DNA of 64,000 bases from Palleronia caenipelagi (lineage in GTDB: Bacteria > Pseudomonadota > Alphaproteobacteria > Rhodobacterales > Rhodobacteraceae): NCBI RefSeq assembly GCF_007004065.1, contig NZ_VFSV01000008.1:1-64000 (forward strand), read 5' to 3'. Numbering within the stretch: the first letter of the stretch is position 1; each line of letters begins with the position of its first letter. A program made the position numbers and the translations under genes. This document shows positions 1 through 64,000 of the stretch, piece by piece. The notes under the pieces were generated by a model, which did no database searches, had not been told where the DNA came from, and was given only the letters and a program-made list of their open reading frames with translations.

Positions 1-285
1 GGCGTCACCAGGACCATCGCGAAACTGCTGCGACGACGAAGCGCCATCGAACCAATGACGGGCCATATGAAAGCCGACGGACGTCTGACCCGATGCCCAC
101 TCAAAGGAACCGAAGGTGATGCCCTTTTCGCGGTCCTCTGCGGCTGCGGTCACAACATCCGCATGATCCTGCGCCACCTGAGGGTCTGTCTGTGCCATTT
201 CATCTGGCTGATCACACTGCTCCGAGGCCTCACCCCCGGCGCCCACCGCCATCAGAGGCCGCAAATCGCCGCCGGAGCCTGTTGA
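1..285 (+). CDS. IS5-family transposase, C-terminal fragment (cut by window edge)
   Basis: Frame 1 is open from the first base and gives 94 residues before a TGA. The stretch RRRSAIEPMTGHMKADGRL, followed by GDALFAVLCGCGHNIRMILR, is the signature C-terminus of IS5-group DDE transposases. The Glu at fragment residue 17 corresponds to the third acidic catalytic residue. The remainder of the protein, including both catalytic Asp, lies left of the window, so intactness cannot be judged. The last 30 residues (Leu/His/Arg-rich) are less conserved and may be a variable tail. No terminal inverted repeat can be paired because the left end is missing. A minus-strand reading of the same bases is also open but resembles nothing known. 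Confidence 0.8.
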   Translation, partial: GVTRTIAKLLRRRSAIEPMTGHMKADGRLTRCPLKGTEGDALFAVLCGCGHNIRMILRHLRVCLCHFIWLITLLRGLTPGAHRHQRPQIAAGAC

Positions 286-300
286 TCAGCATGGACTAAG
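1..300 (+). mobile_element. Right part of an IS5-type insertion sequence
   Basis: This is inferred from the transposase C-terminus. The right boundary is uncertain and probably lies between the transposase stop and the phasin terminator near 357. No target duplication could be checked. Confidence 0.5.
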
Positions 301-356
301 ATATAGTAGCTTATCACAGAACTGGACAAAGGCTGAGCCCCGAAAAATAGTTCTTT

Positions 357-389
357 CAAAAATAAAAGCCCCGCCGGCTGGGCAGGGCT
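357..389 (-). terminator. Intrinsic terminator of the phasin gene
   Basis: On the minus strand, AGCCCTGCC (389-381) pairs with GGCGGGGCT (375-367) over 9 bp including one G-U, with a CAGCC loop. A T-rich tract, TTTATTTTT, follows. It lies about 20 bp past the phasin stop codon. Confidence 0.8.
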
Positions 390-410
390 CTCTGGAGGGA
401 TTGCCTTGGA

Positions 411-860
411 TCAGGCGGCGGACTTCGTGGCCGAAGAAACCTTATCAGCGGCATCAGAGACGGTTTCCGAGACCTTCTCAGCAGCGGCGTTCACGTTTGC
501 AGAAACCGTGTCGGTGATCTGCTCGCCAGCATCGGTGGCGATGTCTTTAGCCTTGGAGCCGAACTCGGAGGCCGCTTCGCCCAGCGATTTGACCGAGCGG
601 GAGGTCAGGTCGAACTGCTTCTTCACCAGGTCGGTGTAGGCGTTGGCGTATGCGCCGAACTCGGTGCGGGGCGTGTACACTTCGCGAAGGTTGCCGATGG
701 TCTCGTAGGAGGCCGTGGCTGCGATCTGGGTGGTGTTCTGGGCCAGGTCCAGCGTCACGTTGGCGAAGCGGTAGCCGACGGAGGTCAGGCTCTGCACGAA
801 GCTGTTGTCCAGCAGGTTGTTGGCTTTTTCGGCGGCAGCTTTGGTGGTCTTGGTGGCCAT
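411..860 (-). CDS. phaP: Phasin family protein
   Basis: The 149-residue protein is rich in Ala, Ser and Thr, lacks a signal peptide and has long amphipathic helices. Its conserved core includes the run YETIGNLREVYTPRTEF, and it ends in an Ala/Ser/Val-rich tail with repeated AAEKVSETVSDAADK-like heptads. Phasins coat polyhydroxyalkanoate granules in the cytoplasm and set their size and number. The start is supported by GAGGA about 8 nt upstream of the ATG. It is a single-gene unit with its own terminator, separated from the upstream infB operon by another terminator. phaC, phaZ and phaR are not adjacent; an IS fragment lies downstream instead. Confidence 0.85.
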   Translation of the reverse strand: MATKTTKAAAEKANNLLDNSFVQSLTSVGYRFANVTLDLAQNTTQIAATASYETIGNLREVYTPRTEFGAYANAYTDLVKKQFDLTSRSVKSLGEAASEFGSKAKDIATDAGEQITDTVSANVNAAAEKVSETVSDAADKVSSATKSAA

Positions 861-978
861 GATGTCGGTCCTCTATATCTGCGTTTCTGTTGAGGTACAT
901 ATGTCGCTGCACCGCAGCATTTTCAACTGTGACGTGAGGGAAAATTCCAAGAATTTCCTTAGCCATTGGCCATAAACG

Positions 979-1010
979 AAAAAGACCCGCCTCATTAGGC
1001 GGGCCTTTTT
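979..1010 (-). terminator. Terminator of the rimP-nusA-infB operon
   Basis: CCCGCCT (986-992) and AGGCGGG (997-1003) form a perfect 7-bp stem with a CATT loop. On the minus strand a run of T (complement of A979-983) follows, 17 bp beyond the infB stop. The plus side also has T1006-1010, so it could work in both directions. Confidence 0.8.
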
Positions 1011-1026
1011 GTTGCATGTGCAGCAA

Positions 1027-3540
1027 TCAGAGCGACCGCTCAACCTCTTCGCGCTCAAAGATCTCGATGACATCGCCGGGGCGGATGTCTTCGTAGTTCT
1101 CGAAGGCCATACCGCACTCCTGACCGGAGATGACCTCGGCCACCTCGTCCTTGAAGCGCTTCAGCGTCTTCAGCGTGCCCTCGTGGATCACCACGTTGTC
1201 GCGCAGCAGTCGTACACCGGCGGAGCGGCGCGCCACACCTTCGGTGACCAGACAGCCCGCGACATTGCCGACCTTGGAGACCTTGAAGACCTCTTTGATC
1301 TGGGCATAGCCGATGAAGTTCTCGCGCACCTCGTTCGACAGAAGGCCCGACGCCGCCGCTTTCACGTCGTCCACGAGATCGTAGATGACACTGTAGTAGC
1401 GAATCTCGACGCCCTTCTGGTTGGCCGTATTCCGCGCCGAGGTATTCGCCCGGACGTTGAAACCCATGATCGGGGCGCCAGACGCCTCGGCCAGACCCAC
1501 ATCGGTCTCGGTGATCGCGCCGACCCCATAGTGGAGCACCCGGACACGTACCTCGTCATTGCCGATCTTTTCCATCGCCTGAACGATCGCCTCGGCGGAG
1601 CCTTGGACGTCGGCCTTCACCAGAATCGGCAGCTCGGCGACGTTCTCGTCAGCCTTCGCCTTAGCCATCATCTGCTCCAGCGTGGTGGCGGCACCGGCGG
1701 CAGCACGCTTATCTTTCGCGGCCTGCTGACGGTACTCGGCGATCTCACGGGCCTGCGCCTCGGTCTCGACAACGTTCAAAACGTCACCCGCCTCCGGCGT
1801 GCCGTTAAGACCCAGCACCTCGACAGGTACAGACGGCCCGGCTTCCTTGACCCGGTCGCCCAGGTCGTTCTCCATCGCACGGACCTTGCCCCACTGCTCG
1901 CCGACGACGAAGATATCGCCCTGCTTGAGCGTGCCGCTCTGCACCAGAACGGTGGCGACGGGGCCACGACCCACATCGAGCTGAGCCTCGATCACCGCGC
2001 CCATGGCGGGACGTTCGGGGTTGGCCTGCAACTCCAGGATCTCCGACTGCAGCGCAATGGCTTCGAGAAGCTCGTCGAGCCCCTGACCTGTATGGGCGGA
2101 GACCTCCACATCCTGCACGTCGCCCGAGAGTTTCTCGACGATGACCTCGTGCTGGAGCAAATCCGTCCTTACCTTATCAGGATCGGCGGCGGGCTTGTCG
2201 ATCTTGTTGATCGCGATGATCATCGGCACCTTGGCGGCCTTGGCGTGGTTAATCGCCTCGACCGTCTGCGGCATCACTGCGTCATCGGCGGCCACGACCA
2301 GCACTACGATATCCGTCACCTGAGCACCGCGCGCCCGCATGGACGTAAAGGCAGCGTGGCCCGGCGTATCGAGGAAGGTCAGCGTGGACCCGCCATCGGT
2401 TTTCACCTGATAGGCGCCGATATGCTGGGTGATCCCCCCAGCCTCGCCGGCGGTCACGCGGGCATTGCGGATCGCATCGAGGATAGAGGTTTTACCGTGG
2501 TCCACGTGGCCCATGACGGTGATAATCGGAGCGCGCGGCTTCAGATCCTCGGGCCGGTCCTCATCCTGCTCGATCACCTGTTCCACATCGGCATCGCTGA
2601 CGCGCTGCACCTTGTGGCCGAATTCCTCGATGATGAGCTCGGCAGTGTCGGCGTCGATGGTCTGGGTCTGGGTCGCCATGATACCATTCTGCATCAGCGA
2701 CTTAACCACGTCGGCGACACGCTCGGACATCCGGTTGGCGAGCTCTGAGACCACGATCGCCTCGGGCAACTGGACGGTCCGCGTGACCTTTTCACGGTCC
2801 TGGCTCCCGCCCATCGCCTTACGGCGGGCGCGTTCCTGCTGACGCTTCATGGCGGCCATCGAGCGCTGGCGTCCGCCCTCGCCTCCAGCCAGTGCTTGGT
2901 TCACGGTCAGCTTGCCGGAGCGACGTTTGTCACCGCCACCACGGGCCGGACGCGCAGTGCGGTCCTTGTCCGGGGTACCGGGCCGATCACGACCGCCGCC
3001 GCTGGGGCGGCCACCGGATTTCGCCTGCGCTTCTACATCGGCGGGGGTCGGCGCGGCGGCTGCGGGCTTCGCCTGCTTGGCGGGCGCGGGCTCGGCGGCC
3101 TTCTTCTTGGCCTCCTGCTCTTCGCGCAGACGCCGGGCGTCCTCCTCGGCCTTGGCCTTCAACGCCTCTTCGCGCTCGCGCTCTTCGCGCTCTTTCTCTT
3201 CCTGCTCGCGACGACGGCGTTCCCGCTCTTCGGCACGGGCCTTCTCCTCCGCCTCACGGCGGGCGGCCTCCTCGGATTCGCGGGCCTTCGCCATGGCAAG
3301 CGCCTTCATCCGGCGCTCCATCTCGGCGTCGGAAATACCGGCCGGGCGTCGTTTGGGGTCACCCATCACGGGCTTGCCATCACCCGACTTCGTCGAAGAG
3401 GGCTTGGGCGTGACCACGCGCTTGCGCTTGGTTTCGACCACAACGTTTTTCGTCCGTCCGTGAGAAAAGCTCTGCTTTACCTGTCCGGGACGACCGGAGC
3501 CGCGCACGCCGAGGGTCTTTTTGCCGTCGTTGTCACTCAT
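1027..3540 (-). CDS. infB: Translation initiation factor IF-2
   Basis: The protein of 837 residues is the GTPase that places fMet-tRNA on the 30S subunit and drives subunit joining. Residues 1-50 form a basic N-terminal segment; residues 75-150 are a highly charged Ala/Glu/Lys/Arg helix; residues 150-250 are a Pro/Gly/Arg-rich linker. The G domain shows GHVDHGKT at 344-351, switch I around [15 protein letters not shown] at 391-395 and NKID at 445-448. Domains II, III and the tRNA-binding C domain complete the usual length for alphaproteobacteria. The ATG overlaps the stop codon of the upstream ylxR-like gene by one base (TGATG), so translation is probably coupled. It is the last gene of its operon. 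Confidence 0.98.
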
Positions 3541-4172
3541 CAGGTCTTCTTCACCTTTCCGGCGTCGCCGCCTTGGTCTTCTGTCTTGCGAACGCCTGAA
3601 AGCCGCACGGCATCGTCCCTGAAATCCTCAGCGAGTCTGCCTGCAGCCAGCGCCGCATGTATCACACGTTCCCGACCGAAGGACAAACCCAATTCATCCG
3701 CAGTCAGAATGTCAAAAAAGCTGCCCCGCCCACCCGGGCGGAAGAGCTTGGACTTGCCCCGCTCGGAGCCGTCCGAGGCCTGTAAGAGGATGCGGCACTG
3801 GTCTTTTTCCAGCCAGTCCTTCACCTTCTCAAACCCGGCAATCGCCTTGCCAGCCTTACGCGCCAACCCGAGGCGGTTGACGCAACGTTGCGCCAGTTGC
3901 TCTTCGACCTGATCCACGAGGCCCTCGGGCACCGAGACCTGTCGTTTCGCCCCGCGCGAGAACAGCCGTTTGGCCACCGCGGTCTCCAGCGCCTCGCGCT
4001 CGGACGAGACATACATGCCGCGTCCCGGCAGCTTTCCCGCCACATCCGGATATACTATATCCCCCGGCCCCACGACAAAGCGGATGAGCCCGCGTTTAGG
4101 GCTCACCTCGCAGGTCACGAGGCACTTGCGCTCTGTTTCCTCAGGCGCGGGACGGGGCTTGCCGCGGGTCAC
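3540..4172 (-). CDS. YlxR-type RNA-binding protein with C-terminal L7Ae-like part
   Basis: The 210-residue protein begins with a YlxR/DUF448 domain (about 12-90) containing [19 protein letters not shown] and the loop [10 protein letters not shown] second domain, about 95-190, resembles the L7Ae/YlxQ fold ([22 protein letters not shown]). In Firmicutes ylxR and ylxQ are two small genes between nusA and infB; here the two parts are joined, which I recall as usual in alphaproteobacteria. The exact role is unsettled, with RNA or nucleoid binding proposed for the family. It sits 2 bp after nusA and overlaps infB by one base, so it is co-transcribed with both. Confidence 0.85.
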
Positions 4173-4174
4173 GA

Positions 4175-5791
4175 TCAGGCCTGCGCCTCCTCGGTCTCGT
4201 CTTCTTCGCCTTCAGCTTCTTCGGCCTCAAGCTCCGCGGGGTCCACCCAGCCAAGCTGGATGCGCGCCGTCATTACCATGTTCTGCGCTTCGGCCAGATC
4301 CACGCCGAAGGGCTCCAGAATACCGTCATCCTTGACGCGCTCACCATTGTCGGTGGTCCATCCGCCAGCCAGTTCCCAGTCGGCGCAGGTGGCAAAATCT
4401 TCGAGCGTCTTCACATCGTCCTTGGCCAGCGCCTCTACCATCTGGGGAGAGAGGCCCTCGAAATCAATAAGGCTGTCCGTGGCACCCAACTCGCGTGCGG
4501 CTTCGAGCGCCTTGCGGTTCTGCTCGTCCAGATAATCGCGGGCGCGGGCCTGAAGCTCGTTGGCGGTGTCGTCATCGACGCCGTCGATCACAGTCAGCTC
4601 ATCCAGCTCCACATAGGCCACCTCTTCGAGGTTGGTGAAGCCTTCGGCCACCAGCAGCTGGGCGAAGAATTCATCCAGATCCAGTGTGTCGACAAAGAGC
4701 TTCGTCCGCTCTTCGAACTCCGCCTGACGGCGCTTCGATTCTTCTTCCTCGGTGAGGATGTCGATATCAAGTCCGGTCAGCTGGCTGGCCAGACGCACAT
4801 TCTGACCGCGCCGACCGATGGCGAGGCTGAGCTGCTCATCGGGAACCACGACCTCGATCCGCTCGGCATCCTCATCGAGCACCACCTTCGACACTTCGGC
4901 TGGTTGCAGCGCGTTCACGAGGAAGGTCGGCATATCCTCGTTCCACGGGATGATGTCGATCTTTTCGCCCTGAAGCTCGTTCACCACGGCCTGCACGCGG
5001 GAGCCGCGCATACCGACGCAGGCGCCCACGGGATCGATGGAGGTGTCGTAGCTCACCACACCGATCTTCGCGCGGCTGCCGGGATCGCGGGCAACGGCCT
5101 TGATCTCGATAACGCCCTCGTAGATCTCGGGGACTTCCATCTTGAACAGCTCCGCCATGAATTCCGGCGCCGTCCGGCTGAGGAAAATCTGCGGGCCACG
5201 CGGCTCGCGGCGCACATCCTTGATGAACACGCGGATGCGGTCGCCGTTGCGGTAGCTTTCGCGGCCGATCTTTTCGGTCCGGCGCAGCACGCCCTCACCC
5301 GGGTTCAGGTCAACGATGACGTTGCCATATTCTTCGCGCTTTACCGCCACATTAATGATGGTGCCCACGCGATCCTTGAATTCTTCGTACTGCTTGTCAC
5401 GCTCGGCTTCGCGGATCTTTTGCAGAATCACCTGCTTGGCGGACTGGGCGGCGATGCGGCCCATCTCGACCGGCGGGACCTCCTCGACATACTGGTCGCC
5501 CACCTCGGGATTTTCGAGGTACTGACGCGCGGTCTCGACGGTCATCTCGGCCTGATAGTTCTCAAGTTCCTCTTCCTCGACCACGGTGCGCACGCGGGTA
5601 AAGGTCGCCTTGCCAGTTTTCCGGTCGATGGACACGCGGATGTCCATCTCGCTGCCGTAGCGGGACTTGGCGGCGCGGGCGAGGGAATCTTCCATCGCCT
5701 CGACCACGAGACCCGGGTCGATCATCTTTTCGCGCGCCACCGCCTCGGCGGTCTGGAGCAGCTCAAGCTGGTTGGCAGAGGTAATCGCCAT
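4175..5791 (-). CDS. nusA: Transcription termination/antitermination factor NusA
   Basis: The 538 residues follow the NusA plan: an N-terminal RNA-polymerase-binding domain (about 1-130), S1 domain (about 135-200), two KH domains (about 230-345, including the KH2 stretch [16 protein letters not shown]), then two C-terminal acidic helix-hairpin repeats (about 360-500). A Glu/Asp-rich tail ends the protein. It modulates pausing, intrinsic termination and rRNA antitermination. The gene lies 3 bp after rimP and 2 bp before the ylxR-like gene, so the order rimP-nusA-ylxR-infB forms one transcript. The C-terminal repeats are those typical of proteobacterial NusA and absent from short Gram-positive forms. 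Confidence 0.98.
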
Positions 5792-5794
5792 CTG

Positions 5795-6391
5795 TCAGTC
5801 CTTTTGTTGCGGAAGACGCGCGTCGTCTTCACTGTCAATCACGGTTTCGACCTCGTCGAATTGGGTTTCGTCAATCTGGCCCTTGTCCTTGCGCGAACGC
5901 AGCACGTCGCGAATCAGGTCGTCGGTCAGCACCAGCTTGGCTTCGGACAGCCAGTCGAATTGCAACCCGATGGTACCTTCCTCGATATTGATAAGCACTT
6001 CGGACCCCTCGATCCCCGCCAGCTCGCCCTTAAAGCGGCGGCGGCCGTCGATCATCTCGGTGGTCTCAAGTTTGGCCTCATAGCCCGCCCACATCTCGAA
6101 ATCCTTCAGCCGGGTCAGCGGCCGGTCGATGCCGGGTGACGAGACTTCGAGGTCATAGGCACCTTCAATCGGATCCTCGACATCCAAATGCGCCGATATC
6201 GCGGTCGAAATCGTCGCGCAATCGTCCACCTCGATCCCGCCATCAGGCCGGTCAGCCATGATCTGTACGGTAGGCGTGTTGCCACCCTGATACCGGACGC
6301 GCACCAGCTCAAACCCCAGATCTTCGATCACAGGGGTCACCACCTCGGCGAGGCGTCGGTCGATACTGGCCTTTGCGATGAGGTCGGACAT
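5795..6391 (-). CDS. rimP: Ribosome maturation factor RimP
   Basis: Starting at the ATG at 6391 ([20 protein letters not shown]) gives 198 residues, the normal RimP length with a short acidic tail. RimP assists 30S assembly. The N-terminal alpha/beta domain carries the family stretch SSPGIDRPL near residue 100, followed by the Sm-like C-terminal domain. The reading frame stays open for 36 codons upstream, but that part crosses a terminator-like hairpin and does not look like RimP. AAGAGAG sits about 9 nt before the chosen ATG. It is the first gene of the rimP-nusA-ylxR-infB operon. Confidence 0.95.
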
Positions 6392-6418
6392 TCCGGGTTT
6401 CTCTCTTGCGTTTGGGCA

Positions 6419-6442
6419 CAAAAAAACGGGCGCGCGGCCCGT
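6419..6442 (-). terminator. Terminator-like hairpin in the rimP leader (attenuator candidate)
   Basis: On the minus strand, ACGGGC-CGCGC-GCCCGT (6442-6426) is a 6-bp GC-rich stem followed by TTTTTTT. It ends only about 28 bp before the rimP ATG. It may simply terminate the upstream pip transcript. However, no room is left for a complete promoter between it and rimP, so the operon promoter probably lies upstream of it and the hairpin would act inside the leader. A second small hairpin (CCGGG-GTCCACA-CCCGG) precedes it. Confidence 0.55.
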
Positions 6443-6531
6443 TGTCGTGGTCGGTGGGTACCGGGTGTGGACCCCGGCAACGCCGCTGTTGACGTCCACA
6501 TAGTCGCAGCCGCCTGAAAATGCAAGCTGTG

Positions 6532-7503
6532 TTACGCCGCCGCCAGCCGGTCCATTTCCTTGACCAGCGCCGCACTAATTCCCGGCTCCGACATGGCGTG
6601 TCCGGATTTTGCAACCATAACAAGGCGGGACGCTGGCCAGGCCCGGTGCAAGGCTTCCGCCGCAGCGGGGGGGCAGATCATATCATATCGCCCCTGAACA
6701 ATGGTGCCGGGGATGTGGGCGATTCGGTGGATCTCGTCGAGGATCTGCGTGTCCCGCTCCAAGAACCCACCATTGAGAAAGTAGTGATTCTCCAGCCGGG
6801 CAAAGGCACGGGCGTATTCCGCCGGGCTGTCCCCGCCTGGGCCGGTGGTATCAATAGAGGCAAGCGTGTTTTCCCAGCCCGCCCACGCGCGCGCATAGCG
6901 GATCTCGGTGTTTCGGTCGCCGCTAAACAGACGCCGGTGATAGGCTGCGATCAGGTCGCCACGCTCTTCCTCCGGGATCAGTTCCTCGAAACTGCGCCAC
7001 ACCTCTGGCCAAAAACGCCCGGCGCCACCGGCGTAGAACCAGTCGAGCTCGTCGCGTGTCATCAGGAACACGCCCCGCAGAACCAGATGCGCCACCCGCT
7101 CCGGACAGGCCTCCGCATAGAGCAGCGCCAAGGTCGCCCCCCAGGAGCCGCCAAACACAATCCACCGCTCGATACCCAGCGTCCGCCGGATCAGCTCGAT
7201 ATCGGCGATCAGATGCCAGGTGGTGTTGTCTTCAACAGACGCGTGGGGTCGTGACCGGCCACAGCCCCGCTGGTCGAACAAAATGATCCGGTAGACCTTT
7301 GGGTCGAAAAACCGCCGCATGGCCGGGGAACAGCCGCCACCCGGCCCGCCATGGAACACCACGACCGGAATCCCGTCGGGGTTGCCGCATTGCTCCACAT
7401 AAACGCGGTGCCCCTGCCCGACGGACAGCATCCGCTGATCATAGGGCTCTATCCGCGGGTAGAGATAATGTGCCGCGCTCTTTTGGGCTGCCATCTGGTC
7501 CAT
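6532..7503 (-). CDS. pip: Prolyl aminopeptidase
   Basis: The enzyme removes N-terminal proline from peptides in the cytoplasm. From the ATG at 7503 it has 323 residues, the family size. The oxyanion motif HGGPGGG is at 51-57, the nucleophile in GGSWGA is Ser120, and Asp274 (GRYDMICP) and His302 (SGHA) complete the triad of the S33 alpha/beta-hydrolase family. An in-frame extension to 7647 is open but would run into the divergent ubiG promoter and shows no homology. ATG 7494 is an alternative. The gene is divergent from ubiG with about 70 bp between them. Confidence 0.93.
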
Positions 7504-7571
7504 ACCACACTTATATAACGGGAAACCGCTCTGTTGCGAGAGCGAAGCGGCGATATTCGGGAGAGAATGCC

Positions 7572-8303
7572 ATGTCCACCATCGATCCGGCCGAGGTCGA
7601 GAAATTCGCGGCCATGTCCGCCGAGTGGTGGGACCCCGAGGGAGCATTCAAGCCGCTGCACGGAATGAACCCATGCCGCCTCGACTACATCACCCGTCAG
7701 ATCGCCGCTGAATTCGGCTGCGACCTGACGGCGCCCCGACCGCTTGAGGGGCTGCGGATCGTGGATATCGGCTGTGGTGGCGGGCTGCTGTGTGAGCCCA
7801 TGACACGGCTCGGAGCCGAGGTCACAGGCTGTGACGCCGAGGAGACCTCCGTCGGCGTGGCACGTCACCACGCCGTTGAGCAGGGCCTCGACATCGACTA
7901 CCGCGCCACCACTGCCGAGGCGCTTGCCTCCGAAATCGAGCCGGTGGACGTGGTTCTGGCGCAGGAAGTCATCGAACATGTGGCTGACCCAGCGACCTTT
8001 GTCCGCGACTGTCATGCGCTGCTGAAACCGGGGGGGATTTTGATCCTCAGCACCCTCAACCGAACTCCAAAAAGCTTTGCCCTCGCCATCATTGGCGCCG
8101 AGTGGGTCCTCCGCTGGCTGCCGCGCGGGACTCATGATTGGTCGCGCTTTGTCACGCCGGATGAACTTGCCGCACTCTGCGAACAGGCCGGGCTGGATGT
8201 GCTCGACCGCACCGGCATGGTGATGGCGCCTCTCAGCCGTCAGTGGAGCCTCTCGCCCACCGACTTATCGGTGAACTACATGATGCTGGCGCGATCCAGC
8301 TAG
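7572..8303 (+). CDS. ubiG: Ubiquinone biosynthesis O-methyltransferase
   Basis: The 243-residue SAM-dependent methyltransferase carries out both O-methylations in ubiquinone synthesis. It begins [24 protein letters not shown]-like, where the ...WWD... segment is a UbiG hallmark. SAM motif I is VDIGCGGG, and the post-motif contains [17 protein letters not shown] lies 6 nt upstream of the ATG. The last four bases overlap the 3-prime end of the convergent nitrilase-family gene. Confidence 0.95.
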
Positions 8304-9127
8304 GGTCCATCGAAAGACGGATTGGTGATCAGGCTGGGGACCTTCGCCCTTGCCTGCGCCACCTCAACCAGATCAATCTCCAGCACCGCCACGCCAGGCT
8401 CTGTCCCCATGTCCAACAGCACCTCCCCCCACGGCGCGACGGCCATGGAATGGCCAAAGGTCTCTCGAACGCGGCTTTGGGACGCATGCCGCCCGGTCTG
8501 AGCGGCTGCCAGCACGTAACACCCGGTCTCAATGGCCCGCGCGCGCAACAACGGCTCCCAATGTGCCGCGCCGGTCACCCGAGAGAAGGCTGCCGGAACA
8601 AGCAGAATTTCCGCCCCCGCCTGCCCCAAACGTCTGTAAAGATGCGGAAACCGCAGGTCATAACAGATCGTCATCCCGATCCGCCCCAGCGGGGTCTCGG
8701 CCAGCACCGCCCGGTCTCCGGGCCGGTAGCCATCGGATTCGCGATAGGTCTCCCGCTGGGAGATCGCCACATCGAACATGTGGATTTTGTCATAGCGCGC
8801 GACGATTTCGCCACTGGGGTCAATCAGAAACGAACGGTTGGCAAAGCGCCCATCCGCGTCGCCGGTCTTCAACGCCAGTGAGCCAACCCCCAGCCAGATC
8901 CCGAGATCCCGGCCACAGGCCCGAAGCCCCGCCAGACAGGGGTCTTCCTCCTCAAGGCAGAGCACTTTTTGCTGATGCCGACGGTCGAGCGACACGCAAT
9001 TGCTCACCTCGGGCGTCAGGATCAGTTCAGCCCCCTGCGCCGCTGCCTGGCGGATCTGCGAGGTGAGCATCGACAGGTTTGCTACCGGATCATCCGATGC
9101 GCTGCACTGGATCAGGCCGATCTTCAC
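8300..9127 (-). CDS. Nitrilase-superfamily carbon-nitrogen hydrolase (Nit1/NitFhit-like amidase)
   Basis: The 275 residues contain the full catalytic set of the superfamily: Glu40 (LTPEVSN), Lys114 (YDKIHMFD) and Cys155 ([10 protein letters not shown]). KIHMFDV followed by DLRFPHLYR is characteristic of the Nit1/omega-amidase branch. That branch includes deaminated-glutathione amidase, which hydrolyses the side product deaminated glutathione. This is the most likely role, though omega-amidase cannot be excluded. Its start overlaps the glutaredoxin gene stop by 4 bp (ATGA), so grxC and this gene form a unit, an arrangement that fits a glutathione-linked job. Confidence 0.85.
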
Positions 9128-9378
9128 GCGAGCAATGGGTCAAGCTTGCCCTGACGGTCCAGCGCGGACAGATCGTCATAGCCACCGACATGCGCCCCGT
9201 TGATGAAGATTTGCGGCACCGTGTGGCGGCCATTGGCCCGCTGCATCATCTTCTGCCGGAGCGCGGGCTTTGTCGTCACGTCGATTTCGGTAAAACCCAC
9301 GTTCTTGCTTTTCAACAATCGCTTGGCGGCGTGGCAATATCCGCAGAGCGCAGAGGTGTAGATTTCGATCGTGGCCAT
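9124..9378 (-). CDS. grxC: Glutaredoxin 3
   Basis: The 84-residue thioredoxin-fold protein reduces disulfides and mixed glutathione disulfides. The redox motif is Cys12-Gly-Tyr-Cys15, in place of the commoner CPYC. The cis-Pro loop TVPQIFI and the GSH-binding GGYDDL follow. The start at 9378 is preceded by GGGAGCG; an upstream ATG at 9399 lacks homology. It is translationally coupled to the downstream amidase gene (4-bp overlap) and follows comF by about 30 bp on the same strand. Confidence 0.93.
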   Translation of the reverse strand: MATIEIYTSALCGYCHAAKRLLKSKNVGFTEIDVTTKPALRQKMMQRANGRHTVPQIFINGAHVGGYDDLSALDRQGKLDPLLA

Positions 9379-9409
9379 GGCACCGCTCCCAAAAGTCATT
9401 TGCGACTAT

Positions 9410-10129
9410 CTAGGCCTCCTGAAGCGCGCGCGCCAGTACCACGATTCTCACATCTGCCGCACCGGCAGCAAAGGCTGCCCGTGTCGTTGCAGTCAGCGTC
9501 GCCCCGGTCACCAAAACATCATCCACGATCACGACATTACGCCCCAGAAGCGCCGCCGCGATGTTTGGATGCGGTCGGATCGCGCCGTCCAATGCTGCGA
9601 ACCGTGCTGTCCGATCGGCGCCCGACGGGGCCGGAGCGCGCACCCGGACCAAGGCACGCGCAGCAAATCGGGCGTTGCGCCGTTTCGCCAGTGCCCGGGC
9701 CAAAAGCGCCGCCTGATTGTAACGGCGATGAACCAGCCGTCGCCACGTCAGCGGAACGGGAACCACCACGGCATCATCAGGCCAGATTTGGCGGGAGGCC
9801 GCACTCATCCAATCGGCCGCAGGTGCGACCAGATCCAGCCGATCTCCATGCTTCAATCGCAACACGAAATCACGCATGGTTCCCGAATAGGCAACCGCTG
9901 CGCGCCCGGCGGACCAAAGCCGCGGTGTCGCGAGGCACTCGTCACATAGCGGTCGCCTGCAGGATTCGCCTGGCAAAGGGGCGCCACAGGTTTCACAGCA
10001 CAAGCCCTGAATGAAATGGGCCGAAGACCAGCAACACCCGCATAGCCCCACCCGCCCCGCAAGAGGGGTATCGCATATCGCGCAAACCGGCGGATAAACG
10101 ACATCAAGAAGCGATTGAACGTATCGCAT
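9410..10129 (-). CDS. ComF-family phosphoribosyltransferase-like protein
   Basis: From ATG 10129 the protein has 239 residues. An N-terminal zinc-finger-like region carries CXXC pairs (CAIC, CGCC, CETCGAPLPGE, CDEC). A C-terminal type-I PRTase fold follows, with the PRPP-loop stretch NVVIVDDVLVTGATL. ComF homologues take part in DNA uptake in competent bacteria and often have other roles in non-competent species; no substrate can be assigned. An upstream ATG at 10162 would overlap the divergent methyltransferase-like gene, so 10129 is preferred. It precedes grxC on the same strand. Confidence 0.88.
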   Translation of the reverse strand: MRYVQSLLDVVYPPVCAICDTPLAGRVGLCGCCWSSAHFIQGLCCETCGAPLPGESCRRPLCDECLATPRLWSAGRAAVAYSGTMRDFVLRLKHGDRLDLVAPAADWMSAASRQIWPDDAVVVPVPLTWRRLVHRRYNQAALLARALAKRRNARFAARALVRVRAPAPSGADRTARFAALDGAIRPHPNIAAALLGRNVVIVDDVLVTGATLTATTRAAFAAGAADVRIVVLARALQEA

Positions 10130-10149
10130 GGCTTGCCTAGATCCATCCA

Positions 10150-10995
10150 ATGTCGACCACACCTGTTCTCCTGACCGACCGCGAGGCTCTGACCCGCGCC
10201 CGTCGCCGCATCAAACCCGAAGCGCTGTTTCTCCATAAGCAGGCTGCGGAACGGCTCCATGAAACACTGGAGGTTGTTAAAAGGACGTTTCGAAACCCTG
10301 CGATTGTGACCGGACATCCGGATTTCTGGTCCCGCGAATTTCCCGACGCACGGCTCGTCGCAGATGCGGAAGTGCTGGACCTGCGCGAGGCCGCCCATGA
10401 CCTCGTGATCCACGCCATGGCGCTGCACTGGGCGAATGACCCGGTGGGACAGATGATCCAGTGCCGCAGAGCCCTCCGCCCTGATGGGCTGTTTCTCGCG
10501 ATCTTCCCGGGCGGCGGGAGTTTGCAGGAACTGCGTGAGGCCCTTGCCACGGCTGAGACGCAGATGCGCGGAGGGCTGGCACCCCGGGTGCTCCCAATGA
10601 TGGAATTGCGCAGTGCGGGCAGTCTTTTACAGCGAGCAGGCCTCGCCCTGCCGGTTGCCGACACGGATCGATACGACGTCAGCTACGCCGATATCACCGC
10701 CCTCATGCAAGAGCTGCGGACGATGGGCGAAGCTAACGCCCAAAGCGCTCGCGATCGTCGGTTCCTGCCACGCGGCGTCCTGACGGAAGCGGCCCGGCTC
10801 TACCACGATCATCACGCCACGGAGGACGGCACCCGGATTCGGGCGACCTTTGAATTGGTGCATCTGCTGGGGTGGGCGCCCGATGACAGTCAGCCAGTGC
10901 CACTCCGCCCCGGCTCCGCCACAGCCCGGCTCGCCGATGCGCTGGGCACGGCCGAGACCCGGTTGCGCGACGATTCGCCCGGTCAGAGCGATTGA
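10150..10995 (+). CDS. BioC/NDUFAF5-like methyltransferase-fold protein
   Basis: The 281 residues match the later half of class-I methyltransferases of the NDUFAF5/BioC type: AHDLVIHAMALHWANDPVGQ, then CRRALRPDGLFLAIFPGG, and a C-terminal helical region with GEANA and FELVHLLGWAP. The usual glycine-rich SAM motif I is not recognisable; the equivalent region reads NPAIVTGHPDFW. The protein may therefore bind SAM weakly or be a pseudoenzyme. From memory, relatives beside comF and hemH in other Rhodobacteraceae show the same loss. It is divergent from comF by 20 bp, so both promoters overlap. Confidence 0.75.
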   Translation: MSTTPVLLTDREALTRARRRIKPEALFLHKQAAERLHETLEVVKRTFRNPAIVTGHPDFWSREFPDARLVADAEVLDLREAAHDLVIHAMALHWANDPVGQMIQCRRALRPDGLFLAIFPGGGSLQELREALATAETQMRGGLAPRVLPMMELRSAGSLLQRAGLALPVADTDRYDVSYADITALMQELRTMGEANAQSARDRRFLPRGVLTEAARLYHDHHATEDGTRIRATFELVHLLGWAPDDSQPVPLRPGSATARLADALGTAETRLRDDSPGQSD

Positions 10996-11047
10996 CCTCG
11001 CGCCCGACTTCCTTATGTGACTGCACACCGCAACGAGGATGAGTGAT

Positions 11048-12136
11048 ATGCTGGACAGCCATTCGACCGACGATCCGATCGAGACCGCCGCGCGTGAGGC
11101 CAAATGCCCCGTCCACGCTCCAGCGGATCACCCGAAGATTCCGCGCGCCAAGGTCGGTGTGCTGGTAGCCAATCTTGGTACGCCGGATAACTACGACTAC
11201 TGGTCCATGCGCCGCTATCTCAGTGAGTTCCTGTCGGATAAGCGGGTCATCGATTACTCCGCTCTGATCTGGCAGCCGCTCCTGCAGGGCATCATCCTCA
11301 GCAAGCGGCCATTCTCCTCCGGCGCGGCCTATAAGTCGATCTGGAACGAAGAGCAGGGCGAAAGCCCGCTGATGACGATCACCAAGAGCCAGACGGCGAA
11401 GCTGCGCGCCCGGCTGACCGAGCGCTACGGCGAAGACGTGATGGTGTCCTTCTGTATGCGCTACGGCAACCCCTCTACGCTCAAGGTCGTTCGCGAGATG
11501 ATCGCCGCTGGCTGCCAGAAGATCGTGTTTTTCCCGCTCTATCCGCAATATGCGGGGGCGACGACAGCGACCGCGAATGACCAGTTCTTCCGCGCGCTGA
11601 TGAAGGAAAAATGGCAGCCGCCCGTGCGCACCGTGCCGGCCTATTTCGACCGCGCGAGCTATATCGACGCACTGGCCCAGTCGGTGGAGCGGAGCTATGG
11701 CGCACTCGAGACAAAGCCGGACATCCTCGTCTGCTCCTATCACGGAGTGCCGCAGCGTTACCTGAAAGAGGGCGACCCCTATCATTGTCAGTGCCAGAAA
11801 ACGACGCGCCTGCTCAAAGAGCGGCTAGGCTGGGACGACACCCAGATCATCACAACCTTCCAGAGCCGATTCGGCCCCGAGGAATGGCTCCAACCCTATA
11901 CGGTTGAGGAGGTAGCACGACTGGCGGAACGCGGGATGAAGAACATCGCAATCTGCGCTCCGGCCTTCTCAGCCGACTGCATCGAGACGCTCGAAGAGAT
12001 CAACGAAGAGATTCGGGAGAGCTTTGAGGAAGCGGGGGGTGAGCGTTTTACCTACATCCCCTGCCTCAACGATGACGAAGCGCATATGGCTGCCCTCGAG
12101 GAGGCGATTGTCGAAAATCTGTCGGGCTGGCTCTGA
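11048..12136 (+). CDS. hemH: Ferrochelatase
   Basis: It inserts Fe(II) into protoporphyrin IX, the last step of haem synthesis. The protein has 362 residues from the second ATG at 11048. GAGG (11035-11038) is 9 nt from this ATG but abuts the in-frame ATG at 11039, so 11048 is the better start. Family features include VGVLVANLGTPD near the N-terminus, the active-site His in CSYHGVPQRY, and CPAFSADC-like ICAPAFSADCIETLEEI. The N-terminal extension carrying CPVH before the core is seen in some alphaproteobacterial enzymes. A strong hairpin terminator follows the stop. Confidence 0.96.
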   Translation: MLDSHSTDDPIETAAREAKCPVHAPADHPKIPRAKVGVLVANLGTPDNYDYWSMRRYLSEFLSDKRVIDYSALIWQPLLQGIILSKRPFSSGAAYKSIWNEEQGESPLMTITKSQTAKLRARLTERYGEDVMVSFCMRYGNPSTLKVVREMIAAGCQKIVFFPLYPQYAGATTATANDQFFRALMKEKWQPPVRTVPAYFDRASYIDALAQSVERSYGALETKPDILVCSYHGVPQRYLKEGDPYHCQCQKTTRLLKERLGWDDTQIITTFQSRFGPEEWLQPYTVEEVARLAERGMKNIAICAPAFSADCIETLEEINEEIRESFEEAGGERFTYIPCLNDDEAHMAALEEAIVENLSGWL

Positions 12137-12168
12137 CCAGCCCTTTGGGCTTCCGCAACGAAGGCATG

Positions 12169-12205
12169 AAAAAAGGGCGACCAGAACATCTGGTCGCCCT
12201 TCTTT
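12169..12205 (+). terminator. Bidirectional terminator between hemH and the small membrane protein gene
   Basis: AAGGGCGACCAG (12173-12184) and CTGGTCGCCCTT (12190-12201) form a perfect 12-bp stem with an AACAT loop. The minus side is followed by six T (complement of A12169-12174), the plus side by CTTT. It serves both converging genes, with the better T-tract for the minus gene. Confidence 0.85.
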
Positions 12206-12227
12206 GTATGAGGTCCGAAAGATCGGA

Positions 12228-12416
12228 TTAGTCGGCGGCCACGGCCACGGCGGCGATCACGGCCAGCACGAGGAGCGGGATGGTGGCGGAGGAGGAAGAG
12301 GTGTTCTCTTCGACAACCACGACGGGCTCGGCAACGGGGGCGGGCTCAACGTAACCACCAGCGAAGGCACCGGTGGCGGCAACGGTCAGCGCGGCGGCGA
12401 GGGCGATCTTTTTCAT
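12228..12416 (-). CDS. Small secreted/membrane protein, function unknown
   Basis: The 62-residue protein starts MKKIALAAALTVAATGAFA, a clear Sec signal peptide cleaved after AFA. A short Pro/Val/Glu segment (EPAPVAEPVVVVEENTSSSS) and one C-terminal hydrophobic helix (about 45-61) ending in Asp follow. GGAG lies 8 nt before the ATG. The mature part would be a tiny single-span inner-membrane protein with a periplasmic acidic face. I recall similar short proteins in Rhodobacteraceae but know no function. A perfect 10-bp hairpin lies in its 5-prime leader, and it shares a terminator with hemH. Confidence 0.75.
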   Translation of the reverse strand: MKKIALAAALTVAATGAFAGGYVEPAPVAEPVVVVEENTSSSSATIPLLVLAVIAAVAVAAD

Positions 12417-12437
12417 TCTGTCATCTCCAGTTGATAG

Positions 12438-12462
12438 TGCGGTCTGCACTTCGCAGACCGCA
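12438..12462 (-). promoter_or_regulatory. Perfect hairpin in the leader of the small membrane protein gene
   Basis: TGCGGTCTGC (12438-12447) and GCAGACCGCA (12453-12462) are exact inverted repeats around a 5-nt loop. On the mRNA of the minus gene the stem ends about 21 nt before the ATG and just upstream of the GGAG ribosome site. No T-tract follows, so it is not an ordinary terminator. It could be a protein-binding site, an RNA stabiliser or a translational switch. Confidence 0.5.
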
Positions 12463-12565
12463 ACAGCAATCAGGTAGCGTGTACCTTAGCTTGCGATATA
12501 AGCCTAACCGGGAGGGCAGGCAAATCCTGCTTGATCAGACAGCACCATAACGCCACGCAACGATG

Positions 12566-13162
12566 TCAAATCAGCAACACCTGCGTGCCCGGGCCGGTCA
12601 GGCTGTAGAGCTCTGCAATATGGTGATTATACAGCCCGATGCAGCCATTTGAAGATCGCCGTCCGATCTTGCGCGTGTCATGGGTGCCGTGGATCCGATA
12701 GTATTGCCAGCTCAGATAGAGCGCGTGAGTTCCGAGCGGATTGTCCGGCCCCGGCGGCACGAATTCCGGCCACTCAGGATTCCGCTTGCGCATATCTGGT
12801 GTCGGCGCCCAGGAGGGTCCCTCAACCTTACGGATAATCTCGGTCCGGCCCTTCCGGGTCAGATCGTCGGTTTGCGGAACAGACGTCGGGTAGAGCTTAT
12901 AAACCGATTCGTCCTCGCTCCAGAAGTGCAGGGCGCGGGACGTCACATCGCAGAGAATTGCTCCGTTCGTCAGAGTGTCAAAGAAGGGCTGCCAGCTATA
13001 GGTCCGGAAACTGGACGCATTGCGGCGGGTACTGCTGTCAATCGTCCGGCGGAACTCGGTGGAGCCCGCCTGCTGGGCAATGGCGGGTGCTGCCAGCATG
13101 GTGCTCGCCGCTCCTGCGATGAAAGCGCGTCGCTTCAGCGCGCCGGGGGTGGTCTGGGTCAT
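12566..13162 (-). CDS. L,D-transpeptidase (YkuD domain), Tat-exported
   Basis: The 198-residue protein has a twin-arginine-type leader (LKRRAFIAG followed by a hydrophobic stretch and APAIAQ). The catalytic YkuD motif is complete: His158 (YYRIHGTHD) and Cys174 in RRSSNGCIGLYN. Such enzymes cross-link peptidoglycan stems (3-3 bonds) or attach proteins to the wall in the periplasm. The insertion SWAPTPDMRKRNPEWP is typical of the ErfK/YbiS-like branch found in alphaproteobacteria. It reads towards the small membrane protein gene and is divergent from the CAP lipoprotein gene. Confidence 0.9.
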   Translation of the reverse strand: MTQTTPGALKRRAFIAGAASTMLAAPAIAQQAGSTEFRRTIDSSTRRNASSFRTYSWQPFFDTLTNGAILCDVTSRALHFWSEDESVYKLYPTSVPQTDDLTRKGRTEIIRKVEGPSWAPTPDMRKRNPEWPEFVPPGPDNPLGTHALYLSWQYYRIHGTHDTRKIGRRSSNGCIGLYNHHIAELYSLTGPGTQVLLI

Positions 13163-13324
13163 TGTTACTGCCTCGAAAAGGTGGCCGTCTGCTTTTTTAT
13201 GTGGCGAAGAATACGCCTGTCGGGGCCACCGCGCAATTCACACCAGCGTCAGTTCGCTCAGCACCGATTGATCCGGTACCGCGATGCTTGTATGCGCCAG
13301 AGAGCAGCAAGATTGGAGACACAG

Positions 13325-13837
13325 ATGATCCGCGCGACGCTGACAATGACGGCCCTTTCGCTGGCACTGGTGGCCTGCGCCGCTCCGCCTGCCCCGCCCT
13401 TGGTCGATGGCAAGCCGCTGCCCCAGAAATACGACATGGCGTCTGAGGGGCGGGACGTGATCCAGCTCCGCTTTCTGGACGGAATGAACGCCTTGCGGCA
13501 GGCGGCCGGTGTCGGGCCCGTGGCCCTCGATGTGCAGCTGAACGCCGCTGCGGCAACCCACTCGCGAGACATGAGCGTCCAGAACCGCCCCTGGCATTTC
13601 GGGTCTGACGGGTCCTCGCCCATCGACCGGGCACGGCGCACCGGCTATTACGGTCGGGTCCTGGGCGAGAATATCTCGGAGACCTATGAGACAGAGCTGG
13701 AGACCCTCGCCGCTTGGATGGAAGACCCTAACACCAGAGCTGTCATCACGGATCCGAACGCGCAGGATCTGGGCTTCGCGTGGTATCAGCAGCCCACCGG
13801 CAAAATCTGGTGGACTATGGTCACCGGACGGCGTTAA
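13325..13837 (+). CDS. CAP/SCP-domain lipoprotein
   Basis: The chosen ATG at 13325 gives 170 residues with a lipoprotein signal: a hydrophobic stretch then LVAC, with Cys18 as the lipidated residue. GGAGA lies 6 nt upstream. The mature domain has the CAP (SCP/PR1) core: HSRDMSVQNRPWHFG with the His/Glu-type cavity, GRVLGENISE and a C-terminal WWTMVTGR. CAP proteins are extracytoplasmic and of varied function (lipid, peptide or wall binding). It lies between two L,D-transpeptidase-fold genes, which suggests an envelope role. Longer in-frame starts upstream overlap the divergent gene and are not plausible. Confidence 0.85.
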   Translation: MIRATLTMTALSLALVACAAPPAPPLVDGKPLPQKYDMASEGRDVIQLRFLDGMNALRQAAGVGPVALDVQLNAAAATHSRDMSVQNRPWHFGSDGSSPIDRARRTGYYGRVLGENISETYETELETLAAWMEDPNTRAVITDPNAQDLGFAWYQQPTGKIWWTMVTGRR

Positions 13838-13851
13838 GCGCCAGATCTCAT

Positions 13852-13876
13852 AAAAAAGGCAGCCTGAGCTGCCTTT
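13852..13876 (+). terminator. Bidirectional terminator between CAP lipoprotein and L,D-transpeptidase genes
   Basis: AAAGGCAGC (13855-13863) and GCTGCCTTT (13868-13876) pair perfectly over 9 bp with a CTGA loop. A-runs on one side and T on the other provide U-tracts for both converging transcripts. Confidence 0.85.
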
Positions 13877-13897
13877 CCTCACTCTGTCAAGCTTCCG

Positions 13898-14401
13898 TTA
13901 CGGGTAGATCGTGATCGGCGTCCCGTCCCGGACCATAGCGTAGATCTGCTCGATCTCGCGGTCAGTCACGGCGATACACCCTGCCGTCCAGTCACTTCCA
14001 CGACCGCGTTCGTAGAACTTGCCGCGACCGTGGATGAAAATATCGCCACCCGGACGCCGGCCAGTGGCCCGCGCGACCTGAACGTCGTTCACATCCGGGT
14101 AGGAGATGCCGAGCGACAGGTGATACTTGCTGTTCGGATTGCGCCGGTTAATGTAGTAATGCCCTTCGGGGGTCCGACCGTCCCCTTCGTAGATCTTGTG
14201 CCCGCGTGGCTGGAAGCCGAGCCCAATATCGTACTCTTCGAGCACTTTGCGGCCATGGTATAGGCGCAGCTTTCGCTCACCTTTCAAAACGACCAGCCGA
14301 GTGACCTCAGGGCCGTTATACGACTTGAACTTGCTGTTGCCACCGCAGCTGGCCACGCCGATCAGGACCAACCCCAGCAGGAGGATACGGAGAATTGCCA
14401 T
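13898..14401 (-). CDS. L,D-transpeptidase-family lipoprotein (ErfK/YbiS/YkuD)
   Basis: From ATG 14401 the protein has 167 residues. The signal peptide MAILRILLLGLVLIGVASC ends in a lipobox with Cys19. The YkuD catalytic motif is His124 (FIHGRGKFY) and Cys142 in DWTAGCIAVTD. The fold suits L,D-transpeptidase or L,D-carboxypeptidase activity on peptidoglycan from a membrane-anchored position. The absence of a LysM or other binding domain means specificity is unknown. It converges on the CAP lipoprotein gene and shares its terminator. Confidence 0.9.
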   Translation of the reverse strand: MAILRILLLGLVLIGVASCGGNSKFKSYNGPEVTRLVVLKGERKLRLYHGRKVLEEYDIGLGFQPRGHKIYEGDGRTPEGHYYINRRNPNSKYHLSLGISYPDVNDVQVARATGRRPGGDIFIHGRGKFYERGRGSDWTAGCIAVTDREIEQIYAMVRDGTPITIYP

Positions 14402-14526
14402 TGGACTGCTTTCTGCCTCGAAAACCTGTTTTTTTATACACGTAGGATAGCTACCAAATTCTCCACGGGAAAGCACCTATACGAGTGGAGCGGAGTTTCG
14501 CTCGCCCATCAGTGCAGTAACCCGTT

Positions 14527-15726
14527 TCATTGTCTGGAAAATGCTGCCGCTATTTCCACATGGGGCGACCAGCGAAACTGGTCGATCACCCGGACCCAGT
14601 CGAGCCGATAGCCACCGCGAATCAGGGACCCGGCGTCGCGGGCGAAGGTCACAGGATTGCAGGAGACAAAGGCAATCCGCTGGAGCGTGGACTCCGCCAG
14701 CTCCCGGCACTGAGCTTCGGCACCCGCACGGGGCGGATCTATAACGGCGGCAGCGTAGTCCGACAAATGGGCCGCCTCCACCGGATCCCGGAAGAGGTCT
14801 CGCCGCTCGGTGGTGACGCGACCGGAGCCAGCGCGCGCGGCAGCCCGGAGCATCTCAGCGTTGCCTTCGACCGCATGGACCGGCGCGCGGCGGCTCAGCG
14901 GCACGGCGAAGGTGCCGCAGCCCGCGAACAGGTCGATCACCGGCCCACCGTCGCCCAGAGCCTGCGCAACGCAAGCGATCAGGGCTGATTCGCCATGTGA
15001 TGTAGCCTGAAGAAACGCGCCGGGCGGTGGGACAATGGTCATCCCACCGATCACCTGACGCGGGGACCGCGCCTCGATCACTGGCTCACCGTCCAGTGTC
15101 AGCCGTGCGAGATCGGCATGACCCGCGATTTCGGCCAGACGGGTCAGGAGGGCAGCGTCGCTCGCCTTGGCCCCTGCCATCGCCACGTCGAGCCCGGCTG
15201 GTCCCGAGGTCACGAGCAGGGACAGCTCGCCCTTGCGTGATGCCGCAGCCTCCGTCAGCTCGGTCAAAACCGGCAGGGCCGCGAGGATCTCTGGCGCGAG
15301 CACCTGACAGCCGGTGATCTCGGTGATCGTGCCCGAGCGACGCCCATGAAACCCCACCAATGCCCCGTTCTTCGTCCGCCGCCCGGACAGGGACGCGCGG
15401 CGGCGACTGGCGGGGGGCGACGTGGCGATCCCTTTGATCGGCGCAGGCAGGTCGCGGGCGCGAAGAGCCTCACGCACCACACCGATCTTCCACTCCGCCA
15501 CGAAGCTGTCGGAGGCATGGAGCAGCGCGCAGCCACCGCAGGTGTCGTAATGGGGGCAACTAGGCGTGACTCGTTCTGACGAGGACGTGACGATCTGCGG
15601 GTCACTCATGCGGTCGCCTTCGACCTTGCCCTCGAAAAGTTCGCCGGGCAGGGCGCGCGGGACATAGACCGGACCCGGCGCAATGCCGTCGCCCTGATGG
15701 CCCAGCCGATCGATGGTCACCCGCAT
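14527..15726 (-). CDS. rlmD: 23S rRNA (uracil-C5)-methyltransferase of the RlmD/TrmA family
   Basis: The 399-residue enzyme has an N-terminal TRAM-like domain, then iron-sulfur cysteines C57, C63 and C66 (SCPHYDTCGGC) and a fourth Cys in ITGCQ near residue 139. The C-terminal SAM fold shows DLFAGCGTF and the catalytic nucleophile Cys356 in VSCNPVTFARD. The Fe-S cluster separates RlmD/RlmC types from TrmA. RlmD is the likely identity (U1939 in E. coli numbering), but the exact uridine cannot be fixed from sequence alone. The stop and the next upstream gene are one base apart, so it is co-transcribed with the ABC exporter. Confidence 0.85.
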   Translation of the reverse strand: MRVTIDRLGHQGDGIAPGPVYVPRALPGELFEGKVEGDRMSDPQIVTSSSERVTPSCPHYDTCGGCALLHASDSFVAEWKIGVVREALRARDLPAPIKGIATSPPASRRRASLSGRRTKNGALVGFHGRRSGTITEITGCQVLAPEILAALPVLTELTEAAASRKGELSLLVTSGPAGLDVAMAGAKASDAALLTRLAEIAGHADLARLTLDGEPVIEARSPRQVIGGMTIVPPPGAFLQATSHGESALIACVAQALGDGGPVIDLFAGCGTFAVPLSRRAPVHAVEGNAEMLRAAARAGSGRVTTERRDLFRDPVEAAHLSDYAAAVIDPPRAGAEAQCRELAESTLQRIAFVSCNPVTFARDAGSLIRGGYRLDWVRVIDQFRWSPHVEIAAAFSRQ

Positions 15727-15727
15727 G

Positions 15728-17563
15728 TCAGGCCGCCTCTGTGTCGAAATTCAGGAACCCACCCGATTGCCGGTCCCAGTAGCGCGCGTAGGTACCACCC
15801 TGTGCCAGCAGCTCCGCATGGGTGCCTTCCTCGACGATCCGGCCCTCTTCCAGCACGATGATCCGGTCCATCCGCGCAATGGTCGACAGGCGATGGGCAA
15901 TGGCGACCACGGTTTTGCCGTCCATCAGCCCCTCCAAAGAGTCCTGAATGGCCGCTTCCACCTCGGAATCGAGCGCCGAGGTCGCTTCGTCCAGTACCAG
16001 AATCGGGGCGTCTTTCAGGATTGTCCGCGCCAGCGCGATCCGCTGTCTCTGCCCGCCCGAGAGCTTTACCCCCCGCTCGCCCAGATGCGCATCATAGCCG
16101 GTGCGGCCCTTCGAATCCTGTAGGCCAACGATGAACGCGTGCGCCTCCGCCCGTTTCGCGGCAGCGATGATCTCGTCCTCGCTGGCATCAGGACGCCCGT
16201 AACAGATGTTGTCCCGGGCCGAGCGGTTGAACATGGCGGTATCCTGCGTGACCTTGCCGATGCGGCTCCGGAGGCTCTCTTGCGTGACCTCCCGCACATC
16301 GTAACCCGCGACGCGGATGGCGCCCTCCTCGGTATCATAGAGCCGCAGGAGCATGGCTACGAGGGTGGATTTCCCCGCACCCGACGCGCCAACGAGGCCA
16401 ATCTTTTCGCCCTCGGCAATTCGCAGAGAGATCCCGTCGAGTCCGCCCAGGCCGCGCCCATAGGTGAAACGCACGTTCTCGAATTCCACCGCGGCGCCGG
16501 GCGGCAAAGCGATTGCGTCCGGTGCGTTGGTCAGGGTGTGCGGCGGGGTGAGGGTGTTCACGCCATCCTCCACCTCGCCGATGTTGGAATACATGGCCAT
16601 CATCGCCATAGAGACCCATCCGGTCATCTGCGCGATACGAATCGCAACTGAACCCGCCGCCGCGATATCCCCGGTGCTGGCCGCGCCATCAGACCAGAGC
16701 CAGACCGTGCCGCCGACCAGCAGGACCGGCAGCACACCGGCCATCGTCATCAAGGCCAGCCGGAACCCTGCCGTGATCACTCCGAAATCGAGCGCGCGCT
16801 CGCGAAAGGACCCGATGGCGTCCAGCGCAACGCGGTCTTCGTGATCGTCATGGGCGAAGAGCTTGACCGTCTTGATGTTGGTGATCGTGTCCACCACCTG
16901 CCCCGACACCATCGCCCGCGCGGCGGCACGGGCCTTCGAGCGGGCGCGGATGCGCGGCAGGAACCAGCGGATGCCGGCAAAATAGCCCACGAGCCAGACC
17001 AGCAAGACCAGCGCCATCCAGCCGCTGATGGTGCTCAGAAGAACCGCGGACCCCACCAGCGTGGCCAGCGCAAAGCACACCACATTGATCGTCTCGGAGG
17101 TCACATCAGTGGCGGCGCGGGCGGTCTGCATCTGCTTTTGCGCGATGCGGCCGGCGAAATCGTCGTCGAAGAAGCCGACCGCCTGTCCCAGCGTCCAGCG
17201 ATGCAGCCGCATCAGCACCATGGGATTCACATTTGGCGCGATCATCACTGCGTTGGAGGTCGCGGCGAGGCCAAACAGGATGGGGCGGACCACGATGAAG
17301 AACAGCACCGCAGAGATCAGCAGACCCGCATTGGCGGCGAAAAAGCCGCTCATACCCGTCTCCACCGCCGCATCCACGACCCGACCAAGAAGCACGGCGG
17401 AGATCACCTCCGCACTGCCCGCGAGGGCGGAGAAAAACGCGGCGATGATCAGCCAGGGCCAGGCGCCCGACAGCGCCCAGAGCATAAAGCGCCCCGGACG
17501 GCGGGGCGGCGGGCCCTTGGCCGGGCGGAAAGCGTCGATAAATGAGCCAATACGGCGGATCAT
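15728..17563 (-). CDS. ABC exporter, fused membrane and ATPase domains
   Basis: The 611-residue half-transporter has an N-terminal six-helix membrane domain (about 25-320) and a C-terminal nucleotide-binding domain (about 345-600). Walker A is GASGAGKST, the signature is LSGGQRQRIALAR, Walker B is ILVLDEATSALD, and the switch His lies in AIAHRLSTI. This is the MsbA/multidrug type and works as a homodimer in the inner membrane. The basic N-terminus (RPAKGPPPRRPGRF) resembles alphaproteobacterial exporters. The substrate cannot be told from sequence; lipid, peptide or drug are all possible. It directly precedes rlmD. Confidence 0.9.
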   Translation of the reverse strand: MIRRIGSFIDAFRPAKGPPPRRPGRFMLWALSGAWPWLIIAAFFSALAGSAEVISAVLLGRVVDAAVETGMSGFFAANAGLLISAVLFFIVVRPILFGLAATSNAVMIAPNVNPMVLMRLHRWTLGQAVGFFDDDFAGRIAQKQMQTARAATDVTSETINVVCFALATLVGSAVLLSTISGWMALVLLVWLVGYFAGIRWFLPRIRARSKARAAARAMVSGQVVDTITNIKTVKLFAHDDHEDRVALDAIGSFRERALDFGVITAGFRLALMTMAGVLPVLLVGGTVWLWSDGAASTGDIAAAGSVAIRIAQMTGWVSMAMMAMYSNIGEVEDGVNTLTPPHTLTNAPDAIALPPGAAVEFENVRFTYGRGLGGLDGISLRIAEGEKIGLVGASGAGKSTLVAMLLRLYDTEEGAIRVAGYDVREVTQESLRSRIGKVTQDTAMFNRSARDNICYGRPDASEDEIIAAAKRAEAHAFIVGLQDSKGRTGYDAHLGERGVKLSGGQRQRIALARTILKDAPILVLDEATSALDSEVEAAIQDSLEGLMDGKTVVAIAHRLSTIARMDRIIVLEEGRIVEEGTHAELLAQGGTYARYWDRQSGGFLNFDTEAA

Positions 17564-17633
17564 GGAAAGGCGGTCCGGTTGTTACCTGTCCCGGAATGCC
17601 CTGTCCGACCGCAGGCGTAAACCCTCTGGCTGC

Positions 17634-18014
17634 TCAGCCGTTATGAGCCTTGCGCCGGATCGAGCGCTTAAGCAGATCCAGCTCGTCGCGCAACATGGCG
17701 ACCTCGGTGACCAGATCCTGATCCACCGCCCGCCCTGCCGCAATGTGCAGGCTGCACAGCGCAACGCCCGTGGCCCGCTCGACCAGATAGACGCTCTGCA
17801 CACCATCAGACAGCTTTATGTCAGACATTGAGAACGTGGCCATCTGCCCATCCTCGGTCGCGGTCATGTCAGGTTGGCCAAGTGTTTCACCATGGTGAAT
17901 GACGTCGACCTCGGGGAGATCGCCATCGCCTTCAAGACGAATGGTCCAAACCCCATCCTTGAGCGTTTCGGAGGACGCGGTCCAACTCAGTGTATCAGAT
18001 TGTTTGCTCATCAA
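17634..18014 (-). CDS. Conserved hypothetical protein
   Basis: The 126-residue acidic cytoplasmic protein (125 if started at 18011) has beta-rich repeats: TWTIRLEGDGD-like, VDVIHHGETLG and VQSVYLVERATGVALCSLHIAAG. A C-terminal helix rich in Leu, Lys and Arg follows. There is no signal peptide or membrane span and I do not recognise a family. It follows the DUF6478-like gene by 9 bp on the same strand, and both look beta-sandwich-like, so they may act together. Confidence 0.7.
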   Translation of the reverse strand: MMSKQSDTLSWTASSETLKDGVWTIRLEGDGDLPEVDVIHHGETLGQPDMTATEDGQMATFSMSDIKLSDGVQSVYLVERATGVALCSLHIAAGRAVDQDLVTEVAMLRDELDLLKRSIRRKAHNG

Positions 18015-18023
18015 ATGTCCTCG

Positions 18024-18794
18024 TCAAACTTCAGCTCGCAAGCGGCGGCTGACAATCATGTCACGAAGGGCAAGCCAGCTCATGCGGGGGCGCTCAAAAA
18101 TCACGTCGACCCAAACCCGCTCGACCCGCTCCTCGTGGATATCGGAGTAAGCAAGGTCGAACTCGACGGTCGGGCTGGTTGAGGCGATGTCAACAGACCG
18201 GGTGATCTGCTCCGTATTAGGTCCGTGCTGCACGTTCAGCCGCGCGTAGCAGGTCGTCAGGCTTTCAGTCTCCCAGTTCAGGTCAATCTGTACGATATGC
18301 GAGGTGATCAGACCCACCGCGATTTCGTCATCGATATTGAACGCGAGGCTGAGAAAACTGCCGTCGAAATCCAGCGTGTCGACTTCGAGCCCATAGGGCG
18401 CAGCGCCCGTGCGGCCCTGCCCGGCGCGCTGCTTGATCATCACTTCAGGCCGTCCGGCATCGTGAAAGAGGTTGATTTCGTTTCCGAAAGACGCGCCGCT
18501 CTGGGGCTCTGAGACAAAGGCCGGGACGATCTTGTGGCGAAACGTGCGCGGTCGACCGATCCAGTCACCATCGAGCGACGTTTGCATCAGGTCTGACGAT
18601 CCGGTGACGGGGCTGGCCAGACGGTGATCCGTCATTTCGATCACCCGATCCAGTCGTTCACGCAGGTCTTCCGCCTGCTTTCGCAGCGCCGCCAGCGAAA
18701 AGCGGTCGAGATCCTCGGTTTCATCACCGATTTTCGTCCACCGCTTGATCGCACGGCGATGGACAATCTCGTCAAGGCCACCAATGAGTTTCAT
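18024..18794 (-). CDS. Uncharacterised protein, DUF6478-like
   Basis: From ATG 18794 the protein has 256 residues. An N-terminal helical part (HRRAIKRWTKIGDETEDLDRF followed by Arg/Leu-rich helices) leads to a beta-rich C-terminal region with DWIGRPRTFRH and LFHDAGRPEVMIKQR. From memory it resembles the Rhodobacteraceae family listed as DUF6478, whose function is unknown; a profile search would settle it. There is no signal peptide. Its stop is 9 bp before the next hypothetical gene. Upstream in-frame sequence to 18941 overlaps ilvD and is unlikely to be coding. Confidence 0.7.
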   Translation of the reverse strand: MKLIGGLDEIVHRRAIKRWTKIGDETEDLDRFSLAALRKQAEDLRERLDRVIEMTDHRLASPVTGSSDLMQTSLDGDWIGRPRTFRHKIVPAFVSEPQSGASFGNEINLFHDAGRPEVMIKQRAGQGRTGAAPYGLEVDTLDFDGSFLSLAFNIDDEIAVGLITSHIVQIDLNWETESLTTCYARLNVQHGPNTEQITRSVDIASTSPTVEFDLAYSDIHEERVERVWVDVIFERPRMSWLALRDMIVSRRLRAEV

Positions 18795-18847
18795 ACCACT
18801 ACTCTTTCCATCGTGACACCAGCCGTAACACCAGCTCAGTTGAGGCG

Positions 18848-20611
18848 TCAGATATCCATATAGATATGGGTTTCTGCTTCTGCGCCTGGATGGGTTACCG
18901 CGCCCTTGTAGGTCGGACCCACGAGCTGGGCGAATTTCCACAGGGCCCCGCTGGCGTAGTTGGTAGGCTTGGCGCCCGACCAGTCCTTGCGGCGAGCTTC
19001 CAGCTCCGCATCGTCGAGCGCCACGGAGATCTCACCATTCACCGCGTCGATGGTGATGACGTCGCCATCCTTCAAGAGCGCAATCGGACCGCCATGGGCC
19101 GCCTCGGGACCTACGTGGCCCACGCAGAAGCCGCGCGTCGCGCCGGAAAAGCGGCCATCGGTGATCAGCGCCACCTTCTTGCCCATACCCTGTCCGGACA
19201 AAGCGGCGGTGGTGGCAAGCATTTCGCGCATCCCCGGCCCGCCCGCTGGGCCTTCGTTGCGGATCACGAGGACTTCGCCCTCTTTGTACTGGCGCGCCTT
19301 CACGGCGGCAAAGGCGTCTTCTTCGCTCTCGAACACACGAGCGGGGCCGGTGAAGCTCTGCTCCTGCGTCGGAATGCCGGCAACCTTCACGATGGCACCT
19401 TCCGGGGCAAGATTGCCCTTCAGGCCCACAACGCCGCCGGTCTTCGTGATCGGGTTGTCGATGGGATAGATCACCTTGCCATCGGCCTCGCGGTCGATCA
19501 GGTCGAGCTCCTCGCCGATGGAGCGACCGGACGCGGTTACACAATCCTCGTGTATCAGACCGGCCTTGCGCAGTTCCTTCATCACCACCGGGATGCCACC
19601 GGCGTCGTAGAGATCCTTGGCCACGTACTGGCCGCCGGGCTTCAGATCGACAAAATAGGGCGTGTCGCGGAAGATTTCGCACACATCTTCGAGGAAAAAG
19701 TCGATCCCCGCCTCATGGGCAATCGCGGGCAGGTGAAGACCGGCATTGGTGGACCCCCCGGTGCAGGCCACCACGCGCGCGGCGTTTTCCAGTGCCTGAC
19801 GGGTCACCACGTCGCGGGCGCGGATGTTTTTCTCAATGAGGTTCATCACCGCGACACCGGAGGCAGTGCCGTACTGGTCACGGCTCTCATAGGGCGCGGG
19901 CGCGCCGGAGGAGTTGAACAGCGCCAGACCGATCGCTTCAGAGACGCAGGCCATGGTGTTGGCGGTGAACTGGCCGCCACAGGCCCCTGCCGACGGGCAG
20001 GCCACGCGCTCAAGGATCGCCAGAGCCTCGTCCGAGAGGGTGCCGTTCTGGTGACGGCCCACGGCTTCGAACATGTCCTGCACGGTCAGATCGCGGCTGG
20101 CGAAATCCTCAGGCACGTTGGCGCCGGCGGGCACTTTGCCCGGCAGGATCGAACCACCATAGATAAAGACCGACGGCGTGTTCAGGCGCACCATGGCCAT
20201 CATCATGCCGGGCAGCGACTTATCACATCCCGCGAGACCCACCAGCGCGTCATAGGAGTGACCTCGCATGGTCAGCTCAACCGTGTCCGCGATGGCCTCG
20301 CGGCTGGCCAGCGAAGACCGCATCCCCTCGTGGCCCATAGCGATGCCATCGGTGACGGTGATCGTGGTGAATTCGCGCGGCGTGCCAGCGGCAGATTTCA
20401 CCCCGAGCTTCACAGCCTGTGCCTGACGGGACAGGGCAATGTTGCAGGGAGCGGCTTCGTTCCAGCAGGTGGCGACGCCGACCAGAGGCTGCGCAATCTC
20501 GTCCTCGGTCAGACCCATCGCATAGTAGTATGACCGGTGCGGCGCGCGTTCCGGACCTTCCGTGACATGACGGCTCGGCAGTTTCGACTTATCAATCTTG
20601 CCTTTCAGCAT
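18848..20611 (-). CDS. ilvD: Dihydroxy-acid dehydratase
   Basis: This Fe-S dehydratase makes the 2-keto acids of valine and isoleucine. It has 587 residues from ATG 20611, with AGGAG 7 nt upstream. Cluster cysteines are visible in [25 protein letters not shown] and [38 protein letters not shown] is the C-terminal family signature. An in-frame extension to 20686 lacks homology. It is divergent from the CPBP protease gene by about 85 bp. A long open frame on the opposite strand is a composition artefact. Confidence 0.97.
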
Positions 20612-20696
20612 GTCTCTACTCCTCTGGCGTGTTTCATTCCGCATAGGCCAGACGCGCCGGATCGACAAGTCACGATGGAGCCACAATATAGGGCCT

Positions 20697-21593
20697 ATGA
20701 CCTATCAGACCGCCCTTGAGCGCTATATCGCCCCCGCCCGGACCCGTCCGCAATTCTGGCGTCTCCTTGCCGGGACCCTGACGATGCTCCTCGTCTATCT
20801 CCTCGGTTTGCTCGCCCTTGGCGCTGTGCTGGTCTGGCACGGTGGAGAGGACGGAGCCTTGCGGATGATGTCCGAGCTGATGAGCCCGGTCACGCCCGCC
20901 GGGACGCTGCTGCTGCTCGCGACATTTGCTGGTATGGCACTCGGCCCAATGCTGGCCGTCCGGCTCTGGCACCGGCGTTCGGTGGGCTCGCTCTTTGGGC
21001 CGCGGACCGTCGTGATGCGGGATTTCCTGCGCGCGGGTGCGCTGATTGGAACGCTGCTGGCGCTGTCGATCACGGTCTGGTCGCAGGGCTTTGATGCCGT
21101 CCCCGGCCTGCCCTTCGACACATGGATTGGTCTCCTGCCTGTCGCTCTGCCGCTGATCCTGCTCCAGACCGGCGCCGAAGAGCTAGTCTTTCGCGGCTAC
21201 CTGCTGCAACAGCTTGCCGCCAGATTCCGCTCGCCTTGGGTCTGGCTGGTCCTTCCCAGCGTGATCTTCGGCGCGCTGCACTATGACCCGGGCTCGGCAG
21301 GGGACAACGCGTTGTTCGTGGCCGCGTCCGCCACGCTCTTCGGCCTGATGGCGGCGGATTTGACACGGGTGACAGGCTCGCTCGGAGCCGCTTGGGGACT
21401 GCATTTCGTAAACAACGTGGTGGCGCTGCTCTTCGTCGCGACAGACGGGACGATCACAGGACTGGCGCTGCACCTCACGCCTTACACCGCCGCCGAAATG
21501 GGGGCCTCGCCGCTTGTGATGGTAGGCGATCTGGCCACAACGGCGCTGGTCTGGGCCCTGATGCGCTGGTGGCTGAGACGCCGGACCACCTGA
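20697..21593 (+). CDS. CPBP-family intramembrane metalloprotease
   Basis: The 298-residue polytopic membrane protein has seven or eight hydrophobic segments. The CPBP (Rce1-like/Abi) motifs are present: [15 protein letters not shown] with the Glu-Glu-x3-Arg motif near residue 160, then IFGALHYD and HFVNN. These residues form the metal site of type-II CAAX proteases. Bacterial members cleave unknown membrane substrates and some confer bacteriocin self-immunity. The start at 20697 follows the ilvD intergenic region. It lies about 60 bp before accD and may be co-transcribed with it. Confidence 0.87.
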
Positions 21594-21653
21594 GCAATTG
21601 CAAATCCGCCCCGCCGGGCCTATTTCCGACCTAACCAAAGGGAAGCGGACCCG

Positions 21654-22577
21654 ATGAACTGGATCACCAACTACGTCCGGCCGAAGATCGGCTCTTTTTT
21701 CACACGCCGTGAGACGCCCGACAATCTCTGGGCCAAGTGCTCCGAATGCGGCTCTATGCTGTTTCACAGAGAAATGGCCGAGCATCTGAACGTCTGCTCT
21801 CAATGCGGTCATCACATGCCGATCAGCCCTCGGGACCGGTTCACGGCGCTGTTCGACGGCGGGGCCTTCCGTGAGGTCGAGGTGCCGATGCCGATCACCG
21901 ACCCCTTGCAGTTCAGGGACCAAAAGAAATACCCCGAGCGGCTGAAGGCCGCCCAGCGCGTCACCTCCGAAAAGGAGGCCATGCTGGTTGCGGAAGGTGA
22001 GCTGGGCGAGGTTCCCATCGTTGCCGCCGCGCAGGATTTCAGCTTCATGGCCGGATCCATGGGGATGTATGTGGGCAACGCTATCGTTGCTGCCGCCGAG
22101 GCCGCCGTGGCGGGCAAACGTCCGCTGGTGCTGTTCTCCGCCGCCGGGGGCGCGCGGATGCAGGAGGGCATTCTCTCCCTGATGCAGATGCCACGCACCA
22201 CCGTTGCCGTGGAGATGCTGCGCGAGGCGAATCTACCCTATATCGTCGTGCTGACTCACCCCACGACCGGCGGGGTGACGGCCTCCTACGCGATGCTCGG
22301 GGACATCCAGATTTCTGAGCCGAACGCGCTGATCTGCTTTGCCGGACCCCGGGTGATCGAACAAACGATCCGCGAGACCCTTCCTGAGGGCTTCCAGCGG
22401 GCCGAATATCTGCTCGAACACGGGATGCTCGACCGGGTGACAGACCGCCGGGAGATGCGGGATGAGTTGATCACGCTCCTGCGGATGCTGACCGGCCGCG
22501 ATGCTGCGGTGATGGCAGACCTGCCCGCCCCTGCGCAGGTTGAGGCTCCAGACACCGAAGAACAGAAAGCCGACTGA
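21654..22577 (+). CDS. accD: Acetyl-CoA carboxylase carboxyltransferase subunit beta
   Basis: The 307 residues begin MNWITNYVRPKI and carry the zinc ribbon Cys29, Cys32, Cys48, Cys51 (KCSECG...NVCSQCG). The crotonase-fold carboxyltransferase core includes GARMQEGILSLMQM and TTGGVTASYAMLGDI. With AccA it transfers carboxyl from biotin to acetyl-CoA, the first step of fatty acid synthesis. A Glu/Ala-rich tail of about 20 residues follows the core. folC starts 3 bp after the stop, the classical accD-folC arrangement. Confidence 0.98.
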   Translation: MNWITNYVRPKIGSFFTRRETPDNLWAKCSECGSMLFHREMAEHLNVCSQCGHHMPISPRDRFTALFDGGAFREVEVPMPITDPLQFRDQKKYPERLKAAQRVTSEKEAMLVAEGELGEVPIVAAAQDFSFMAGSMGMYVGNAIVAAAEAAVAGKRPLVLFSAAGGARMQEGILSLMQMPRTTVAVEMLREANLPYIVVLTHPTTGGVTASYAMLGDIQISEPNALICFAGPRVIEQTIRETLPEGFQRAEYLLEHGMLDRVTDRREMRDELITLLRMLTGRDAAVMADLPAPAQVEAPDTEEQKAD

Positions 22578-22580
22578 CCG

Positions 22581-23855
22581 ATGGACCACTCGAGCGGCTC
22601 GGACGCCATTCTGGAGCGGCTCCTGTCACTGCACCCGAAGGTTATCGACCTGTCGCTCGACCGGATGGAACGGGTGCTGGGTGCGCTCGGCAACCCCGAA
22701 GCACGCATCCCCCCGGCAATCCACCTCGCGGGAACCAATGGCAAAGGATCGACCCAGGCCATGATCCGCGCCGGTCTGGAGGCTGATGGGTCGCGGGTCC
22801 ATGCTTATACCTCGCCGCACCTCGCCCGGTTTCATGAACGCATCCGGCTGGCCGGAGAGCTGATCTCCGAGCCTGCTCTGGCCCACCATCTGGCCCGCTG
22901 CGAGGCCGCCAATGATGGGCAGCCGATCACCTTTTTCGAGATCACCACCGCCGCCGCCTTTCTCGCCTTTGCCGAAACGCCTGCGGACTGGACCTTGCTG
23001 GAGGTGGGGCTGGGCGGTCGCCTCGACGCCACAAATGTGATGACCCCGGCTCTGTCGGTGATCACGCCCGTGTCCATCGACCACCAGCAGTTCCTCGGCG
23101 AGACCCTGCCTGAAATCGCGGGTGAAAAGGCGGGGATTATTAAGCGGGGCGTGCCCTGCGTGGTTGGCCCGCAAGAAGACGCCGCGCTGGCGGTGATCGA
23201 GGCCCGCGCCGAACGTCTCCGTGCGCCGCTTTTGGCCTATGGGCAGCACTGGCATGTCTGGGAAGAACGTGGGCGGCTGATCTTTCAGGACGAGCGCGGC
23301 CTCTTGGATCTGCCCCTGCCGAACCTCCCCGGCGGGCATCAGATCGTGAACGCGGGCGCTGCGCTGGCAGCCCTGCGCCATCTGGACGCCTCCGAAGACG
23401 CGTGTGAGGCCGCCGTGACCCGCGCCGACTGGCCCGCCCGGATGCAGCGCTTGACCCGCGGGCCATTGATCGAGGCCTCCGGAACTGCCGAGCTCTACCT
23501 CGATGGTGGCCACAACCCGGCCGCAGGCGAGGCCGTGGCCGCTGTTCTGGCCACCCTGCCGAAACGCCCGACCCATCTGGTCTGCGGCATGCTGAACACC
23601 AAGGATATCGGCGGCTTTCTCCGGCCTCTGGCTGCGCAAGCCGTGTCCTTGACCGCTGTGTCGATCCCCGGGGAAGCCAATACCTTGCCCGCCCAGGAAA
23701 CTGCCGCAGCCGCCCGCGCCGTGGGCATCGACGCGGATACCGCAGACAGCGTGCGGGACGCCGTCACCGCGATCACCGCCAGCGATCCAGCCGCGCGCAT
23801 CCTGATCTGTGGGTCGCTTTATCTCGCCGGGCGGATACTGCGCGAGAACGGCTGA
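22581..23855 (+). CDS. folC: Bifunctional dihydrofolate synthase/folylpolyglutamate synthase
   Basis: The 424-residue ATP-dependent ligase adds glutamate to dihydropteroate and folates. The P-loop GTNGKGST is at residues 51-58, YTSPHLARFHERI is the folate loop, and GLGGRLDATNV with SIDHQQFLG marks the Mur-ligase-like central domain. The C-terminal domain contains LDGGHNPAAGEAV. Spacing of 3 bp to accD indicates a joint transcript and coupled translation. The length is normal. Confidence 0.97.
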   Translation: MDHSSGSDAILERLLSLHPKVIDLSLDRMERVLGALGNPEARIPPAIHLAGTNGKGSTQAMIRAGLEADGSRVHAYTSPHLARFHERIRLAGELISEPALAHHLARCEAANDGQPITFFEITTAAAFLAFAETPADWTLLEVGLGGRLDATNVMTPALSVITPVSIDHQQFLGETLPEIAGEKAGIIKRGVPCVVGPQEDAALAVIEARAERLRAPLLAYGQHWHVWEERGRLIFQDERGLLDLPLPNLPGGHQIVNAGAALAALRHLDASEDACEAAVTRADWPARMQRLTRGPLIEASGTAELYLDGGHNPAAGEAVAAVLATLPKRPTHLVCGMLNTKDIGGFLRPLAAQAVSLTAVSIPGEANTLPAQETAAAARAVGIDADTADSVRDAVTAITASDPAARILICGSLYLAGRILRENG

Positions 23856-24026
23856 GGCGATTTCCCGATCAGTTTACGCGACCCACCGCGACATCGGAGT
23901 CCCCGAAAAGGCCTGCGGATCCGCTCACAATGCCCCATTGACAATCATCGGACGAGTTTGCCCCATACTCACGGCCGCCACGGTGGGGCCGATGGCGATG
24001 CGAGCCAGCATCTGGGGAGGACGAGG

Positions 24027-24872
24027 ATGAAACTTCTGCGATTTGGATCAAAGGGGACGGAGCGCCCCGGTCTTCTCGACGCCGATGGTCGGATCCGCGA
24101 TCTCTCCGGCCACGCACCGGACTTCGCCGGCGAGAACGTATCGCTTGCGGCGCTCGATCTGCTCAGGGAGATTGACACAGATGCGTTGCCGATTGTGGAA
24201 AATCCGGGCCGCATCGGCTGCTGCCTCGCCACGGTTCCGAACTTTTACTGCATCGGCCTGAACTATACACTCCATGCGCAGGAAAGCGGAATGCCACCGC
24301 CTTCCGAGCCGATCCTGTTCTCCAAAGCAACCTCCTGCCTGTCCGGTCCTTTCGACCCGGTGGTTCTGCCCCGTGGCTCGGAGAAAAGCGACTGGGAGGT
24401 CGAGCTTGGCGTCGTGATCGGCGCAACGGCCTATGAGGTCAGCGAAGACGATGCTCTGGACTATGTCGCCGGCTATTGCACGGTGAATGACGTCTCGGAG
24501 CGGTCGTTCCAGCTGGACCGGCAGGGACAGTGGATCAAAGGTAAATCCGCGCCAGGTTTCGGGCCGGTTGGCCCCTATCTCGTCACGGCAGATGAGGTGC
24601 CCGATCCGCAAAACCTGCGCGTTTCCCTCGACCTGAACGGTGTAACAGTGCAGAACTCGAATACTTCGGACATGATTTTTGGCGTGCGCCAGATCATCAG
24701 CTATCTGAGCCGGTTCATGGAATTGCGTCCCGGGGACATCATTGCCACTGGCACGCCGTCCGGGGTCGGCATGGGAATGAAGCCGCAGCGCTTTCTGAAA
24801 CCCGGCGATGTGATGGAGGTCGAAGTCGAAGGACTGGGCCGTCAGCTTCTGGAAACCGTCGCTGCCCGTTAG
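24027..24872 (+). CDS. Fumarylacetoacetate hydrolase family protein
   Basis: From ATG 24027 (GAGG 3-6 nt upstream, GGGGAGG further) the protein has 281 residues. The FAH fold is clear: FYCIGLNYTLHAQESG, the metal ligands in EVELGVVIG, and DIIATGTPSGVGMGMKP at the C-terminus. The organisation, with a 50-60 residue N-terminal cap, matches the branch containing ureidoglycolate lyase-like and 2,4-diketo-3-deoxy-L-fuconate hydrolase-like enzymes. These act on 2,4-diketo or 2-keto acids; the substrate here is unknown. It converges on the neighbouring ABC operon. Confidence 0.87.
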   Translation: MKLLRFGSKGTERPGLLDADGRIRDLSGHAPDFAGENVSLAALDLLREIDTDALPIVENPGRIGCCLATVPNFYCIGLNYTLHAQESGMPPPSEPILFSKATSCLSGPFDPVVLPRGSEKSDWEVELGVVIGATAYEVSEDDALDYVAGYCTVNDVSERSFQLDRQGQWIKGKSAPGFGPVGPYLVTADEVPDPQNLRVSLDLNGVTVQNSNTSDMIFGVRQIISYLSRFMELRPGDIIATGTPSGVGMGMKPQRFLKPGDVMEVEVEGLGRQLLETVAAR

Positions 24873-24931
24873 GTGTTGGCATCATGTGCTCGACCGTGCA
24901 GCCCTAGCAGGGGGCTGCCCATCCCGGACAC

Positions 24932-25765
24932 TCAGTTTCCAAACCCTTGGCCAAACGCCTCTTCCCTCAGAAACCTCTCTGAGATCAGCAGCATGGCGAT
25001 CCCCGGCACCGTGACGATCAGAGCGATCCCAGCGCCGGTGGCATCAATCTGGCCTCCCGAAATCTTGGAGAAGAGGAGCGTGGGGAGGGTGACGATCTTG
25101 CCCTGCCCCAGCAGGAAGGTCAGCAGGAAGATATTCGTCGAGACGAGAAAGCTGAACAGCGCCCCGGCCACCACGCCCGGCATGAGCATCGGCAAGGTTA
25201 CAAGGCGCAACACCTGCCAGCGTGAAGCGCCAAGGATCATGGCCTGCTCCTCGAACTCGCGGCCGAGCCCCTGCCAGACGGAGGTAAGCATCCGGATCAT
25301 GTAAGGGATGGTCGGGATCAGGTGAGCGATGATGATGCCTGTATAGGTCCCCGCCAGCCCCAGCCGGATGAACATCATCAATAACGCGATGCCGATGGCG
25401 GTCTCGGGTACGATGAGCGGCAGGGACAGGCCGAATTCCAGCAGGCTCTTGCCCCGGAACCGATCCCGCGCCAGCACCTTGGCGGCGGGCAGGCAGATGG
25501 CGAGGCAAATCGCGGTGACGATACCGCCGATCAGGACCGTGTTGAGGGTCGCCTCCCAGATCCGACTGTAGGGGGACAGGACGTAGTCCCAGGCCAGAGG
25601 GATCGGTGATTTTTCGCGTTGCTCCAGCCACCATGTCCCCGGCAGGAGATCAGGCCAGGCCCAGCGGAAGGCGAAGCTCTGAATGATCAGCGGCAGGAAC
25701 GGGCCGAGGATGAAGCCCGCGATCAGGAACAGGTAGATTTTCTGAAACGGTGACAAGCGGCCCAT
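24932..25765 (-). CDS. ABC transporter permease (YnjC-like, second half)
   Basis: The 277-residue inner-membrane protein has six predicted helices and the binding-protein-dependent permease loop EEQAMILGASRWQVLRLVTLP. The start at 25765 follows the stop of the previous permease by one base. It is the last gene of the ATPase / binding protein / permease / permease operon on the minus strand. With its neighbour it corresponds to the two halves of the fused E. coli YnjC permease. Its C-terminus ends 60 bp from the convergent FAH-family gene. Confidence 0.88.
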   Translation of the reverse strand: MGRLSPFQKIYLFLIAGFILGPFLPLIIQSFAFRWAWPDLLPGTWWLEQREKSPIPLAWDYVLSPYSRIWEATLNTVLIGGIVTAICLAICLPAAKVLARDRFRGKSLLEFGLSLPLIVPETAIGIALLMMFIRLGLAGTYTGIIIAHLIPTIPYMIRMLTSVWQGLGREFEEQAMILGASRWQVLRLVTLPMLMPGVVAGALFSFLVSTNIFLLTFLLGQGKIVTLPTLLFSKISGGQIDATGAGIALIVTVPGIAMLLISERFLREEAFGQGFGN

Positions 25766-25766
25766 C

Positions 25767-26663
25767 TCAGCGCCGCCCCATCCGGCGTTCCTGCCAGCGA
25801 TAGAGCGCCAGCCATGCAAACAGGATCAGCCCCGCCACAAGCGCGATAGACACCACCACTGCCATGCCCTGAATTTGCAGCGTGTAGTCGGCGTCGTTAA
25901 AATAGCGCCACGCGACCACGGGCAGCGTGTCCGGATAGCCGCCCCCGAGGATGAACGGCGCCTCGAACGCGCCAACGTTGAAGGCAAAGCAGATGAGCGC
26001 CGCCGAGACGATCCCGGGCAGGATCTGGGGCAAGGTCACCCGCCAGAAGATCTGACGCCGGTTCGCGCCGAGGATCGCAGCAGCTTCGGAGGTGTCGCGC
26101 CCGATCCCGAGCAGCACCGCATAGACCGACAGTGCGACAAAAGGCGTCTGTTTCCAGACATATACGGCGATGATGCCCCAGCCGTAATGGGTGTTGAGGA
26201 TACGGGGAAACTCTCCGGGCGAGTCGATCAGACCCACAAAAGCGGCCAGCCGCGACACCATCCCCCCATTGCCCAGCATCAGAACCGCCAGCGCGATACC
26301 CACCGTGTAGGGGATCATCAGCGGCAGTTTGTAGATGTATTTGTAGAGCCGCTGGCCCCGGAAAGCCCGCACCAGTGCAAGTGCAAGCGCAGTCCCGAGG
26401 ATCAGGGCGAGCCCCGTGGCGGCGAGCGCGTAGGCCAGCGTCAGGCCCAGAGAGACCCAGAAATCCGCTGATCCCCAGAGTGATCCGAAATAGCTGGGAT
26501 CGGGGAACGTGTTCACCCCAAACCACGGCGCGAACCCCAGTGACTGGGCCAGTGCCAGCACCAGCGCTCCGCCAAACAACAGCACCAGCACACTCAGCAC
26601 CGGCGCCAGTTGCGCCGCCCGCCACAAACGCGCACGGGCGTCGGGAGATGTGGTGGGCGGCAT
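25767..26663 (-). CDS. ABC transporter permease (YnjC-like, first half)
   Basis: The 298-residue permease has six hydrophobic helices, starting with a cytoplasmic Arg-rich stretch (MPPTTSPDARARLWRA). The coupling loop TSEAAAILGANRRQIFWRVTLPQ contacts the ATPase. The gene begins 6 bp after the binding protein stop and is followed after one base by the second permease. Two different permease subunits imply a heterodimeric channel, as in thiamine, iron and polyamine-type importers. Confidence 0.88.
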   Translation of the reverse strand: MPPTTSPDARARLWRAAQLAPVLSVLVLLFGGALVLALAQSLGFAPWFGVNTFPDPSYFGSLWGSADFWVSLGLTLAYALAATGLALILGTALALALVRAFRGQRLYKYIYKLPLMIPYTVGIALAVLMLGNGGMVSRLAAFVGLIDSPGEFPRILNTHYGWGIIAVYVWKQTPFVALSVYAVLLGIGRDTSEAAAILGANRRQIFWRVTLPQILPGIVSAALICFAFNVGAFEAPFILGGGYPDTLPVVAWRYFNDADYTLQIQGMAVVVSIALVAGLILFAWLALYRWQERRMGRR

Positions 26664-26669
26664 AGGGTC

Positions 26670-28013
26670 TTACTGGCCCAGCGTTTCGTAGGCGCGTTGG
26701 ACGAGCGCCTCGATCCCCTCGGTGCTGTCACGCTCGATGTAGTCCAGCCAGACGGCCTCGATCACATCCACCAGCGTCGCGTTGGTGTCGGGGACCGCGT
26801 TCGCCTCAAGATCTTCCTCGGTCAGGGCGATCAGGCCCGGCGAGGCGCTTTCCAGCGCTGCGCGATCTGACAGTTCCAGCGTCCAGCCGTCGATTCCTGC
26901 CGGGAAACCGGTGGCTTCCAGCTTCGTCGCCTGCGCATCCACCGTGGTCATCCAGTCCACCAGCACCAGAGCGGCCGCCGGGTTCGGGGCGTTGGCAGGG
27001 ATGGCGAGGTAGTTCTTGTTCTTGATCATGCCCTTTTCGGGGAAAATGAACTCCCGCGCAGCTTCCGGATAGGTGCCGGTGGAGAGGCCGGTGGACACCG
27101 CGTAGATGCCGAACTTGCAGTTAAAATCGACCTCGCCGTTCAGAAACATCCCGTCAATGGCAGCCGGATCTTCGGGGTAGCGGGCGCCGCTGTCGGAGCC
27201 GTTAAGCAACAGCGGCTCCAGAGACTTCAGGTACTCCAGCCCCGGCGCGATCAGACGGGCCAGCTCCTCCGGCGCAATGTCGTCGCGGTTCTGCTGAAAC
27301 GGTTCAGCACCGGTGCCGTCAGGGTTGAACGCATAAACGGCCTGCTGGACGAAGGTATTCCCGAGATAATGGGGCGGCTTCACATAGGTAAACCGGCCCG
27401 GGTTCTCGGTCAGGTAGGCTTTGAGTTGGTCGAATGTGGCGGGCAGAGCATCCTCTTCGACCGTATCGCCGTTATAAGCGCAGACATATTGCTCGCCCGA
27501 CCAGGGCATCTCGGCCCCGCCGGTTTCGACCCCAAAATCACGAAGGTTCAGGAGCGACCGGGGATCCTCGGCGTTCCACTCGATATTCGCCGACGTCGGC
27601 AGGAGTTGGGCAAAGCTGCCAAAAAGGCCATCCTGCACTTTCAGCGTGGCAAAGTTCTCACCATTGACCCAGAGCACGTCCACTGATCCATCACCGAGGC
27701 GTTTGCCTGCGGCCTTTTCGGCGAGAATTACATCGACCACGTCCTTGGTCGAGGTGATACGGATCGGGTTCAGGGTGACGCCCTTGGTGGCCAGAGCGGG
27801 CACAGCCATGCTGTCGACCCAAACGTTCAGCAAGTCAGAGCCACCCCAGTAGTAGAAATTCACCTCGCCCTCATCGCGGGCGCGGGCTTCCACGGCAGGC
27901 CAGCCGGTTTCGCCCGCCAGAAATGCATCCCGGAACGCGGCAGCATCCTGCGCCAATGCCAAGGGTGCCGTGGTCAGGGTCAAAAGCCCCGCGAGTGCGA
28001 CTGTCCGTTTCAT
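26670..28013 (-). CDS. ABC transporter periplasmic binding protein, YnjB-like
   Basis: The 447-residue protein has a Sec signal peptide (MKRTVALAGLLTLTTAPLALA, cleaved before QD). The mature N-terminus VNFYYWGGSDLLNVWVD, together with SVDVLWVNGENFATLKVQDGLFG, matches the YnjB group of extracellular binding proteins. The E. coli YnjBCD substrate is not firmly established; thiamine-type compounds have been suggested from family resemblance. Start 28013 follows the ATPase gene stop by 32 bp. Confidence 0.87.
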   Translation of the reverse strand: MKRTVALAGLLTLTTAPLALAQDAAAFRDAFLAGETGWPAVEARARDEGEVNFYYWGGSDLLNVWVDSMAVPALATKGVTLNPIRITSTKDVVDVILAEKAAGKRLGDGSVDVLWVNGENFATLKVQDGLFGSFAQLLPTSANIEWNAEDPRSLLNLRDFGVETGGAEMPWSGEQYVCAYNGDTVEEDALPATFDQLKAYLTENPGRFTYVKPPHYLGNTFVQQAVYAFNPDGTGAEPFQQNRDDIAPEELARLIAPGLEYLKSLEPLLLNGSDSGARYPEDPAAIDGMFLNGEVDFNCKFGIYAVSTGLSTGTYPEAAREFIFPEKGMIKNKNYLAIPANAPNPAAALVLVDWMTTVDAQATKLEATGFPAGIDGWTLELSDRAALESASPGLIALTEEDLEANAVPDTNATLVDVIEAVWLDYIERDSTEGIEALVQRAYETLGQ

Positions 28014-28045
28014 TCTTTTCTCCCGCAGTTTGGGCCAAGACCCTG

Positions 28046-29086
28046 TCATTCTGGTATAATCCACATGTGTTCCGGCGCCAGCTTCAGCCAGACCGGCGCC
28101 CCGAGTTCAAGCATTCTGCGCGCCTGTTCAGTGACATTCACGTGAGTATTTTGACACGCAACCGAGTAGCTGACCGTCGCACCGAAAAACTCGCGGGCAA
28201 TGATGCGACCTTCGATATCTGTGGGGGCCGTGCGCTCTGTCCCTATATCGATGAGCTCGCTGCGCGCCATGACGTGCACCGCGTCGCCGGTCTGTCCCTG
28301 ACGCCAGGGGCAAACCAGCGTTCCCAACGGCGTGTCCACAAGGTCAGGATCCCGCAACCGTCCGGGCACGAGATTTGTCGCGCCCAAAAACCGCGCAACG
28401 TTGAGGCTGGCGGGCTTGCGATACAGCCGGTCAGGCGCACCGTACTGCGCCAACCGCCCGTCGAAGATCACCGCGACGCGGTCGGCAAGCTCCATCGCTT
28501 CGACCTGATCGTGGGTGACGAAAATCGTCGTAATTCCCAGCCGCTGTTGCAACTCCCGGATAAAGCGTCGCATCTCGCCCCGGAGGCCGGTGTCGAGATT
28601 GGCCAGCGGCTCGTCCATCATCAGCACATCCGGTTCGGTGATCAGCGTCCGCGCGATGGCCACCCGCTGCATCTGCCCGCCCGAGAGCTGCGACGGGAAC
28701 CGCTTCCGATACTCCGAGAGCTGCACCACGCCGAGAATCTCCGCGACCCGCTCCGCGATCTCGGATTTCGGCAGCCCACGTATGCTCAGTCCGAATGCCA
28801 CGTTCTTCTCAACGGTCATGTGCGGGAAAAGGGCGTAACGCTGGAACACCATGCCCACATTGCGCTCCTGAACGCTCACCCCGGAGACATCGCGCCCTTC
28901 AAAGAGGATCTGACCCGCGCTCGGCGTCTCCAGCCCGGAAATCATCCGCAGTGTCGTGGTCTTGCCGCAGCCCGATGGCCCCAGCAGCGCCACCAGTTCG
29001 CCGTCTGGAATGCGCAGATCGAGCGCCTCGATGGCGACCTCATCCCCAAAGCGCTTGGCCACCGATCTGAGCTGAACTTCTGTCAC
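28046..29086 (-). CDS. ABC importer ATP-binding protein
   Basis: GTG at 29086 is preferred: GAGGGAG lies 6 nt upstream and the core starts TEVQLRSVAKRFG, giving 346 residues. Walker A is GPSGCGKTT, the signature LSGGQMQRVAIAR, Walker B VLMMDEPLANLD, and the H-loop VTHDQ. A C-terminal TOBE domain (about 245-340) is present, as in PotA/FbpC/MalK-type ATPases and unlike the short E. coli YnjD. It is the first gene of the four-gene importer operon. Frame upstream of 29086 is open but not homologous. Confidence 0.92.
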   Translation of the reverse strand: MTEVQLRSVAKRFGDEVAIEALDLRIPDGELVALLGPSGCGKTTTLRMISGLETPSAGQILFEGRDVSGVSVQERNVGMVFQRYALFPHMTVEKNVAFGLSIRGLPKSEIAERVAEILGVVQLSEYRKRFPSQLSGGQMQRVAIARTLITEPDVLMMDEPLANLDTGLRGEMRRFIRELQQRLGITTIFVTHDQVEAMELADRVAVIFDGRLAQYGAPDRLYRKPASLNVARFLGATNLVPGRLRDPDLVDTPLGTLVCPWRQGQTGDAVHVMARSELIDIGTERTAPTDIEGRIIAREFFGATVSYSVACQNTHVNVTEQARRMLELGAPVWLKLAPEHMWIIPE

Positions 29087-29242
29087 GCACACTCCCTCGC
29101 GGCTCACCCTGACGTGGCGCGCTTTTGCCAGCAAGGGCAAAGAAATACACCTCACGATCCCGTGGCGGAGATGCAGCGCCAGCTTGCGATCTGATCCGGT
29201 CTGGGCGATGCAGGGAGACTGTCACCCTGCGCGAGAGAGCCC

Positions 29243-30490
29243 ATGAACGATTTCACCGACACCGCCCTCGCCATCACTGCCCGCCTGCGCGCGATGTTTC
29301 CGGCGACGCCGCTGCAAAAGAATGCCTATCTCAGCCAGAAATACGAGGCCGAGATCTGGCTGAAGCGCGAGGACCTGACGCCCGTCCGCTCCTACAAGAT
29401 CCGGGGCGCCTTCAACGCCATGCGCAAGGCCCGCGAGGCAAACCCTGATCAGACGCTGTTCGTTGCTGCGAGTGCGGGCAATCACGCGCAGGGGGTGGCC
29501 TTTAACTGCGCGCATTTCGGCGTGCGTGGGGTGATCTTCATGCCGGTGACCACGCCAAAACAAAAGGTCGATAAGACCCGGGCTTTTGGCGGCGAGCATG
29601 TCGAGATCAAGCTGATCGGCGACTATTTCGACGAAACCCTTCGGGTCGCGCAGGAGTTCTGCGCCGCCGAGGGCGGGCATTTTCTCGCCCCCTTCGACGA
29701 TCCTTTTGTCATCGAGGGGCAGTCGAGCGTCGCGGTGGAAATCCTCGAAGAACTGGGCGACGCGCCCGATCTGGTGGTTCTGCCCGTGGGCGGCGGCGGC
29801 CTGTCTTCGGGCATCAAACGCTATTTCGAAGCAGTGGGCGCCGAAATCCCGCTGGTTCTGGTCGAGCCTACCGGTGGCGCCAGTCTGACCGCCGCGCTGG
29901 CCGCAGGCGAGCCGGTGGCGCTGCCGCAGGTGGACAGTTTTGTGGACGGCGCGTCGGTGGCCAAAATCGGCGCGCGAAACTTTGACATCCTGCGTGATGT
30001 GCCACCCAAGAGCGTACTGCTGTCGCCGGAGGATCGGGTCTGCGAAACGATCCTCGAAATGCTGAATGTCGAAGGCGTGGTTCTGGAACCTGCCGGAGCC
30101 CTGTCGGTGGACGTGCTGCCCGAACTGGCCGACCAGATCCGGGGCAAGCGCGTGGTCTGCGTCACCTCCGGCGGCAATTTCGACTTTGAGCGCCTGCCCG
30201 AGGTGAAGGAACGCGCCCAGCGCCATGCGGGGCTGAAAAAGTATTTCATCCTGCGTATGCCCCAGCGCCCGGGCGCGCTCAGGGATTTTCTGGAGATGCT
30301 GGGTCCCGAAGACGACATCGCCCGGTTCGAGTACCTGAAAAAATCAGCCCGGAACTTCGGCTCGGTGCTGATCTGCATCGAGACCACGCAGCCGCAGAAT
30401 TTCGACGTTCTGTTCGAGCGGCTCGACCGGGCGGACTTCGCCTATCGCGATATCACCGACGATCAGATTCTCGCCGAATTCCTCGTGTGA
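29243..30490 (+). CDS. ilvA: Threonine ammonia-lyase
   Basis: The PLP enzyme converts threonine to 2-oxobutyrate for isoleucine synthesis. It has 415 residues; the PLP lysine is Lys52 in SYKIRGAF, and the phosphate loop is VGGGGLSSG near residue 177. A single ACT-like regulatory domain occupies about 325-405 (YFILRMPQRPGALRDFLEML). One short regulatory domain rather than two is the common short biosynthetic form, which tends to be regulated differently from the E. coli enzyme. ilvD is about 9 kb away in this window. Confidence 0.93.
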   Translation: MNDFTDTALAITARLRAMFPATPLQKNAYLSQKYEAEIWLKREDLTPVRSYKIRGAFNAMRKAREANPDQTLFVAASAGNHAQGVAFNCAHFGVRGVIFMPVTTPKQKVDKTRAFGGEHVEIKLIGDYFDETLRVAQEFCAAEGGHFLAPFDDPFVIEGQSSVAVEILEELGDAPDLVVLPVGGGGLSSGIKRYFEAVGAEIPLVLVEPTGGASLTAALAAGEPVALPQVDSFVDGASVAKIGARNFDILRDVPPKSVLLSPEDRVCETILEMLNVEGVVLEPAGALSVDVLPELADQIRGKRVVCVTSGGNFDFERLPEVKERAQRHAGLKKYFILRMPQRPGALRDFLEMLGPEDDIARFEYLKKSARNFGSVLICIETTQPQNFDVLFERLDRADFAYRDITDDQILAEFLV

Positions 30491-30496
30491 GGGCGC

Positions 30497-30520
30497 GGCC
30501 TGCCCGACGCCGGGCAGGCC
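30497..30520 (+). terminator. Strong hairpin between converging ilvA and peroxiredoxin genes
   Basis: GGCCTGCCCG (30497-30506) and CGGGCAGGCC (30511-30520) pair perfectly over 10 bp with an ACGC loop. Neither side has a T-run, so this may be a Rho-dependent end protector rather than a true intrinsic terminator. Confidence 0.5.
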
Positions 30521-30529
30521 CTCAGCCTG

Positions 30530-31018
30530 TCAGAGCGTCGAGAGGATATATTCGCCGCCGCTGGTGTTGCAGGTGCCGGGTTCGTCTTCGTCGAGGGTCA
30601 GGACCACACCGTCTTCAACCACCATCGCATAGCGCTTGGAGCGGTCGTAGAACCCAACCGGCGGGGCAGTAAAGCTCATGCCGATGGCCTTGGAATACTC
30701 CGCCGCCGAATCGCCAAGGATCGTGATCCCGGCCTCTGCGGCGCCCGTATCCTTGCCCCATTGCGCCAGCACAAACGGATCGTTGACCGAAATGCAGATG
30801 ATTTCGTCGATCCCCTTTTCACGAAGCGCGTCGGCGTTCCGCACGAAAGACGGCATATGCGCCGCCGTGCAGGTGCGCGTATAGGCGCCTGGCAGGCCAA
30901 AGATGACCACCTTGCGGCCCTCCAGCTTCTCCCGGAGCTGGACCTCACCGGGGCCGCTTTCGTCGTCGAAAATCAGGAAAGTAGCGTCGGGCAGACGGTC
31001 GCCGGTCTTGATGGCCAT
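30530..31018 (-). CDS. Peroxiredoxin of the Prx5 (AhpC/TSA-like) family
   Basis: From ATG 31018 the protein has 162 residues. The peroxidatic Cys50 sits in GLPGAYTRTC, keeping the PxxxTxxC catalytic pattern, with Arg where many Prx5 proteins have Pro before Thr-Cys. Cys150 near the C-terminus (EPGTCNTSGGEY) is placed like the resolving Cys of human PRDX5, suggesting an atypical 2-Cys cycle. The protein reduces hydrogen peroxide and alkyl peroxides in the cytoplasm using glutaredoxin or thioredoxin. It is divergent from the flavoprotein gene by 70 bp. Confidence 0.92.
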   Translation of the reverse strand: MAIKTGDRLPDATFLIFDDESGPGEVQLREKLEGRKVVIFGLPGAYTRTCTAAHMPSFVRNADALREKGIDEIICISVNDPFVLAQWGKDTGAAEAGITILGDSAAEYSKAIGMSFTAPPVGFYDRSKRYAMVVEDGVVLTLDEDEPGTCNTSGGEYILSTL

Positions 31019-31090
31019 GAGCGAACTCCTTTGCGTTGGACTCATGCACGTTTATAGGCGGGTGAGCAGCGCTTTCCAGAGGGGGCCGGG

Positions 31091-32296
31091 ATGGATCACA
31101 TTGTTGTCGTGGGCGGCGGGCAGGCCGGGCAGTCGGTCGTCGAGACGCTCCGGACCAAGGGATATGCCGGTCGGCTGACCCTGATCTGCGGCGAGCCGCA
31201 CCTGCCCTACCAGCGCCCGCCTTTGTCGAAGGCCTATCTCCTGGGCGAGATGACCCGTGAGCGGCTGCTCCTGCGCCCGCAGGATTGGTATGACGAGCGT
31301 GCGGTCGATCTGCGTCTGGGCACCCGCGCCGAGGCGCTGGACCCGGTGGCCCGGACGGTGCGGGTTGGGGACGAGGTTCTGGGCTATGACGGGCTGGTGC
31401 TGACCCCGGGTCTCGGCGCGCGCAGCCTGCCTGCGGAGATTGGGGGTAATCTGGAGAACGTCTTTACCATCCGGACACTGGCCGATGTGGACGCGCTGGA
31501 GGCGCCTCTGACATCGGCGCGGCACGTGGTTGTGGTAGGCGGCGGGTATATCGGTCTTGAGGCCGCCGCCGTCGCGCGCAAGCTCGGGGCCGAGGTGACC
31601 GTGCTGGAGGCCGGAGAGCGGATCCTTGGCCGTGTCGCCTGCGCCGAGACCGCCGATGCCATGCGCTCGCTACACCAGAGCCATGGTGTGACCCTGCGCG
31701 AGGGCGTCACGCTGGAGCGGCTGACGGGCGACACCCGCGTGACTGGAGCGGTGCTCTCGGATGGCGAGGAGATTGCCGCCGACCTGGTCATCGTCGGCAT
31801 CGGCCTCTGCCCCGCCTGTCCCATCGCGGAGGAGGCCGGGCTGGAAATAGCGGGGGGGATCGTCACAGATGCGCGTGGCCGGACGAGTGCCGAAGGCATT
31901 TGGGCGGCGGGCGATGTGGCTGTCTTCCCCTATCAAGGCCAGCCGACGCGGCTCGAAAGCGTGCAGAACGCCATCGACATGGGCGCTGCCCTGGCCTCTG
32001 ACATGCTGGGTCAGGGTCAGGATTACGTGCCGGTGCCGTGGTTCTGGTCCGACCAATATGACATGAAACTGCAGATCGCCGGTCTTGCGCGCGACTATGA
32101 CAGGATCATCACGCGAACAGACGGTGACGGTGTGTCCCACTGGTACTATGCGGGCGACCGCTTCGTGGCGGTCGATGCGCTGAACGACCCCCGTGCCTTC
32201 ATGGTCGGCAAGCGTCTGGTCTCCATGGACAAATCCCCCGATCCCGATGCCGTGGCAGACCCCGCAACCGAGCTGAAGACGCTCCTGCGCGGATGA
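31091..32296 (+). CDS. Ferredoxin reductase-like FAD/NAD(P)H oxidoreductase
   Basis: The 401 residues have an N-terminal FAD-binding Rossmann motif (VVVGGGQAGQS), the PYQRPPLSKAYL stretch typical of putidaredoxin/rhodocoxin reductases, and a second NAD(P)H Rossmann motif (VVVGGGYIGLEAA) near residue 145. WAAGDVAVFP is the second FAD-binding motif, and the C-terminus has WFWSDQYDMKLQIAG. These reductases pass electrons to [2Fe-2S] ferredoxins feeding P450s or dioxygenases. No ferredoxin or oxygenase gene is adjacent, so the partner is unknown. Its stop overlaps the rsmD start (ATGA). Confidence 0.9.
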   Translation: MDHIVVVGGGQAGQSVVETLRTKGYAGRLTLICGEPHLPYQRPPLSKAYLLGEMTRERLLLRPQDWYDERAVDLRLGTRAEALDPVARTVRVGDEVLGYDGLVLTPGLGARSLPAEIGGNLENVFTIRTLADVDALEAPLTSARHVVVVGGGYIGLEAAAVARKLGAEVTVLEAGERILGRVACAETADAMRSLHQSHGVTLREGVTLERLTGDTRVTGAVLSDGEEIAADLVIVGIGLCPACPIAEEAGLEIAGGIVTDARGRTSAEGIWAAGDVAVFPYQGQPTRLESVQNAIDMGAALASDMLGQGQDYVPVPWFWSDQYDMKLQIAGLARDYDRIITRTDGDGVSHWYYAGDRFVAVDALNDPRAFMVGKRLVSMDKSPDPDAVADPATELKTLLRG

Positions 32297-32859
32297 GGAT
32301 CATCGGCGGCAGTCACGGAGGCCGGGTTCTGGCCAGCGTCGGCAAGGGCGACCCCGGCGCCCATCTGCGACCCACCACCGACCGGGTGCGCGAGAGCCTG
32401 TTTTCCGCGCTGGAGGGCGGGCGGTTTGGCGATCCGATCGAAGGCGCGCGGGTGCTGGATCTCTTTGCCGGGACAGGGGCGCTGGGGCTTGAGGCCCTGT
32501 CGCGCGGCGCGGCGCATGTGACCTTTGTCGAAAACGGGCGGGTGGCGCTGGGGCTCCTTGGCCGTAACATCGCGAGCCTCGGCGAGGCTGCCCGGACTCG
32601 CGTGGTCAAATCCAACGCGACCCGACTGCGTGAGGCGTCGGCGGCCGCAGCGCTGGTCTTCCTGGACCCGCCTTATGGCAAAGGCCTTGGCGCGCCCGCG
32701 CTCACCGCTGCGCTGGCAGGCGGATGGATCGCCCCCGGCGCGCTGATCGTCTGGGAGGACGCCTCCGAGGCCGCCCTGCCCCACGGCCTCAGCCGTCTCG
32801 ACGCGCGGCGATACGGCGATACCTGGATCACATTTGCCCGACACGGCGACGGAGATTGA
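32293..32859 (+). CDS. rsmD: 16S rRNA (guanine(966)-N(2))-methyltransferase
   Basis: The 188-residue enzyme begins MRIIGGSHGGRVL and has RPTTDRVRESLFSAL, both RsmD signatures. SAM motif I is VLDLFAGTGALGLEAL and the catalytic motif is LDPPYGKG. It methylates G966 of 16S rRNA during 30S assembly. The 4-bp ATGA overlap with the flavoprotein gene and 3-bp spacing to the next gene point to one transcript of three genes of unrelated function. Confidence 0.94.
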   Translation: MRIIGGSHGGRVLASVGKGDPGAHLRPTTDRVRESLFSALEGGRFGDPIEGARVLDLFAGTGALGLEALSRGAAHVTFVENGRVALGLLGRNIASLGEAARTRVVKSNATRLREASAAAALVFLDPPYGKGLGAPALTAALAGGWIAPGALIVWEDASEAALPHGLSRLDARRYGDTWITFARHGDGD

Positions 32860-32862
32860 GCG

Positions 32863-33795
32863 ATGGCACTACGAATGATCACGGGTGACGACCTGCCCGA
32901 CGCCCCGGACTGGCACGCAGCGGTCGCGGCGCTGGAGGCCGGACACCGGCTGCCCCGCGCTGAAGTCGGCGACATCTTTCTCGGCCCTGCGGGACGCACC
33001 CTGCTCAGCCGGGGCGCGCGGATTGAGGGGCTGGGCTTCGGCCAGAAATCAGTGACGGTCTATGGCGACAATCCCAAAGCGGGCCTGCCCACAGTTCAGG
33101 GGGCCATGCTGCTGTTTGACGATACGCATGGCACCCCACTGGCAGTAATCGACAGCGCGCTGGTCACCGATCTGAAGACCGCTGCCGACTCGGTTCTGGG
33201 CGCCCGGCTCCTGGCGCGGTCGGACAGCCGGACCCTGCTCATCGCCGGAGCAGGGCAGGTGGCGCGCAATCTGGTCGCGGCCTATGGCGCGATCTTCCCG
33301 GCGCTGGAGCGGATTTTGATCTGGGCGCGGCGTCCCGAGCAAGCCCAGGCGCTGGTGGACAGCATCGACACTCCGCCCGCGCCACTGCAAGCTGTGGCCG
33401 ATTTGACGAGCGCCGCCCGCGCGGCCGACATCATCTCCACTGCGACCATGGCGACAGCACCGATTCTGCGGGGCGACTGGCTCCGGCCCGGCACCCATGT
33501 GGATCTGATCGGCGCGTTCAAGGCGGATATGCGCGAAGCTGACGATACGGTCTTGAGGCGGGGCAGGCTGTTCGTGGACAGTCGCGACACCACCCTTGGC
33601 CATATCGGAGAGCTGATGATCCCCGTCTCGGAACGCGTCATCACGGCGCAGGATGTGGTGGGCGATCTCTACGATCTCGTCGCCGGGAGAGTTGGCCGTG
33701 AAACGCCGGAAGACATCACCGTGTTCAAGAACGGCGGTGGTGCACATCTGGACCTGATGATCGCCCGGATGATCCTTGAGCAGGCTGTTGCCTAG
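32863..33795 (+). CDS. Ornithine cyclodeaminase / mu-crystallin family protein
   Basis: The 310-residue NAD(P)-dependent enzyme has the family start and the Rossmann motif IAGAGQVARNLVAAY near residue 127. Substrate-side stretches are KSVTVYGDN, GLPTVQGAMLLFD and the conserved STATMATAPIL. Members include ornithine cyclodeaminase, alanine dehydrogenase and ketimine reductases such as L-lysine or delta-1-pyrroline-2-carboxylate reductase, and the specificity cannot be called here. It overlaps the convergent iolB gene by 4 bp at its 3-prime end. Confidence 0.88.
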   Translation: MALRMITGDDLPDAPDWHAAVAALEAGHRLPRAEVGDIFLGPAGRTLLSRGARIEGLGFGQKSVTVYGDNPKAGLPTVQGAMLLFDDTHGTPLAVIDSALVTDLKTAADSVLGARLLARSDSRTLLIAGAGQVARNLVAAYGAIFPALERILIWARRPEQAQALVDSIDTPPAPLQAVADLTSAARAADIISTATMATAPILRGDWLRPGTHVDLIGAFKADMREADDTVLRRGRLFVDSRDTTLGHIGELMIPVSERVITAQDVVGDLYDLVAGRVGRETPEDITVFKNGGGAHLDLMIARMILEQAVA

Positions 33796-34598
33796 GCATC
33801 CCGCTCCATGATCCACTCAACCTCCGGCGCAGCTACAAAGCGCCATTTGCGCAGCGGACCCGCCATCACGTTGAGGTAATACATCTCGAACCCGTAGGGC
33901 GCGCCGCAGGGATGGTGACCGCGCGGCACGAGCACCACATCCCCGTCGCTGACCGCCATCGTTTCGTCGAGCCCCCCGTCATCGGTATAGACCCGCTGAA
34001 TCCCAAAGCCCGAAGCGGGGTTCAGTCGGTGGTAATAGGTCTCTTCCAGATAGGTGATCCGGGGGAAGTCGTCTTCGTCATGACGATGGCTCGGGTAGCT
34101 GGACCAGTGCCCGGCGGGGGTGAAGACCTCGGTCACCAAGAGGCTGTCGGCCACATCCTCCGCCTCCATGGCGATGTTGTTGATATAGCGCGTGTTTGTG
34201 CCCTTGCCCCTCTCGGTCAGGGTGATGCCGTCGGGACCGATCCTGCGCGCCTCGTGGCCGCCCTTGCCCGGAGCCGAGCAGACAGCGACGGTGCAATCGG
34301 TTTCCGCGACCAGCGACCAGTCCTGCCCGTTCGGAACGTAGAGCGCATGGGGCGGCGTGCGCTCAAAAACGCTCATCCGGTCGCCCAAGATGCCCCAATC
34401 CTGCCCGGCAGCGGTGATCCGGGCCTTACCCTCGACCATCACCAGAATGACCTCGCGGTCGCCGGTCGCCTCTGCGGCACTCTCCCCTGCGCGCAGACGG
34501 TGGAGCGCAAAACCCACATAACGCCACCCCGCGCTCTCAGGCGTGATCCGGTGCACCTCGCCATGGGTGCCAAAGGGTTTTCTGAGCAGATCGGGCAT
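33792..34598 (-). CDS. iolB: 5-deoxy-glucuronate isomerase
   Basis: IolB converts 5-deoxy-glucuronate to 5-dehydro-2-deoxy-gluconate in inositol breakdown. From ATG 34598 (AGGAGGACCC upstream) the protein has 268 residues in a bicupin fold. Metal-binding residues are visible in WSSYPSHRHDEDD and YLEETYYHRL, and VPRGHHPCGAPYGFEMYYLNVMAG is a strong IolB signature. It is the last gene of the inositol operon and ends against the ornithine-cyclodeaminase homologue on the other strand. Confidence 0.95.
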   Translation of the reverse strand: MPDLLRKPFGTHGEVHRITPESAGWRYVGFALHRLRAGESAAEATGDREVILVMVEGKARITAAGQDWGILGDRMSVFERTPPHALYVPNGQDWSLVAETDCTVAVCSAPGKGGHEARRIGPDGITLTERGKGTNTRYINNIAMEAEDVADSLLVTEVFTPAGHWSSYPSHRHDEDDFPRITYLEETYYHRLNPASGFGIQRVYTDDGGLDETMAVSDGDVVLVPRGHHPCGAPYGFEMYYLNVMAGPLRKWRFVAAPEVEWIMERDA

Positions 34599-34611
34599 GG
34601 GTCCTCCTCGT

Positions 34612-35757
34612 TCAGGGCAGGCGGCGGCGGGCCTGTGCGTCCAACGCCTCCGCAAACTCGGCCTCAGACCAGCCCGCGTCAAGCGCGCGGCGCATCAGCT
34701 CGGCCTGGCTCTCGGGGGCAAGTCCGCCTACGGGCGGATCGGTGTCGAGATTGGTTGGGAACGGGTAGCCCTCGGCGGTGGCGGCGATGGCGGCATCCCG
34801 TTCGGCCACGCTCAGCCCCGCGTCCCGCAACACCGGAAAGAGCGCTTTGGACATGGCGAGGCGGTCGAGGCTCTCCATGGCGCGGCCAAATGCGGAGGAG
34901 ACCTGAAACAGGTTTGCCATGCGGTGAATGTCCGCGCTGCGATTCTCCCCCGCCGCGTGGAACAGGGCGGGGTTAAAGAACACCGCATCCCCTTTCTCCA
35001 GCGGCAACTGGATGCAGCGCGCCTCGAAAACCTCCGCATGTGAGGGGTCGTGGAACGCGACATAGCCGGGCTCATAGAGCTGCGAAAACGGCAGGAGCTT
35101 CGTCGGGCCGCTCTCCACCGGCATGTCACAATGGGCCACCGCGCCTTGCAAGGTCAGAGTGGCGGTGACCAAATGGGCGTGGACCGGGTACCGCGCGGCA
35201 GCCTCGGCGGTCTGAAAGCCGAGGTGGTAATCCCGGTGCGCGGACTGCGCCTGACCGCCGGGCCGGACCTGATTGATCTGCGTCGTCACCTGATAATTCG
35301 GACCCAGCCACGCCTCGCACACAGCGGCAACAGACGGGCTACCCATGTAGCGGGCGTAGTTTTCCGGGTCGCGGAGGCAATGTTTCTGCGCCGCGTTCCA
35401 GATCCGGTCATTGGCGCCGGAGGCTGCAAAGTGGTCGCCCTTGCCCGAGGCCCCGGCCCGCTCATCGGCGATGATCTGGTTATAGACCTCCGTTGCCTGG
35501 TCGATCACGGCAGGATCAGGCAGCGCGCCTTTGAGCACCAGCACACCAGCAGACCGGCCCAGTACAGACCCCCATTCCGACAGAACCGCGGTCCGCCGGA
35601 TGGGATCAGTCAGGTCCCCAACCCGATAGAGCGGCACATTCTGCGCAATCTCGTCTGCCAGAGGCACCTCGGCCTGGGTCAATTGGCGGTCGATCAGCAC
35701 CTTGAACGCGGCGAGATCGCCGGAATTGGCATCGAAAAACCCGTGATGCTGCGTCAT
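34612..35757 (-). CDS. PhyH-type Fe(II)/2-oxoglutarate dioxygenase in the inositol operon
   Basis: The 381-residue protein has the jelly-roll metal site His174-x-Asp176 (AHRDYH) with distal His267 (FFNPALFHAAG) and the 2-oxoglutarate-binding Arg273 (ENRS). It therefore looks like a competent phytanoyl-CoA dioxygenase-family enzyme. These enzymes hydroxylate or demethylate small molecules; the substrate is not known. It lies between iolD and iolB, 13 bp before iolB, and is not part of the classical inositol pathway. Oxidative demethylation of a methylated inositol is a speculation from context only. Confidence 0.82.
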   Translation of the reverse strand: MTQHHGFFDANSGDLAAFKVLIDRQLTQAEVPLADEIAQNVPLYRVGDLTDPIRRTAVLSEWGSVLGRSAGVLVLKGALPDPAVIDQATEVYNQIIADERAGASGKGDHFAASGANDRIWNAAQKHCLRDPENYARYMGSPSVAAVCEAWLGPNYQVTTQINQVRPGGQAQSAHRDYHLGFQTAEAAARYPVHAHLVTATLTLQGAVAHCDMPVESGPTKLLPFSQLYEPGYVAFHDPSHAEVFEARCIQLPLEKGDAVFFNPALFHAAGENRSADIHRMANLFQVSSAFGRAMESLDRLAMSKALFPVLRDAGLSVAERDAAIAATAEGYPFPTNLDTDPPVGGLAPESQAELMRRALDAGWSEAEFAEALDAQARRRLP

Positions 35758-35839
35758 TCAATCCTCCTCCCTGCTGAAAGACCCGCAAACAGGCGAGACC
35801 CACGCCACCCGATGGGAGCGCAGGTCTGCGTCATGCGTC

Positions 35840-37660
35840 TCAGAGCGCCTTTTGCAGCTTTTTCTTCTGCTCGTAGGTGGCGCGGGCGGCATTGACGGTC
35901 TCGCGCGGGCTGACCTCGGGGATGCCGACCTCCCACCACGACCCACCGTGCTCCGTTGAGGGGTAAGGATCCGTGTCGATCACCACCACGTAAGGCTTCT
36001 TATGCCCGTCGCGATTGGCCAGCGCTTCCTCCAGCTCAGCGATGGTGCTGACCTTTACCGATACGGCGCCCATGGCTTCGGCGTGCTTGGCAAAGTCAAT
36101 GGCCGAGGGCGTCTCATGCACCGCATGGTCGAGCAGGTTGTTAAACTCTGCCCCGCCCGTGCCCATTTGCAGCCGGTTGATACAGCCAAAGCCCCGGTTA
36201 TCCGTGATCACAACGGTAAAAGGGATGCCCATCATCGCGGCGGTCGCCATCTCGGAATTGGCCATCATATAGGTGCCGTCGCCGGTAAAACAGATCACGT
36301 CCCGCTCGGGCTCGGCCATCTTGATCGCCATGGCCCCGGCGATCTCGTAGCCCATGCAGCTAAAGCCGTATTCCATGTGATAGGAGCCCGGCTTGCCCGC
36401 TTTCCACAGCTTATGCAGCTCGCCCGGCATGGTGCCCGCAGCGCACATGACCACGGTCTCGTCCCGGGCCGCGCGCTGGACAGCGCCCACGACCTGCATA
36501 TCCGTCGGAAGGGCGTTGCCCGTGGGCGCGTCGGTGAGCGGATCGACCTTGACGAACCAATCCGCCTTTTTGCCCGCATCCGGGGCCTCGGCGCGGTAAT
36601 CGCCCAGAGCCTCGGACAGCTCTTGCAACCCGACCCGCGCATCGGCGAGCAGCGGCTCGGCGTGGTGCTTGGCCGCGTCATGGGCGTTCACGTTCAGTGT
36701 CGCGAGCTGACCGGAGAAAATGCTCCACGATCCGGTGGTGAAATCCTGCAGACGCGTGCCGACACCCAGCACCACATCCGCCTCGGCGCAGCGGTCATTG
36801 GCGGGCTCCCCGCCCGTGACCCCGATGGGCCCAAGGTTCAGCGGGTGATCCCAAGGCAGCGCTGACTTGCCCGCCTGCGTCTCGGCGATGGGCACGTTAT
36901 GCGCCTCGGCAAAGACCTTCAGCGCCTCGGTCGCACCCGAATAGTGGACACCGCCACCGGCGACGATCACCGGGTTTTTCGCGGTCTTTAGCAGCTCGGC
37001 CACCCGCGACAGCTCGCCCAGATCGGGGCGGATGCGGCGCTGATGCCAGATCTTCGGCTCAAAGAACGCCTCGGGCCAGTCATAGGCCTCGGCCTGCACA
37101 TCCTGACAGAGCGCCAGCGTCGCGGGACCACACTCAGCGGGGTCGGTCATCACGCGGAACGCGCGCGGCAGGGCGGTCAGGAGCTGCTCGGGCCGGGTGA
37201 TCCGGTCGAAATAACGGCTGACGGGACGGAAACAGTCATTGGCCGAGGTGGTGCCATCCGTGTGCCCCTCGATCTGTTGCAGCACCGGGTCAGGGCCGCG
37301 ATGGGCAAAGACATCGCCGGGCAGGAACAGAACCGGCAAGCGGTTCACATGGGCGAGCGCCGCAGCCGTCACCATGTTGGTGGCGCCCGGCCCGATGGAA
37401 GATGTCACCGCCATGGCGCGGCGGCGGCGGAGTTGTTTCGCGTAGGCGATGGCCGCGTGGGCCATGGTCTGCTCGTTATGGCCACGATAGGTCGGGAGCT
37501 CCTCGCGCACCTGATAGAGCGCTTCGCCCAGACCCGCGACGTTGCCGTGGCCAAAGATCGCCCAGCAACCTGCGAGGAAGGTCTCGCCGTCCTCGTTTTT
37601 TTGCGCCGCAATATAGCGCACCAGCGCCTGAGCTGCGGTCAATCGGATGGTTCCGCTCAT
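35840..37660 (-). CDS. iolD: 3D-(3,5/4)-trihydroxycyclohexane-1,2-dione acylhydrolase
   Basis: IolD opens the ring of trihydroxycyclohexanedione in inositol degradation. The 606 residues follow the ThDP-enzyme plan: an N-terminal Pyr domain (MSGTIRLTAAQALVRYIA...), a central domain with VIVAGGGVHYSGA, and a C-terminal PP domain with the ThDP motif CFTGDGTYMMANSEM ... TDNRGFGCI. MEYGFSCMGYEIAGA is a recognisable IolD stretch. It lies about 80 bp before the dioxygenase gene and 42 bp after iolG in the same direction. Confidence 0.95.
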   Translation of the reverse strand: MSGTIRLTAAQALVRYIAAQKNEDGETFLAGCWAIFGHGNVAGLGEALYQVREELPTYRGHNEQTMAHAAIAYAKQLRRRRAMAVTSSIGPGATNMVTAAALAHVNRLPVLFLPGDVFAHRGPDPVLQQIEGHTDGTTSANDCFRPVSRYFDRITRPEQLLTALPRAFRVMTDPAECGPATLALCQDVQAEAYDWPEAFFEPKIWHQRRIRPDLGELSRVAELLKTAKNPVIVAGGGVHYSGATEALKVFAEAHNVPIAETQAGKSALPWDHPLNLGPIGVTGGEPANDRCAEADVVLGVGTRLQDFTTGSWSIFSGQLATLNVNAHDAAKHHAEPLLADARVGLQELSEALGDYRAEAPDAGKKADWFVKVDPLTDAPTGNALPTDMQVVGAVQRAARDETVVMCAAGTMPGELHKLWKAGKPGSYHMEYGFSCMGYEIAGAMAIKMAEPERDVICFTGDGTYMMANSEMATAAMMGIPFTVVITDNRGFGCINRLQMGTGGAEFNNLLDHAVHETPSAIDFAKHAEAMGAVSVKVSTIAELEEALANRDGHKKPYVVVIDTDPYPSTEHGGSWWEVGIPEVSPRETVNAARATYEQKKKLQKAL

Positions 37661-37702
37661 CTCTTGTGTCTCCTGTGTCTCAGGCCCGGAGGCCCGGTCA
37701 TT

Positions 37703-38707
37703 TTATCTGGTTAATTCATCAACCCGCACGGTCCGGCCCTCTGCCACGGACAGCACGGCGGCATCCGCCAGCAGCAGCGCCATCAGCCCGTCTTCACCCG
37801 TGGTGGGCGGGGGGGTGCCATCCCGAACCGCCTCGACAAAAGCGGTGATCTCGACGGCATAGGCGGCGGTGTAGCGGCTCATGAAGAAATTCAGCAGCGG
37901 CGGGCTGTGGAACCCGGCACTGTCGGCGATTTCGATATTGGCCTCGCGGTGGTTCTGCGCGCTGACCGCCCCGTCGGATCCCAGCACTTCGATGCGCTGG
38001 TCATAGCCATAGGTGGCACGGCGGGAGTTTGTGATCACAGCCTGCCGCCCTGATGCGGTCCGCAGGATCACGGTCGCGGTGTCATAATCGCCGAGCTTGC
38101 CGATCTCGGGGTCGGTCAGGACAGAAGCCTGCGCCGTGACGGTCTCCACCGGCTCCCCCAGGAGCCAGCGGGCCATGTCGAAATCGTGGATCGTCATGTC
38201 GCGAAAGATCCCGCCGGAGACCTTGATATACTCGGCCGGGGGCGGGCCCGGGTCACGGGAGGTCAGGGTGACCATCTCGACGGCGCCGATGCGGCCGGCG
38301 TCGATGGTTTGTTTCAGCGCACCGAAATCGGGATCGAAGCGGCGGTTGAACCCGACCATGAGCGTCGCCCCGGTGTCTTCGACCACGGCGAGGGCCGCGC
38401 GGACCCGGTCGGCATCCAGATCGATGGGCTTTTCGCAGAATATCGCCTTGCCGGCGCGGGCGAAGCGCTCGATCAGGTCGGCATGGGTGTCGGTGGGCGT
38501 GCAGATCGCCACCGCATCCACATCCCCAGCGGCCTCGATGGCCTCGATGCTGCGGATCTCGCAGCCAAAGGTTTCGGCGGCGGAAGTGGCGGCGGCCTCG
38601 CTCGGCTCGGCCATGGCCACCAGCGTGGCACCCGGCACGGCGGCGATGGCGCGCGCATGGGTGACGCCGATGCGGCCCGCGCCCAGAACAGCAAAACGAA
38701 GGGTCAA
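37703..38707 (-). CDS. iolG: Inositol 2-dehydrogenase
   Basis: The 334-residue NAD-dependent GFO/IDH/MocA-family enzyme oxidises myo-inositol to 2-keto-myo-inositol (scyllo-inosose). The nucleotide motif is VLGAGRIGVTHA, the catalytic Lys is in FCEKPIDLD, and the substrate-side Asp/His lies in TIHDFDMARWL. The length and motifs match IolG. Related sugar dehydrogenases share the fold, but operon position supports inositol. A 9-bp hairpin separates it from the upstream transporter ATPase. Confidence 0.93.
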   Translation of the reverse strand: MTLRFAVLGAGRIGVTHARAIAAVPGATLVAMAEPSEAAATSAAETFGCEIRSIEAIEAAGDVDAVAICTPTDTHADLIERFARAGKAIFCEKPIDLDADRVRAALAVVEDTGATLMVGFNRRFDPDFGALKQTIDAGRIGAVEMVTLTSRDPGPPPAEYIKVSGGIFRDMTIHDFDMARWLLGEPVETVTAQASVLTDPEIGKLGDYDTATVILRTASGRQAVITNSRRATYGYDQRIEVLGSDGAVSAQNHREANIEIADSAGFHSPPLLNFFMSRYTAAYAVEITAFVEAVRDGTPPPTTGEDGLMALLLADAAVLSVAEGRTVRVDELTR

Positions 38708-38739
38708 GGGAACCTCCCTCTGGTGAGGTGTGGGGGGAT

Positions 38740-38762
38740 GCGCCCGGAACCGGTCCGGGCGC
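38740..38762 (-). promoter_or_regulatory. Intercistronic hairpin between transporter ATPase and iolG
   Basis: GCGCCCGGA (38740-38748) and TCCGGGCGC (38754-38762) form a perfect 9-bp stem with a 5-nt loop. No T-run follows on the minus strand, so partial termination or RNA processing is more likely than a full stop. Confidence 0.5.
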
Positions 38763-38770
38763 GTCTCGGG

Positions 38771-39559
38771 TCAGGCGGCGTCTTCGTATTCCGGCTGGGT
38801 CTTCGCGCCGGTAATATAGGCCACGACGTCCTCGCCCGTGATATCCTCGTTGCGGATATCGAGATTGGCGCAGATCCGGCCCCGGCGGAACACCACCACG
38901 CGATCCATCAGATCAAAGACCTGACGCATGTTGTGGCTGATCAGGATCAGGGGCTCGCCCTGTTCCTTGAGCGTACGGATAATGTTCTCGACCTGCGCGG
39001 TCTCCTGCACCCCAAGCGCCGCGGTGGGCTCGTCCATGATCGTCAGCTTCGAGTGGAAGGTCGCCGTCCGGGCGATCGCCACACACTGACGCTGACCGCC
39101 AGACATGTTCTGGATCGTATTGCGGATGTTGGGGATCTTCACCCCGGTTTTCTGCAACGCTTCCAGCGTGTCCTCGCGCATGGATTTGTAATCCAGACGA
39201 CGGAACGGGCCGAGCCAGTTCCATTTCGTCTTTTCGCGCCCGAGAAACAGGTTGTCGGGCACGTCGAGATGGTCAGCCAGCGCCAGCGTCTGGAACACCG
39301 CCTCGATCCCCGCCTCGCGAGCGTCCAGCGGGCCGGTGAAGTTCACCGGCTTGCCGTCGAAGATGATGTCGCCGCGCGTCTTCTGCTCAACCCCGGTGAT
39401 CTGGCGCACAAAGGTGGATTTCCCCGCCCCGTTATCGCCCATGATCGCCACGTGTTCGCCCTTGCGCAGGGTAAAGTCCGCCCCCTCCAGCGCGTGGACA
39501 CCGCCGTAATGCTTGGTCAGGTCCCGGGTTTCGAGGATGATATTGCCTAATTCGGTCAT
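38771..39559 (-). CDS. Sugar/inositol ABC importer ATP-binding protein, single-domain FrcA type
   Basis: The 262-residue ATPase has Walker A GDNGAGKST, the signature NMSGGQRQCVAIAR, Walker B LTIMDEPTAALG and the H-loop LISHNMRQVF. It is a single nucleotide-binding domain, like FrcA of the Sinorhizobium fructose system. Caulobacter IatA and RbsA carry two domains in about 500 residues. Start 39559 is the first ATG with an AGGAGGGA site upstream. Its place between iolG and the permease suggests inositol as substrate. Confidence 0.9.
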   Translation of the reverse strand: MTELGNIILETRDLTKHYGGVHALEGADFTLRKGEHVAIMGDNGAGKSTFVRQITGVEQKTRGDIIFDGKPVNFTGPLDAREAGIEAVFQTLALADHLDVPDNLFLGREKTKWNWLGPFRRLDYKSMREDTLEALQKTGVKIPNIRNTIQNMSGGQRQCVAIARTATFHSKLTIMDEPTAALGVQETAQVENIIRTLKEQGEPLILISHNMRQVFDLMDRVVVFRRGRICANLDIRNEDITGEDVVAYITGAKTQPEYEDAA

Positions 39560-39575
39560 AAGTCCCTCCTCTGCC

Positions 39576-40658
39576 TCAGTTCCGCGAAGAGCCGCGTTGC
39601 TGACGCCACTGGTCAAGCACCACAGCGCTGATGATGATCGCGCCCATGGCCATGAGCTGATAGAACGCATCAAGCTTGATGTAGGTAAATCCCGACTGGA
39701 TCACGCCGAACACCATGGCGCCCAGAACGGTGCCGATGATCGAGCCGCGTCCGCCGGTCAGGCTGACCCCGCCGATCACCGCCATGGCGATGGCGAAGAG
39801 CTCATAGAACTGGCCCATGCCAGTCTGGGCGGTGAGGTTCTTGGAGCTCAGGATAATGGCGGCGAAGGCGGCCAGCATCGAGGCGATCATGTAGACAAGC
39901 ACCTTGTGACGCTTAACGTTGATGCCCGACATCCGCGCCGCGTCCTCGTTCGAGCCGATGGCGTAGGTGTGCTTGCCATAGAGCGTGTAGCGCAGCACCA
40001 GATGGAACAGCACGGCCAGCAGCGCGAACCAGACCACCGGCATCATGCCCGAACCCAGCGCCGCAAAGCTCTCGGTGGGGAAAGAGACCGGCTGGCCTTT
40101 GGTCCACCACTGGGCGATGCCCCGGCAGATCAGGAACATGCCCAGCGTTGCGATGAAGGGCGGGATGCGGGTGAAAGCAATGAGCGAGCCGTTGATCGCG
40201 CCGATAAAGGCGCCAAAACACAAGCCCACGATCACGGGCACAATAACCGGCAAATCGAAAGCCCAGTCGCCGAACACCGCCTTGGGGTTCGGGTTACCGT
40301 TCACCAGCTCCGTCTGGGCAAAGGACATGACGATCATCGCCGCAGCGCCCACAAGTGGACCCGAGGACAGGTCAATCCCGCCGGAAATGATCACCTGCGT
40401 GACCCCAAGAGAGATGATCCCGATAATCGCGACCTGCAGGATAATGATCTTCAGGCGGGCTTCGTTGAAAATCGTGTCAAAGCGACCGTTTGTGTCGAAC
40501 AGGAAGCTCTGGTCATTCATGTAAGGCAGGAATTGCCCGAGCGCTTCGAAGATCAGGATGATCAGGATCAGCGCGGCAAAGATGTTGACCTCGTTCGGCC
40601 AGCCCTTCTTGGACTTGTCATAGGTCAGCCCGCCGACACCGTGGTCAGTCTTGGACAT
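39576..40658 (-). CDS. Sugar/inositol ABC importer permease
   Basis: The 360-residue protein of the FrcC/RbsC type has about ten hydrophobic segments and the conserved GGIDLSSGPLVGAAAM, TRIPPFIATLGMFLICRG and AIAMAVIGGVSLTGGRGS. It forms the homodimeric inner-membrane channel. The ATG at 40658 follows a hairpin-containing gap of about 100 bp after the binding protein gene. The order binding protein, permease, ATPase is that of the frcBCA operon. Confidence 0.92.
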   Translation of the reverse strand: MSKTDHGVGGLTYDKSKKGWPNEVNIFAALILIILIFEALGQFLPYMNDQSFLFDTNGRFDTIFNEARLKIIILQVAIIGIISLGVTQVIISGGIDLSSGPLVGAAAMIVMSFAQTELVNGNPNPKAVFGDWAFDLPVIVPVIVGLCFGAFIGAINGSLIAFTRIPPFIATLGMFLICRGIAQWWTKGQPVSFPTESFAALGSGMMPVVWFALLAVLFHLVLRYTLYGKHTYAIGSNEDAARMSGINVKRHKVLVYMIASMLAAFAAIILSSKNLTAQTGMGQFYELFAIAMAVIGGVSLTGGRGSIIGTVLGAMVFGVIQSGFTYIKLDAFYQLMAMGAIIISAVVLDQWRQQRGSSRN

Positions 40659-40712
40659 TGGGTTACCCCGTGCGTGTAAAGTGGTTAAGTCTGTCTGCCG
40701 AATGGCTGCGGT

Positions 40713-40732
40713 CGGGCGATCAGGGCCGCCCG
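40713..40732 (-). promoter_or_regulatory. Intercistronic hairpin after the binding protein gene
   Basis: CGGGCG (40713-40718) and CGCCCG (40727-40732) can pair on the mRNA between binding protein and permease genes, without a T-run. Such hairpins commonly protect the upstream message and leave binding protein in excess over membrane subunits. Confidence 0.45.
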
Positions 40733-40761
40733 GCCGCGAAGATCTCACGTCACGCGCGGGA

Positions 40762-41709
40762 TCAGTTCTTGCTCAGGAAGTCGTCGATATTGGCCGGGGT
40801 CACCAGCTTGAAGGGGATGTAGACCTTCTGCTCCACGTCCTCGCCGCGAGCCAGCGACAGCGCCGCATCGACCGAACCCTGGCCCTGACCGGCGGCATCC
40901 TGGAACACGGTGGCGTCCAGATCGCCGGCCTGCATGGCCACCAGAGCGTCCTGGGTCGCATCCACGCCGACCACGACCACGTCTTCCATGGAGACGCCCG
41001 AGGCCTTCATCGCCTGAATGGCACCGATGGCCATTTCGTCATTATTGGCAAACACGACCTGGAACTCCTCGCCCGAGGACAACCAGTTGGTCATCAGGTC
41101 CTGTGCCTTGTCGCGCGACCACTCGGCGGTCTGCTTGTCGATCAGCGTGATGAAGTTGCACATGTCCATGCCGATCACGTCCTCGACATCCTTCGAGCGC
41201 TGAACGGCGGCCTGGTTGGAGAGCTGACCCATCAGCATGTAGCCCTTGGCCCCGCCCGCATGACCTGCGGCGCGCAGCATCTTGCAAGCCTCGAACGCCG
41301 CCAGCGTGCCGGATTCGATCTCGTTGGACGCCACGAAGGCCTGATTGTCGGGCAGCGTGTCCACATTCACCGGCTCACGGTTCACGTAAACGAGCGGCAC
41401 ATTGGCGGAGGCGGCGGCCTGCGACATGGCTTCGGTCGCGGAGGTATCCACAGCGTTCACGATGATCGCATCGACGCCGGAAGCGATGAAGTTGTTGATC
41501 TGGTCGAGCTGCTTGGCCACGTCATCGACGGCATCCTCGACCTGCAGATCGACACCGTCGATGCCACCCGCGTAGTCTTCCATGCCGTTGCGCATCACGG
41601 TCAGGAAGTTGTCGTCGAAGCGCGCAATGGACACGCCGATCGTCTCGGCCATGGCCATCGGGGCTCCGAGCATCGCCATCGCGGTCGCGGCCAAAAGGGT
41701 CTTTTTCAT
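40762..41709 (-). CDS. Periplasmic sugar/inositol-binding protein (IbpA-like)
   Basis: The 315-residue protein has a Sec signal peptide (MKKTLLAATAMAMLGAPMAMA, cleaved before ETIG). The mature part is a type-I periplasmic binding protein with VSIARFDDNFLTVMRNGM, YVNREPVN and VVFANNDEMAIGAIQAMKASG. Caulobacter IbpA and other inositol-binding proteins belong to this cluster; the adjacent iol genes make myo-inositol or a related cyclitol the likely ligand. It lies about 80 bp downstream of the IolI-like gene and is followed by its permease and ATPase. Confidence 0.9.
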   Translation of the reverse strand: MKKTLLAATAMAMLGAPMAMAETIGVSIARFDDNFLTVMRNGMEDYAGGIDGVDLQVEDAVDDVAKQLDQINNFIASGVDAIIVNAVDTSATEAMSQAAASANVPLVYVNREPVNVDTLPDNQAFVASNEIESGTLAAFEACKMLRAAGHAGGAKGYMLMGQLSNQAAVQRSKDVEDVIGMDMCNFITLIDKQTAEWSRDKAQDLMTNWLSSGEEFQVVFANNDEMAIGAIQAMKASGVSMEDVVVVGVDATQDALVAMQAGDLDATVFQDAAGQGQGSVDAALSLARGEDVEQKVYIPFKLVTPANIDDFLSKN

Positions 41710-41758
41710 ATCGTTCCTCCCAAGGATGGTGTCCGGCCCACCGTTCTTTTCCACCGGA

Positions 41759-41774
41759 AGCCCCGTGCGGGGCT
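41759..41774 (-). promoter_or_regulatory. Intercistronic hairpin between iolI-like and binding protein genes
   Basis: AGCCCC (41759-41764) and GGGGCT (41769-41774) pair around GTGC. No T-run follows. It lies between the first gene of the operon and the highly expressed binding protein gene. Confidence 0.4.
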
Positions 41775-41788
41775 GATTCGTCCCGCGC

Positions 41789-42604
41789 TCAGGCCGCTTT
41801 GGCCATCACCCGGGATGTGATGAATTCCATCGATTGCCGCAGCGCATCGGCGGGGTTTTCAAGCCGCTGCACCTCCGGCGAAAAACACTCGAAGCTGAAC
41901 ACGCCGTCATAGCCGTCCGCCAGCAGGGCGGCGATCTGGTCCGTATTGCCCAGCCGATCCCCGTCCGCGACGAGAACCCGGTGGCCGTCCTGCATCTCGG
42001 CAAGGCCGACCCCGGGGTCGGTGACACCCGAAATATGCACGATCCCGATCCGATCCGCCGCCATCGGAGCGCCTCCCGCCAGCGCGGCGTGGAAGGTATC
42101 GTAGACCAGCGACACGCAGTCGATCATCCCCAGCGTCTCGACCACCTCGGCCACCTCACGACCATCGCAAAGGGATGAGCTGGCAAAGCCCAGAGGCTCG
42201 ACCAGCGCCCGCAGGCCTGCCTCCCGGACCAGCGGACAGATCGCCTTTAGCGCGATGCGCAGATTGGCCTGCCGCTCCCCATTTGCGCCCCCCAGACCGT
42301 CATTGCGGGGAATGAGGCTGATTGTCTCGGCCCCGGCGTCCCGTGCCGCACCAATCAACGCCCGCGTCCGGGCCTCGGCTTCCAGGCCCCAGTCATTGAA
42401 CTGCGGCACTTCGCTGAGCCCAAGGATCCGCAGTCCCCGCGCCCGCGCCATATCACCGGCCTGAGCCGCCTCGATCCCGTCAAAGAGCAGTCGTCCCAGA
42501 TCATTTCGTAGCTCGACACCCACACATCCGAGCTCTGCCGCCAGATCGAGAAACTCCGGATACGCCAGAACCGGCGCCGTCACCTGATTAAGTCCGAACT
42601 TCAC
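41789..42604 (-). CDS. iolI: IolI-like inosose isomerase (TIM barrel)
   Basis: GTG at 42604 (VKFGLNQVTAPVLAYPEFL) has GGAGG about 11 nt upstream and gives 271 residues. An upstream ATG at 42643 lacks homology. The xylose-isomerase-like TIM barrel shows the expected metal ligands: Glu in ALVEPLGF, Asp in LVYDTFHAAL, His in IGIVHISG and Glu in FSFECFSPE. IolI interconverts 2-keto-myo-inositol and 1-keto-D-chiro-inositol. Hydroxypyruvate isomerase-like or other sugar isomerase activity is possible. It is the first gene after the operator region of the inositol operon. Confidence 0.8.
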   Translation of the reverse strand: MKFGLNQVTAPVLAYPEFLDLAAELGCVGVELRNDLGRLLFDGIEAAQAGDMARARGLRILGLSEVPQFNDWGLEAEARTRALIGAARDAGAETISLIPRNDGLGGANGERQANLRIALKAICPLVREAGLRALVEPLGFASSSLCDGREVAEVVETLGMIDCVSLVYDTFHAALAGGAPMAADRIGIVHISGVTDPGVGLAEMQDGHRVLVADGDRLGNTDQIAALLADGYDGVFSFECFSPEVQRLENPADALRQSMEFITSRVMAKAA

Positions 42605-42697
42605 GAGCCGGATATCCTCCCAAATGTGCAGTCTGAGCCGCATCTTGTTGGGGGCACGCTGGGCGACAATGCACGATTCGGTCAATATGCGGGGGGC

Positions 42698-42754
42698 ATT
42701 ATGCGTCAGGAAATGACGTTTTCTGCGCGTGCAAAATGACGTTTTAACGTCATT
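42698..42754 (-). promoter_or_regulatory. Operator/promoter region of the inositol operon
   Basis: AATGACGTT-TT-AACGTCATT (42735-42754) is a perfect 9-bp inverted repeat. A second arrangement, CGTCA-GGAAA-TGACG (42704-42718), lies 20 bp closer to the gene and abuts CATAAT, a -10-like hexamer on the minus strand (42703-42698). A TGACG-N6-CGTCA element also occurs upstream of the adjacent LacI-family gene, which suggests one repressor binds both. No good -35 hexamer is visible. Confidence 0.55.
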
Positions 42755-42775
42755 GTCTAGAAATTACCGAGGGGA

Positions 42776-43807
42776 TCACAGCATTTCCGGCACGACCAGC
42801 ATCGGATCGAGGAAATGCTGTCCCGACAGGCCGTCATCCCCATCCAGCACCGCGCGGATCATCAGCTCGACCAGATCGCGGCACACATCTGCGATCGGCG
42901 TGCAGATCACCATGGTGACGTAGCCATCCGCCATGGCGGCGCGCGTTTCGACGGTCAGCTCATTCACCACTAGACGGATTTTGGGGGCCTCATGCAGTTC
43001 GCGCAGCGCCGCGATGGCGCCCTCCATCCCGCCACCCGCCACGTAAATCCCCGCCAGATCCGGGTGTCGCCCAACCAGATCCATGGTCGCCTCATAGGTC
43101 AGTTGTCGGGTTTCCAAATTGATCAGCGGGTCGAGCACGTGGATCCCCTGCGCCGCCTCCCGTAGATAGGCCCGGAACCCAACCTCCCGCAGATCATGCC
43201 CGTGCCAGCGATTGCCGCCGACAAAGATCGCCACCTTTCCCGGTCCCCGAATGGTGTTGCTGAGGATCCAGGCGGCGGTGCGACCGACCTTTACGTTATT
43301 CATTCCAATGTAATTTCTTCGCAGACCTTGGGCAAAATCGTTGAACATCGAGAACACCGGCACACCCTCGGCCCGCAGGTCTCCGACTGCCTCTGCGAGC
43401 TTCTGATGGTTCACCGCCCCCGCGCCAACCGCATCGCAACTGGCCCCCAGCTCCCGTATGGCCTCGGCAAAGTCATCGGGCGCCTGCGAGGTCACGTAGC
43501 GGATCACGGCTTTGCCCCGGATATCGGTACGACGCGCGACGGCGGCCTCAATCTCGCGGGACAGGATCTTATAGAACTCCTGTTGCTGCTTGATGAGCAG
43601 AAAGCCCAGCCGCATCGGCGGCGCGCTGGACGACATATTCTGCTGCAACAGGCCACGCGCGTGGTAGCCGACGGCGTGGGCCGCCTCGATGATCCGCTGC
43701 ATGGTCGCCTCACGAACCCGCGCGCGCCCGTTCAGGGCACGGTCCACCGTGGTAACACTGAACCCGGCCTCGCGGGCCACATCGCGGATCGTGGGACGAC
43801 GGGCCAT
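42776..43807 (-). CDS. LacI-family transcriptional regulator of inositol genes (probable)
   Basis: The 343-residue protein has an N-terminal LacI helix-turn-helix (TIRDVAREAGFSVTTVDRALNG) and a type-I periplasmic-binding-like effector domain. The effector domain (SREIEAAV...) resembles sugar-binding proteins more than classical LacI. Start 43807 has GGAGG 6 nt upstream; an in-frame ATG at 43834 would overlap the operator. It is transcribed towards and in the same direction as the inositol operon, stopping 22 bp before its operator. Control of that operon is inferred from position and the shared motif. Confidence 0.87.
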   Translation of the reverse strand: MARRPTIRDVAREAGFSVTTVDRALNGRARVREATMQRIIEAAHAVGYHARGLLQQNMSSSAPPMRLGFLLIKQQQEFYKILSREIEAAVARRTDIRGKAVIRYVTSQAPDDFAEAIRELGASCDAVGAGAVNHQKLAEAVGDLRAEGVPVFSMFNDFAQGLRRNYIGMNNVKVGRTAAWILSNTIRGPGKVAIFVGGNRWHGHDLREVGFRAYLREAAQGIHVLDPLINLETRQLTYEATMDLVGRHPDLAGIYVAGGGMEGAIAALRELHEAPKIRLVVNELTVETRAAMADGYVTMVICTPIADVCRDLVELMIRAVLDGDDGLSGQHFLDPMLVVPEML

Positions 43808-43817
43808 GAAACCTCCG

Positions 43818-43833
43818 TGACGGATTTTCGTCA
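43818..43833. promoter_or_regulatory. TGACG-N6-CGTCA operator near the LacI-family gene
   Basis: TGACG-GATTTT-CGTCA (43818-43833) repeats the arms and spacing found at 42737-42752 ahead of the inositol operon. It lies directly upstream of the ribosome site of the LacI-family gene and inside the region shared with the divergent D-lyxose isomerase gene. Autoregulation is the simplest reading. Confidence 0.55.
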
Positions 43834-43946
43834 TTCATAGACGAAAATTGTCGGCGGTCATAGCGCCTTTGAGAGGGATGTCCCCTTGCCGCACAGCCCC
43901 GGTCGCGCGACAAAGAGCGAAGGACCGTCAACGAACTGGACCCGAG

Positions 43947-44630
43947 ATGAAGCGCTCGCGCATCAATGCCATTATGCAGGAGGCGGACGAGCTTATCCGC
44001 CACCACGGATTCACCCTACCCCCCTTCGCCTATTGGAGCCCGGAGACCTTCCGCGCCCGCGCCTCTGACGCCCGTCACGTGATCGACGCCCGCTGCGGCT
44101 GGGATATCACAGATTATGGCGAAGGACGATTCGACGAGATGGGGCTGTTTCTCTTTACCCTGCGCAACGGGCTGTTGTCGGACCTGAACACCGGGCGTGG
44201 CATGTGCTACGCGGAAAAGCTGCTGATCTCCCGGCAGGACCAACTCAGCCCCATGCACACCCATGTGATCAAGGCCGAGGACATCATCAACCGCGGCGGC
44301 GCCACGCTGATTATCGAGCTCTACGGCTCCGATGACGCGGGCCAGTTCGCCGAGGATCGTGGCGGACGCGTGTGGTGCGACGGGATCGCCTTGGATTACA
44401 CACCCGGGCAAAAGCTGCGGCTGGCCCCGGGCGAGAGCGTCACTCTGCGGCCCGGCGACTGGCATGCCTTCTGGGGCGAGGGCGGTGACGTGCTGATCGG
44501 CGAGGTTTCCACGGTGAACGATGACGAGACCGACAACATCTTTCGCGAGCCAATCGGCCGTTTTGCCAAGATCGAAGAAGACGAGGCACCGACCCATCTG
44601 CTGGTCAGCGACTACCGCGCCTGGCTCTGA
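43947..44630 (+). CDS. D-lyxose isomerase
   Basis: From ATG 43947 the protein has 227 residues. It is a cupin-fold ketose isomerase with metal ligands in SPMHTHVIKAEDIINRGG (two His and one Glu) and a distal His in RPGDWHAFWGEGG. The KAEDI-NRGG pattern matches the D-lyxose isomerase family (D-lyxose/D-xylulose, D-mannose/D-fructose). GEVSTVNDDETDN is also a family stretch. It is divergent from the inositol LacI-family gene and may share its operator, although lyxose does not enter the inositol pathway. Confidence 0.87.
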   Translation: MKRSRINAIMQEADELIRHHGFTLPPFAYWSPETFRARASDARHVIDARCGWDITDYGEGRFDEMGLFLFTLRNGLLSDLNTGRGMCYAEKLLISRQDQLSPMHTHVIKAEDIINRGGATLIIELYGSDDAGQFAEDRGGRVWCDGIALDYTPGQKLRLAPGESVTLRPGDWHAFWGEGGDVLIGEVSTVNDDETDNIFREPIGRFAKIEEDEAPTHLLVSDYRAWL

Positions 44631-44636
44631 TCCCGG

Positions 44637-45869
44637 TCAGGCCGGGATGAGCAAGACCTGCACATCCGCGACATTTGTCCCCGTCGCGCCGCAGATCAGA
44701 AGATCCCCGGCGAGAGCCAGCGCGGCATAGCTGTCGTTATTTGCCAACAACTTGGCAGGGTCACCGCCTGCCGTACGAACCCGGCCCAGCGTGTCCGCGT
44801 CCGCTATGCCGCCTGCCGCATCTGTCGGGCCATCGCGCCCGTCTGTGCCGCCCGAGAGGAAGACCCATCCCGCAGGCAGGCGGTCTGTGACCAACTCAGC
44901 CACGCGGAGCGCCAGCTCCTGATTGCGTCCACCAAGCCCCGTGCCACGCAGCCGGACCGTCGTTTCGCCGCCAAAGATCAACGCGACCGGACTTTTGGCT
45001 GCCAAAGCCGCCTCTACGATCTCCTCAGCGGCCTCCACCACATCGCCGGTCAACGCGTCATTGACGATGCGTGCCGGATAGCCGTCCGGTGCGGCGTCCA
45101 GCATCGCCTCGAGGCTATGCCGGTTTGAGCCGATGAGCAGGTTCGTTGCAGCAGGCAAGGGTCCGGGGGAAGACGCGGACTGAAGATGCTGACGCACACT
45201 GTTTGGCAAGCCCTCCCACAGCCCGGCGTTCTCCAGCACATGTCGCGCCTCCGTCGCCGTCCCGATGGGAGCAACGGTCGGACCCGAGGAAATCGCCCGC
45301 AGGTCGTCTCCGATCACGTCAGAGAGCAGGTAGCCCCGCACCTGTGCCAGAGCCGCAAGACGCAACAGCCCGCCGCCCTTGAGCTGATCAATCTGTTGGC
45401 GCACCAGGTTCATCTGCTCGATCCCGAGGCCACTGCCGAGCAGAGCCGTGTTCACCGCGCCATACTCCGCGACCGAAATGCCCTCGGCCGGAGCGGTCAT
45501 CAACGCCGACCCCCCGCCCGAGATCAGGGCAATCACGGTGTCATCCTCCCCGGCCTGATCCAGAAACCGCATCACAGCCCGCCCGGCCTCGGCGGAGGCG
45601 ACATCGGGGACTGGATGGCTGCCGGTCAGAACGGTGGCCCCTTCAACCTCGCAAGCGTTTTCGGGGTTAGTGACGATCAGGGCATCCGCGACTTCAGGCA
45701 GTTTCGCGAGCGCCGCGCGCATCATCGGCACGGCGGCCTTGCCGACCGCCAGAACATAACACCGACCTGCCGCCGGGACCTCCAGATGACGCTTTACGGC
45801 GCGGGCCGGGTCGGCGCGCCGAACAGCGGCGTCAAACATAGTGCGGGCGACTCGCCTCAGATCGGTCAT
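44637..45869 (-). CDS. Glycerate kinase type II (GckA/TtuD, MOFRL family)
   Basis: The 410-residue enzyme has the DUF4147 N-terminal domain (YVLAVGKAAVPMMRAA, GGSALMTAPAEG, MNLVRQQIDQLKGGGL) and a C-terminal MOFRL domain (GGETTVRLRGTGLGGRNQELALR, SGGTDGRDGPTDAAGG). It phosphorylates D-glycerate, normally to 2-phosphoglycerate. It follows the LacI-family gene by 19 bp on the same strand and completes the aldarate pathway encoded on the opposite strand. Older annotations call the family hydroxypyruvate reductase. Confidence 0.9.
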   Translation of the reverse strand: MTDLRRVARTMFDAAVRRADPARAVKRHLEVPAAGRCYVLAVGKAAVPMMRAALAKLPEVADALIVTNPENACEVEGATVLTGSHPVPDVASAEAGRAVMRFLDQAGEDDTVIALISGGGSALMTAPAEGISVAEYGAVNTALLGSGLGIEQMNLVRQQIDQLKGGGLLRLAALAQVRGYLLSDVIGDDLRAISSGPTVAPIGTATEARHVLENAGLWEGLPNSVRQHLQSASSPGPLPAATNLLIGSNRHSLEAMLDAAPDGYPARIVNDALTGDVVEAAEEIVEAALAAKSPVALIFGGETTVRLRGTGLGGRNQELALRVAELVTDRLPAGWVFLSGGTDGRDGPTDAAGGIADADTLGRVRTAGGDPAKLLANNDSYAALALAGDLLICGATGTNVADVQVLLIPA

Positions 45870-45888
45870 CGAGGATCCTTCGGTGGCT

Positions 45889-46932
45889 TCAGGAGACAGT
45901 TGGCGGCGGCGCAGTCGAGTCGCGCAGGATCAGCTCGACCCCCACGGGAATATGATCGGAGGGCTGTCGTCCGGCAAGCCGGTCAAGCAGATACCCCGCC
46001 GCCCGTGTGCCCATCTCGCCAGCGGGCACGTTCAGCGTCGTCAAAGGCGGAGAGCAGTGCTCGGACAGTTCCAGATTGTCGAACCCGACCAGAGAGATGT
46101 CAGCCGGAATCGCCAGTCCCCGCGCCCGGCATTCTCCCATGGCGCCCAGCGCCAGAACGTCGTTTCCGCAGATGATCGCCGTGGGACGCGGTGAGAGCCG
46201 GTCCAGCAGCGCGGCACAGGCCTCACGCCCGTTACCGATCGAGTACCGTCGCTCGATGATGTGGTCGGTGTCGAGTGGCAGCCCGTGGCGCTGCATCTCC
46301 GCACGAATTCCCTCAAGTCGCTGGGTTGTCCGGTCGTTATCTGTCGTCAGACCGGAAATGACGCAGATGTTCCGGTGCCCCAGATGGATCAGATGCCGCG
46401 CAAGGCTCGCCCCTGCGGCGGCGTTGTCAAACCCGACGCTGGGGCGGGGGCTCGCGGGATCCAGCACATAGGTGTTCACGAACGGCGTATCGAATTGCCT
46501 GAGCAGGCGATAGAGGTCCTCATGATGCCGGTCGCCGATCAGGATCAAGGCCTCGGCCCCGCGCTCCACCAGCAGGCGCGCTTCTCGAAACTCCGCCTCC
46601 AGATCATACCCAAAGGTCGCGATGAGCGTTGTCAGCCCAGCCTCCGACAGCCTCGCCGTCGCGGCGCCGACGAGGCTCGCGTAGAGGGCGTAGTCCAGCG
46701 TCGGGATGAGTACGCCCACCATGTTGGAACGCTGGGACCGCAAGGCTCGCGCCGCATGGTTGCGCACATAGCCGAGCTCGCGCATGGCGGCTTCGATCTT
46801 TGCCCGCTTGTCCGGGGAGACCATGTCCGGCGTGTTCAGGACGCGCGACACCGTCGCCGCGGCACACCCCGCCCGACGCGCAACATCCGTCACCCGTACC
46901 CGTGCCGCCCCATCATGAAAACGATCTCTCAA
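45889..46932 (-). CDS. LacI-family repressor of the uronate/aldarate regulon (probable)
   Basis: The 347-residue regulator has the LacI helix-turn-helix VTDVARRAGCAAATVSRVLN followed by a periplasmic-binding-like effector domain with ICVISGLTTDND, ICGNDVLALGAMGECR and DISLVGFDNLELSEH. The called start is a TTG at 46932 with a weak GGGA site. An internal GTG at 46893 would begin at the helix-turn-helix and leave it without the usual short lead, so TTG is preferred. An operator-like sequence overlaps the first codons, consistent with autorepression. It is divergent from the TRAP transporter operon. Confidence 0.87.
   Translation of the reverse strand: MRDRFHDGAARVRVTDVARRAGCAAATVSRVLNTPDMVSPDKRAKIEAAMRELGYVRNHAARALRSQRSNMVGVLIPTLDYALYASLVGAATARLSEAGLTTLIATFGYDLEAEFREARLLVERGAEALILIGDRHHEDLYRLLRQFDTPFVNTYVLDPASPRPSVGFDNAAAGASLARHLIHLGHRNICVISGLTTDNDRTTQRLEGIRAEMQRHGLPLDTDHIIERRYSIGNGREACAALLDRLSPRPTAIICGNDVLALGAMGECRARGLAIPADISLVGFDNLELSEHCSPPLTTLNVPAGEMGTRAAGYLLDRLAGRQPSDHIPVGVELILRDSTAPPPTVS
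46915..46930. promoter_or_regulatory. Secondary LacI-type operator overlapping the repressor start
   Basis: ATGAAAACGATCTCTC (46915-46930) matches 13 of 16 bases of the better operator at 47034-47049 read on the other strand. It covers the first codons of the repressor gene. The two centres are about 119 bp apart. Confidence 0.45.
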
Positions 46933-47011
46933 TGAACGATCCCAACCAACCGGAGTCTTGCTCTGTTGATGTCGATTTTAGAATAAAGTTACCCAAAGCG
47001 CCAGAAAAACG

Positions 47012-47049
47012 TTGACACGAATCGCCTCTGTACATGAAATCGTTTTCAT
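47012..47049 (+). promoter_or_regulatory. Promoter and LacI-type operator of the uronate TRAP operon
   Basis: A consensus -35 TTGACA is at 47012-47017. After a 17-bp spacer TGAAAT (47035-47040) is a 4/6 -10 hexamer. ATGAAA-TCGT-TTTCAT (47034-47049) is an inverted repeat with the central CG usual for LacI-family sites and covers the -10. The arrangement suits repression by the divergent LacI protein. The dctQ ATG is 33 bp downstream. Confidence 0.6.
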
Positions 47050-47082
47050 AAATGCACCAAAGCTACGCAGAGAGGAAGGCGC

Positions 47083-47589
47083 ATGATGCGGCCGACGGGT
47101 CAGAAAAACTCAGTCATTCTCACAGCGCTGCTGGCCGTGGTGAAAGCGTCGATCATCGGAATCTCGGTCGTCATGGTGGTCGTGACGCTGGCGCAGGTGA
47201 TCTTTCGCTACGTGCTGGCCGAACCCCTGCCATGGTCGGAGGAGCTGGCCCGCTACTGCTTTGTCTGGATCGTCTTCCTCGGCGGTGCCGTCGGGCTGGA
47301 GCGCGGGTTTCACCTCGGGGTGGATCTGCTGGTCAACGCGATGCCGCCGGGCATTCGACGCGGCCTCGAAGCCCTTACCACCATGTTCATCGGCGTCTTT
47401 GCGGCGACCGTGATCTGGGCCAGCGTGCCGGTGATCAATATGAACATGATGCAGCGTTCCCCCGCGCTGGGCGTCCAGATGTCGTGGATCTACCTCGCCA
47501 TCCCGGTTTCCATGGTGCTGATCGTGCTGATCTGTCTGGAGCGACTGATCCACATCCTGCGCACCCCCGCCGCCGAAGAGGGCGTGTGA
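47083..47589 (+). CDS. TRAP transporter small permease (DctQ)
   Basis: The 168-residue membrane protein has four hydrophobic helices and the DctQ-type stretch VIFRYVLAEPLPWSEELARYCFVWIVFLGG. It pairs with the large permease in the inner membrane. GAGGAAGG lies just before the ATG. The large permease gene starts 1 bp after its stop. It is the first gene of the uronate/aldarate operon. Confidence 0.93.
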   Translation: MMRPTGQKNSVILTALLAVVKASIIGISVVMVVVTLAQVIFRYVLAEPLPWSEELARYCFVWIVFLGGAVGLERGFHLGVDLLVNAMPPGIRRGLEALTTMFIGVFAATVIWASVPVINMNMMQRSPALGVQMSWIYLAIPVSMVLIVLICLERLIHILRTPAAEEGV

Positions 47590-47590
47590 T

Positions 47591-48868
47591 ATGCTGACGA
47601 TCCTGTTCCTGACCTTCTTCGTCCTGCTGCTGATCAACATGCCCATTGCATTCGCGCTGGGGATCGCGACGGCTGTGACACTGCTCACCGACCCGGTGCT
47701 ACCGATCAACAGCATCGTCACGCGGGCCTTTGTCGGGGTGGACAGCTTTACCCTGTTGGCGATCCCGTTTTTCATCATCGCCGGCGAGCTGATGAACGCC
47801 TGCGGGATCACCGAGCGGATCGTGGCCTTTGCGCGCTCGCTGGTGGGGTTCATCCGCGGCGGGCTGGCGCATGTGTCCATCGTCTCCAGCATGTTCTTTG
47901 CAGGGATCTCCGGCTCCGCCACGGCGGACGCCTCAGCGCTGGGGTCGATGATCATCCCGGCGATGAAGAAGAACGGCTTCGACGCAGATTATGCGGTCGC
48001 GGTGAACGCCTCTTCCAGCGCCATCGGCCCGATCATCCCGCCGAGCATCATGATGGTCATCTACGGCTCGATCGCCAATGTCTCGATCGCCTCGCTGTTC
48101 CTCGCCGGCTTCGTGCCCGGCATCGCGATGGGACTGGGGCTGATGGGCGTGGCCTATTACATCGCCAAGAAACGCAATTACCCGGCCCCGCCGCGCAGCG
48201 AACTGCCGCCGATCCTCGGCTCGCTCAAGGAAGCGGCGCTGGCGCTCCTCATGCCGATCATCATCCTTGGCGGGATCTTTTCCGGCGTGTTCACCGCGAC
48301 CGAGGCCGGGGTTGTCGCCGTCGCCTATGCGGCCATCATCGGGACATTTGTCTACAAAACCCTGTCCTTCAAGCTGGTCGGCACGCTCCTGATCGACGCC
48401 GCCGTGACCACAGCCGCCGCGATGTTCCTGATCGCCATGGCCACGTCCTTTGCCTGGCTCCTGGCCTGGGCGGGGTTCGGTGCGGCCGTGCTCGGGGTCC
48501 TCGGCGGCATCTCCAGCAACCCGACCGTCGCGCTGATGCTGATCGTCCTCTTCATCCTGATCCTTGGCCTCTTTATCGAGGGCATCCCGATCCTGATCAT
48601 TTTCACCCCTGTCCTTTTGCCGGTCATTCAGGGCCTCGGCATCGATCCGGTCTTTTTCGGGGTGATCATGGTTCTGTCGGTCGTGATCGGGTCGGTCACG
48701 CCGCCCGTCGGCATCCTCACCTATATCTCCTGCGCCATCGGGGGGATCACGATCTCGCAAGCGATGCGAGGGCTCGTGCCCTTCTGCGCGGTGCTGGTCT
48801 TCGTCCTCTTCCTCTGCGTCCTCTTCCCGCCGCTCGTCATGACCGTGCCGGCGATTTTCGGAAACTGA
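47591..48868 (+). CDS. TRAP transporter large permease (DctM)
   Basis: The 425-residue polytopic protein has about twelve hydrophobic segments and hallmark loops: INMPIAFALGIA, GISGSATADASALGSMIIPAM, NASSSAIGPIIPPSIMMVIYG and SVVIGSVTPPVGILTYISCA. It carries out Na+-driven uptake of an organic acid delivered by the DctP binding protein. The DctP gene is not next but one gene further on, beyond an M24-family gene. Confidence 0.95.
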   Translation: MLTILFLTFFVLLLINMPIAFALGIATAVTLLTDPVLPINSIVTRAFVGVDSFTLLAIPFFIIAGELMNACGITERIVAFARSLVGFIRGGLAHVSIVSSMFFAGISGSATADASALGSMIIPAMKKNGFDADYAVAVNASSSAIGPIIPPSIMMVIYGSIANVSIASLFLAGFVPGIAMGLGLMGVAYYIAKKRNYPAPPRSELPPILGSLKEAALALLMPIIILGGIFSGVFTATEAGVVAVAYAAIIGTFVYKTLSFKLVGTLLIDAAVTTAAAMFLIAMATSFAWLLAWAGFGAAVLGVLGGISSNPTVALMLIVLFILILGLFIEGIPILIIFTPVLLPVIQGLGIDPVFFGVIMVLSVVIGSVTPPVGILTYISCAIGGITISQAMRGLVPFCAVLVFVLFLCVLFPPLVMTVPAIFGN

Positions 48869-48896
48869 CGCCCCACACAACAAAGGGATCCTGCCC

Positions 48897-50054
48897 GTGA
48901 CTATCGCCACCGAAGAACTCCAACAAAGAGTCAAGAACCTCCGCAGCCGGATGAAGTCCGAAGGCTATGACGCGCTGATCATCTATTCGGACGAATACCG
49001 CTCGGGCCACTCGACCTATGTCACGGATTACAAGCCAATCAACGTCATCGAGGAGAGCCCGCAACTGGTGCTGATTGTTGGGGACGAGGCGCCGGTGGTG
49101 TTTCTCGGGCGGCTCAATGCCTACGCGGCCAAGGATATGTGCTGGATCGAAGATGTGCGCGGCATCCACCGCCCCTACACGGATTTCCCGCAGGTCTTCA
49201 AACCCATCGTCGGGCGCGCCAGCAAGATAGGCCTGATCGGCAAGAACATCCTGCCCTTTGAGATCTACGAACAGCTCGTGGATGCGGTCCCCGAGGCGGT
49301 GATCGAGAACCGCGACGACATCATGCTGGACCTGCGCAAGATCAAGACCGCCGCCGAGATCGACCTCATGGAGCAGGCCGCCGACATCAATGACGCGGTG
49401 CTGAAGCGCGCCGCCAGAGAGGTGAAGGTGGGCATGACCGAAATTCAGGTCGCCGGTCTCGCCGAAGGCCTCGCCCGCGAGATGAACGCCGATATCGGCT
49501 CGGCGACGGTGGTGATGTCGGGCCCGAATACAAACTACCCGGCATGGCGCGCGACGGATCGCAAGATCCAGCCCGGCGAATTCGTCATGCTCGATTTCAA
49601 CCCGGCCATCGGCCATTACTGCAACGATGGCGGCATCACGATCCTGATGCCCGGTGCCGATCCCGAACAGGAGCGCGCGTTGGTTGTGGGCCATCAGGCG
49701 CTGAAGAAAGTCATCCCAACCATCCGCCCCGGCATCACCGCGCGGTCGATCTTTGACACGCTGCTGGCCGAGCTGGAGCCACACGGGTTTGCCGACAACT
49801 TCACGCCTTACGCGCAGGGTCTGCGAGGGGTGGGTCACGCGGTGGGGCTCGACGTGGTGGAGCCGCCGAACCTCAGCTCCGACAGTGATTTCGAGCTGGA
49901 GGCCGGGATGACGCTGGCGGTGAAACTCGACCTGCACGACCTGCCCGGCGGGGGCTACCGTGTCGAAGTCGTGGTGGCCGTGACCGAAGACGGCGTGCGT
50001 CCGCTGAATAAGCTGGTGCTCGACATGCCCGACGATTTCGCCGTGCAGCGCTGA
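48897..50054 (+). CDS. M24 (Xaa-Pro peptidase/creatinase-like) family protein with altered metal site
   Basis: GTG start at 48897 with AAGGGA 9 nt upstream; 385 residues. An N-terminal creatinase-like domain (about 1-150) precedes the pita-bread domain. Metal-ligand positions read Asp233 (MLDFNP), Asp244 (YCNDGG), His314 (GVGHAVGL), Lys343 (LAVKLDL) where a Glu is expected, and Glu357 (YRVEVVV). With Lys at the fourth ligand a normal dinuclear peptidase centre is doubtful; a mononuclear or metal-free hydrolase, as in creatinase, is possible. It sits between dctM and dctP of the uronate operon. A role for a peptidase there is not obvious. Confidence 0.8.
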   Translation: MTIATEELQQRVKNLRSRMKSEGYDALIIYSDEYRSGHSTYVTDYKPINVIEESPQLVLIVGDEAPVVFLGRLNAYAAKDMCWIEDVRGIHRPYTDFPQVFKPIVGRASKIGLIGKNILPFEIYEQLVDAVPEAVIENRDDIMLDLRKIKTAAEIDLMEQAADINDAVLKRAAREVKVGMTEIQVAGLAEGLAREMNADIGSATVVMSGPNTNYPAWRATDRKIQPGEFVMLDFNPAIGHYCNDGGITILMPGADPEQERALVVGHQALKKVIPTIRPGITARSIFDTLLAELEPHGFADNFTPYAQGLRGVGHAVGLDVVEPPNLSSDSDFELEAGMTLAVKLDLHDLPGGGYRVEVVVAVTEDGVRPLNKLVLDMPDDFAVQR

Positions 50055-50130
50055 ACCTGCACCGATGACCGCGGCCCCAATCACGGTGCCGCTAGCCGTA
50101 CAAAACAGACGTCATAAAGGGAGGAAAACC

Positions 50131-51114
50131 ATGATGAACCGCAGAACACTGCTCTCGACCGCCGGGGCGCTGGCCCTTGTCGCGGGCGGCCTCGCCGGAC
50201 CGGCTCTGGCCGCCGACACCACCATCCGCGTGGCGTCGGTGACCGGCCCGACCCACCACCACAACGTGTCGCTGCGCTGGTTCGCGGACCAGATCGCCGC
50301 AGCAGATGTGGGTCTGAAGATCGAGGTGCTCGACGGCGCGCAGCTCGGTGGCGAGCGAGACTATATCGAAGGCATGATGCTGGGCAGCATCCAGATGGCG
50401 CAGGTCTCAACCGCGCCGCTCTCGGGCTTTATCCCTCAGTTTGATCTGTTCAGCCTGCCGTACCTGATCCGCGACACCGACCACTTCAAAAACGTGGTAA
50501 ATGGTCCCGTGGGCGAAGAGTTCAGCGCCCTCGCCGAAGAGCGCGGTATCAAGATCCTTGCATGGTTCGACAACGGCTATCGCAACGTGTTCAACAAGGT
50601 CCGCCCGATCAACACGCCAGACGATCTCGACGGGCTGAAGATCCGCGTGATGGAGAGCCCGCTGATGGTGAACACCGTCAACGCCATGGGCGGCTCGGCC
50701 ACGCCCATGTCCTATTCCGAGCTTTACACCGCGCTGGAACAGGGCGTGCTGGACGGCGGCGAGAACGCGGCGGGCAACGTGCTGAACGACAAATTTTACG
50801 AGGTCAGCGGCTACTACTCCCTGACCCAGCACTTCCGTCCGCCGGGGGTCGTGGCGATCAGCATGGCGACGTGGAACGGTCTCGACGAAGCGCAACAGGC
50901 CGCGATCACCGAGCAGGCCGCCGCGCTGCAGGAATACGAGATCGAGCTGACCGGGCAGGTTGGTGCCGAGGCACTCGAAGAGCTCAAGGCCAAGGGCATG
51001 GAAATCAACGAGGCCGATGTGGCGTCCTTCCGCGACCGGATGGGTCCCGTCTACGAGGACTTCAAGGAGAAGAACGGCGCCGAACTCCTCGAAGCGGTGC
51101 AGAACACCGAATAA
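50131..51114 (+). CDS. TRAP transporter substrate-binding protein (DctP)
   Basis: The 327-residue periplasmic protein has a signal peptide (MMNRRTLLSTAGALALVAGG... cleaved after ALAA). Its start has a strong GGGAGG site. DctP signatures are present: AQLGGERDYIEGMMLGSIQMAQVS, FNKVRPINTPDDLDGLKIRVMESP and the ligand-contacting Arg. The family with neighbouring uronate genes commonly binds hexuronates, but the ligand is inferred. It completes the TRAP system with the small and large permeases upstream. Confidence 0.93.
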   Translation: MMNRRTLLSTAGALALVAGGLAGPALAADTTIRVASVTGPTHHHNVSLRWFADQIAAADVGLKIEVLDGAQLGGERDYIEGMMLGSIQMAQVSTAPLSGFIPQFDLFSLPYLIRDTDHFKNVVNGPVGEEFSALAEERGIKILAWFDNGYRNVFNKVRPINTPDDLDGLKIRVMESPLMVNTVNAMGGSATPMSYSELYTALEQGVLDGGENAAGNVLNDKFYEVSGYYSLTQHFRPPGVVAISMATWNGLDEAQQAAITEQAAALQEYEIELTGQVGAEALEELKAKGMEINEADVASFRDRMGPVYEDFKEKNGAELLEAVQNTE

Positions 51115-51180
51115 TCGCGTTAAGCTCATGTCCGGGGCGTTGCGATGCGCCCCGGACTCCCTGACTGGAAAGACCGCCCC

Positions 51181-51981
51181 ATGCTCGAACGATTGCTCAT
51201 CACCGGCGCGAATGGTGCGCTTGGCTCCCTTTGCCGTGCCCGGCTGGGTCATCTGGCCAGGGTGATCCGCGTCAGTGCCCGGGGCGATCTGGGCGAGGCC
51301 GGTCCCAACGAAGAAATCATCCGCTGCGATCTGGGCGACAAGGCCGCCGTTCAGGCGCTGGTCGAGGGCTGCGACGGCATCGTTCATATGGGCGGCCAAC
51401 CCGTCGAGGCCACATGGGAGATCGTGCGCAACGCCAATATCGACGGGATGGTGAATCTCTACGAGGCTGCCCGCAAAGCCCCGACCCGCCCGCGTATCGT
51501 CTTTGCCAGCTCCAACCATGCGATCGGGTTCCACCCGCAGACGGAGCGGCTTGATGCAAAGTCTTCCACCCGGCCCGACGGCTATTACGGCGTTTCCAAG
51601 GTCTTTGGCGAGGCGCTGGCGCGGATGTATTTCGACAAATTCGGCATCGAGACCGCCAGCATCCGCATCGGGTCCTGCGTGCCCGAGCCTGTCGACCACC
51701 GGATGCTGTCCACATGGCTCAGCCCCGATGACCTCATCTCGCTGATCGAGCGGATCTTTGCGATCCCCGTGCTGGGATGTCCGATCATCTACGGCGCCTC
51801 GAACAACGATGCGGGCTGGTGGGACAATCGTGAAGTCGCCTATCTGGGCTGGCAGCCCAAAGACAATGCCGAGGCGTATCGCGCGAAACTCGACGCCGCC
51901 CAGCCACGCCCGGGGCCGGAAGACCCACGTGCCCGCTTGCAAGGCGGTCTGTTCTGCGCCGATGGTATTCACGAGGACTGA
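51181..51981 (+). CDS. udh: Uronate dehydrogenase
   Basis: The NAD-dependent enzyme oxidises D-galacturonate and D-glucuronate to aldarolactones. The 266-residue short-chain fold has TGANGALG for NAD binding (residues 8-15), FASSNHAIGFHPQTERL and the catalytic Tyr136-x3-Lys140 (YGVSK). MYFDKFGIETASIRIGS, CVPEPVDHRMLSTWLS and NDAGWWDN run parallel to the Agrobacterium uronate dehydrogenase as I remember it. It stands directly after the TRAP binding protein and before the aldarate enzymes. Confidence 0.92.
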   Translation: MLERLLITGANGALGSLCRARLGHLARVIRVSARGDLGEAGPNEEIIRCDLGDKAAVQALVEGCDGIVHMGGQPVEATWEIVRNANIDGMVNLYEAARKAPTRPRIVFASSNHAIGFHPQTERLDAKSSTRPDGYYGVSKVFGEALARMYFDKFGIETASIRIGSCVPEPVDHRMLSTWLSPDDLISLIERIFAIPVLGCPIIYGASNNDAGWWDNREVAYLGWQPKDNAEAYRAKLDAAQPRPGPEDPRARLQGGLFCADGIHED

Positions 51982-52009
51982 TCCTCGACTTCAACCCTAA
52001 GGGATTTTC

Positions 52010-52798
52010 ATGCGTGCAAACAAGCTGAGACAGATCTGGGCATCGGGTGGCGCCGTGGTGAATGGCTGGCTGGCGGTGCCCAACAGCTTTTCCGCCGAGA
52101 CCATGGCCCATCAGGGCTGGGACAGCCTGACCATCGACCTGCAACACGGTCTGGTGGACTATCAGGCCGCCGTCACCATGATGCAGGCAATCTCGACCAC
52201 CAACACGGTGCCCGTGGTGCGGGTGCCGTGGCTCGATGCGGGCCACCTGATGAAGGCGCTCGATGGGGGCGCCTATGGCGTCATTTGCCCGATGATCAAC
52301 ACGCGCGAAGATGCCGAACGCCTCGCCGCGTGGACCCACTATCCGCCCCGTGGGACCCGCAGCTTCGGGCCTGTCCGGGGGCTGCTCTATGGCGGACCGG
52401 ATTATCCGTCCGCTGCCAATGACACGATTGTCGTCTTTGCGATGATCGAGACCCGCGCGGGACTCGACAATCTCGAAGAGATTCTCGCCGTTCCGGGCAT
52501 CGACGCGGTCTATATCGGCCCGTCCGACCTGTCGCTGGCGCTGGGTTGCAGCCCGCTCTTCGACGATCTCGACCCGCCCGCGGCCGAGGCTGTCGAGTAT
52601 ATCTGCGCCAAGACCCGCGAAGCGGGCAAGATCGCGGGCATCCATAACGGAACCCCGCAAGCCGCGCTGAAGCGCGTGGAGATGGGCTTTCAATTCGTCA
52701 CTGCAGGCGCCGATGCGCGGCTGTTGGCCACCGGCTCGCAGCAGGCTCTGTCGGTCATGCGCGACGGCATGCCGACGGGTGACGGCGGCGGCTACTGA
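52010..52798 (+). CDS. HpcH/HpaI-type aldolase, probable 2-dehydro-3-deoxyglucarate aldolase
   Basis: The 262-residue class-II aldolase contains VNGWLAVPNSFSAETMAHQGWDS, TIDLQHGLVDYQ, VFAMIETRAGLDNLEEI (metal Glu) and VYIGPSDLSLALG (metal Asp). GarL and HpaI belong to this family and cleave 2-keto-3-deoxy sugar acids to pyruvate and an aldehyde. The neighbouring uronate dehydrogenase, reductase and dehydratase make 5-dehydro-4-deoxyglucarate/2-dehydro-3-deoxyglucarate the likely substrate, giving tartronate semialdehyde. Confidence 0.87.
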   Translation: MRANKLRQIWASGGAVVNGWLAVPNSFSAETMAHQGWDSLTIDLQHGLVDYQAAVTMMQAISTTNTVPVVRVPWLDAGHLMKALDGGAYGVICPMINTREDAERLAAWTHYPPRGTRSFGPVRGLLYGGPDYPSAANDTIVVFAMIETRAGLDNLEEILAVPGIDAVYIGPSDLSLALGCSPLFDDLDPPAAEAVEYICAKTREAGKIAGIHNGTPQAALKRVEMGFQFVTAGADARLLATGSQQALSVMRDGMPTGDGGGY

Positions 52799-52816
52799 CA
52801 TCGACAGGAGACTTCT

Positions 52817-53704
52817 ATGAGCAAGCTGGGTTTCATCGGTCTGGGGATCATGGGCACGCCCATGGCGCGGCATCTGATCGACGCGGGGCATGAGCTGTTC
52901 CTCTACACCCGCAGCGGCGTTCCTGCCGATCTGACCGGGGCCGGTGGCACCGCCTGTGACAGCCCCAGCGCCGTGGCTGAGGCCGCCGAGATCACCTTTG
53001 TCATGGTGCCGGACACGCCCCATGTGGAGGAAGTCCTCTTTGCCGGGAACGGCGTTGCCTCTGGCCTGTCGGAGGGCAAATGCGTGGTCGATATGAGCTC
53101 CATCTCACCTATCGCCACGAAGGATTTCGCCGCCCGCATCGCCGAACTCGATTGCGACTACGTGGATGCACCCGTCTCGGGCGGCGAGGTCGGGGCCAAG
53201 GCCGGGACGCTGACCATCATGTGCGGAGGCACCGAGGCCGCTTTTGCCCGCGTGCAGCCGTTTTTCGAGATCATGGGCCAGAATATCACCCATGTGGGCG
53301 GCGTCGGGGACGGGCAGACCTGCAAGGTCGCCAACCAGATCATCGTCGCCCTGAACATCGAGGCGGTGAGCGAAGCACTGGTCTTTGCCGCCAAGGCTGG
53401 TGCTGACCCGGCGAAGGTCCGGCAAGCGCTCATGGGCGGGTTTGCCTCGTCGAAGGCGCTGGAGATCCACGCTGAGCGGATGATCAACCGGACCTTTGAC
53501 CCGGGCTTCCGCATTGAGCTGCATCAAAAGGATCTGAACCTCGCCCTGTCCAGCGCCCGCGCGATCGGTGTCAGCCTGCCCAACACCGCCACGACGCAGG
53601 AATTGTTCAACGCCTGTGTCGCGAATGGCGGGGCCGGATGGGACCACTCCGGAATGGTCCGCGCGCTGGAGCTGATGGCCGGTCATCAAGTGGCCGAAGA
53701 CTGA
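52817..53704 (+). CDS. garR: 2-hydroxy-3-oxopropionate (tartronate semialdehyde) reductase
   Basis: The 295-residue beta-hydroxyacid dehydrogenase has the nucleotide motif GFIGLGIMGTPMARHL, the substrate motif APVSGGEVGAKAGTL and the catalytic Lys in CKVANQIIVALN. AERMINRTFDPGFRIELHQKDLNLAL is closer to GarR/GlxR than to 3-hydroxyisobutyrate dehydrogenase. It reduces tartronate semialdehyde to D-glycerate. It follows the aldolase by 18 bp and precedes the dehydratase by 3 bp. Confidence 0.88.
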   Translation: MSKLGFIGLGIMGTPMARHLIDAGHELFLYTRSGVPADLTGAGGTACDSPSAVAEAAEITFVMVPDTPHVEEVLFAGNGVASGLSEGKCVVDMSSISPIATKDFAARIAELDCDYVDAPVSGGEVGAKAGTLTIMCGGTEAAFARVQPFFEIMGQNITHVGGVGDGQTCKVANQIIVALNIEAVSEALVFAAKAGADPAKVRQALMGGFASSKALEIHAERMINRTFDPGFRIELHQKDLNLALSSARAIGVSLPNTATTQELFNACVANGGAGWDHSGMVRALELMAGHQVAED

Positions 53705-53707
53705 GAC

Positions 53708-55216
53708 ATGACACCCGCGCGGCTGATCCGGATGCTCCCCTCTGACAATGTGGCCGTGGTAGCAAATGAAGGCGGCCTCGCGGCGGGGACCGAGGTCGAA
53801 GGCATCACCCTCGCCTCGCATGTGCCACAGGCCCACAAGGTCGCGCTGACGGATCTGGCGCGGGGCGCGCGGGTCATCCGCTACGGCGTGACCATCGGCA
53901 CCGCCCGCGATGCGATCCCAGCGGGGACTTGGGTGAACGAGGCGAGCCTCGACATGCCTGCACCTCCCGCACTGACGGGCCTCGCACGCGGGCCGGACCA
54001 GCCTCAGCCCGAGCCGCTGACGTGTTACACGTTCGAGGGCTACCGCAACGCCGATGGCAGCGTCGGCACCCGCAACATTCTGGCGATCACCAACACGGTG
54101 CACTGCGTCTCCGGCGTGGTCGATCACGCGGTCGCCCGCATTCGCGCCGAACTGCTGCCCCGTTACCCTCATGTGGACGATGTGGTTGCGCTCGATCACA
54201 CCTATGGCTGCGGCGTCGCCATCGACGCGCCCGACGCGGAGATCCCGATCCGCACCCTGCACAACATTGCCCGCAATCCCAATTTCGGCGGCGCCACCAT
54301 GGCGGTGAGCCTCGGATGCGAAAAACTGCAACCCGCGCGGCTTTTCCCCGAAGCGCTCCCCGATCTGGTGACGCTTCAGGATGAGAGCCATACGGGGTTC
54401 GAAGCGATGATCGCCTCCATCCTGACGACCGCCGAGCGGCATCTGATCCGCCTCGACCAGCGCCACCGCGAGACCTGTCCGGCCTCGGATCTGGTGGTGG
54501 GACTGCAATGTGGCGGCAGCGATGCGCTCTCGGGCGTCACCGCCAACCCGGCGCTGGGTCATGCGGCGGATCTGATCGTGCAGGCGGGCGGCACGGTGAT
54601 GTTTTCCGAAGTGACCGAGGTGCGTGACGGTATCGACCAGCTCGTCCGGCGCGCCGCCAGCGACGAGGTGGCCGAAGCGCTCCTCTCAGAGATGGCGTGG
54701 TACGACGCCTATCTGGCGCGGGGACAGGCCGACCGCAGCGCCAACACGACGCCGGGCAATAAGAAAGGCGGCCTCAGCAACATCGTTGAGAAAGCCATGG
54801 GATCCATCGTGAAGTCAGGCTCCATGCCGATCAGCGGCGTGGTCAGTCCCGGTCGGCGGGCGGAGCAAAAGGGCCTGCTCTTCACCGCCACACCCGCCTC
54901 GGATTTTATCTGCGGCACGCTGCAACTGGCGGCGGGGATGACCCTGCACGTCTTTACCACCGGGCGCGGCACGCCGTATTCCCTGCCCCATGTCCCGACT
55001 CTGAAGCTCGCCACCCGCAGCGATCTGGCCCGGCGCTGGCATGACCTCATGGACATCGACGCAGGCCGGATCATCACCGCCGGAGAAACCATCGAGACCA
55101 TGGGCCAGCAGATCTTTGAGACGATCCTGGCTACGGCGAGCGGCCAGAAGACCTGCGCCGAGCGGCTGGGGATCGGCAATCAGCTCGCTCTGTTCAACCC
55201 CGGCCCGGTGACCTAG
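53708..55216 (+). CDS. garD: UxaA/GarD-family dehydratase, probable galactarate (aldarate) dehydratase
   Basis: The 502-residue protein has an N-terminal SAF-like domain (about 1-95; [24 protein letters not shown]) and a C-terminal UxaA-type domain with [59 protein letters not shown] and [12 protein letters not shown]. Both domains occur in altronate dehydratase and galactarate dehydratase. The context (uronate dehydrogenase, GarL- and GarR-like genes, no uronate isomerase in the window) favours galactarate or glucarate as substrate over altronate. Confidence 0.85.
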
Positions 55217-55255
55217 GCTGATCCCACAGACCCACCCGAGCCGGAGCGTAACCCG

Positions 55256-56239
55256 ATGGCCGATCTTGACCTGCCCCCCGATGACTGGCGCCCGTCGCTG
55301 CGCTATCCCGACCCGTCGGTGATATCTCTCGATCCGCGTTTTGACGCGCTGCGCTTGCCTCTGGCGGGGGTCGAGCGGCTGGCGAGCGACTGTCGGTGGA
55401 ACGAAGGGCCCGTCTGGTTCGGGGACGGGCGGTATCTGCTGTGGAACGATATTCCGAGCAACCGCACCATGCGCTGGGACGAGGTGAGCGGACGGGTGGA
55501 TGCATGGCGCGCGCCGTCGAATTTCGCCAACGGCCAGACCCGCGATCTGCAAGGCCGCCTCATCACCTGCGAACATGGCGGACGGCGGATGACGCGGACG
55601 GAGCATGACGGCACCATCACCTGCCTCATCGACAGCTATGATGACAAGCGGCTGAATTCCCCCAATGATGTGATCGTGAAATCCGACGGCAGCATCTGGT
55701 TCAGCGACCCGGTCTTTGGCATCCTGGGTAATTATGAAGGCCACCGCTCCGAGCCGGAGCTGGGTCAGAACGTCTACCGGCTGGACCCCGAGACCGGCGA
55801 TGTGCGGGTGGTGGCGGACGATATTCTGGGGCCGAACGGCCTCGCCTTCAGCCCTGATGAGCGGCATCTCTATATCGTCGAATCCCGTGGCGTCCCCACG
55901 CGCAAGATCCTCTCCTACAGCGTCAGCGAAGACGGGCGCAGCCTGTCGAACAAACGGGTTCTCATTGATGCCGGTCCCGGCACGCCGGACGGTTTCCGCG
56001 TCGATGTGGAGGGCAATCTCTGGTGCGGCTGGGGGATGGGTGACCCGGATCTCGACGGGGTGATGATCTTTGCCCCCGATGGCACACCCATTGGCCGCAT
56101 TGTCCTGCCCGAGCGTTGCGCCAATCTGTGCTTTGGCGGGCGCTCGAACAGCCGCTTGTTCATGGCCGCGAGCCACTCCGTTTACGCGCTGTACGTGAAT
56201 GTCGCCGGGGCGCAACCGGGCGATCTGCTGCGCTGGTGA
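55256..56239 (+). CDS. SMP-30/gluconolactonase-family lactonase
   Basis: The 327-residue six-bladed propeller has the family stretches SDCRWNEGPVWFGDGRYLLWND, NDVIVKSDGSIWFSDPVFG, GPNGLAFSPDERHLYIVES and GTPDGFRVDVEGNLWCGWG, with metal-binding Glu, Asn and Asp positions conserved. These enzymes hydrolyse sugar lactones. Last in the uronate operon, it probably opens the aldarolactone made by uronate dehydrogenase. No signal peptide is seen, so it is cytoplasmic. GGAG lies 9 nt upstream. Confidence 0.9.
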   Translation: MADLDLPPDDWRPSLRYPDPSVISLDPRFDALRLPLAGVERLASDCRWNEGPVWFGDGRYLLWNDIPSNRTMRWDEVSGRVDAWRAPSNFANGQTRDLQGRLITCEHGGRRMTRTEHDGTITCLIDSYDDKRLNSPNDVIVKSDGSIWFSDPVFGILGNYEGHRSEPELGQNVYRLDPETGDVRVVADDILGPNGLAFSPDERHLYIVESRGVPTRKILSYSVSEDGRSLSNKRVLIDAGPGTPDGFRVDVEGNLWCGWGMGDPDLDGVMIFAPDGTPIGRIVLPERCANLCFGGRSNSRLFMAASHSVYALYVNVAGAQPGDLLRW

Positions 56240-56306
56240 GGCATCTTCGGAACGATCTGGCTCCCGCCGCGTTTCCGGGCCAACAATTGCAAAGGTATCG
56301 ACAGCC

Positions 56307-56762
56307 ATGAAACAGCTCGCCTTCGCCGCCGCTCTGGCGCTCACCGCAACCGGGACCCTCGCCGAAGAGGTCGGCAAGGTCGATGTGGACTGGTTGGGCA
56401 ATGACATCCTGATCGAAGCCTTCGCCGATCCGGATGTCAAAGGCGTGACCTGCCATGTCGCCTATTTCGACCGGGGCGTGATCGACCGCGTATCCAAGGG
56501 CAACTGGTTCGAGGATCCTTCGAACAGCTCCATCTCCTGCATACAGACCGGACCCATCGAGATTGGCGATATCGACCGCGACGACGAGGGCGAAGAGGTT
56601 TTCGGCAAGGGCCGGTCGATCGTCTTTAAGAGCCTCCGGGTCAAACGCATCTACGACGAAGAGAATCAGGTGCTGATCTACCTTTCCCACGCCCGCGATA
56701 TCAAAGAGGGCTCCGCGAAAATGTCGATCTCCACGGTCGCGCTGAACCCTGCCACACCATAA
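56307..56762 (+). CDS. creA: CreA family protein
   Basis: The 151-residue exported protein has a signal peptide (MKQLAFAAALALTATGTLA) and the CreA signatures EEVGKVDVDWLGNDILIEAFADPDVKG-like segment, VTCHVAYFDRG, ISCIQTGPIEI and RSIVFKSLRVKRIYDEENQVLIYL. CreA of E. coli lies beside the CreBC two-component system, but its function is unknown. Here no creBC is present. It lies 67 bp downstream of the lactonase gene and may or may not belong to that operon. Confidence 0.88.
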   Translation: MKQLAFAAALALTATGTLAEEVGKVDVDWLGNDILIEAFADPDVKGVTCHVAYFDRGVIDRVSKGNWFEDPSNSSISCIQTGPIEIGDIDRDDEGEEVFGKGRSIVFKSLRVKRIYDEENQVLIYLSHARDIKEGSAKMSISTVALNPATP

Positions 56763-56902
56763 CGGGATGACATTCGGTCGCGTGACCCCCAAGCCACCCA
56801 AGAGCGATCCAATTCAACAAGCGCTCGGCGAAATTTCGACCGGAGGTTGACAATTGCACCTCTCCCCTGCCCGAATACTGTTGGATTATGTGGGGGAGAG
56901 TC

Positions 56903-57928
56903 ATGAGGGTAACTTTACTGGCAGGGATGGTTTTCGGTCTTTCAGCGGGGCAGGCACTGCCTCAGTCGATCGATGCCAATATTTTGACGGGTGGCGCTTC
57001 GGGGACCTATATCCAGATCGGGCGGGATATTTCGGCGGTTTTGCCAGCCGATGGCGTGGATCTGATTGTCAACGAATCGAACGGCTCATTGGAAAATATT
57101 TACGGGGTTTATAAACGCCCCCAGACTCAATTGGGCATTGTGCAGAATGACGTTCTGGACTTCATCCGCAACCTTAAAGCGAGCGATGCCGAACTAAACA
57201 GCCTGGCGGCCAAGGTCCGGCTGGTCATGCCGCTTTATAACGAGGAAATCCATCTGGTCGCTCGGCCCGGACTGGCGGGGCTCTCCGACCTGTCGCAGGC
57301 TAGGGTCAGTGTCGGACCACAGGACAGCGGCAGCCAGCTCACCGCGTCGCTCCTGCTTGATGCGACCGGAGTGACACCGCGCAAAACGGTATCGCTGAGC
57401 ACGACCGAGGCGCTCGAAGCGTTTCTGGCTGGCGACATCGACGCGTTCTTCTATGTCGGCGGGGCTCCCCTGAAGCTGCTGGCCGATCCGCGCCTGACGC
57501 CGGAGAACAGTCAGCTTCTGCCGCTGGATGATCCACGACTGGCCGACTACTATGTCTCCAGCACAATCCCGGCAGGAACCTACGCCTTTCAGCCGACGGA
57601 TTATAATGGATTGGCGGTCAAAGCGGTGCTGATGACCTATGACTTCTCTTCCAACCCCAGCAGCTATTTCAAACAGTCCTGCGCGATTGTGACCGATGTG
57701 ACCCGCGCTGTTTGGGAAAATATCGACGCGCTCAAGCAAAGCGGCCACCCGAAATGGCAGGCGGTCGACCTTCAGGACGTGCCGCCCGGCTGGGAGAAGG
57801 ATGAATGTGTGCGCCGTGGAGAACAGCTCGCGACCGGTGGTGATACCGTCTTTAGCGACCCGTCCCAATGCGGCGAGATCGTCAACCCGATCACCCGGCA
57901 GCTCTGCCTGAGCCAGACGGCCAAGTGA
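56903..57928 (+). CDS. TAXI-family solute-binding protein with Cys-rich C-terminus
   Basis: The 341-residue protein has a signal peptide (MRVTLLAGMVFGLSAGQALPQ) and the TAXI (TRAP-associated extracytoplasmic immunogenic) start ILTGGASGTYIQIGRDISAVL. DLIVNESNGSLENIYGVYKRPQTQLGIVQND and the GPQDSGSQLTA segment fit that binding-protein fold. No TRAP permease is nearby. Four Cys (about 260, 302, 323, 335) occupy a C-terminal extension and could form disulfides. GGGGGAG precedes ATG 56903. The stop overlaps the next start (TGATG), so the two proteins are probably made together and act together. Confidence 0.88.
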   Translation: MRVTLLAGMVFGLSAGQALPQSIDANILTGGASGTYIQIGRDISAVLPADGVDLIVNESNGSLENIYGVYKRPQTQLGIVQNDVLDFIRNLKASDAELNSLAAKVRLVMPLYNEEIHLVARPGLAGLSDLSQARVSVGPQDSGSQLTASLLLDATGVTPRKTVSLSTTEALEAFLAGDIDAFFYVGGAPLKLLADPRLTPENSQLLPLDDPRLADYYVSSTIPAGTYAFQPTDYNGLAVKAVLMTYDFSSNPSSYFKQSCAIVTDVTRAVWENIDALKQSGHPKWQAVDLQDVPPGWEKDECVRRGEQLATGGDTVFSDPSQCGEIVNPITRQLCLSQTAK

Positions 57929-60531
57929 TGCAGGCGGCCCGGCCTCTCTCGATGGCGGAGTACCACCGCCTCGATGTCAGCCTCGAAGAGGCCGGGCCCT
58001 TCGACACGATGACTGCGGCAGAACTGGACGGGTTTCTGACCGCGATCTTCCTGCCGTCCTTGGGGGAACTGTCCCTGCGCGAGCGGCACCTCACCCGCAT
58101 TTTCGGCCACGTTGACGCCGACCAACGGACACCTGATCCCGAACTGCGCCAAAGGGTCATCGCTCGGGCACAGCAGATACGTCACATGATCGGCGAGGGC
58201 GACGCCACCATCTTTATGCCCGACCGGCTGGAGCCACGGCGGGTAATTGCGGAATGGGTCAGCGGATTTGTCACCGGCATCCGTGCAGAGATCCGGGACT
58301 GGACGCCGCTATTATTGTCTGCAAACGCCAAGCTGCTTTTCCCAATTCTGCGCCATGCGCACGGGTTCCATCGCTTTGCCACAGTTACCCAGGCCCATCA
58401 GCAAATCGACGATGCGATCACCCAGATCACCCTGTTTCAGCTCATGCCCGAAGCTGGTGGACCAGTGTCTCACGCGGCCACTATTTTTCAACTTAATACG
58501 CTGATTTCCCAAGCTGAGGCAGCCCACGCACCACCCGTGCCCATGGTGCTGCCAACGGCTCAGACCGGGCTGGTGGCCCGCGCCCGGGGGCATGTCGCGC
58601 GCCACGCGACCCTCTATTCTTCGTCTCTGGCTGTCGGCCTTCTGGCAGGGGCTCTGGTGCTGTGGACCGGAGATCAGGATCCGGCGACTCCCACGGAGAT
58701 CGCTGCTGTTCCTGCTCCCACCGAACAACAACTCGCCGCCCTGGCCACGCGTGATGCCCAGATCAGCGCGCTCGAAGCCGCCAACAGCGACAGCCAGCGC
58801 GCCAGAGATCAACTCGCAGCACGGATTGAGGAGCTGGAGGCGCAACTGCGCGACGCAGGATCGACCACAGCCGAAACCTCCGCGCTACAAAGCGCCCTGT
58901 CCACGCGGGACGCCCAACTGGCCGCCTTGAAGATCGACCAACAGGACCTCCTCGAACAGGTTCGATCACGCGAAGCCCGGATCGCCGAGAGCGAGCGTAC
59001 AACCCGGTATCTCACGAGTGAAAACGCGCGCCTGTCCGATGAGAACAACGAACTGAACGGAGTCGTTTCCGCCCTGCGCAAAGAACGGGACGCTGCTCTC
59101 AGGTCAGTGCAGCAAAGCGAAGACGCTTTGGCGGCTTTGCAGAGCGAGACGGGGGTCCAACTCGGATCACTGGCCGGCCAGACCGACGCTCTGTCGACTC
59201 AGATCGCAGAGCTGACCGAGGCGCGTCAGGTCGCCCAAGAGAAGGCCAAAGCGGCGGAGGCCGAGCTCGCCGCGCTGAAGATCGATCAGAAGGATCTGCT
59301 CGAGCAAATCCGGTCCAGAGAGACCCGGATCGCTGAGAGCGCGCGCACAGCCACAGATCTTGCCGATGAGAAAACCCGCCTGTCCGATGAAATCAGCACG
59401 CTGAATGAAGTTGTCTCCACCCTTCGCGACGAGCGAGATGATGCCATACGGTCTGTGGACCAAAGCCAAGACGCTTTGGCGGCTTTGCAGAGCGAGACAG
59501 AGGTTCAAATCGCATCGCTGACCGGGCAAGCCGACGCGCTCTCGGAGCAGATCACAGAACTGACCGAGGCGCGTCAGGTGGCGGAAGATCGGGCCGAAGC
59601 AGCCGAGGCAGAACTCGCTGCACTGACAATCGACCGGACAGATCTCATCGGGCAGGTCCGGTCAAGCGAGGCCCGCATCGACGAGAGCGTCCGCACGGCG
59701 ACGGATCTTGCGAACGAGAACACCCGCCTCGTCGGTGAAATCAGCGCACTAAACAGTGTCGTCGCCACCCTGCGCGACGAGCGAGACTCCGCCATCCAGT
59801 CTGTGAAGCAGGGCCAGAACGCCTTGGCGGCTTTACAGAGCGAGACAGAGACCCAACTCGGATCGCTGGCCGGGCAGAGCACCGCACTCTCAGAGCAGAT
59901 CAGGGAACTGACCGAGGCGCGTCAGGTCGCCGAAGAGAAGGCCAAATCGGCGACGGCAGAGCTTGCCAAGCTCCAAACCCAGCATGCCGCTGAAATCGCC
60001 GAAGCGCGCTCTCGGGAACAGCAGCTCTCCGAGGGGCTGGCGGAGCGCGACGCGGTTTTGGCTGAGCTCGTTGCGGAGCGGAATGCGTCGCGTGCGGAGC
60101 TGCTTGATCTCCGTCAGGATTTTTCAGGGCGGGCCCAAATGTTCGAACAAGAAATCGCCAGCCTGACCGCCCGGAAAGACGAGTTGACCGAGTTGTTGGC
60201 GCAAGCCAATGCCGAAAACGACGCGCTTCTGGTGAAAGCGAATATTCCGGCGGCACGACCTGCCCTCGCCGCACCGCCGGTTGTATCAGTCACGACGGCG
60301 CCATCTGCCGAAACCGTCGAGACCTCCCGGCGGCGGGATCTGGCGACGCAGATCCAATCAGAACTGGCTGAGCGATACAGCCTCGGCACAGCGTCAGAGC
60401 GCGACGCATGGGTCGACGCCGTCGCGGCTGGCGCATCGATACAGCAGGCTTTTGAGGACGCGTTCGGAGATCCCCACCGGTTGATCGCTTTGCGCCTCTG
60501 CCGGGATTTCAGCGAGCTCTGCGGAGCCTAA
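57928..60531 (+). CDS. UPF0149 (YecA)-like protein with transmembrane helix and repeated coiled coil
   Basis: The 867-residue protein starts with a UPF0149-type helical domain (about 1-185; MTAAELDGFLTAIFLP, VIAEWVSGFVTGIRAEIRDW and LLFPILRH). A single hydrophobic helix lies at about 230-248 (LYSSSLAVGLLAGALVLW). A long coiled coil (about 265-800) includes three 116-residue tandem repeats at 331-678. A small helical C-terminal domain (about 800-867; RDAWVDAVAAGASIQQAFEDAFG) contains two Cys. With the N-domain in the cytoplasm, the coil would extend into the periplasm, where the TAXI protein resides. I know no characterised homologue with this architecture. Confidence 0.8.
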   Translation: MQAARPLSMAEYHRLDVSLEEAGPFDTMTAAELDGFLTAIFLPSLGELSLRERHLTRIFGHVDADQRTPDPELRQRVIARAQQIRHMIGEGDATIFMPDRLEPRRVIAEWVSGFVTGIRAEIRDWTPLLLSANAKLLFPILRHAHGFHRFATVTQAHQQIDDAITQITLFQLMPEAGGPVSHAATIFQLNTLISQAEAAHAPPVPMVLPTAQTGLVARARGHVARHATLYSSSLAVGLLAGALVLWTGDQDPATPTEIAAVPAPTEQQLAALATRDAQISALEAANSDSQRARDQLAARIEELEAQLRDAGSTTAETSALQSALSTRDAQLAALKIDQQDLLEQVRSREARIAESERTTRYLTSENARLSDENNELNGVVSALRKERDAALRSVQQSEDALAALQSETGVQLGSLAGQTDALSTQIAELTEARQVAQEKAKAAEAELAALKIDQKDLLEQIRSRETRIAESARTATDLADEKTRLSDEISTLNEVVSTLRDERDDAIRSVDQSQDALAALQSETEVQIASLTGQADALSEQITELTEARQVAEDRAEAAEAELAALTIDRTDLIGQVRSSEARIDESVRTATDLANENTRLVGEISALNSVVATLRDERDSAIQSVKQGQNALAALQSETETQLGSLAGQSTALSEQIRELTEARQVAEEKAKSATAELAKLQTQHAAEIAEARSREQQLSEGLAERDAVLAELVAERNASRAELLDLRQDFSGRAQMFEQEIASLTARKDELTELLAQANAENDALLVKANIPAARPALAAPPVVSVTTAPSAETVETSRRRDLATQIQSELAERYSLGTASERDAWVDAVAAGASIQQAFEDAFGDPHRLIALRLCRDFSELCGA
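58918..59961 (+). repeat. Three 348-bp tandem repeats inside the coiled-coil gene
   Basis: Copies begin at 58918, 59266 and 59614. Each encodes 116 residues opening LAALKID or LAALTID, with shared landmarks DALAALQSET and ELTEARQVA. A fourth copy begins at 59962 but soon diverges. Period and phase are exact, so the units arose by in-frame duplication. Confidence 0.9.
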
Positions 60532-61097
60532 GTTCCGGCCGCTTCGAAGTCAAAGTCCGGTTGCCGGGCTGAACCGAGGATCAGCGCTTCGGTATCGAGC
60601 CGCTTGTGAATAGCCCGATCCAGTTCCGCAACATGGGCTTCCGGGATAACCACCGCTCCGTGACGGTCGGCATGAACCAGGTTGCCATCGTCAACGGTCA
60701 GACCGAACACCGTCACCGACGCGCCAATATCGAGCACATGGACAAAGCCGTGGCTCGGCTCCACAGACCCCGCGATCACCGGGAATCCATCCGCCATGTC
60801 ATCCAGATCCCGCATCACACCGTTGGTCAGCGCGCCAGAGAGGCCGAAGCATTGGTGGATCGTGGTATTGATCTCGCCCCAGAACGCGCCCACAGCCTCT
60901 GCGCAGTCCAGATGCCCAAGCACCGCGAGGGCCGGACGCGGGCCCTCTGCCATATGGCGGTAGCATTCCATCCGACGCGCCCGGATGACATCGGCGGGCT
61001 CAGTCGGAGGCGCGACAACAGCGATCTTTGCGGTCAGGGAGTTGCAGACGGAGGGCGTACCCACCCGGCGAAGCAAATCCAGCAGCGCGTCATTCAT
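60528..61097 (-). CDS. RraA-like / HMG-CHA aldolase family protein
   Basis: The 189-residue RraA-fold protein has GALTNGVMRDLDDMADGFPVI with the family Arg-Asp pair, and DDGNLVHADRHGAVVIPEAH. The family contains 4-hydroxy-4-methyl-2-oxoglutarate/4-carboxy-4-hydroxy-2-oxoadipate aldolases, oxaloacetate decarboxylases and RNase E regulators. Retention of the Arg/Asp motif and association with catabolic genes favour aldolase or decarboxylase action. It overlaps the upstream alpha/beta-hydrolase gene by 8 bp and ends 4 bp inside the convergent coiled-coil gene. Confidence 0.85.
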   Translation of the reverse strand: MNDALLDLLRRVGTPSVCNSLTAKIAVVAPPTEPADVIRARRMECYRHMAEGPRPALAVLGHLDCAEAVGAFWGEINTTIHQCFGLSGALTNGVMRDLDDMADGFPVIAGSVEPSHGFVHVLDIGASVTVFGLTVDDGNLVHADRHGAVVIPEAHVAELDRAIHKRLDTEALILGSARQPDFDFEAAGT

Positions 61098-61797
61098 CGT
61101 CTGTCTCCTTCAGCCAGTCCCTGAGTGCGGCGATGGTCTCTTTGGAGCGTTCCAGTGTTGGCAGATGCCCGGCGCCTTCGATGACCACCAACCGCGGACG
61201 AGACAGGAGGTCGCGCATCAATTCATGCCGGAAGACCGGGCAAAGCGCATCGTCGCTCCCGCAGAGCACCAGCGCCGGACCGCCATAGGCGCGGAGCGCG
61301 TCGCATTGGTCCGGCCGGTCCATCAGCGCCTGCGACTGACGCAGGAACACGTCCGGCCCAAGCGACTCTGCCATCTCCATGCAGAGGGCCAGCACATCCT
61401 CGCGGCCGGCACCGGGGGCGAGGTAGTTCGGCTTCATCTCATCGCGCATCACAGCAACCAGCTCCCCTTGGCGGACCCGCTCCATCTGCGGCCGGCGCAG
61501 GGCGCGGATCTTGTCGGCCTCAGCCTTAGGGTTGGTACCAAGGAGCGCCAGACCGGCAACCCGCTCCGGCGCCTGCCGGACTACCTCCATGGCCACGATC
61601 CCGCCCATCGACAAGCCAGCCAGCGCGAAGCGGGGCGGGGCGTGGAGCAATATCTCAGCGGCCAGCGCCTCAACCGTGTCTGCCCCGGTGATCGGAGCGA
61701 CCTGCACCGCGCGGTCCCGGGAGAACTCCGCGATCTGCGGCCCAAAGAGCCGCGCATCGCACATCATGCCGGGCAAGAGGACCAGGGGCAGGCTCAT
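61090..61797 (-). CDS. Alpha/beta-fold hydrolase
   Basis: The 235-residue hydrolase has the nucleophile elbow GLSMGG with Ser63, the acid in CGSDDALCP and the terminal His in [10 protein letters not shown]. The oxyanion region is [12 protein letters not shown]. It resembles small esterases and lactonases, and no substrate can be named. Its start overlaps the stop of the HisD-MetE chimera (ATGA) and its end overlaps the rraA-like gene, so the run is tightly coupled. Confidence 0.85.
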
Positions 61798-63380
61798 CCG
61801 ACCAGCGCCGCCCCATCGGCCATCGCGCGAAGTTTCGCATAGGCGATATCTGGGTCCACCGCACCAAATCCCGCGAAGGTCCCAAAGCCGCAATCGCTGC
61901 CCGCCATCACTCGCTCCGCCCCAACGATATCGACAAAGCGCTCCAGCCGCTGGGCTATCAGCTCCGGATGCTCGACGAAATTTGTGGTGGTGTCCACGAC
62001 GCCGGGCACGAGGATCTTATCGTCGGGGATATCGCCATTCCGATCGCGGAAGACGGCCCATTCGTGGCCGTGGCGGGGGTTCGAGGTCTCGAACAGAACA
62101 TAGCGGGCCCTGGCCGACATCAGGGTGTCGAACATCTTTGCCATGGAGATATCGCAGCAATGGGGGCCTTCGTAATTGCCCCAGCAAATATGGATGCGCA
62201 CCCGCTCTTGCGGAACGTCGCTCAGGGCGTGGTTCAGCACCTCCACATGACTGTCGGCGATCGTCACGAACTCATCGTCGCTGAGATCGTTGAACAGCAT
62301 GTGCCGGGAAAGGGCCAGATCGGGGCAGTCCAGCTGCAGATCCAGCCCGGCGGCGACGATGGTCTCGTACTCCGCCTTCATCGCGTCCGCGAGGGCGGCC
62401 AGATAGGCGTCGCGGGTGGCATAGTGGTCGTTCTGCAAAAACAGCGAGATCACCCCCGGAGACGCGGCATTCATAAAGCCCCGCTCCGCCCCGTGCACAG
62501 CCATCGCGGCCCGCAGATTGGCGATGTCTTTCTCAAGCTCGCCCTGACCCTTCGACCGCACCTCGCCCACGCACATCTTCCACGAGTTCGTCACCAAGAC
62601 CGCCGGGGAGTTGTAGCCGTGTTCGGCCTGCCCCAGCAGGTCGGTGGCGCAGATCTCCGCATCGACAGTGTTGTCCGCGATCACCATGGTCTCGGTCGGA
62701 CCGGCAAAGAGGTCGATCCCGACACGACCGAACAGCTGCCGTTTCGCCTCTGCAACAAAAGCGTTCCCCGGACCAACCAGCAGATGCACGGGTGCGATGC
62801 TCTCGGTCCCGAGCGCCATAGCGCCCACCGCCTGAATGCCGCCCAGCACATAGATCTCATCCGCGCCGCCCAGATGCATCGCCGCGATGACCGCCGGGTT
62901 GGGCTCGCCCCGAAAGGGCGGGGTGCAGGCGATGATGCGGGGCACGCCTGCGACCTTGGCCGTGGCTACGGACATATGGGCGGAGGCAACCATGGGAAAC
63001 TTGCCACCCGGCACGTAGCAACCCACCGATTGCACGGGAATGTTCTTATGCCCAAGGATCACACCCGGCAGCGTTTCGACCTCGATATCGGTCATGGAGG
63101 CGCGCTGGGCGCGGGCGAAATTCACCACCTGCTCTTGTGCGAATTTCATATCTTCCATGTCGCGCGGCGGGACCTTGGCTATGATCGATTTAATTTCGTC
63201 GTCGCTCAGCCGATAGCTGTCGCGGTCGTAGCTGTCGAATTTCATCGCCAGTTCGCGCACCGCCACATCGCCACGTGCCTCGATATCCGCGAGCGTGCTG
63301 GCCACGGCCTCGCGGACATTCGCATCATCCTCGGTCCTCTCCACCTCGGGCTTACTACGGTTGAGACACTCCTTTGCCAT
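61794..63380 (-). CDS. Chimeric protein: truncated histidinol dehydrogenase joined to MetE-like C-terminal domain
   Basis: From ATG 63380 the open frame has 528 residues. Residues 1 to about 266 match the N-terminal part of the HisD family, in the branch near sulfopropanediol dehydrogenase: [46 protein letters not shown] and zinc ligands Gln251/His254 in [19 protein letters not shown]. HisD then stops; its catalytic Glu-His pair and last two zinc ligands are missing. From about 268 the chain is the C-terminal half of a cobalamin-independent methionine synthase-like protein, with its zinc set His397-x-Cys399, Glu431 and Cys497. Each partner is normally 370-430 residues. The junction is near 62570-62585. 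It is a natural deletion fusion or an assembly misjoin. Confidence 0.8.
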
Positions 63381-63855
63381 CGGAGTCTTCCTTTTCCTGT
63401 CCGTCCGCTGCGAGCAGCGACGGGTCAAACGCAACCAGTTCCACGGTGTTTCCCTCCGGATCGAGGCAGAACACGCCCCGCCAGCCGATCCAGTCAAAGA
63501 CCTCGACCCGGTAATCGATGCCGTGATGCGAGAACCACCGCATGGCGTTCTCCTGCGCCTCATGGTCCACGGTCAAAGCGAGGTGATGCAGGGAGGACCC
63601 GGCGCCGGTCCGGGGTGCGTCACTGGTGTGGGGATGGATCTCGGCCCGCCCGGCGTCGCGGGCGAACAGCGCCAAAACCGCCGTATGCCCTCCATAGCCC
63701 GGCCCGATCCGGAAAAACACGATGCCGTCGTCGTCGGAGGATCCGCTGAGCACTTCCAGCCCGAGCACATCGCGGTAGAACGCCACCTGACGCCCAACGT
63801 CTCCGCATCGAATGGCGATCTCGCCCAGCGCCTTGATGTCGAAACCCCGCTCCAT
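63355..63855 (-). CDS. VOC (glyoxalase/dioxygenase-fold) protein
   Basis: Starting at ATG 63855 (GGGAG upstream) the protein has 166 residues with one vicinal-oxygen-chelate domain: [42 protein letters not shown] and [16 protein letters not shown], showing metal-type His and Glu. A short charged tail follows. The function is unknown. The frame is open upstream without a stop into an ABC permease C-terminus, so the protein may be made as the tail of a fusion. Its end overlaps the chimera start by 26 bp. Confidence 0.82.
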
Positions 63856-64000
63856 GACCCGTTCTCCCTTCACTGCGCCTGCAGTGAGACCGTAAACGAT
63901 CTGGCGCTGGAGGAACATCACCCGAATGAACAGCGGCGCGGGTGCGGAGACCACGGCGGCGACGGCGAACATGACGTTGCCTTCGGTCTGGGTCGTCCCG
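63856..64000 (-). CDS. ABC transporter permease, C-terminal end (cut by window edge), in frame with VOC
   Basis: The minus-strand frame from the window edge reads GTTQTEGNVMFAVAAVVSAP, then a hydrophobic helix, then QRQIVYGLTAGAVKG, the standard C-terminus of carbohydrate ABC permeases of the MalG type, where a stop normally follows KG. Here the next codons are GAA CGG GTC ATG and reading continues into the VOC protein. The rest of the permease lies outside the window. Confidence 0.7.

Follow-up and report, generated by a model that had tools for sequence, protein, structure and literature searches.

What does it mean when one uninterrupted reading frame carries the front of one enzyme and the back of another? 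The question is raised by a frame near the end of a 64,000-nucleotide stretch of Palleronia caenipelagi DNA (hereafter the window), which begins as a histidinol dehydrogenase (HisD)-family protein and ends as a protein resembling cobalamin-independent methionine synthase (MetE). A preliminary description of the locus had left three readings side by side: a recent deletion between two genes, an assembly that misjoins them or a newly arisen two-domain protein. Comparison with relatives leads us to regard the fusion as very probably what a private deletion left behind, one likely to have spanned about 6 kb of an operon that the lineage appears to be losing.

The frame itself is as first described, a single minus-strand open reading frame running from an ATG at 63380 to a stop at 61794–61796 and encoding 528 amino acids, with a stop codon that overlaps the start of the following hydrolase gene by 4 bases (Table 1). 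Alignment with parental proteins divides it into 268 N-terminal residues from a HisD-family protein and 260 C-terminal residues from a MetE-like protein, where about 266 and 260 had been proposed. The Pfam model Histidinol_dh matches residues 15–275 at 291.7 bits (curated cut-off 27) and is itself covered only over positions 4–265 of 411, while Meth_synt_2 (PF01717) matches residues 322–502 at 28.4 bits (cut-off 21) over profile positions 144–306 of 324. The fused frame also passes the NCBIfam hisD cut-off (278.5 versus 243.8 bits). Measured against the intact proteins of one relative (locus L056; 442 and 374 amino acids), 174 HisD codons and 114 MetE codons are gone, so that the earlier estimates of about 160 and 110 were near the mark and slightly too low.

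Table 1 Features of the fused locus in the window (coordinates as window positions)
Feature	Position	Strand	Remark
RraA-family gene	60528..61097	-	32-codon in-frame deletion and excess changes at conserved positions
Alpha/beta hydrolase, next in operon	61105..61797	-	frame intact
MetE-like half, residues 269–528 plus stop	61794..62576	-	first 114 residues of parent (L056) gone
Putative deletion junction AAG/ATG, in frame	62576..62577	-	0–1 base of homology, judged from relatives
HisD-like half, residues 1–268	62577..63380	-	without C-terminal part (174 residues in L056)
Glyoxalase/VOC-family gene	63355..63855	-	directly upstream of fused frame, overlaps its start
ABC permease 2, 3′ end, uptake system of operon	63865..64000	-	continues past window to contig base 64506

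All six residues singled out in the preliminary description stand at the positions given there. Gln251 and His254 of the HisD half are invariant in 76 relatives compared, and His397, Cys399, Glu431 and Cys497 of the MetE half, presumably zinc binders, are invariant in 88 (relatives below 70% identity or 93% coverage were dropped). Neither half is complete. The HisD half keeps Gln251 and His254 and lacks the catalytic Glu-His pair and the full four-ligand set of the family (PF00815): the equivalents of Glu319-His320, Asp353 and His413 of the intact L056 protein, to which we ascribe the catalytic and ligand roles known for Escherichia coli HisD and borne out in part by the mutant data of PMC11131964, fall in the part lost from the fusion, in line with the absence of that pair and of the last two ligands noted before. 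The MetE half likewise retains its ligand set and lacks its N-terminal part, as had been claimed; it thus falls short of a complete barrel, and the missing N-terminal part is strongly conserved in the 10 relatives aligned.

We placed the join by comparison with 12 HisD-like and 11 MetE-like parents from relatives. The HisD part runs through Lys268 (AAG; AAG or AAA in 10 of the 12 relatives, CGG in the other 2) and the MetE part begins at Met269 (ATG TGC; ATG in 9 of 11), which puts the join between 62577 and 62576, within the interval 62570–62585 put forward earlier and, as expected there, in frame. After the lysine codon the HisD parents carry C or T, and before the ATG the MetE parents carry C or G, so that homology at the join amounts to 0 or 1 base as judged from relatives; in local DNA alignments, the stretches matched to the one and the other parent share no more than 3–4 bases. 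Trp267 (TGG), just before the join, is absent from the 12 parents, yet this position is variable among them.

To what arrangement did the two parts belong? GTDB genomes held at least 586 related stretches, of which we took the best 80 together with 14 other loci (94 loci). Both parts are present in 74 of these and lie on one strand in 73; the exception, L065, has them on opposite strands, and its HisD homologue is a more distant one (48% identity). The other 20 loci carry one part only within the stretch fetched. Across the 73 same-strand loci the distance between hisD and metE-like gene ranges from 979 to 8113 bases with a median of 5851, and in 71, including the four congeners that have both genes, it is at least 3.9 kb. 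Annotated relatives give, with some variation, the order ABC transporter, hisD, SnoaL-like (‘ester cyclase’), SDR, LacI, SnoaL/NTF2-like, cupin, metE-like, alpha/beta hydrolase and RraA, one annotated listing being without the SDR, and Pfam assignments on L056 agree for the intervening genes and metE.

Eleven relatives, a subset of the 94 loci, were mapped gene by gene. Eight have hisD, SnoaL-like, SDR, LacI, SnoaL-like, cupin and metE-like genes in that order, and L037 has four of the five intervening genes with no match for the first SnoaL-like gene, so that at least four of the five are kept in 9 of 11. Of the remaining two, L074 has a single SDR between hisD and metE-like gene (1783 bases), and L118 has the two genes adjacent as separate open frames, their aligned parts 979 bases apart. 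Downstream of metE the gene order is not uniform: 6 of the 11 have both hydrolase and RraA there, L058 has the hydrolase alone, and L093, L037 and L074 have neither. The window shows the same outer framework, with the transporter upstream, truncated hisD and truncated metE, and hydrolase and RraA downstream, from which the five intervening genes are absent. As a separate observation, the VOC-family gene occupies a place ahead of hisD that is taken by a small SnoaL-like gene in 8 of the 11 mapped relatives. The L118 stretch (2–18769) carries a rearranged operon in which LacI and SnoaL-like genes flank the hisD/metE-like pair and a cut hydrolase lies elsewhere.

The fused architecture itself was found in no other genome among the matches listed. 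Of 60 genomes searched, the present one among them, 51 gave a match of some kind, and in the present genome alone did one match cover residues 1–528; matches to some HisD paralogues extend slightly past the join (the longest over residues 17–323 at 44% identity), as complete HisD proteins would. Within the genus (14 genomes, own included), a match of E 1e-90 or better occurs in 6: beside the present genome, four congeners have the two genes apart, each with its own match but on the same contig and strand, and one (G011) carries the HisD part alone, the other eight giving no match at this threshold, and none of the 13 other congeners has the fusion. In the family, close relatives of one gene or of both occur in 195 of 394 genomes, own included (E 1e-110, with the best three candidates per genome scored). 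Among the matches listed, none of the 393 other family genomes has a fusion; HisD-type matches stop at residues 269–276 and MetE-type matches begin at 265–269. None of the 409 plasmid records with a match covers 80% of the query in one place, there is no second fusion among the 94 loci (the best 80 of at least 586 GTDB stretches plus 14), and four stretches of viral contigs that matched the pattern encode no relative. The refuting case foreseen earlier, an architecture common among relatives, was sought in congeners, family genomes (among the matches listed), plasmids and loci and was not seen; where the loci hold both hisD-like and metE-like parts, these are separate genes.

The stretch that would have linked the two parts was also not found in the rest of the assembly, which is rated 99.71% complete. 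A 6.4-kb DNA query from another genome (G033) spanning the missing stretch returned only six short or paralogous matches in the P. caenipelagi genome, and cupin and second SnoaL-like protein queries returned none there, while the same two queries gave strong matches in 7 of 8 other genomes, G011 being the miss. The SDR and LacI genes were sought in the own genome through the DNA query only. The first SnoaL-like query met only a distant, broken homologue (contig positions 68483–69274, 29% identity), and the MetE-like parent query recovered the truncated copy only. Elsewhere, weaker SnoaL- and cupin-like matches in G033, G014 and G009, and one MetE-like match in G028, also carry stops, which makes the picture less clean.

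The join is not the only lesion in this operon. In comparisons that dropped matches below 45% identity and counted stops only at 90% query coverage or more, ABC permease 1 (contig C171 64752–65771, minus strand; L045 752–1771, past the window) has an in-frame stop at codon 31 that occurs in none of 20 full-length relatives (20 of 40 matches were full-length). The SnoaL/NTF2-like gene at 68303–69268 on the plus strand (L045 4303–5268) lies beyond the window and points away from the transporter genes. Its frame appears to change twice, and its last part contains two more stops; stops were seen in 0 of 7 full-length relatives (7 of 9 matches). RraA has lost 32 codons in frame and is 189 amino acids long, against 211–232 in all 64 matches. 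Two marks expected of a deletion remnant, separate parents at the locus in relatives and lesions nearby, are present here.

Changes at conserved alignment columns add to this picture (relatives below 60% identity, or 45% for RraA, hydrolase and VOC, or below 85% coverage were dropped, which left a single relative for VOC). RraA departs at 7 of 53 conserved columns, a count reached by 1 of 62 relatives; permease 1 at 7 of 117 including the stop (0 of 18 relatives); UgpC at 6 of 166 (1 of 24); and permease 2 at 2 of 93 (1 of 31). The corresponding figures are 3 of 153 for MalE (6 of 12), 1 of 55 for the hydrolase (16 of 62), 2 of 141 for the HisD half (11 of 76) and 0 of 138 for the MetE half (90 of 90). 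When sets of matched relatives were pooled under the same identity limits and 80% coverage, the halves together showed 5 changes in 296 columns versus 14 in 234 for hydrolase, RraA and permease 2 (Fisher p = 0.0096), and 3 in 239 versus 5 in 93 for hydrolase and RraA (p = 0.042); the excess in the pooled neighbours sits mainly in RraA, and only 2 relatives hold all seven genes together. In the two matched sets the rate of the HisD half was reached by 4 of 19 and 3 of 48 relatives, that of the MetE half by 5 of 19 and 15 of 48, and that of RraA by 0 of 19 and 1 of 48. RraA and other genes of the operon are thus decaying, and MalE, the hydrolase and the two halves do not clearly stand out, a pattern that suits a late deletion; because both halves show little decay, the deletion was probably recent, though private changes are too rough a measure to give it an age. 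Taken by itself, the low rate of change in the halves relative to their neighbours fits a late deletion and would also fit a retained function.

We therefore weighed other origins for the join. One is that the strain has two intact genes and that the assembler skipped the DNA between them, a reading to which the draft state of the assembly (192 contigs) and the undecayed look of the halves lend some weight. With 0–1 base of homology at the join, as estimated from relatives, an assembler would however have had no common word to be led astray by; 15-mers near the join are not repeated within the window, and the 400 bases around it occur once in the genome, apart from two partial matches to HisD paralogues. 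The join also lies 62 kb inside a contig of 158,992 bases (C171), and both the window and the 12 kb after it are free of N; a skipped single-copy piece of 6 kb should have formed another contig, which was not found, and the operon is broken at other places too. We accordingly disfavour a misjoin and consider it improbable. Known from the assembled sequence alone, the join is, we infer, also present in the DNA of the cell.

A functional two-domain protein, born by deletion and now under selection, has on its side the open frame, the little-decayed halves next to neighbours with lesions, and the His, Cys, Glu and Cys retained in the MetE half. Against it stand its restriction to one genome among the matches listed, the loss from the HisD half of the equivalents of Glu319-His320, Asp353 and His413, the absence from the MetE half of 114 strongly conserved N-terminal residues, and the damage to an uptake permease and to RraA of the same operon. 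With each half deprived of essential parts in a decaying operon, the proposal of a new protein finds no positive support beyond the low decay, and we think it very unlikely. Much the same small chance attaches to a very young gene, in which LacI-type regulator and gene boundary would have been lost together and the protein would still be made and kept by selection for a residual binding or scaffold role; room for it is left by how little either half has changed next to RraA and permease 1. A different alternative concerns the ancestor. In a sub-case of the deletion reading, whose likelihood overlaps with that of the whole, only about 1 kb would have been removed between genes already adjacent, the other five having been lost or moved earlier. 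The adjacent pair in L118 and the lone SDR in L074 offer precedents, and because L118 has the two genes side by side, the 6 kb may not have been complete in the ancestor; but the wide spacing in 71 of 73 same-strand loci, congeners included, and the four or five intervening genes kept in 9 of 11 mapped relatives make this shorter event improbable.

Because the surrounding operon decays at other points too, we take the apparent hybrid to be, most likely, a leftover rather than a new enzyme. A deletion of about 6 kb within a catabolic operon would have cut off the 3′ end of the HisD-like dehydrogenase gene, taken five whole genes (SnoaL-like, SDR, LacI-type regulator, second SnoaL-like and cupin) and removed the 5′ end of the MetE-like gene. 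The join may have arisen through end joining or illegitimate recombination, with the reading frame retained by chance, a one-in-three event that we count against this reading. The deletion proposed in the preliminary description is thereby supported and its size revised: judged by most mapped relatives, five whole genes would have gone with the gene boundary. The product would be two incomplete enzymes fused, most likely with neither activity, and we infer that it has no useful function. Deletion-fused pseudogenes, in which a truncated 5′ gene is joined in frame to a truncated 3′ gene, are known from bacterial operons; the present case shares their layout and their neighbouring lesions, and the sole difference we found is the little decay in its halves.

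The best PDB match of the HisD half is 8wwe (268 bits), an HpsN; the HpsN enzymes are sulfopropanediol (DHPS) 3-dehydrogenases of the HisD family, and another HpsN structure, 8v35, is the best match of the intact HisD-like parent (404 bits over residues 18–424). The HisD part of the chimera breaks off after residue 268 and so never reaches the catalytic His or the third and fourth metal ligands. Mutant data given in PMC11131964 for the HpsN of a marine relative indicate that His320Ala abolished activity and Asp353Ala lowered it, and removal of the metal, in the same data, abolished activity. The MetE half scores above the cut-off for cobalamin-independent methionine synthase II-like proteins (Meth_synt_2, about 370 amino acids) and has their metal-ligand set, but is without the first 114 residues; 3rpd and 1ypx are remote PDB matches, and the profile of the intact MetE-like parent matches solved structures weakly (E 5e-07). 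Both halves are expected to be inactive. A role of the HisD half as biosynthetic histidinol dehydrogenase was considered and set aside, as the genome has two near-complete family matches on other contigs (C147 and C68) and the nearest PDB matches are DHPS dehydrogenases.

Annotation by best match could call the fused frame a histidinol dehydrogenase or a bifunctional enzyme; it is probably neither. The locus would also catch an operon widespread in the family (one or both genes in those 195 of 394 genomes) in the course of being lost stepwise, and the substrate of the intact operon is a question of greater interest than the fusion. We found no description of this gene cluster in the literature searched, which also gave no support to homarine breakdown as a role of the operon. 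In L056 (2345–11116) and other relatives the widespread operon combines HisD-like, SnoaL-like, cupin, MetE-like and RraA genes with a sugar-type ABC transporter.
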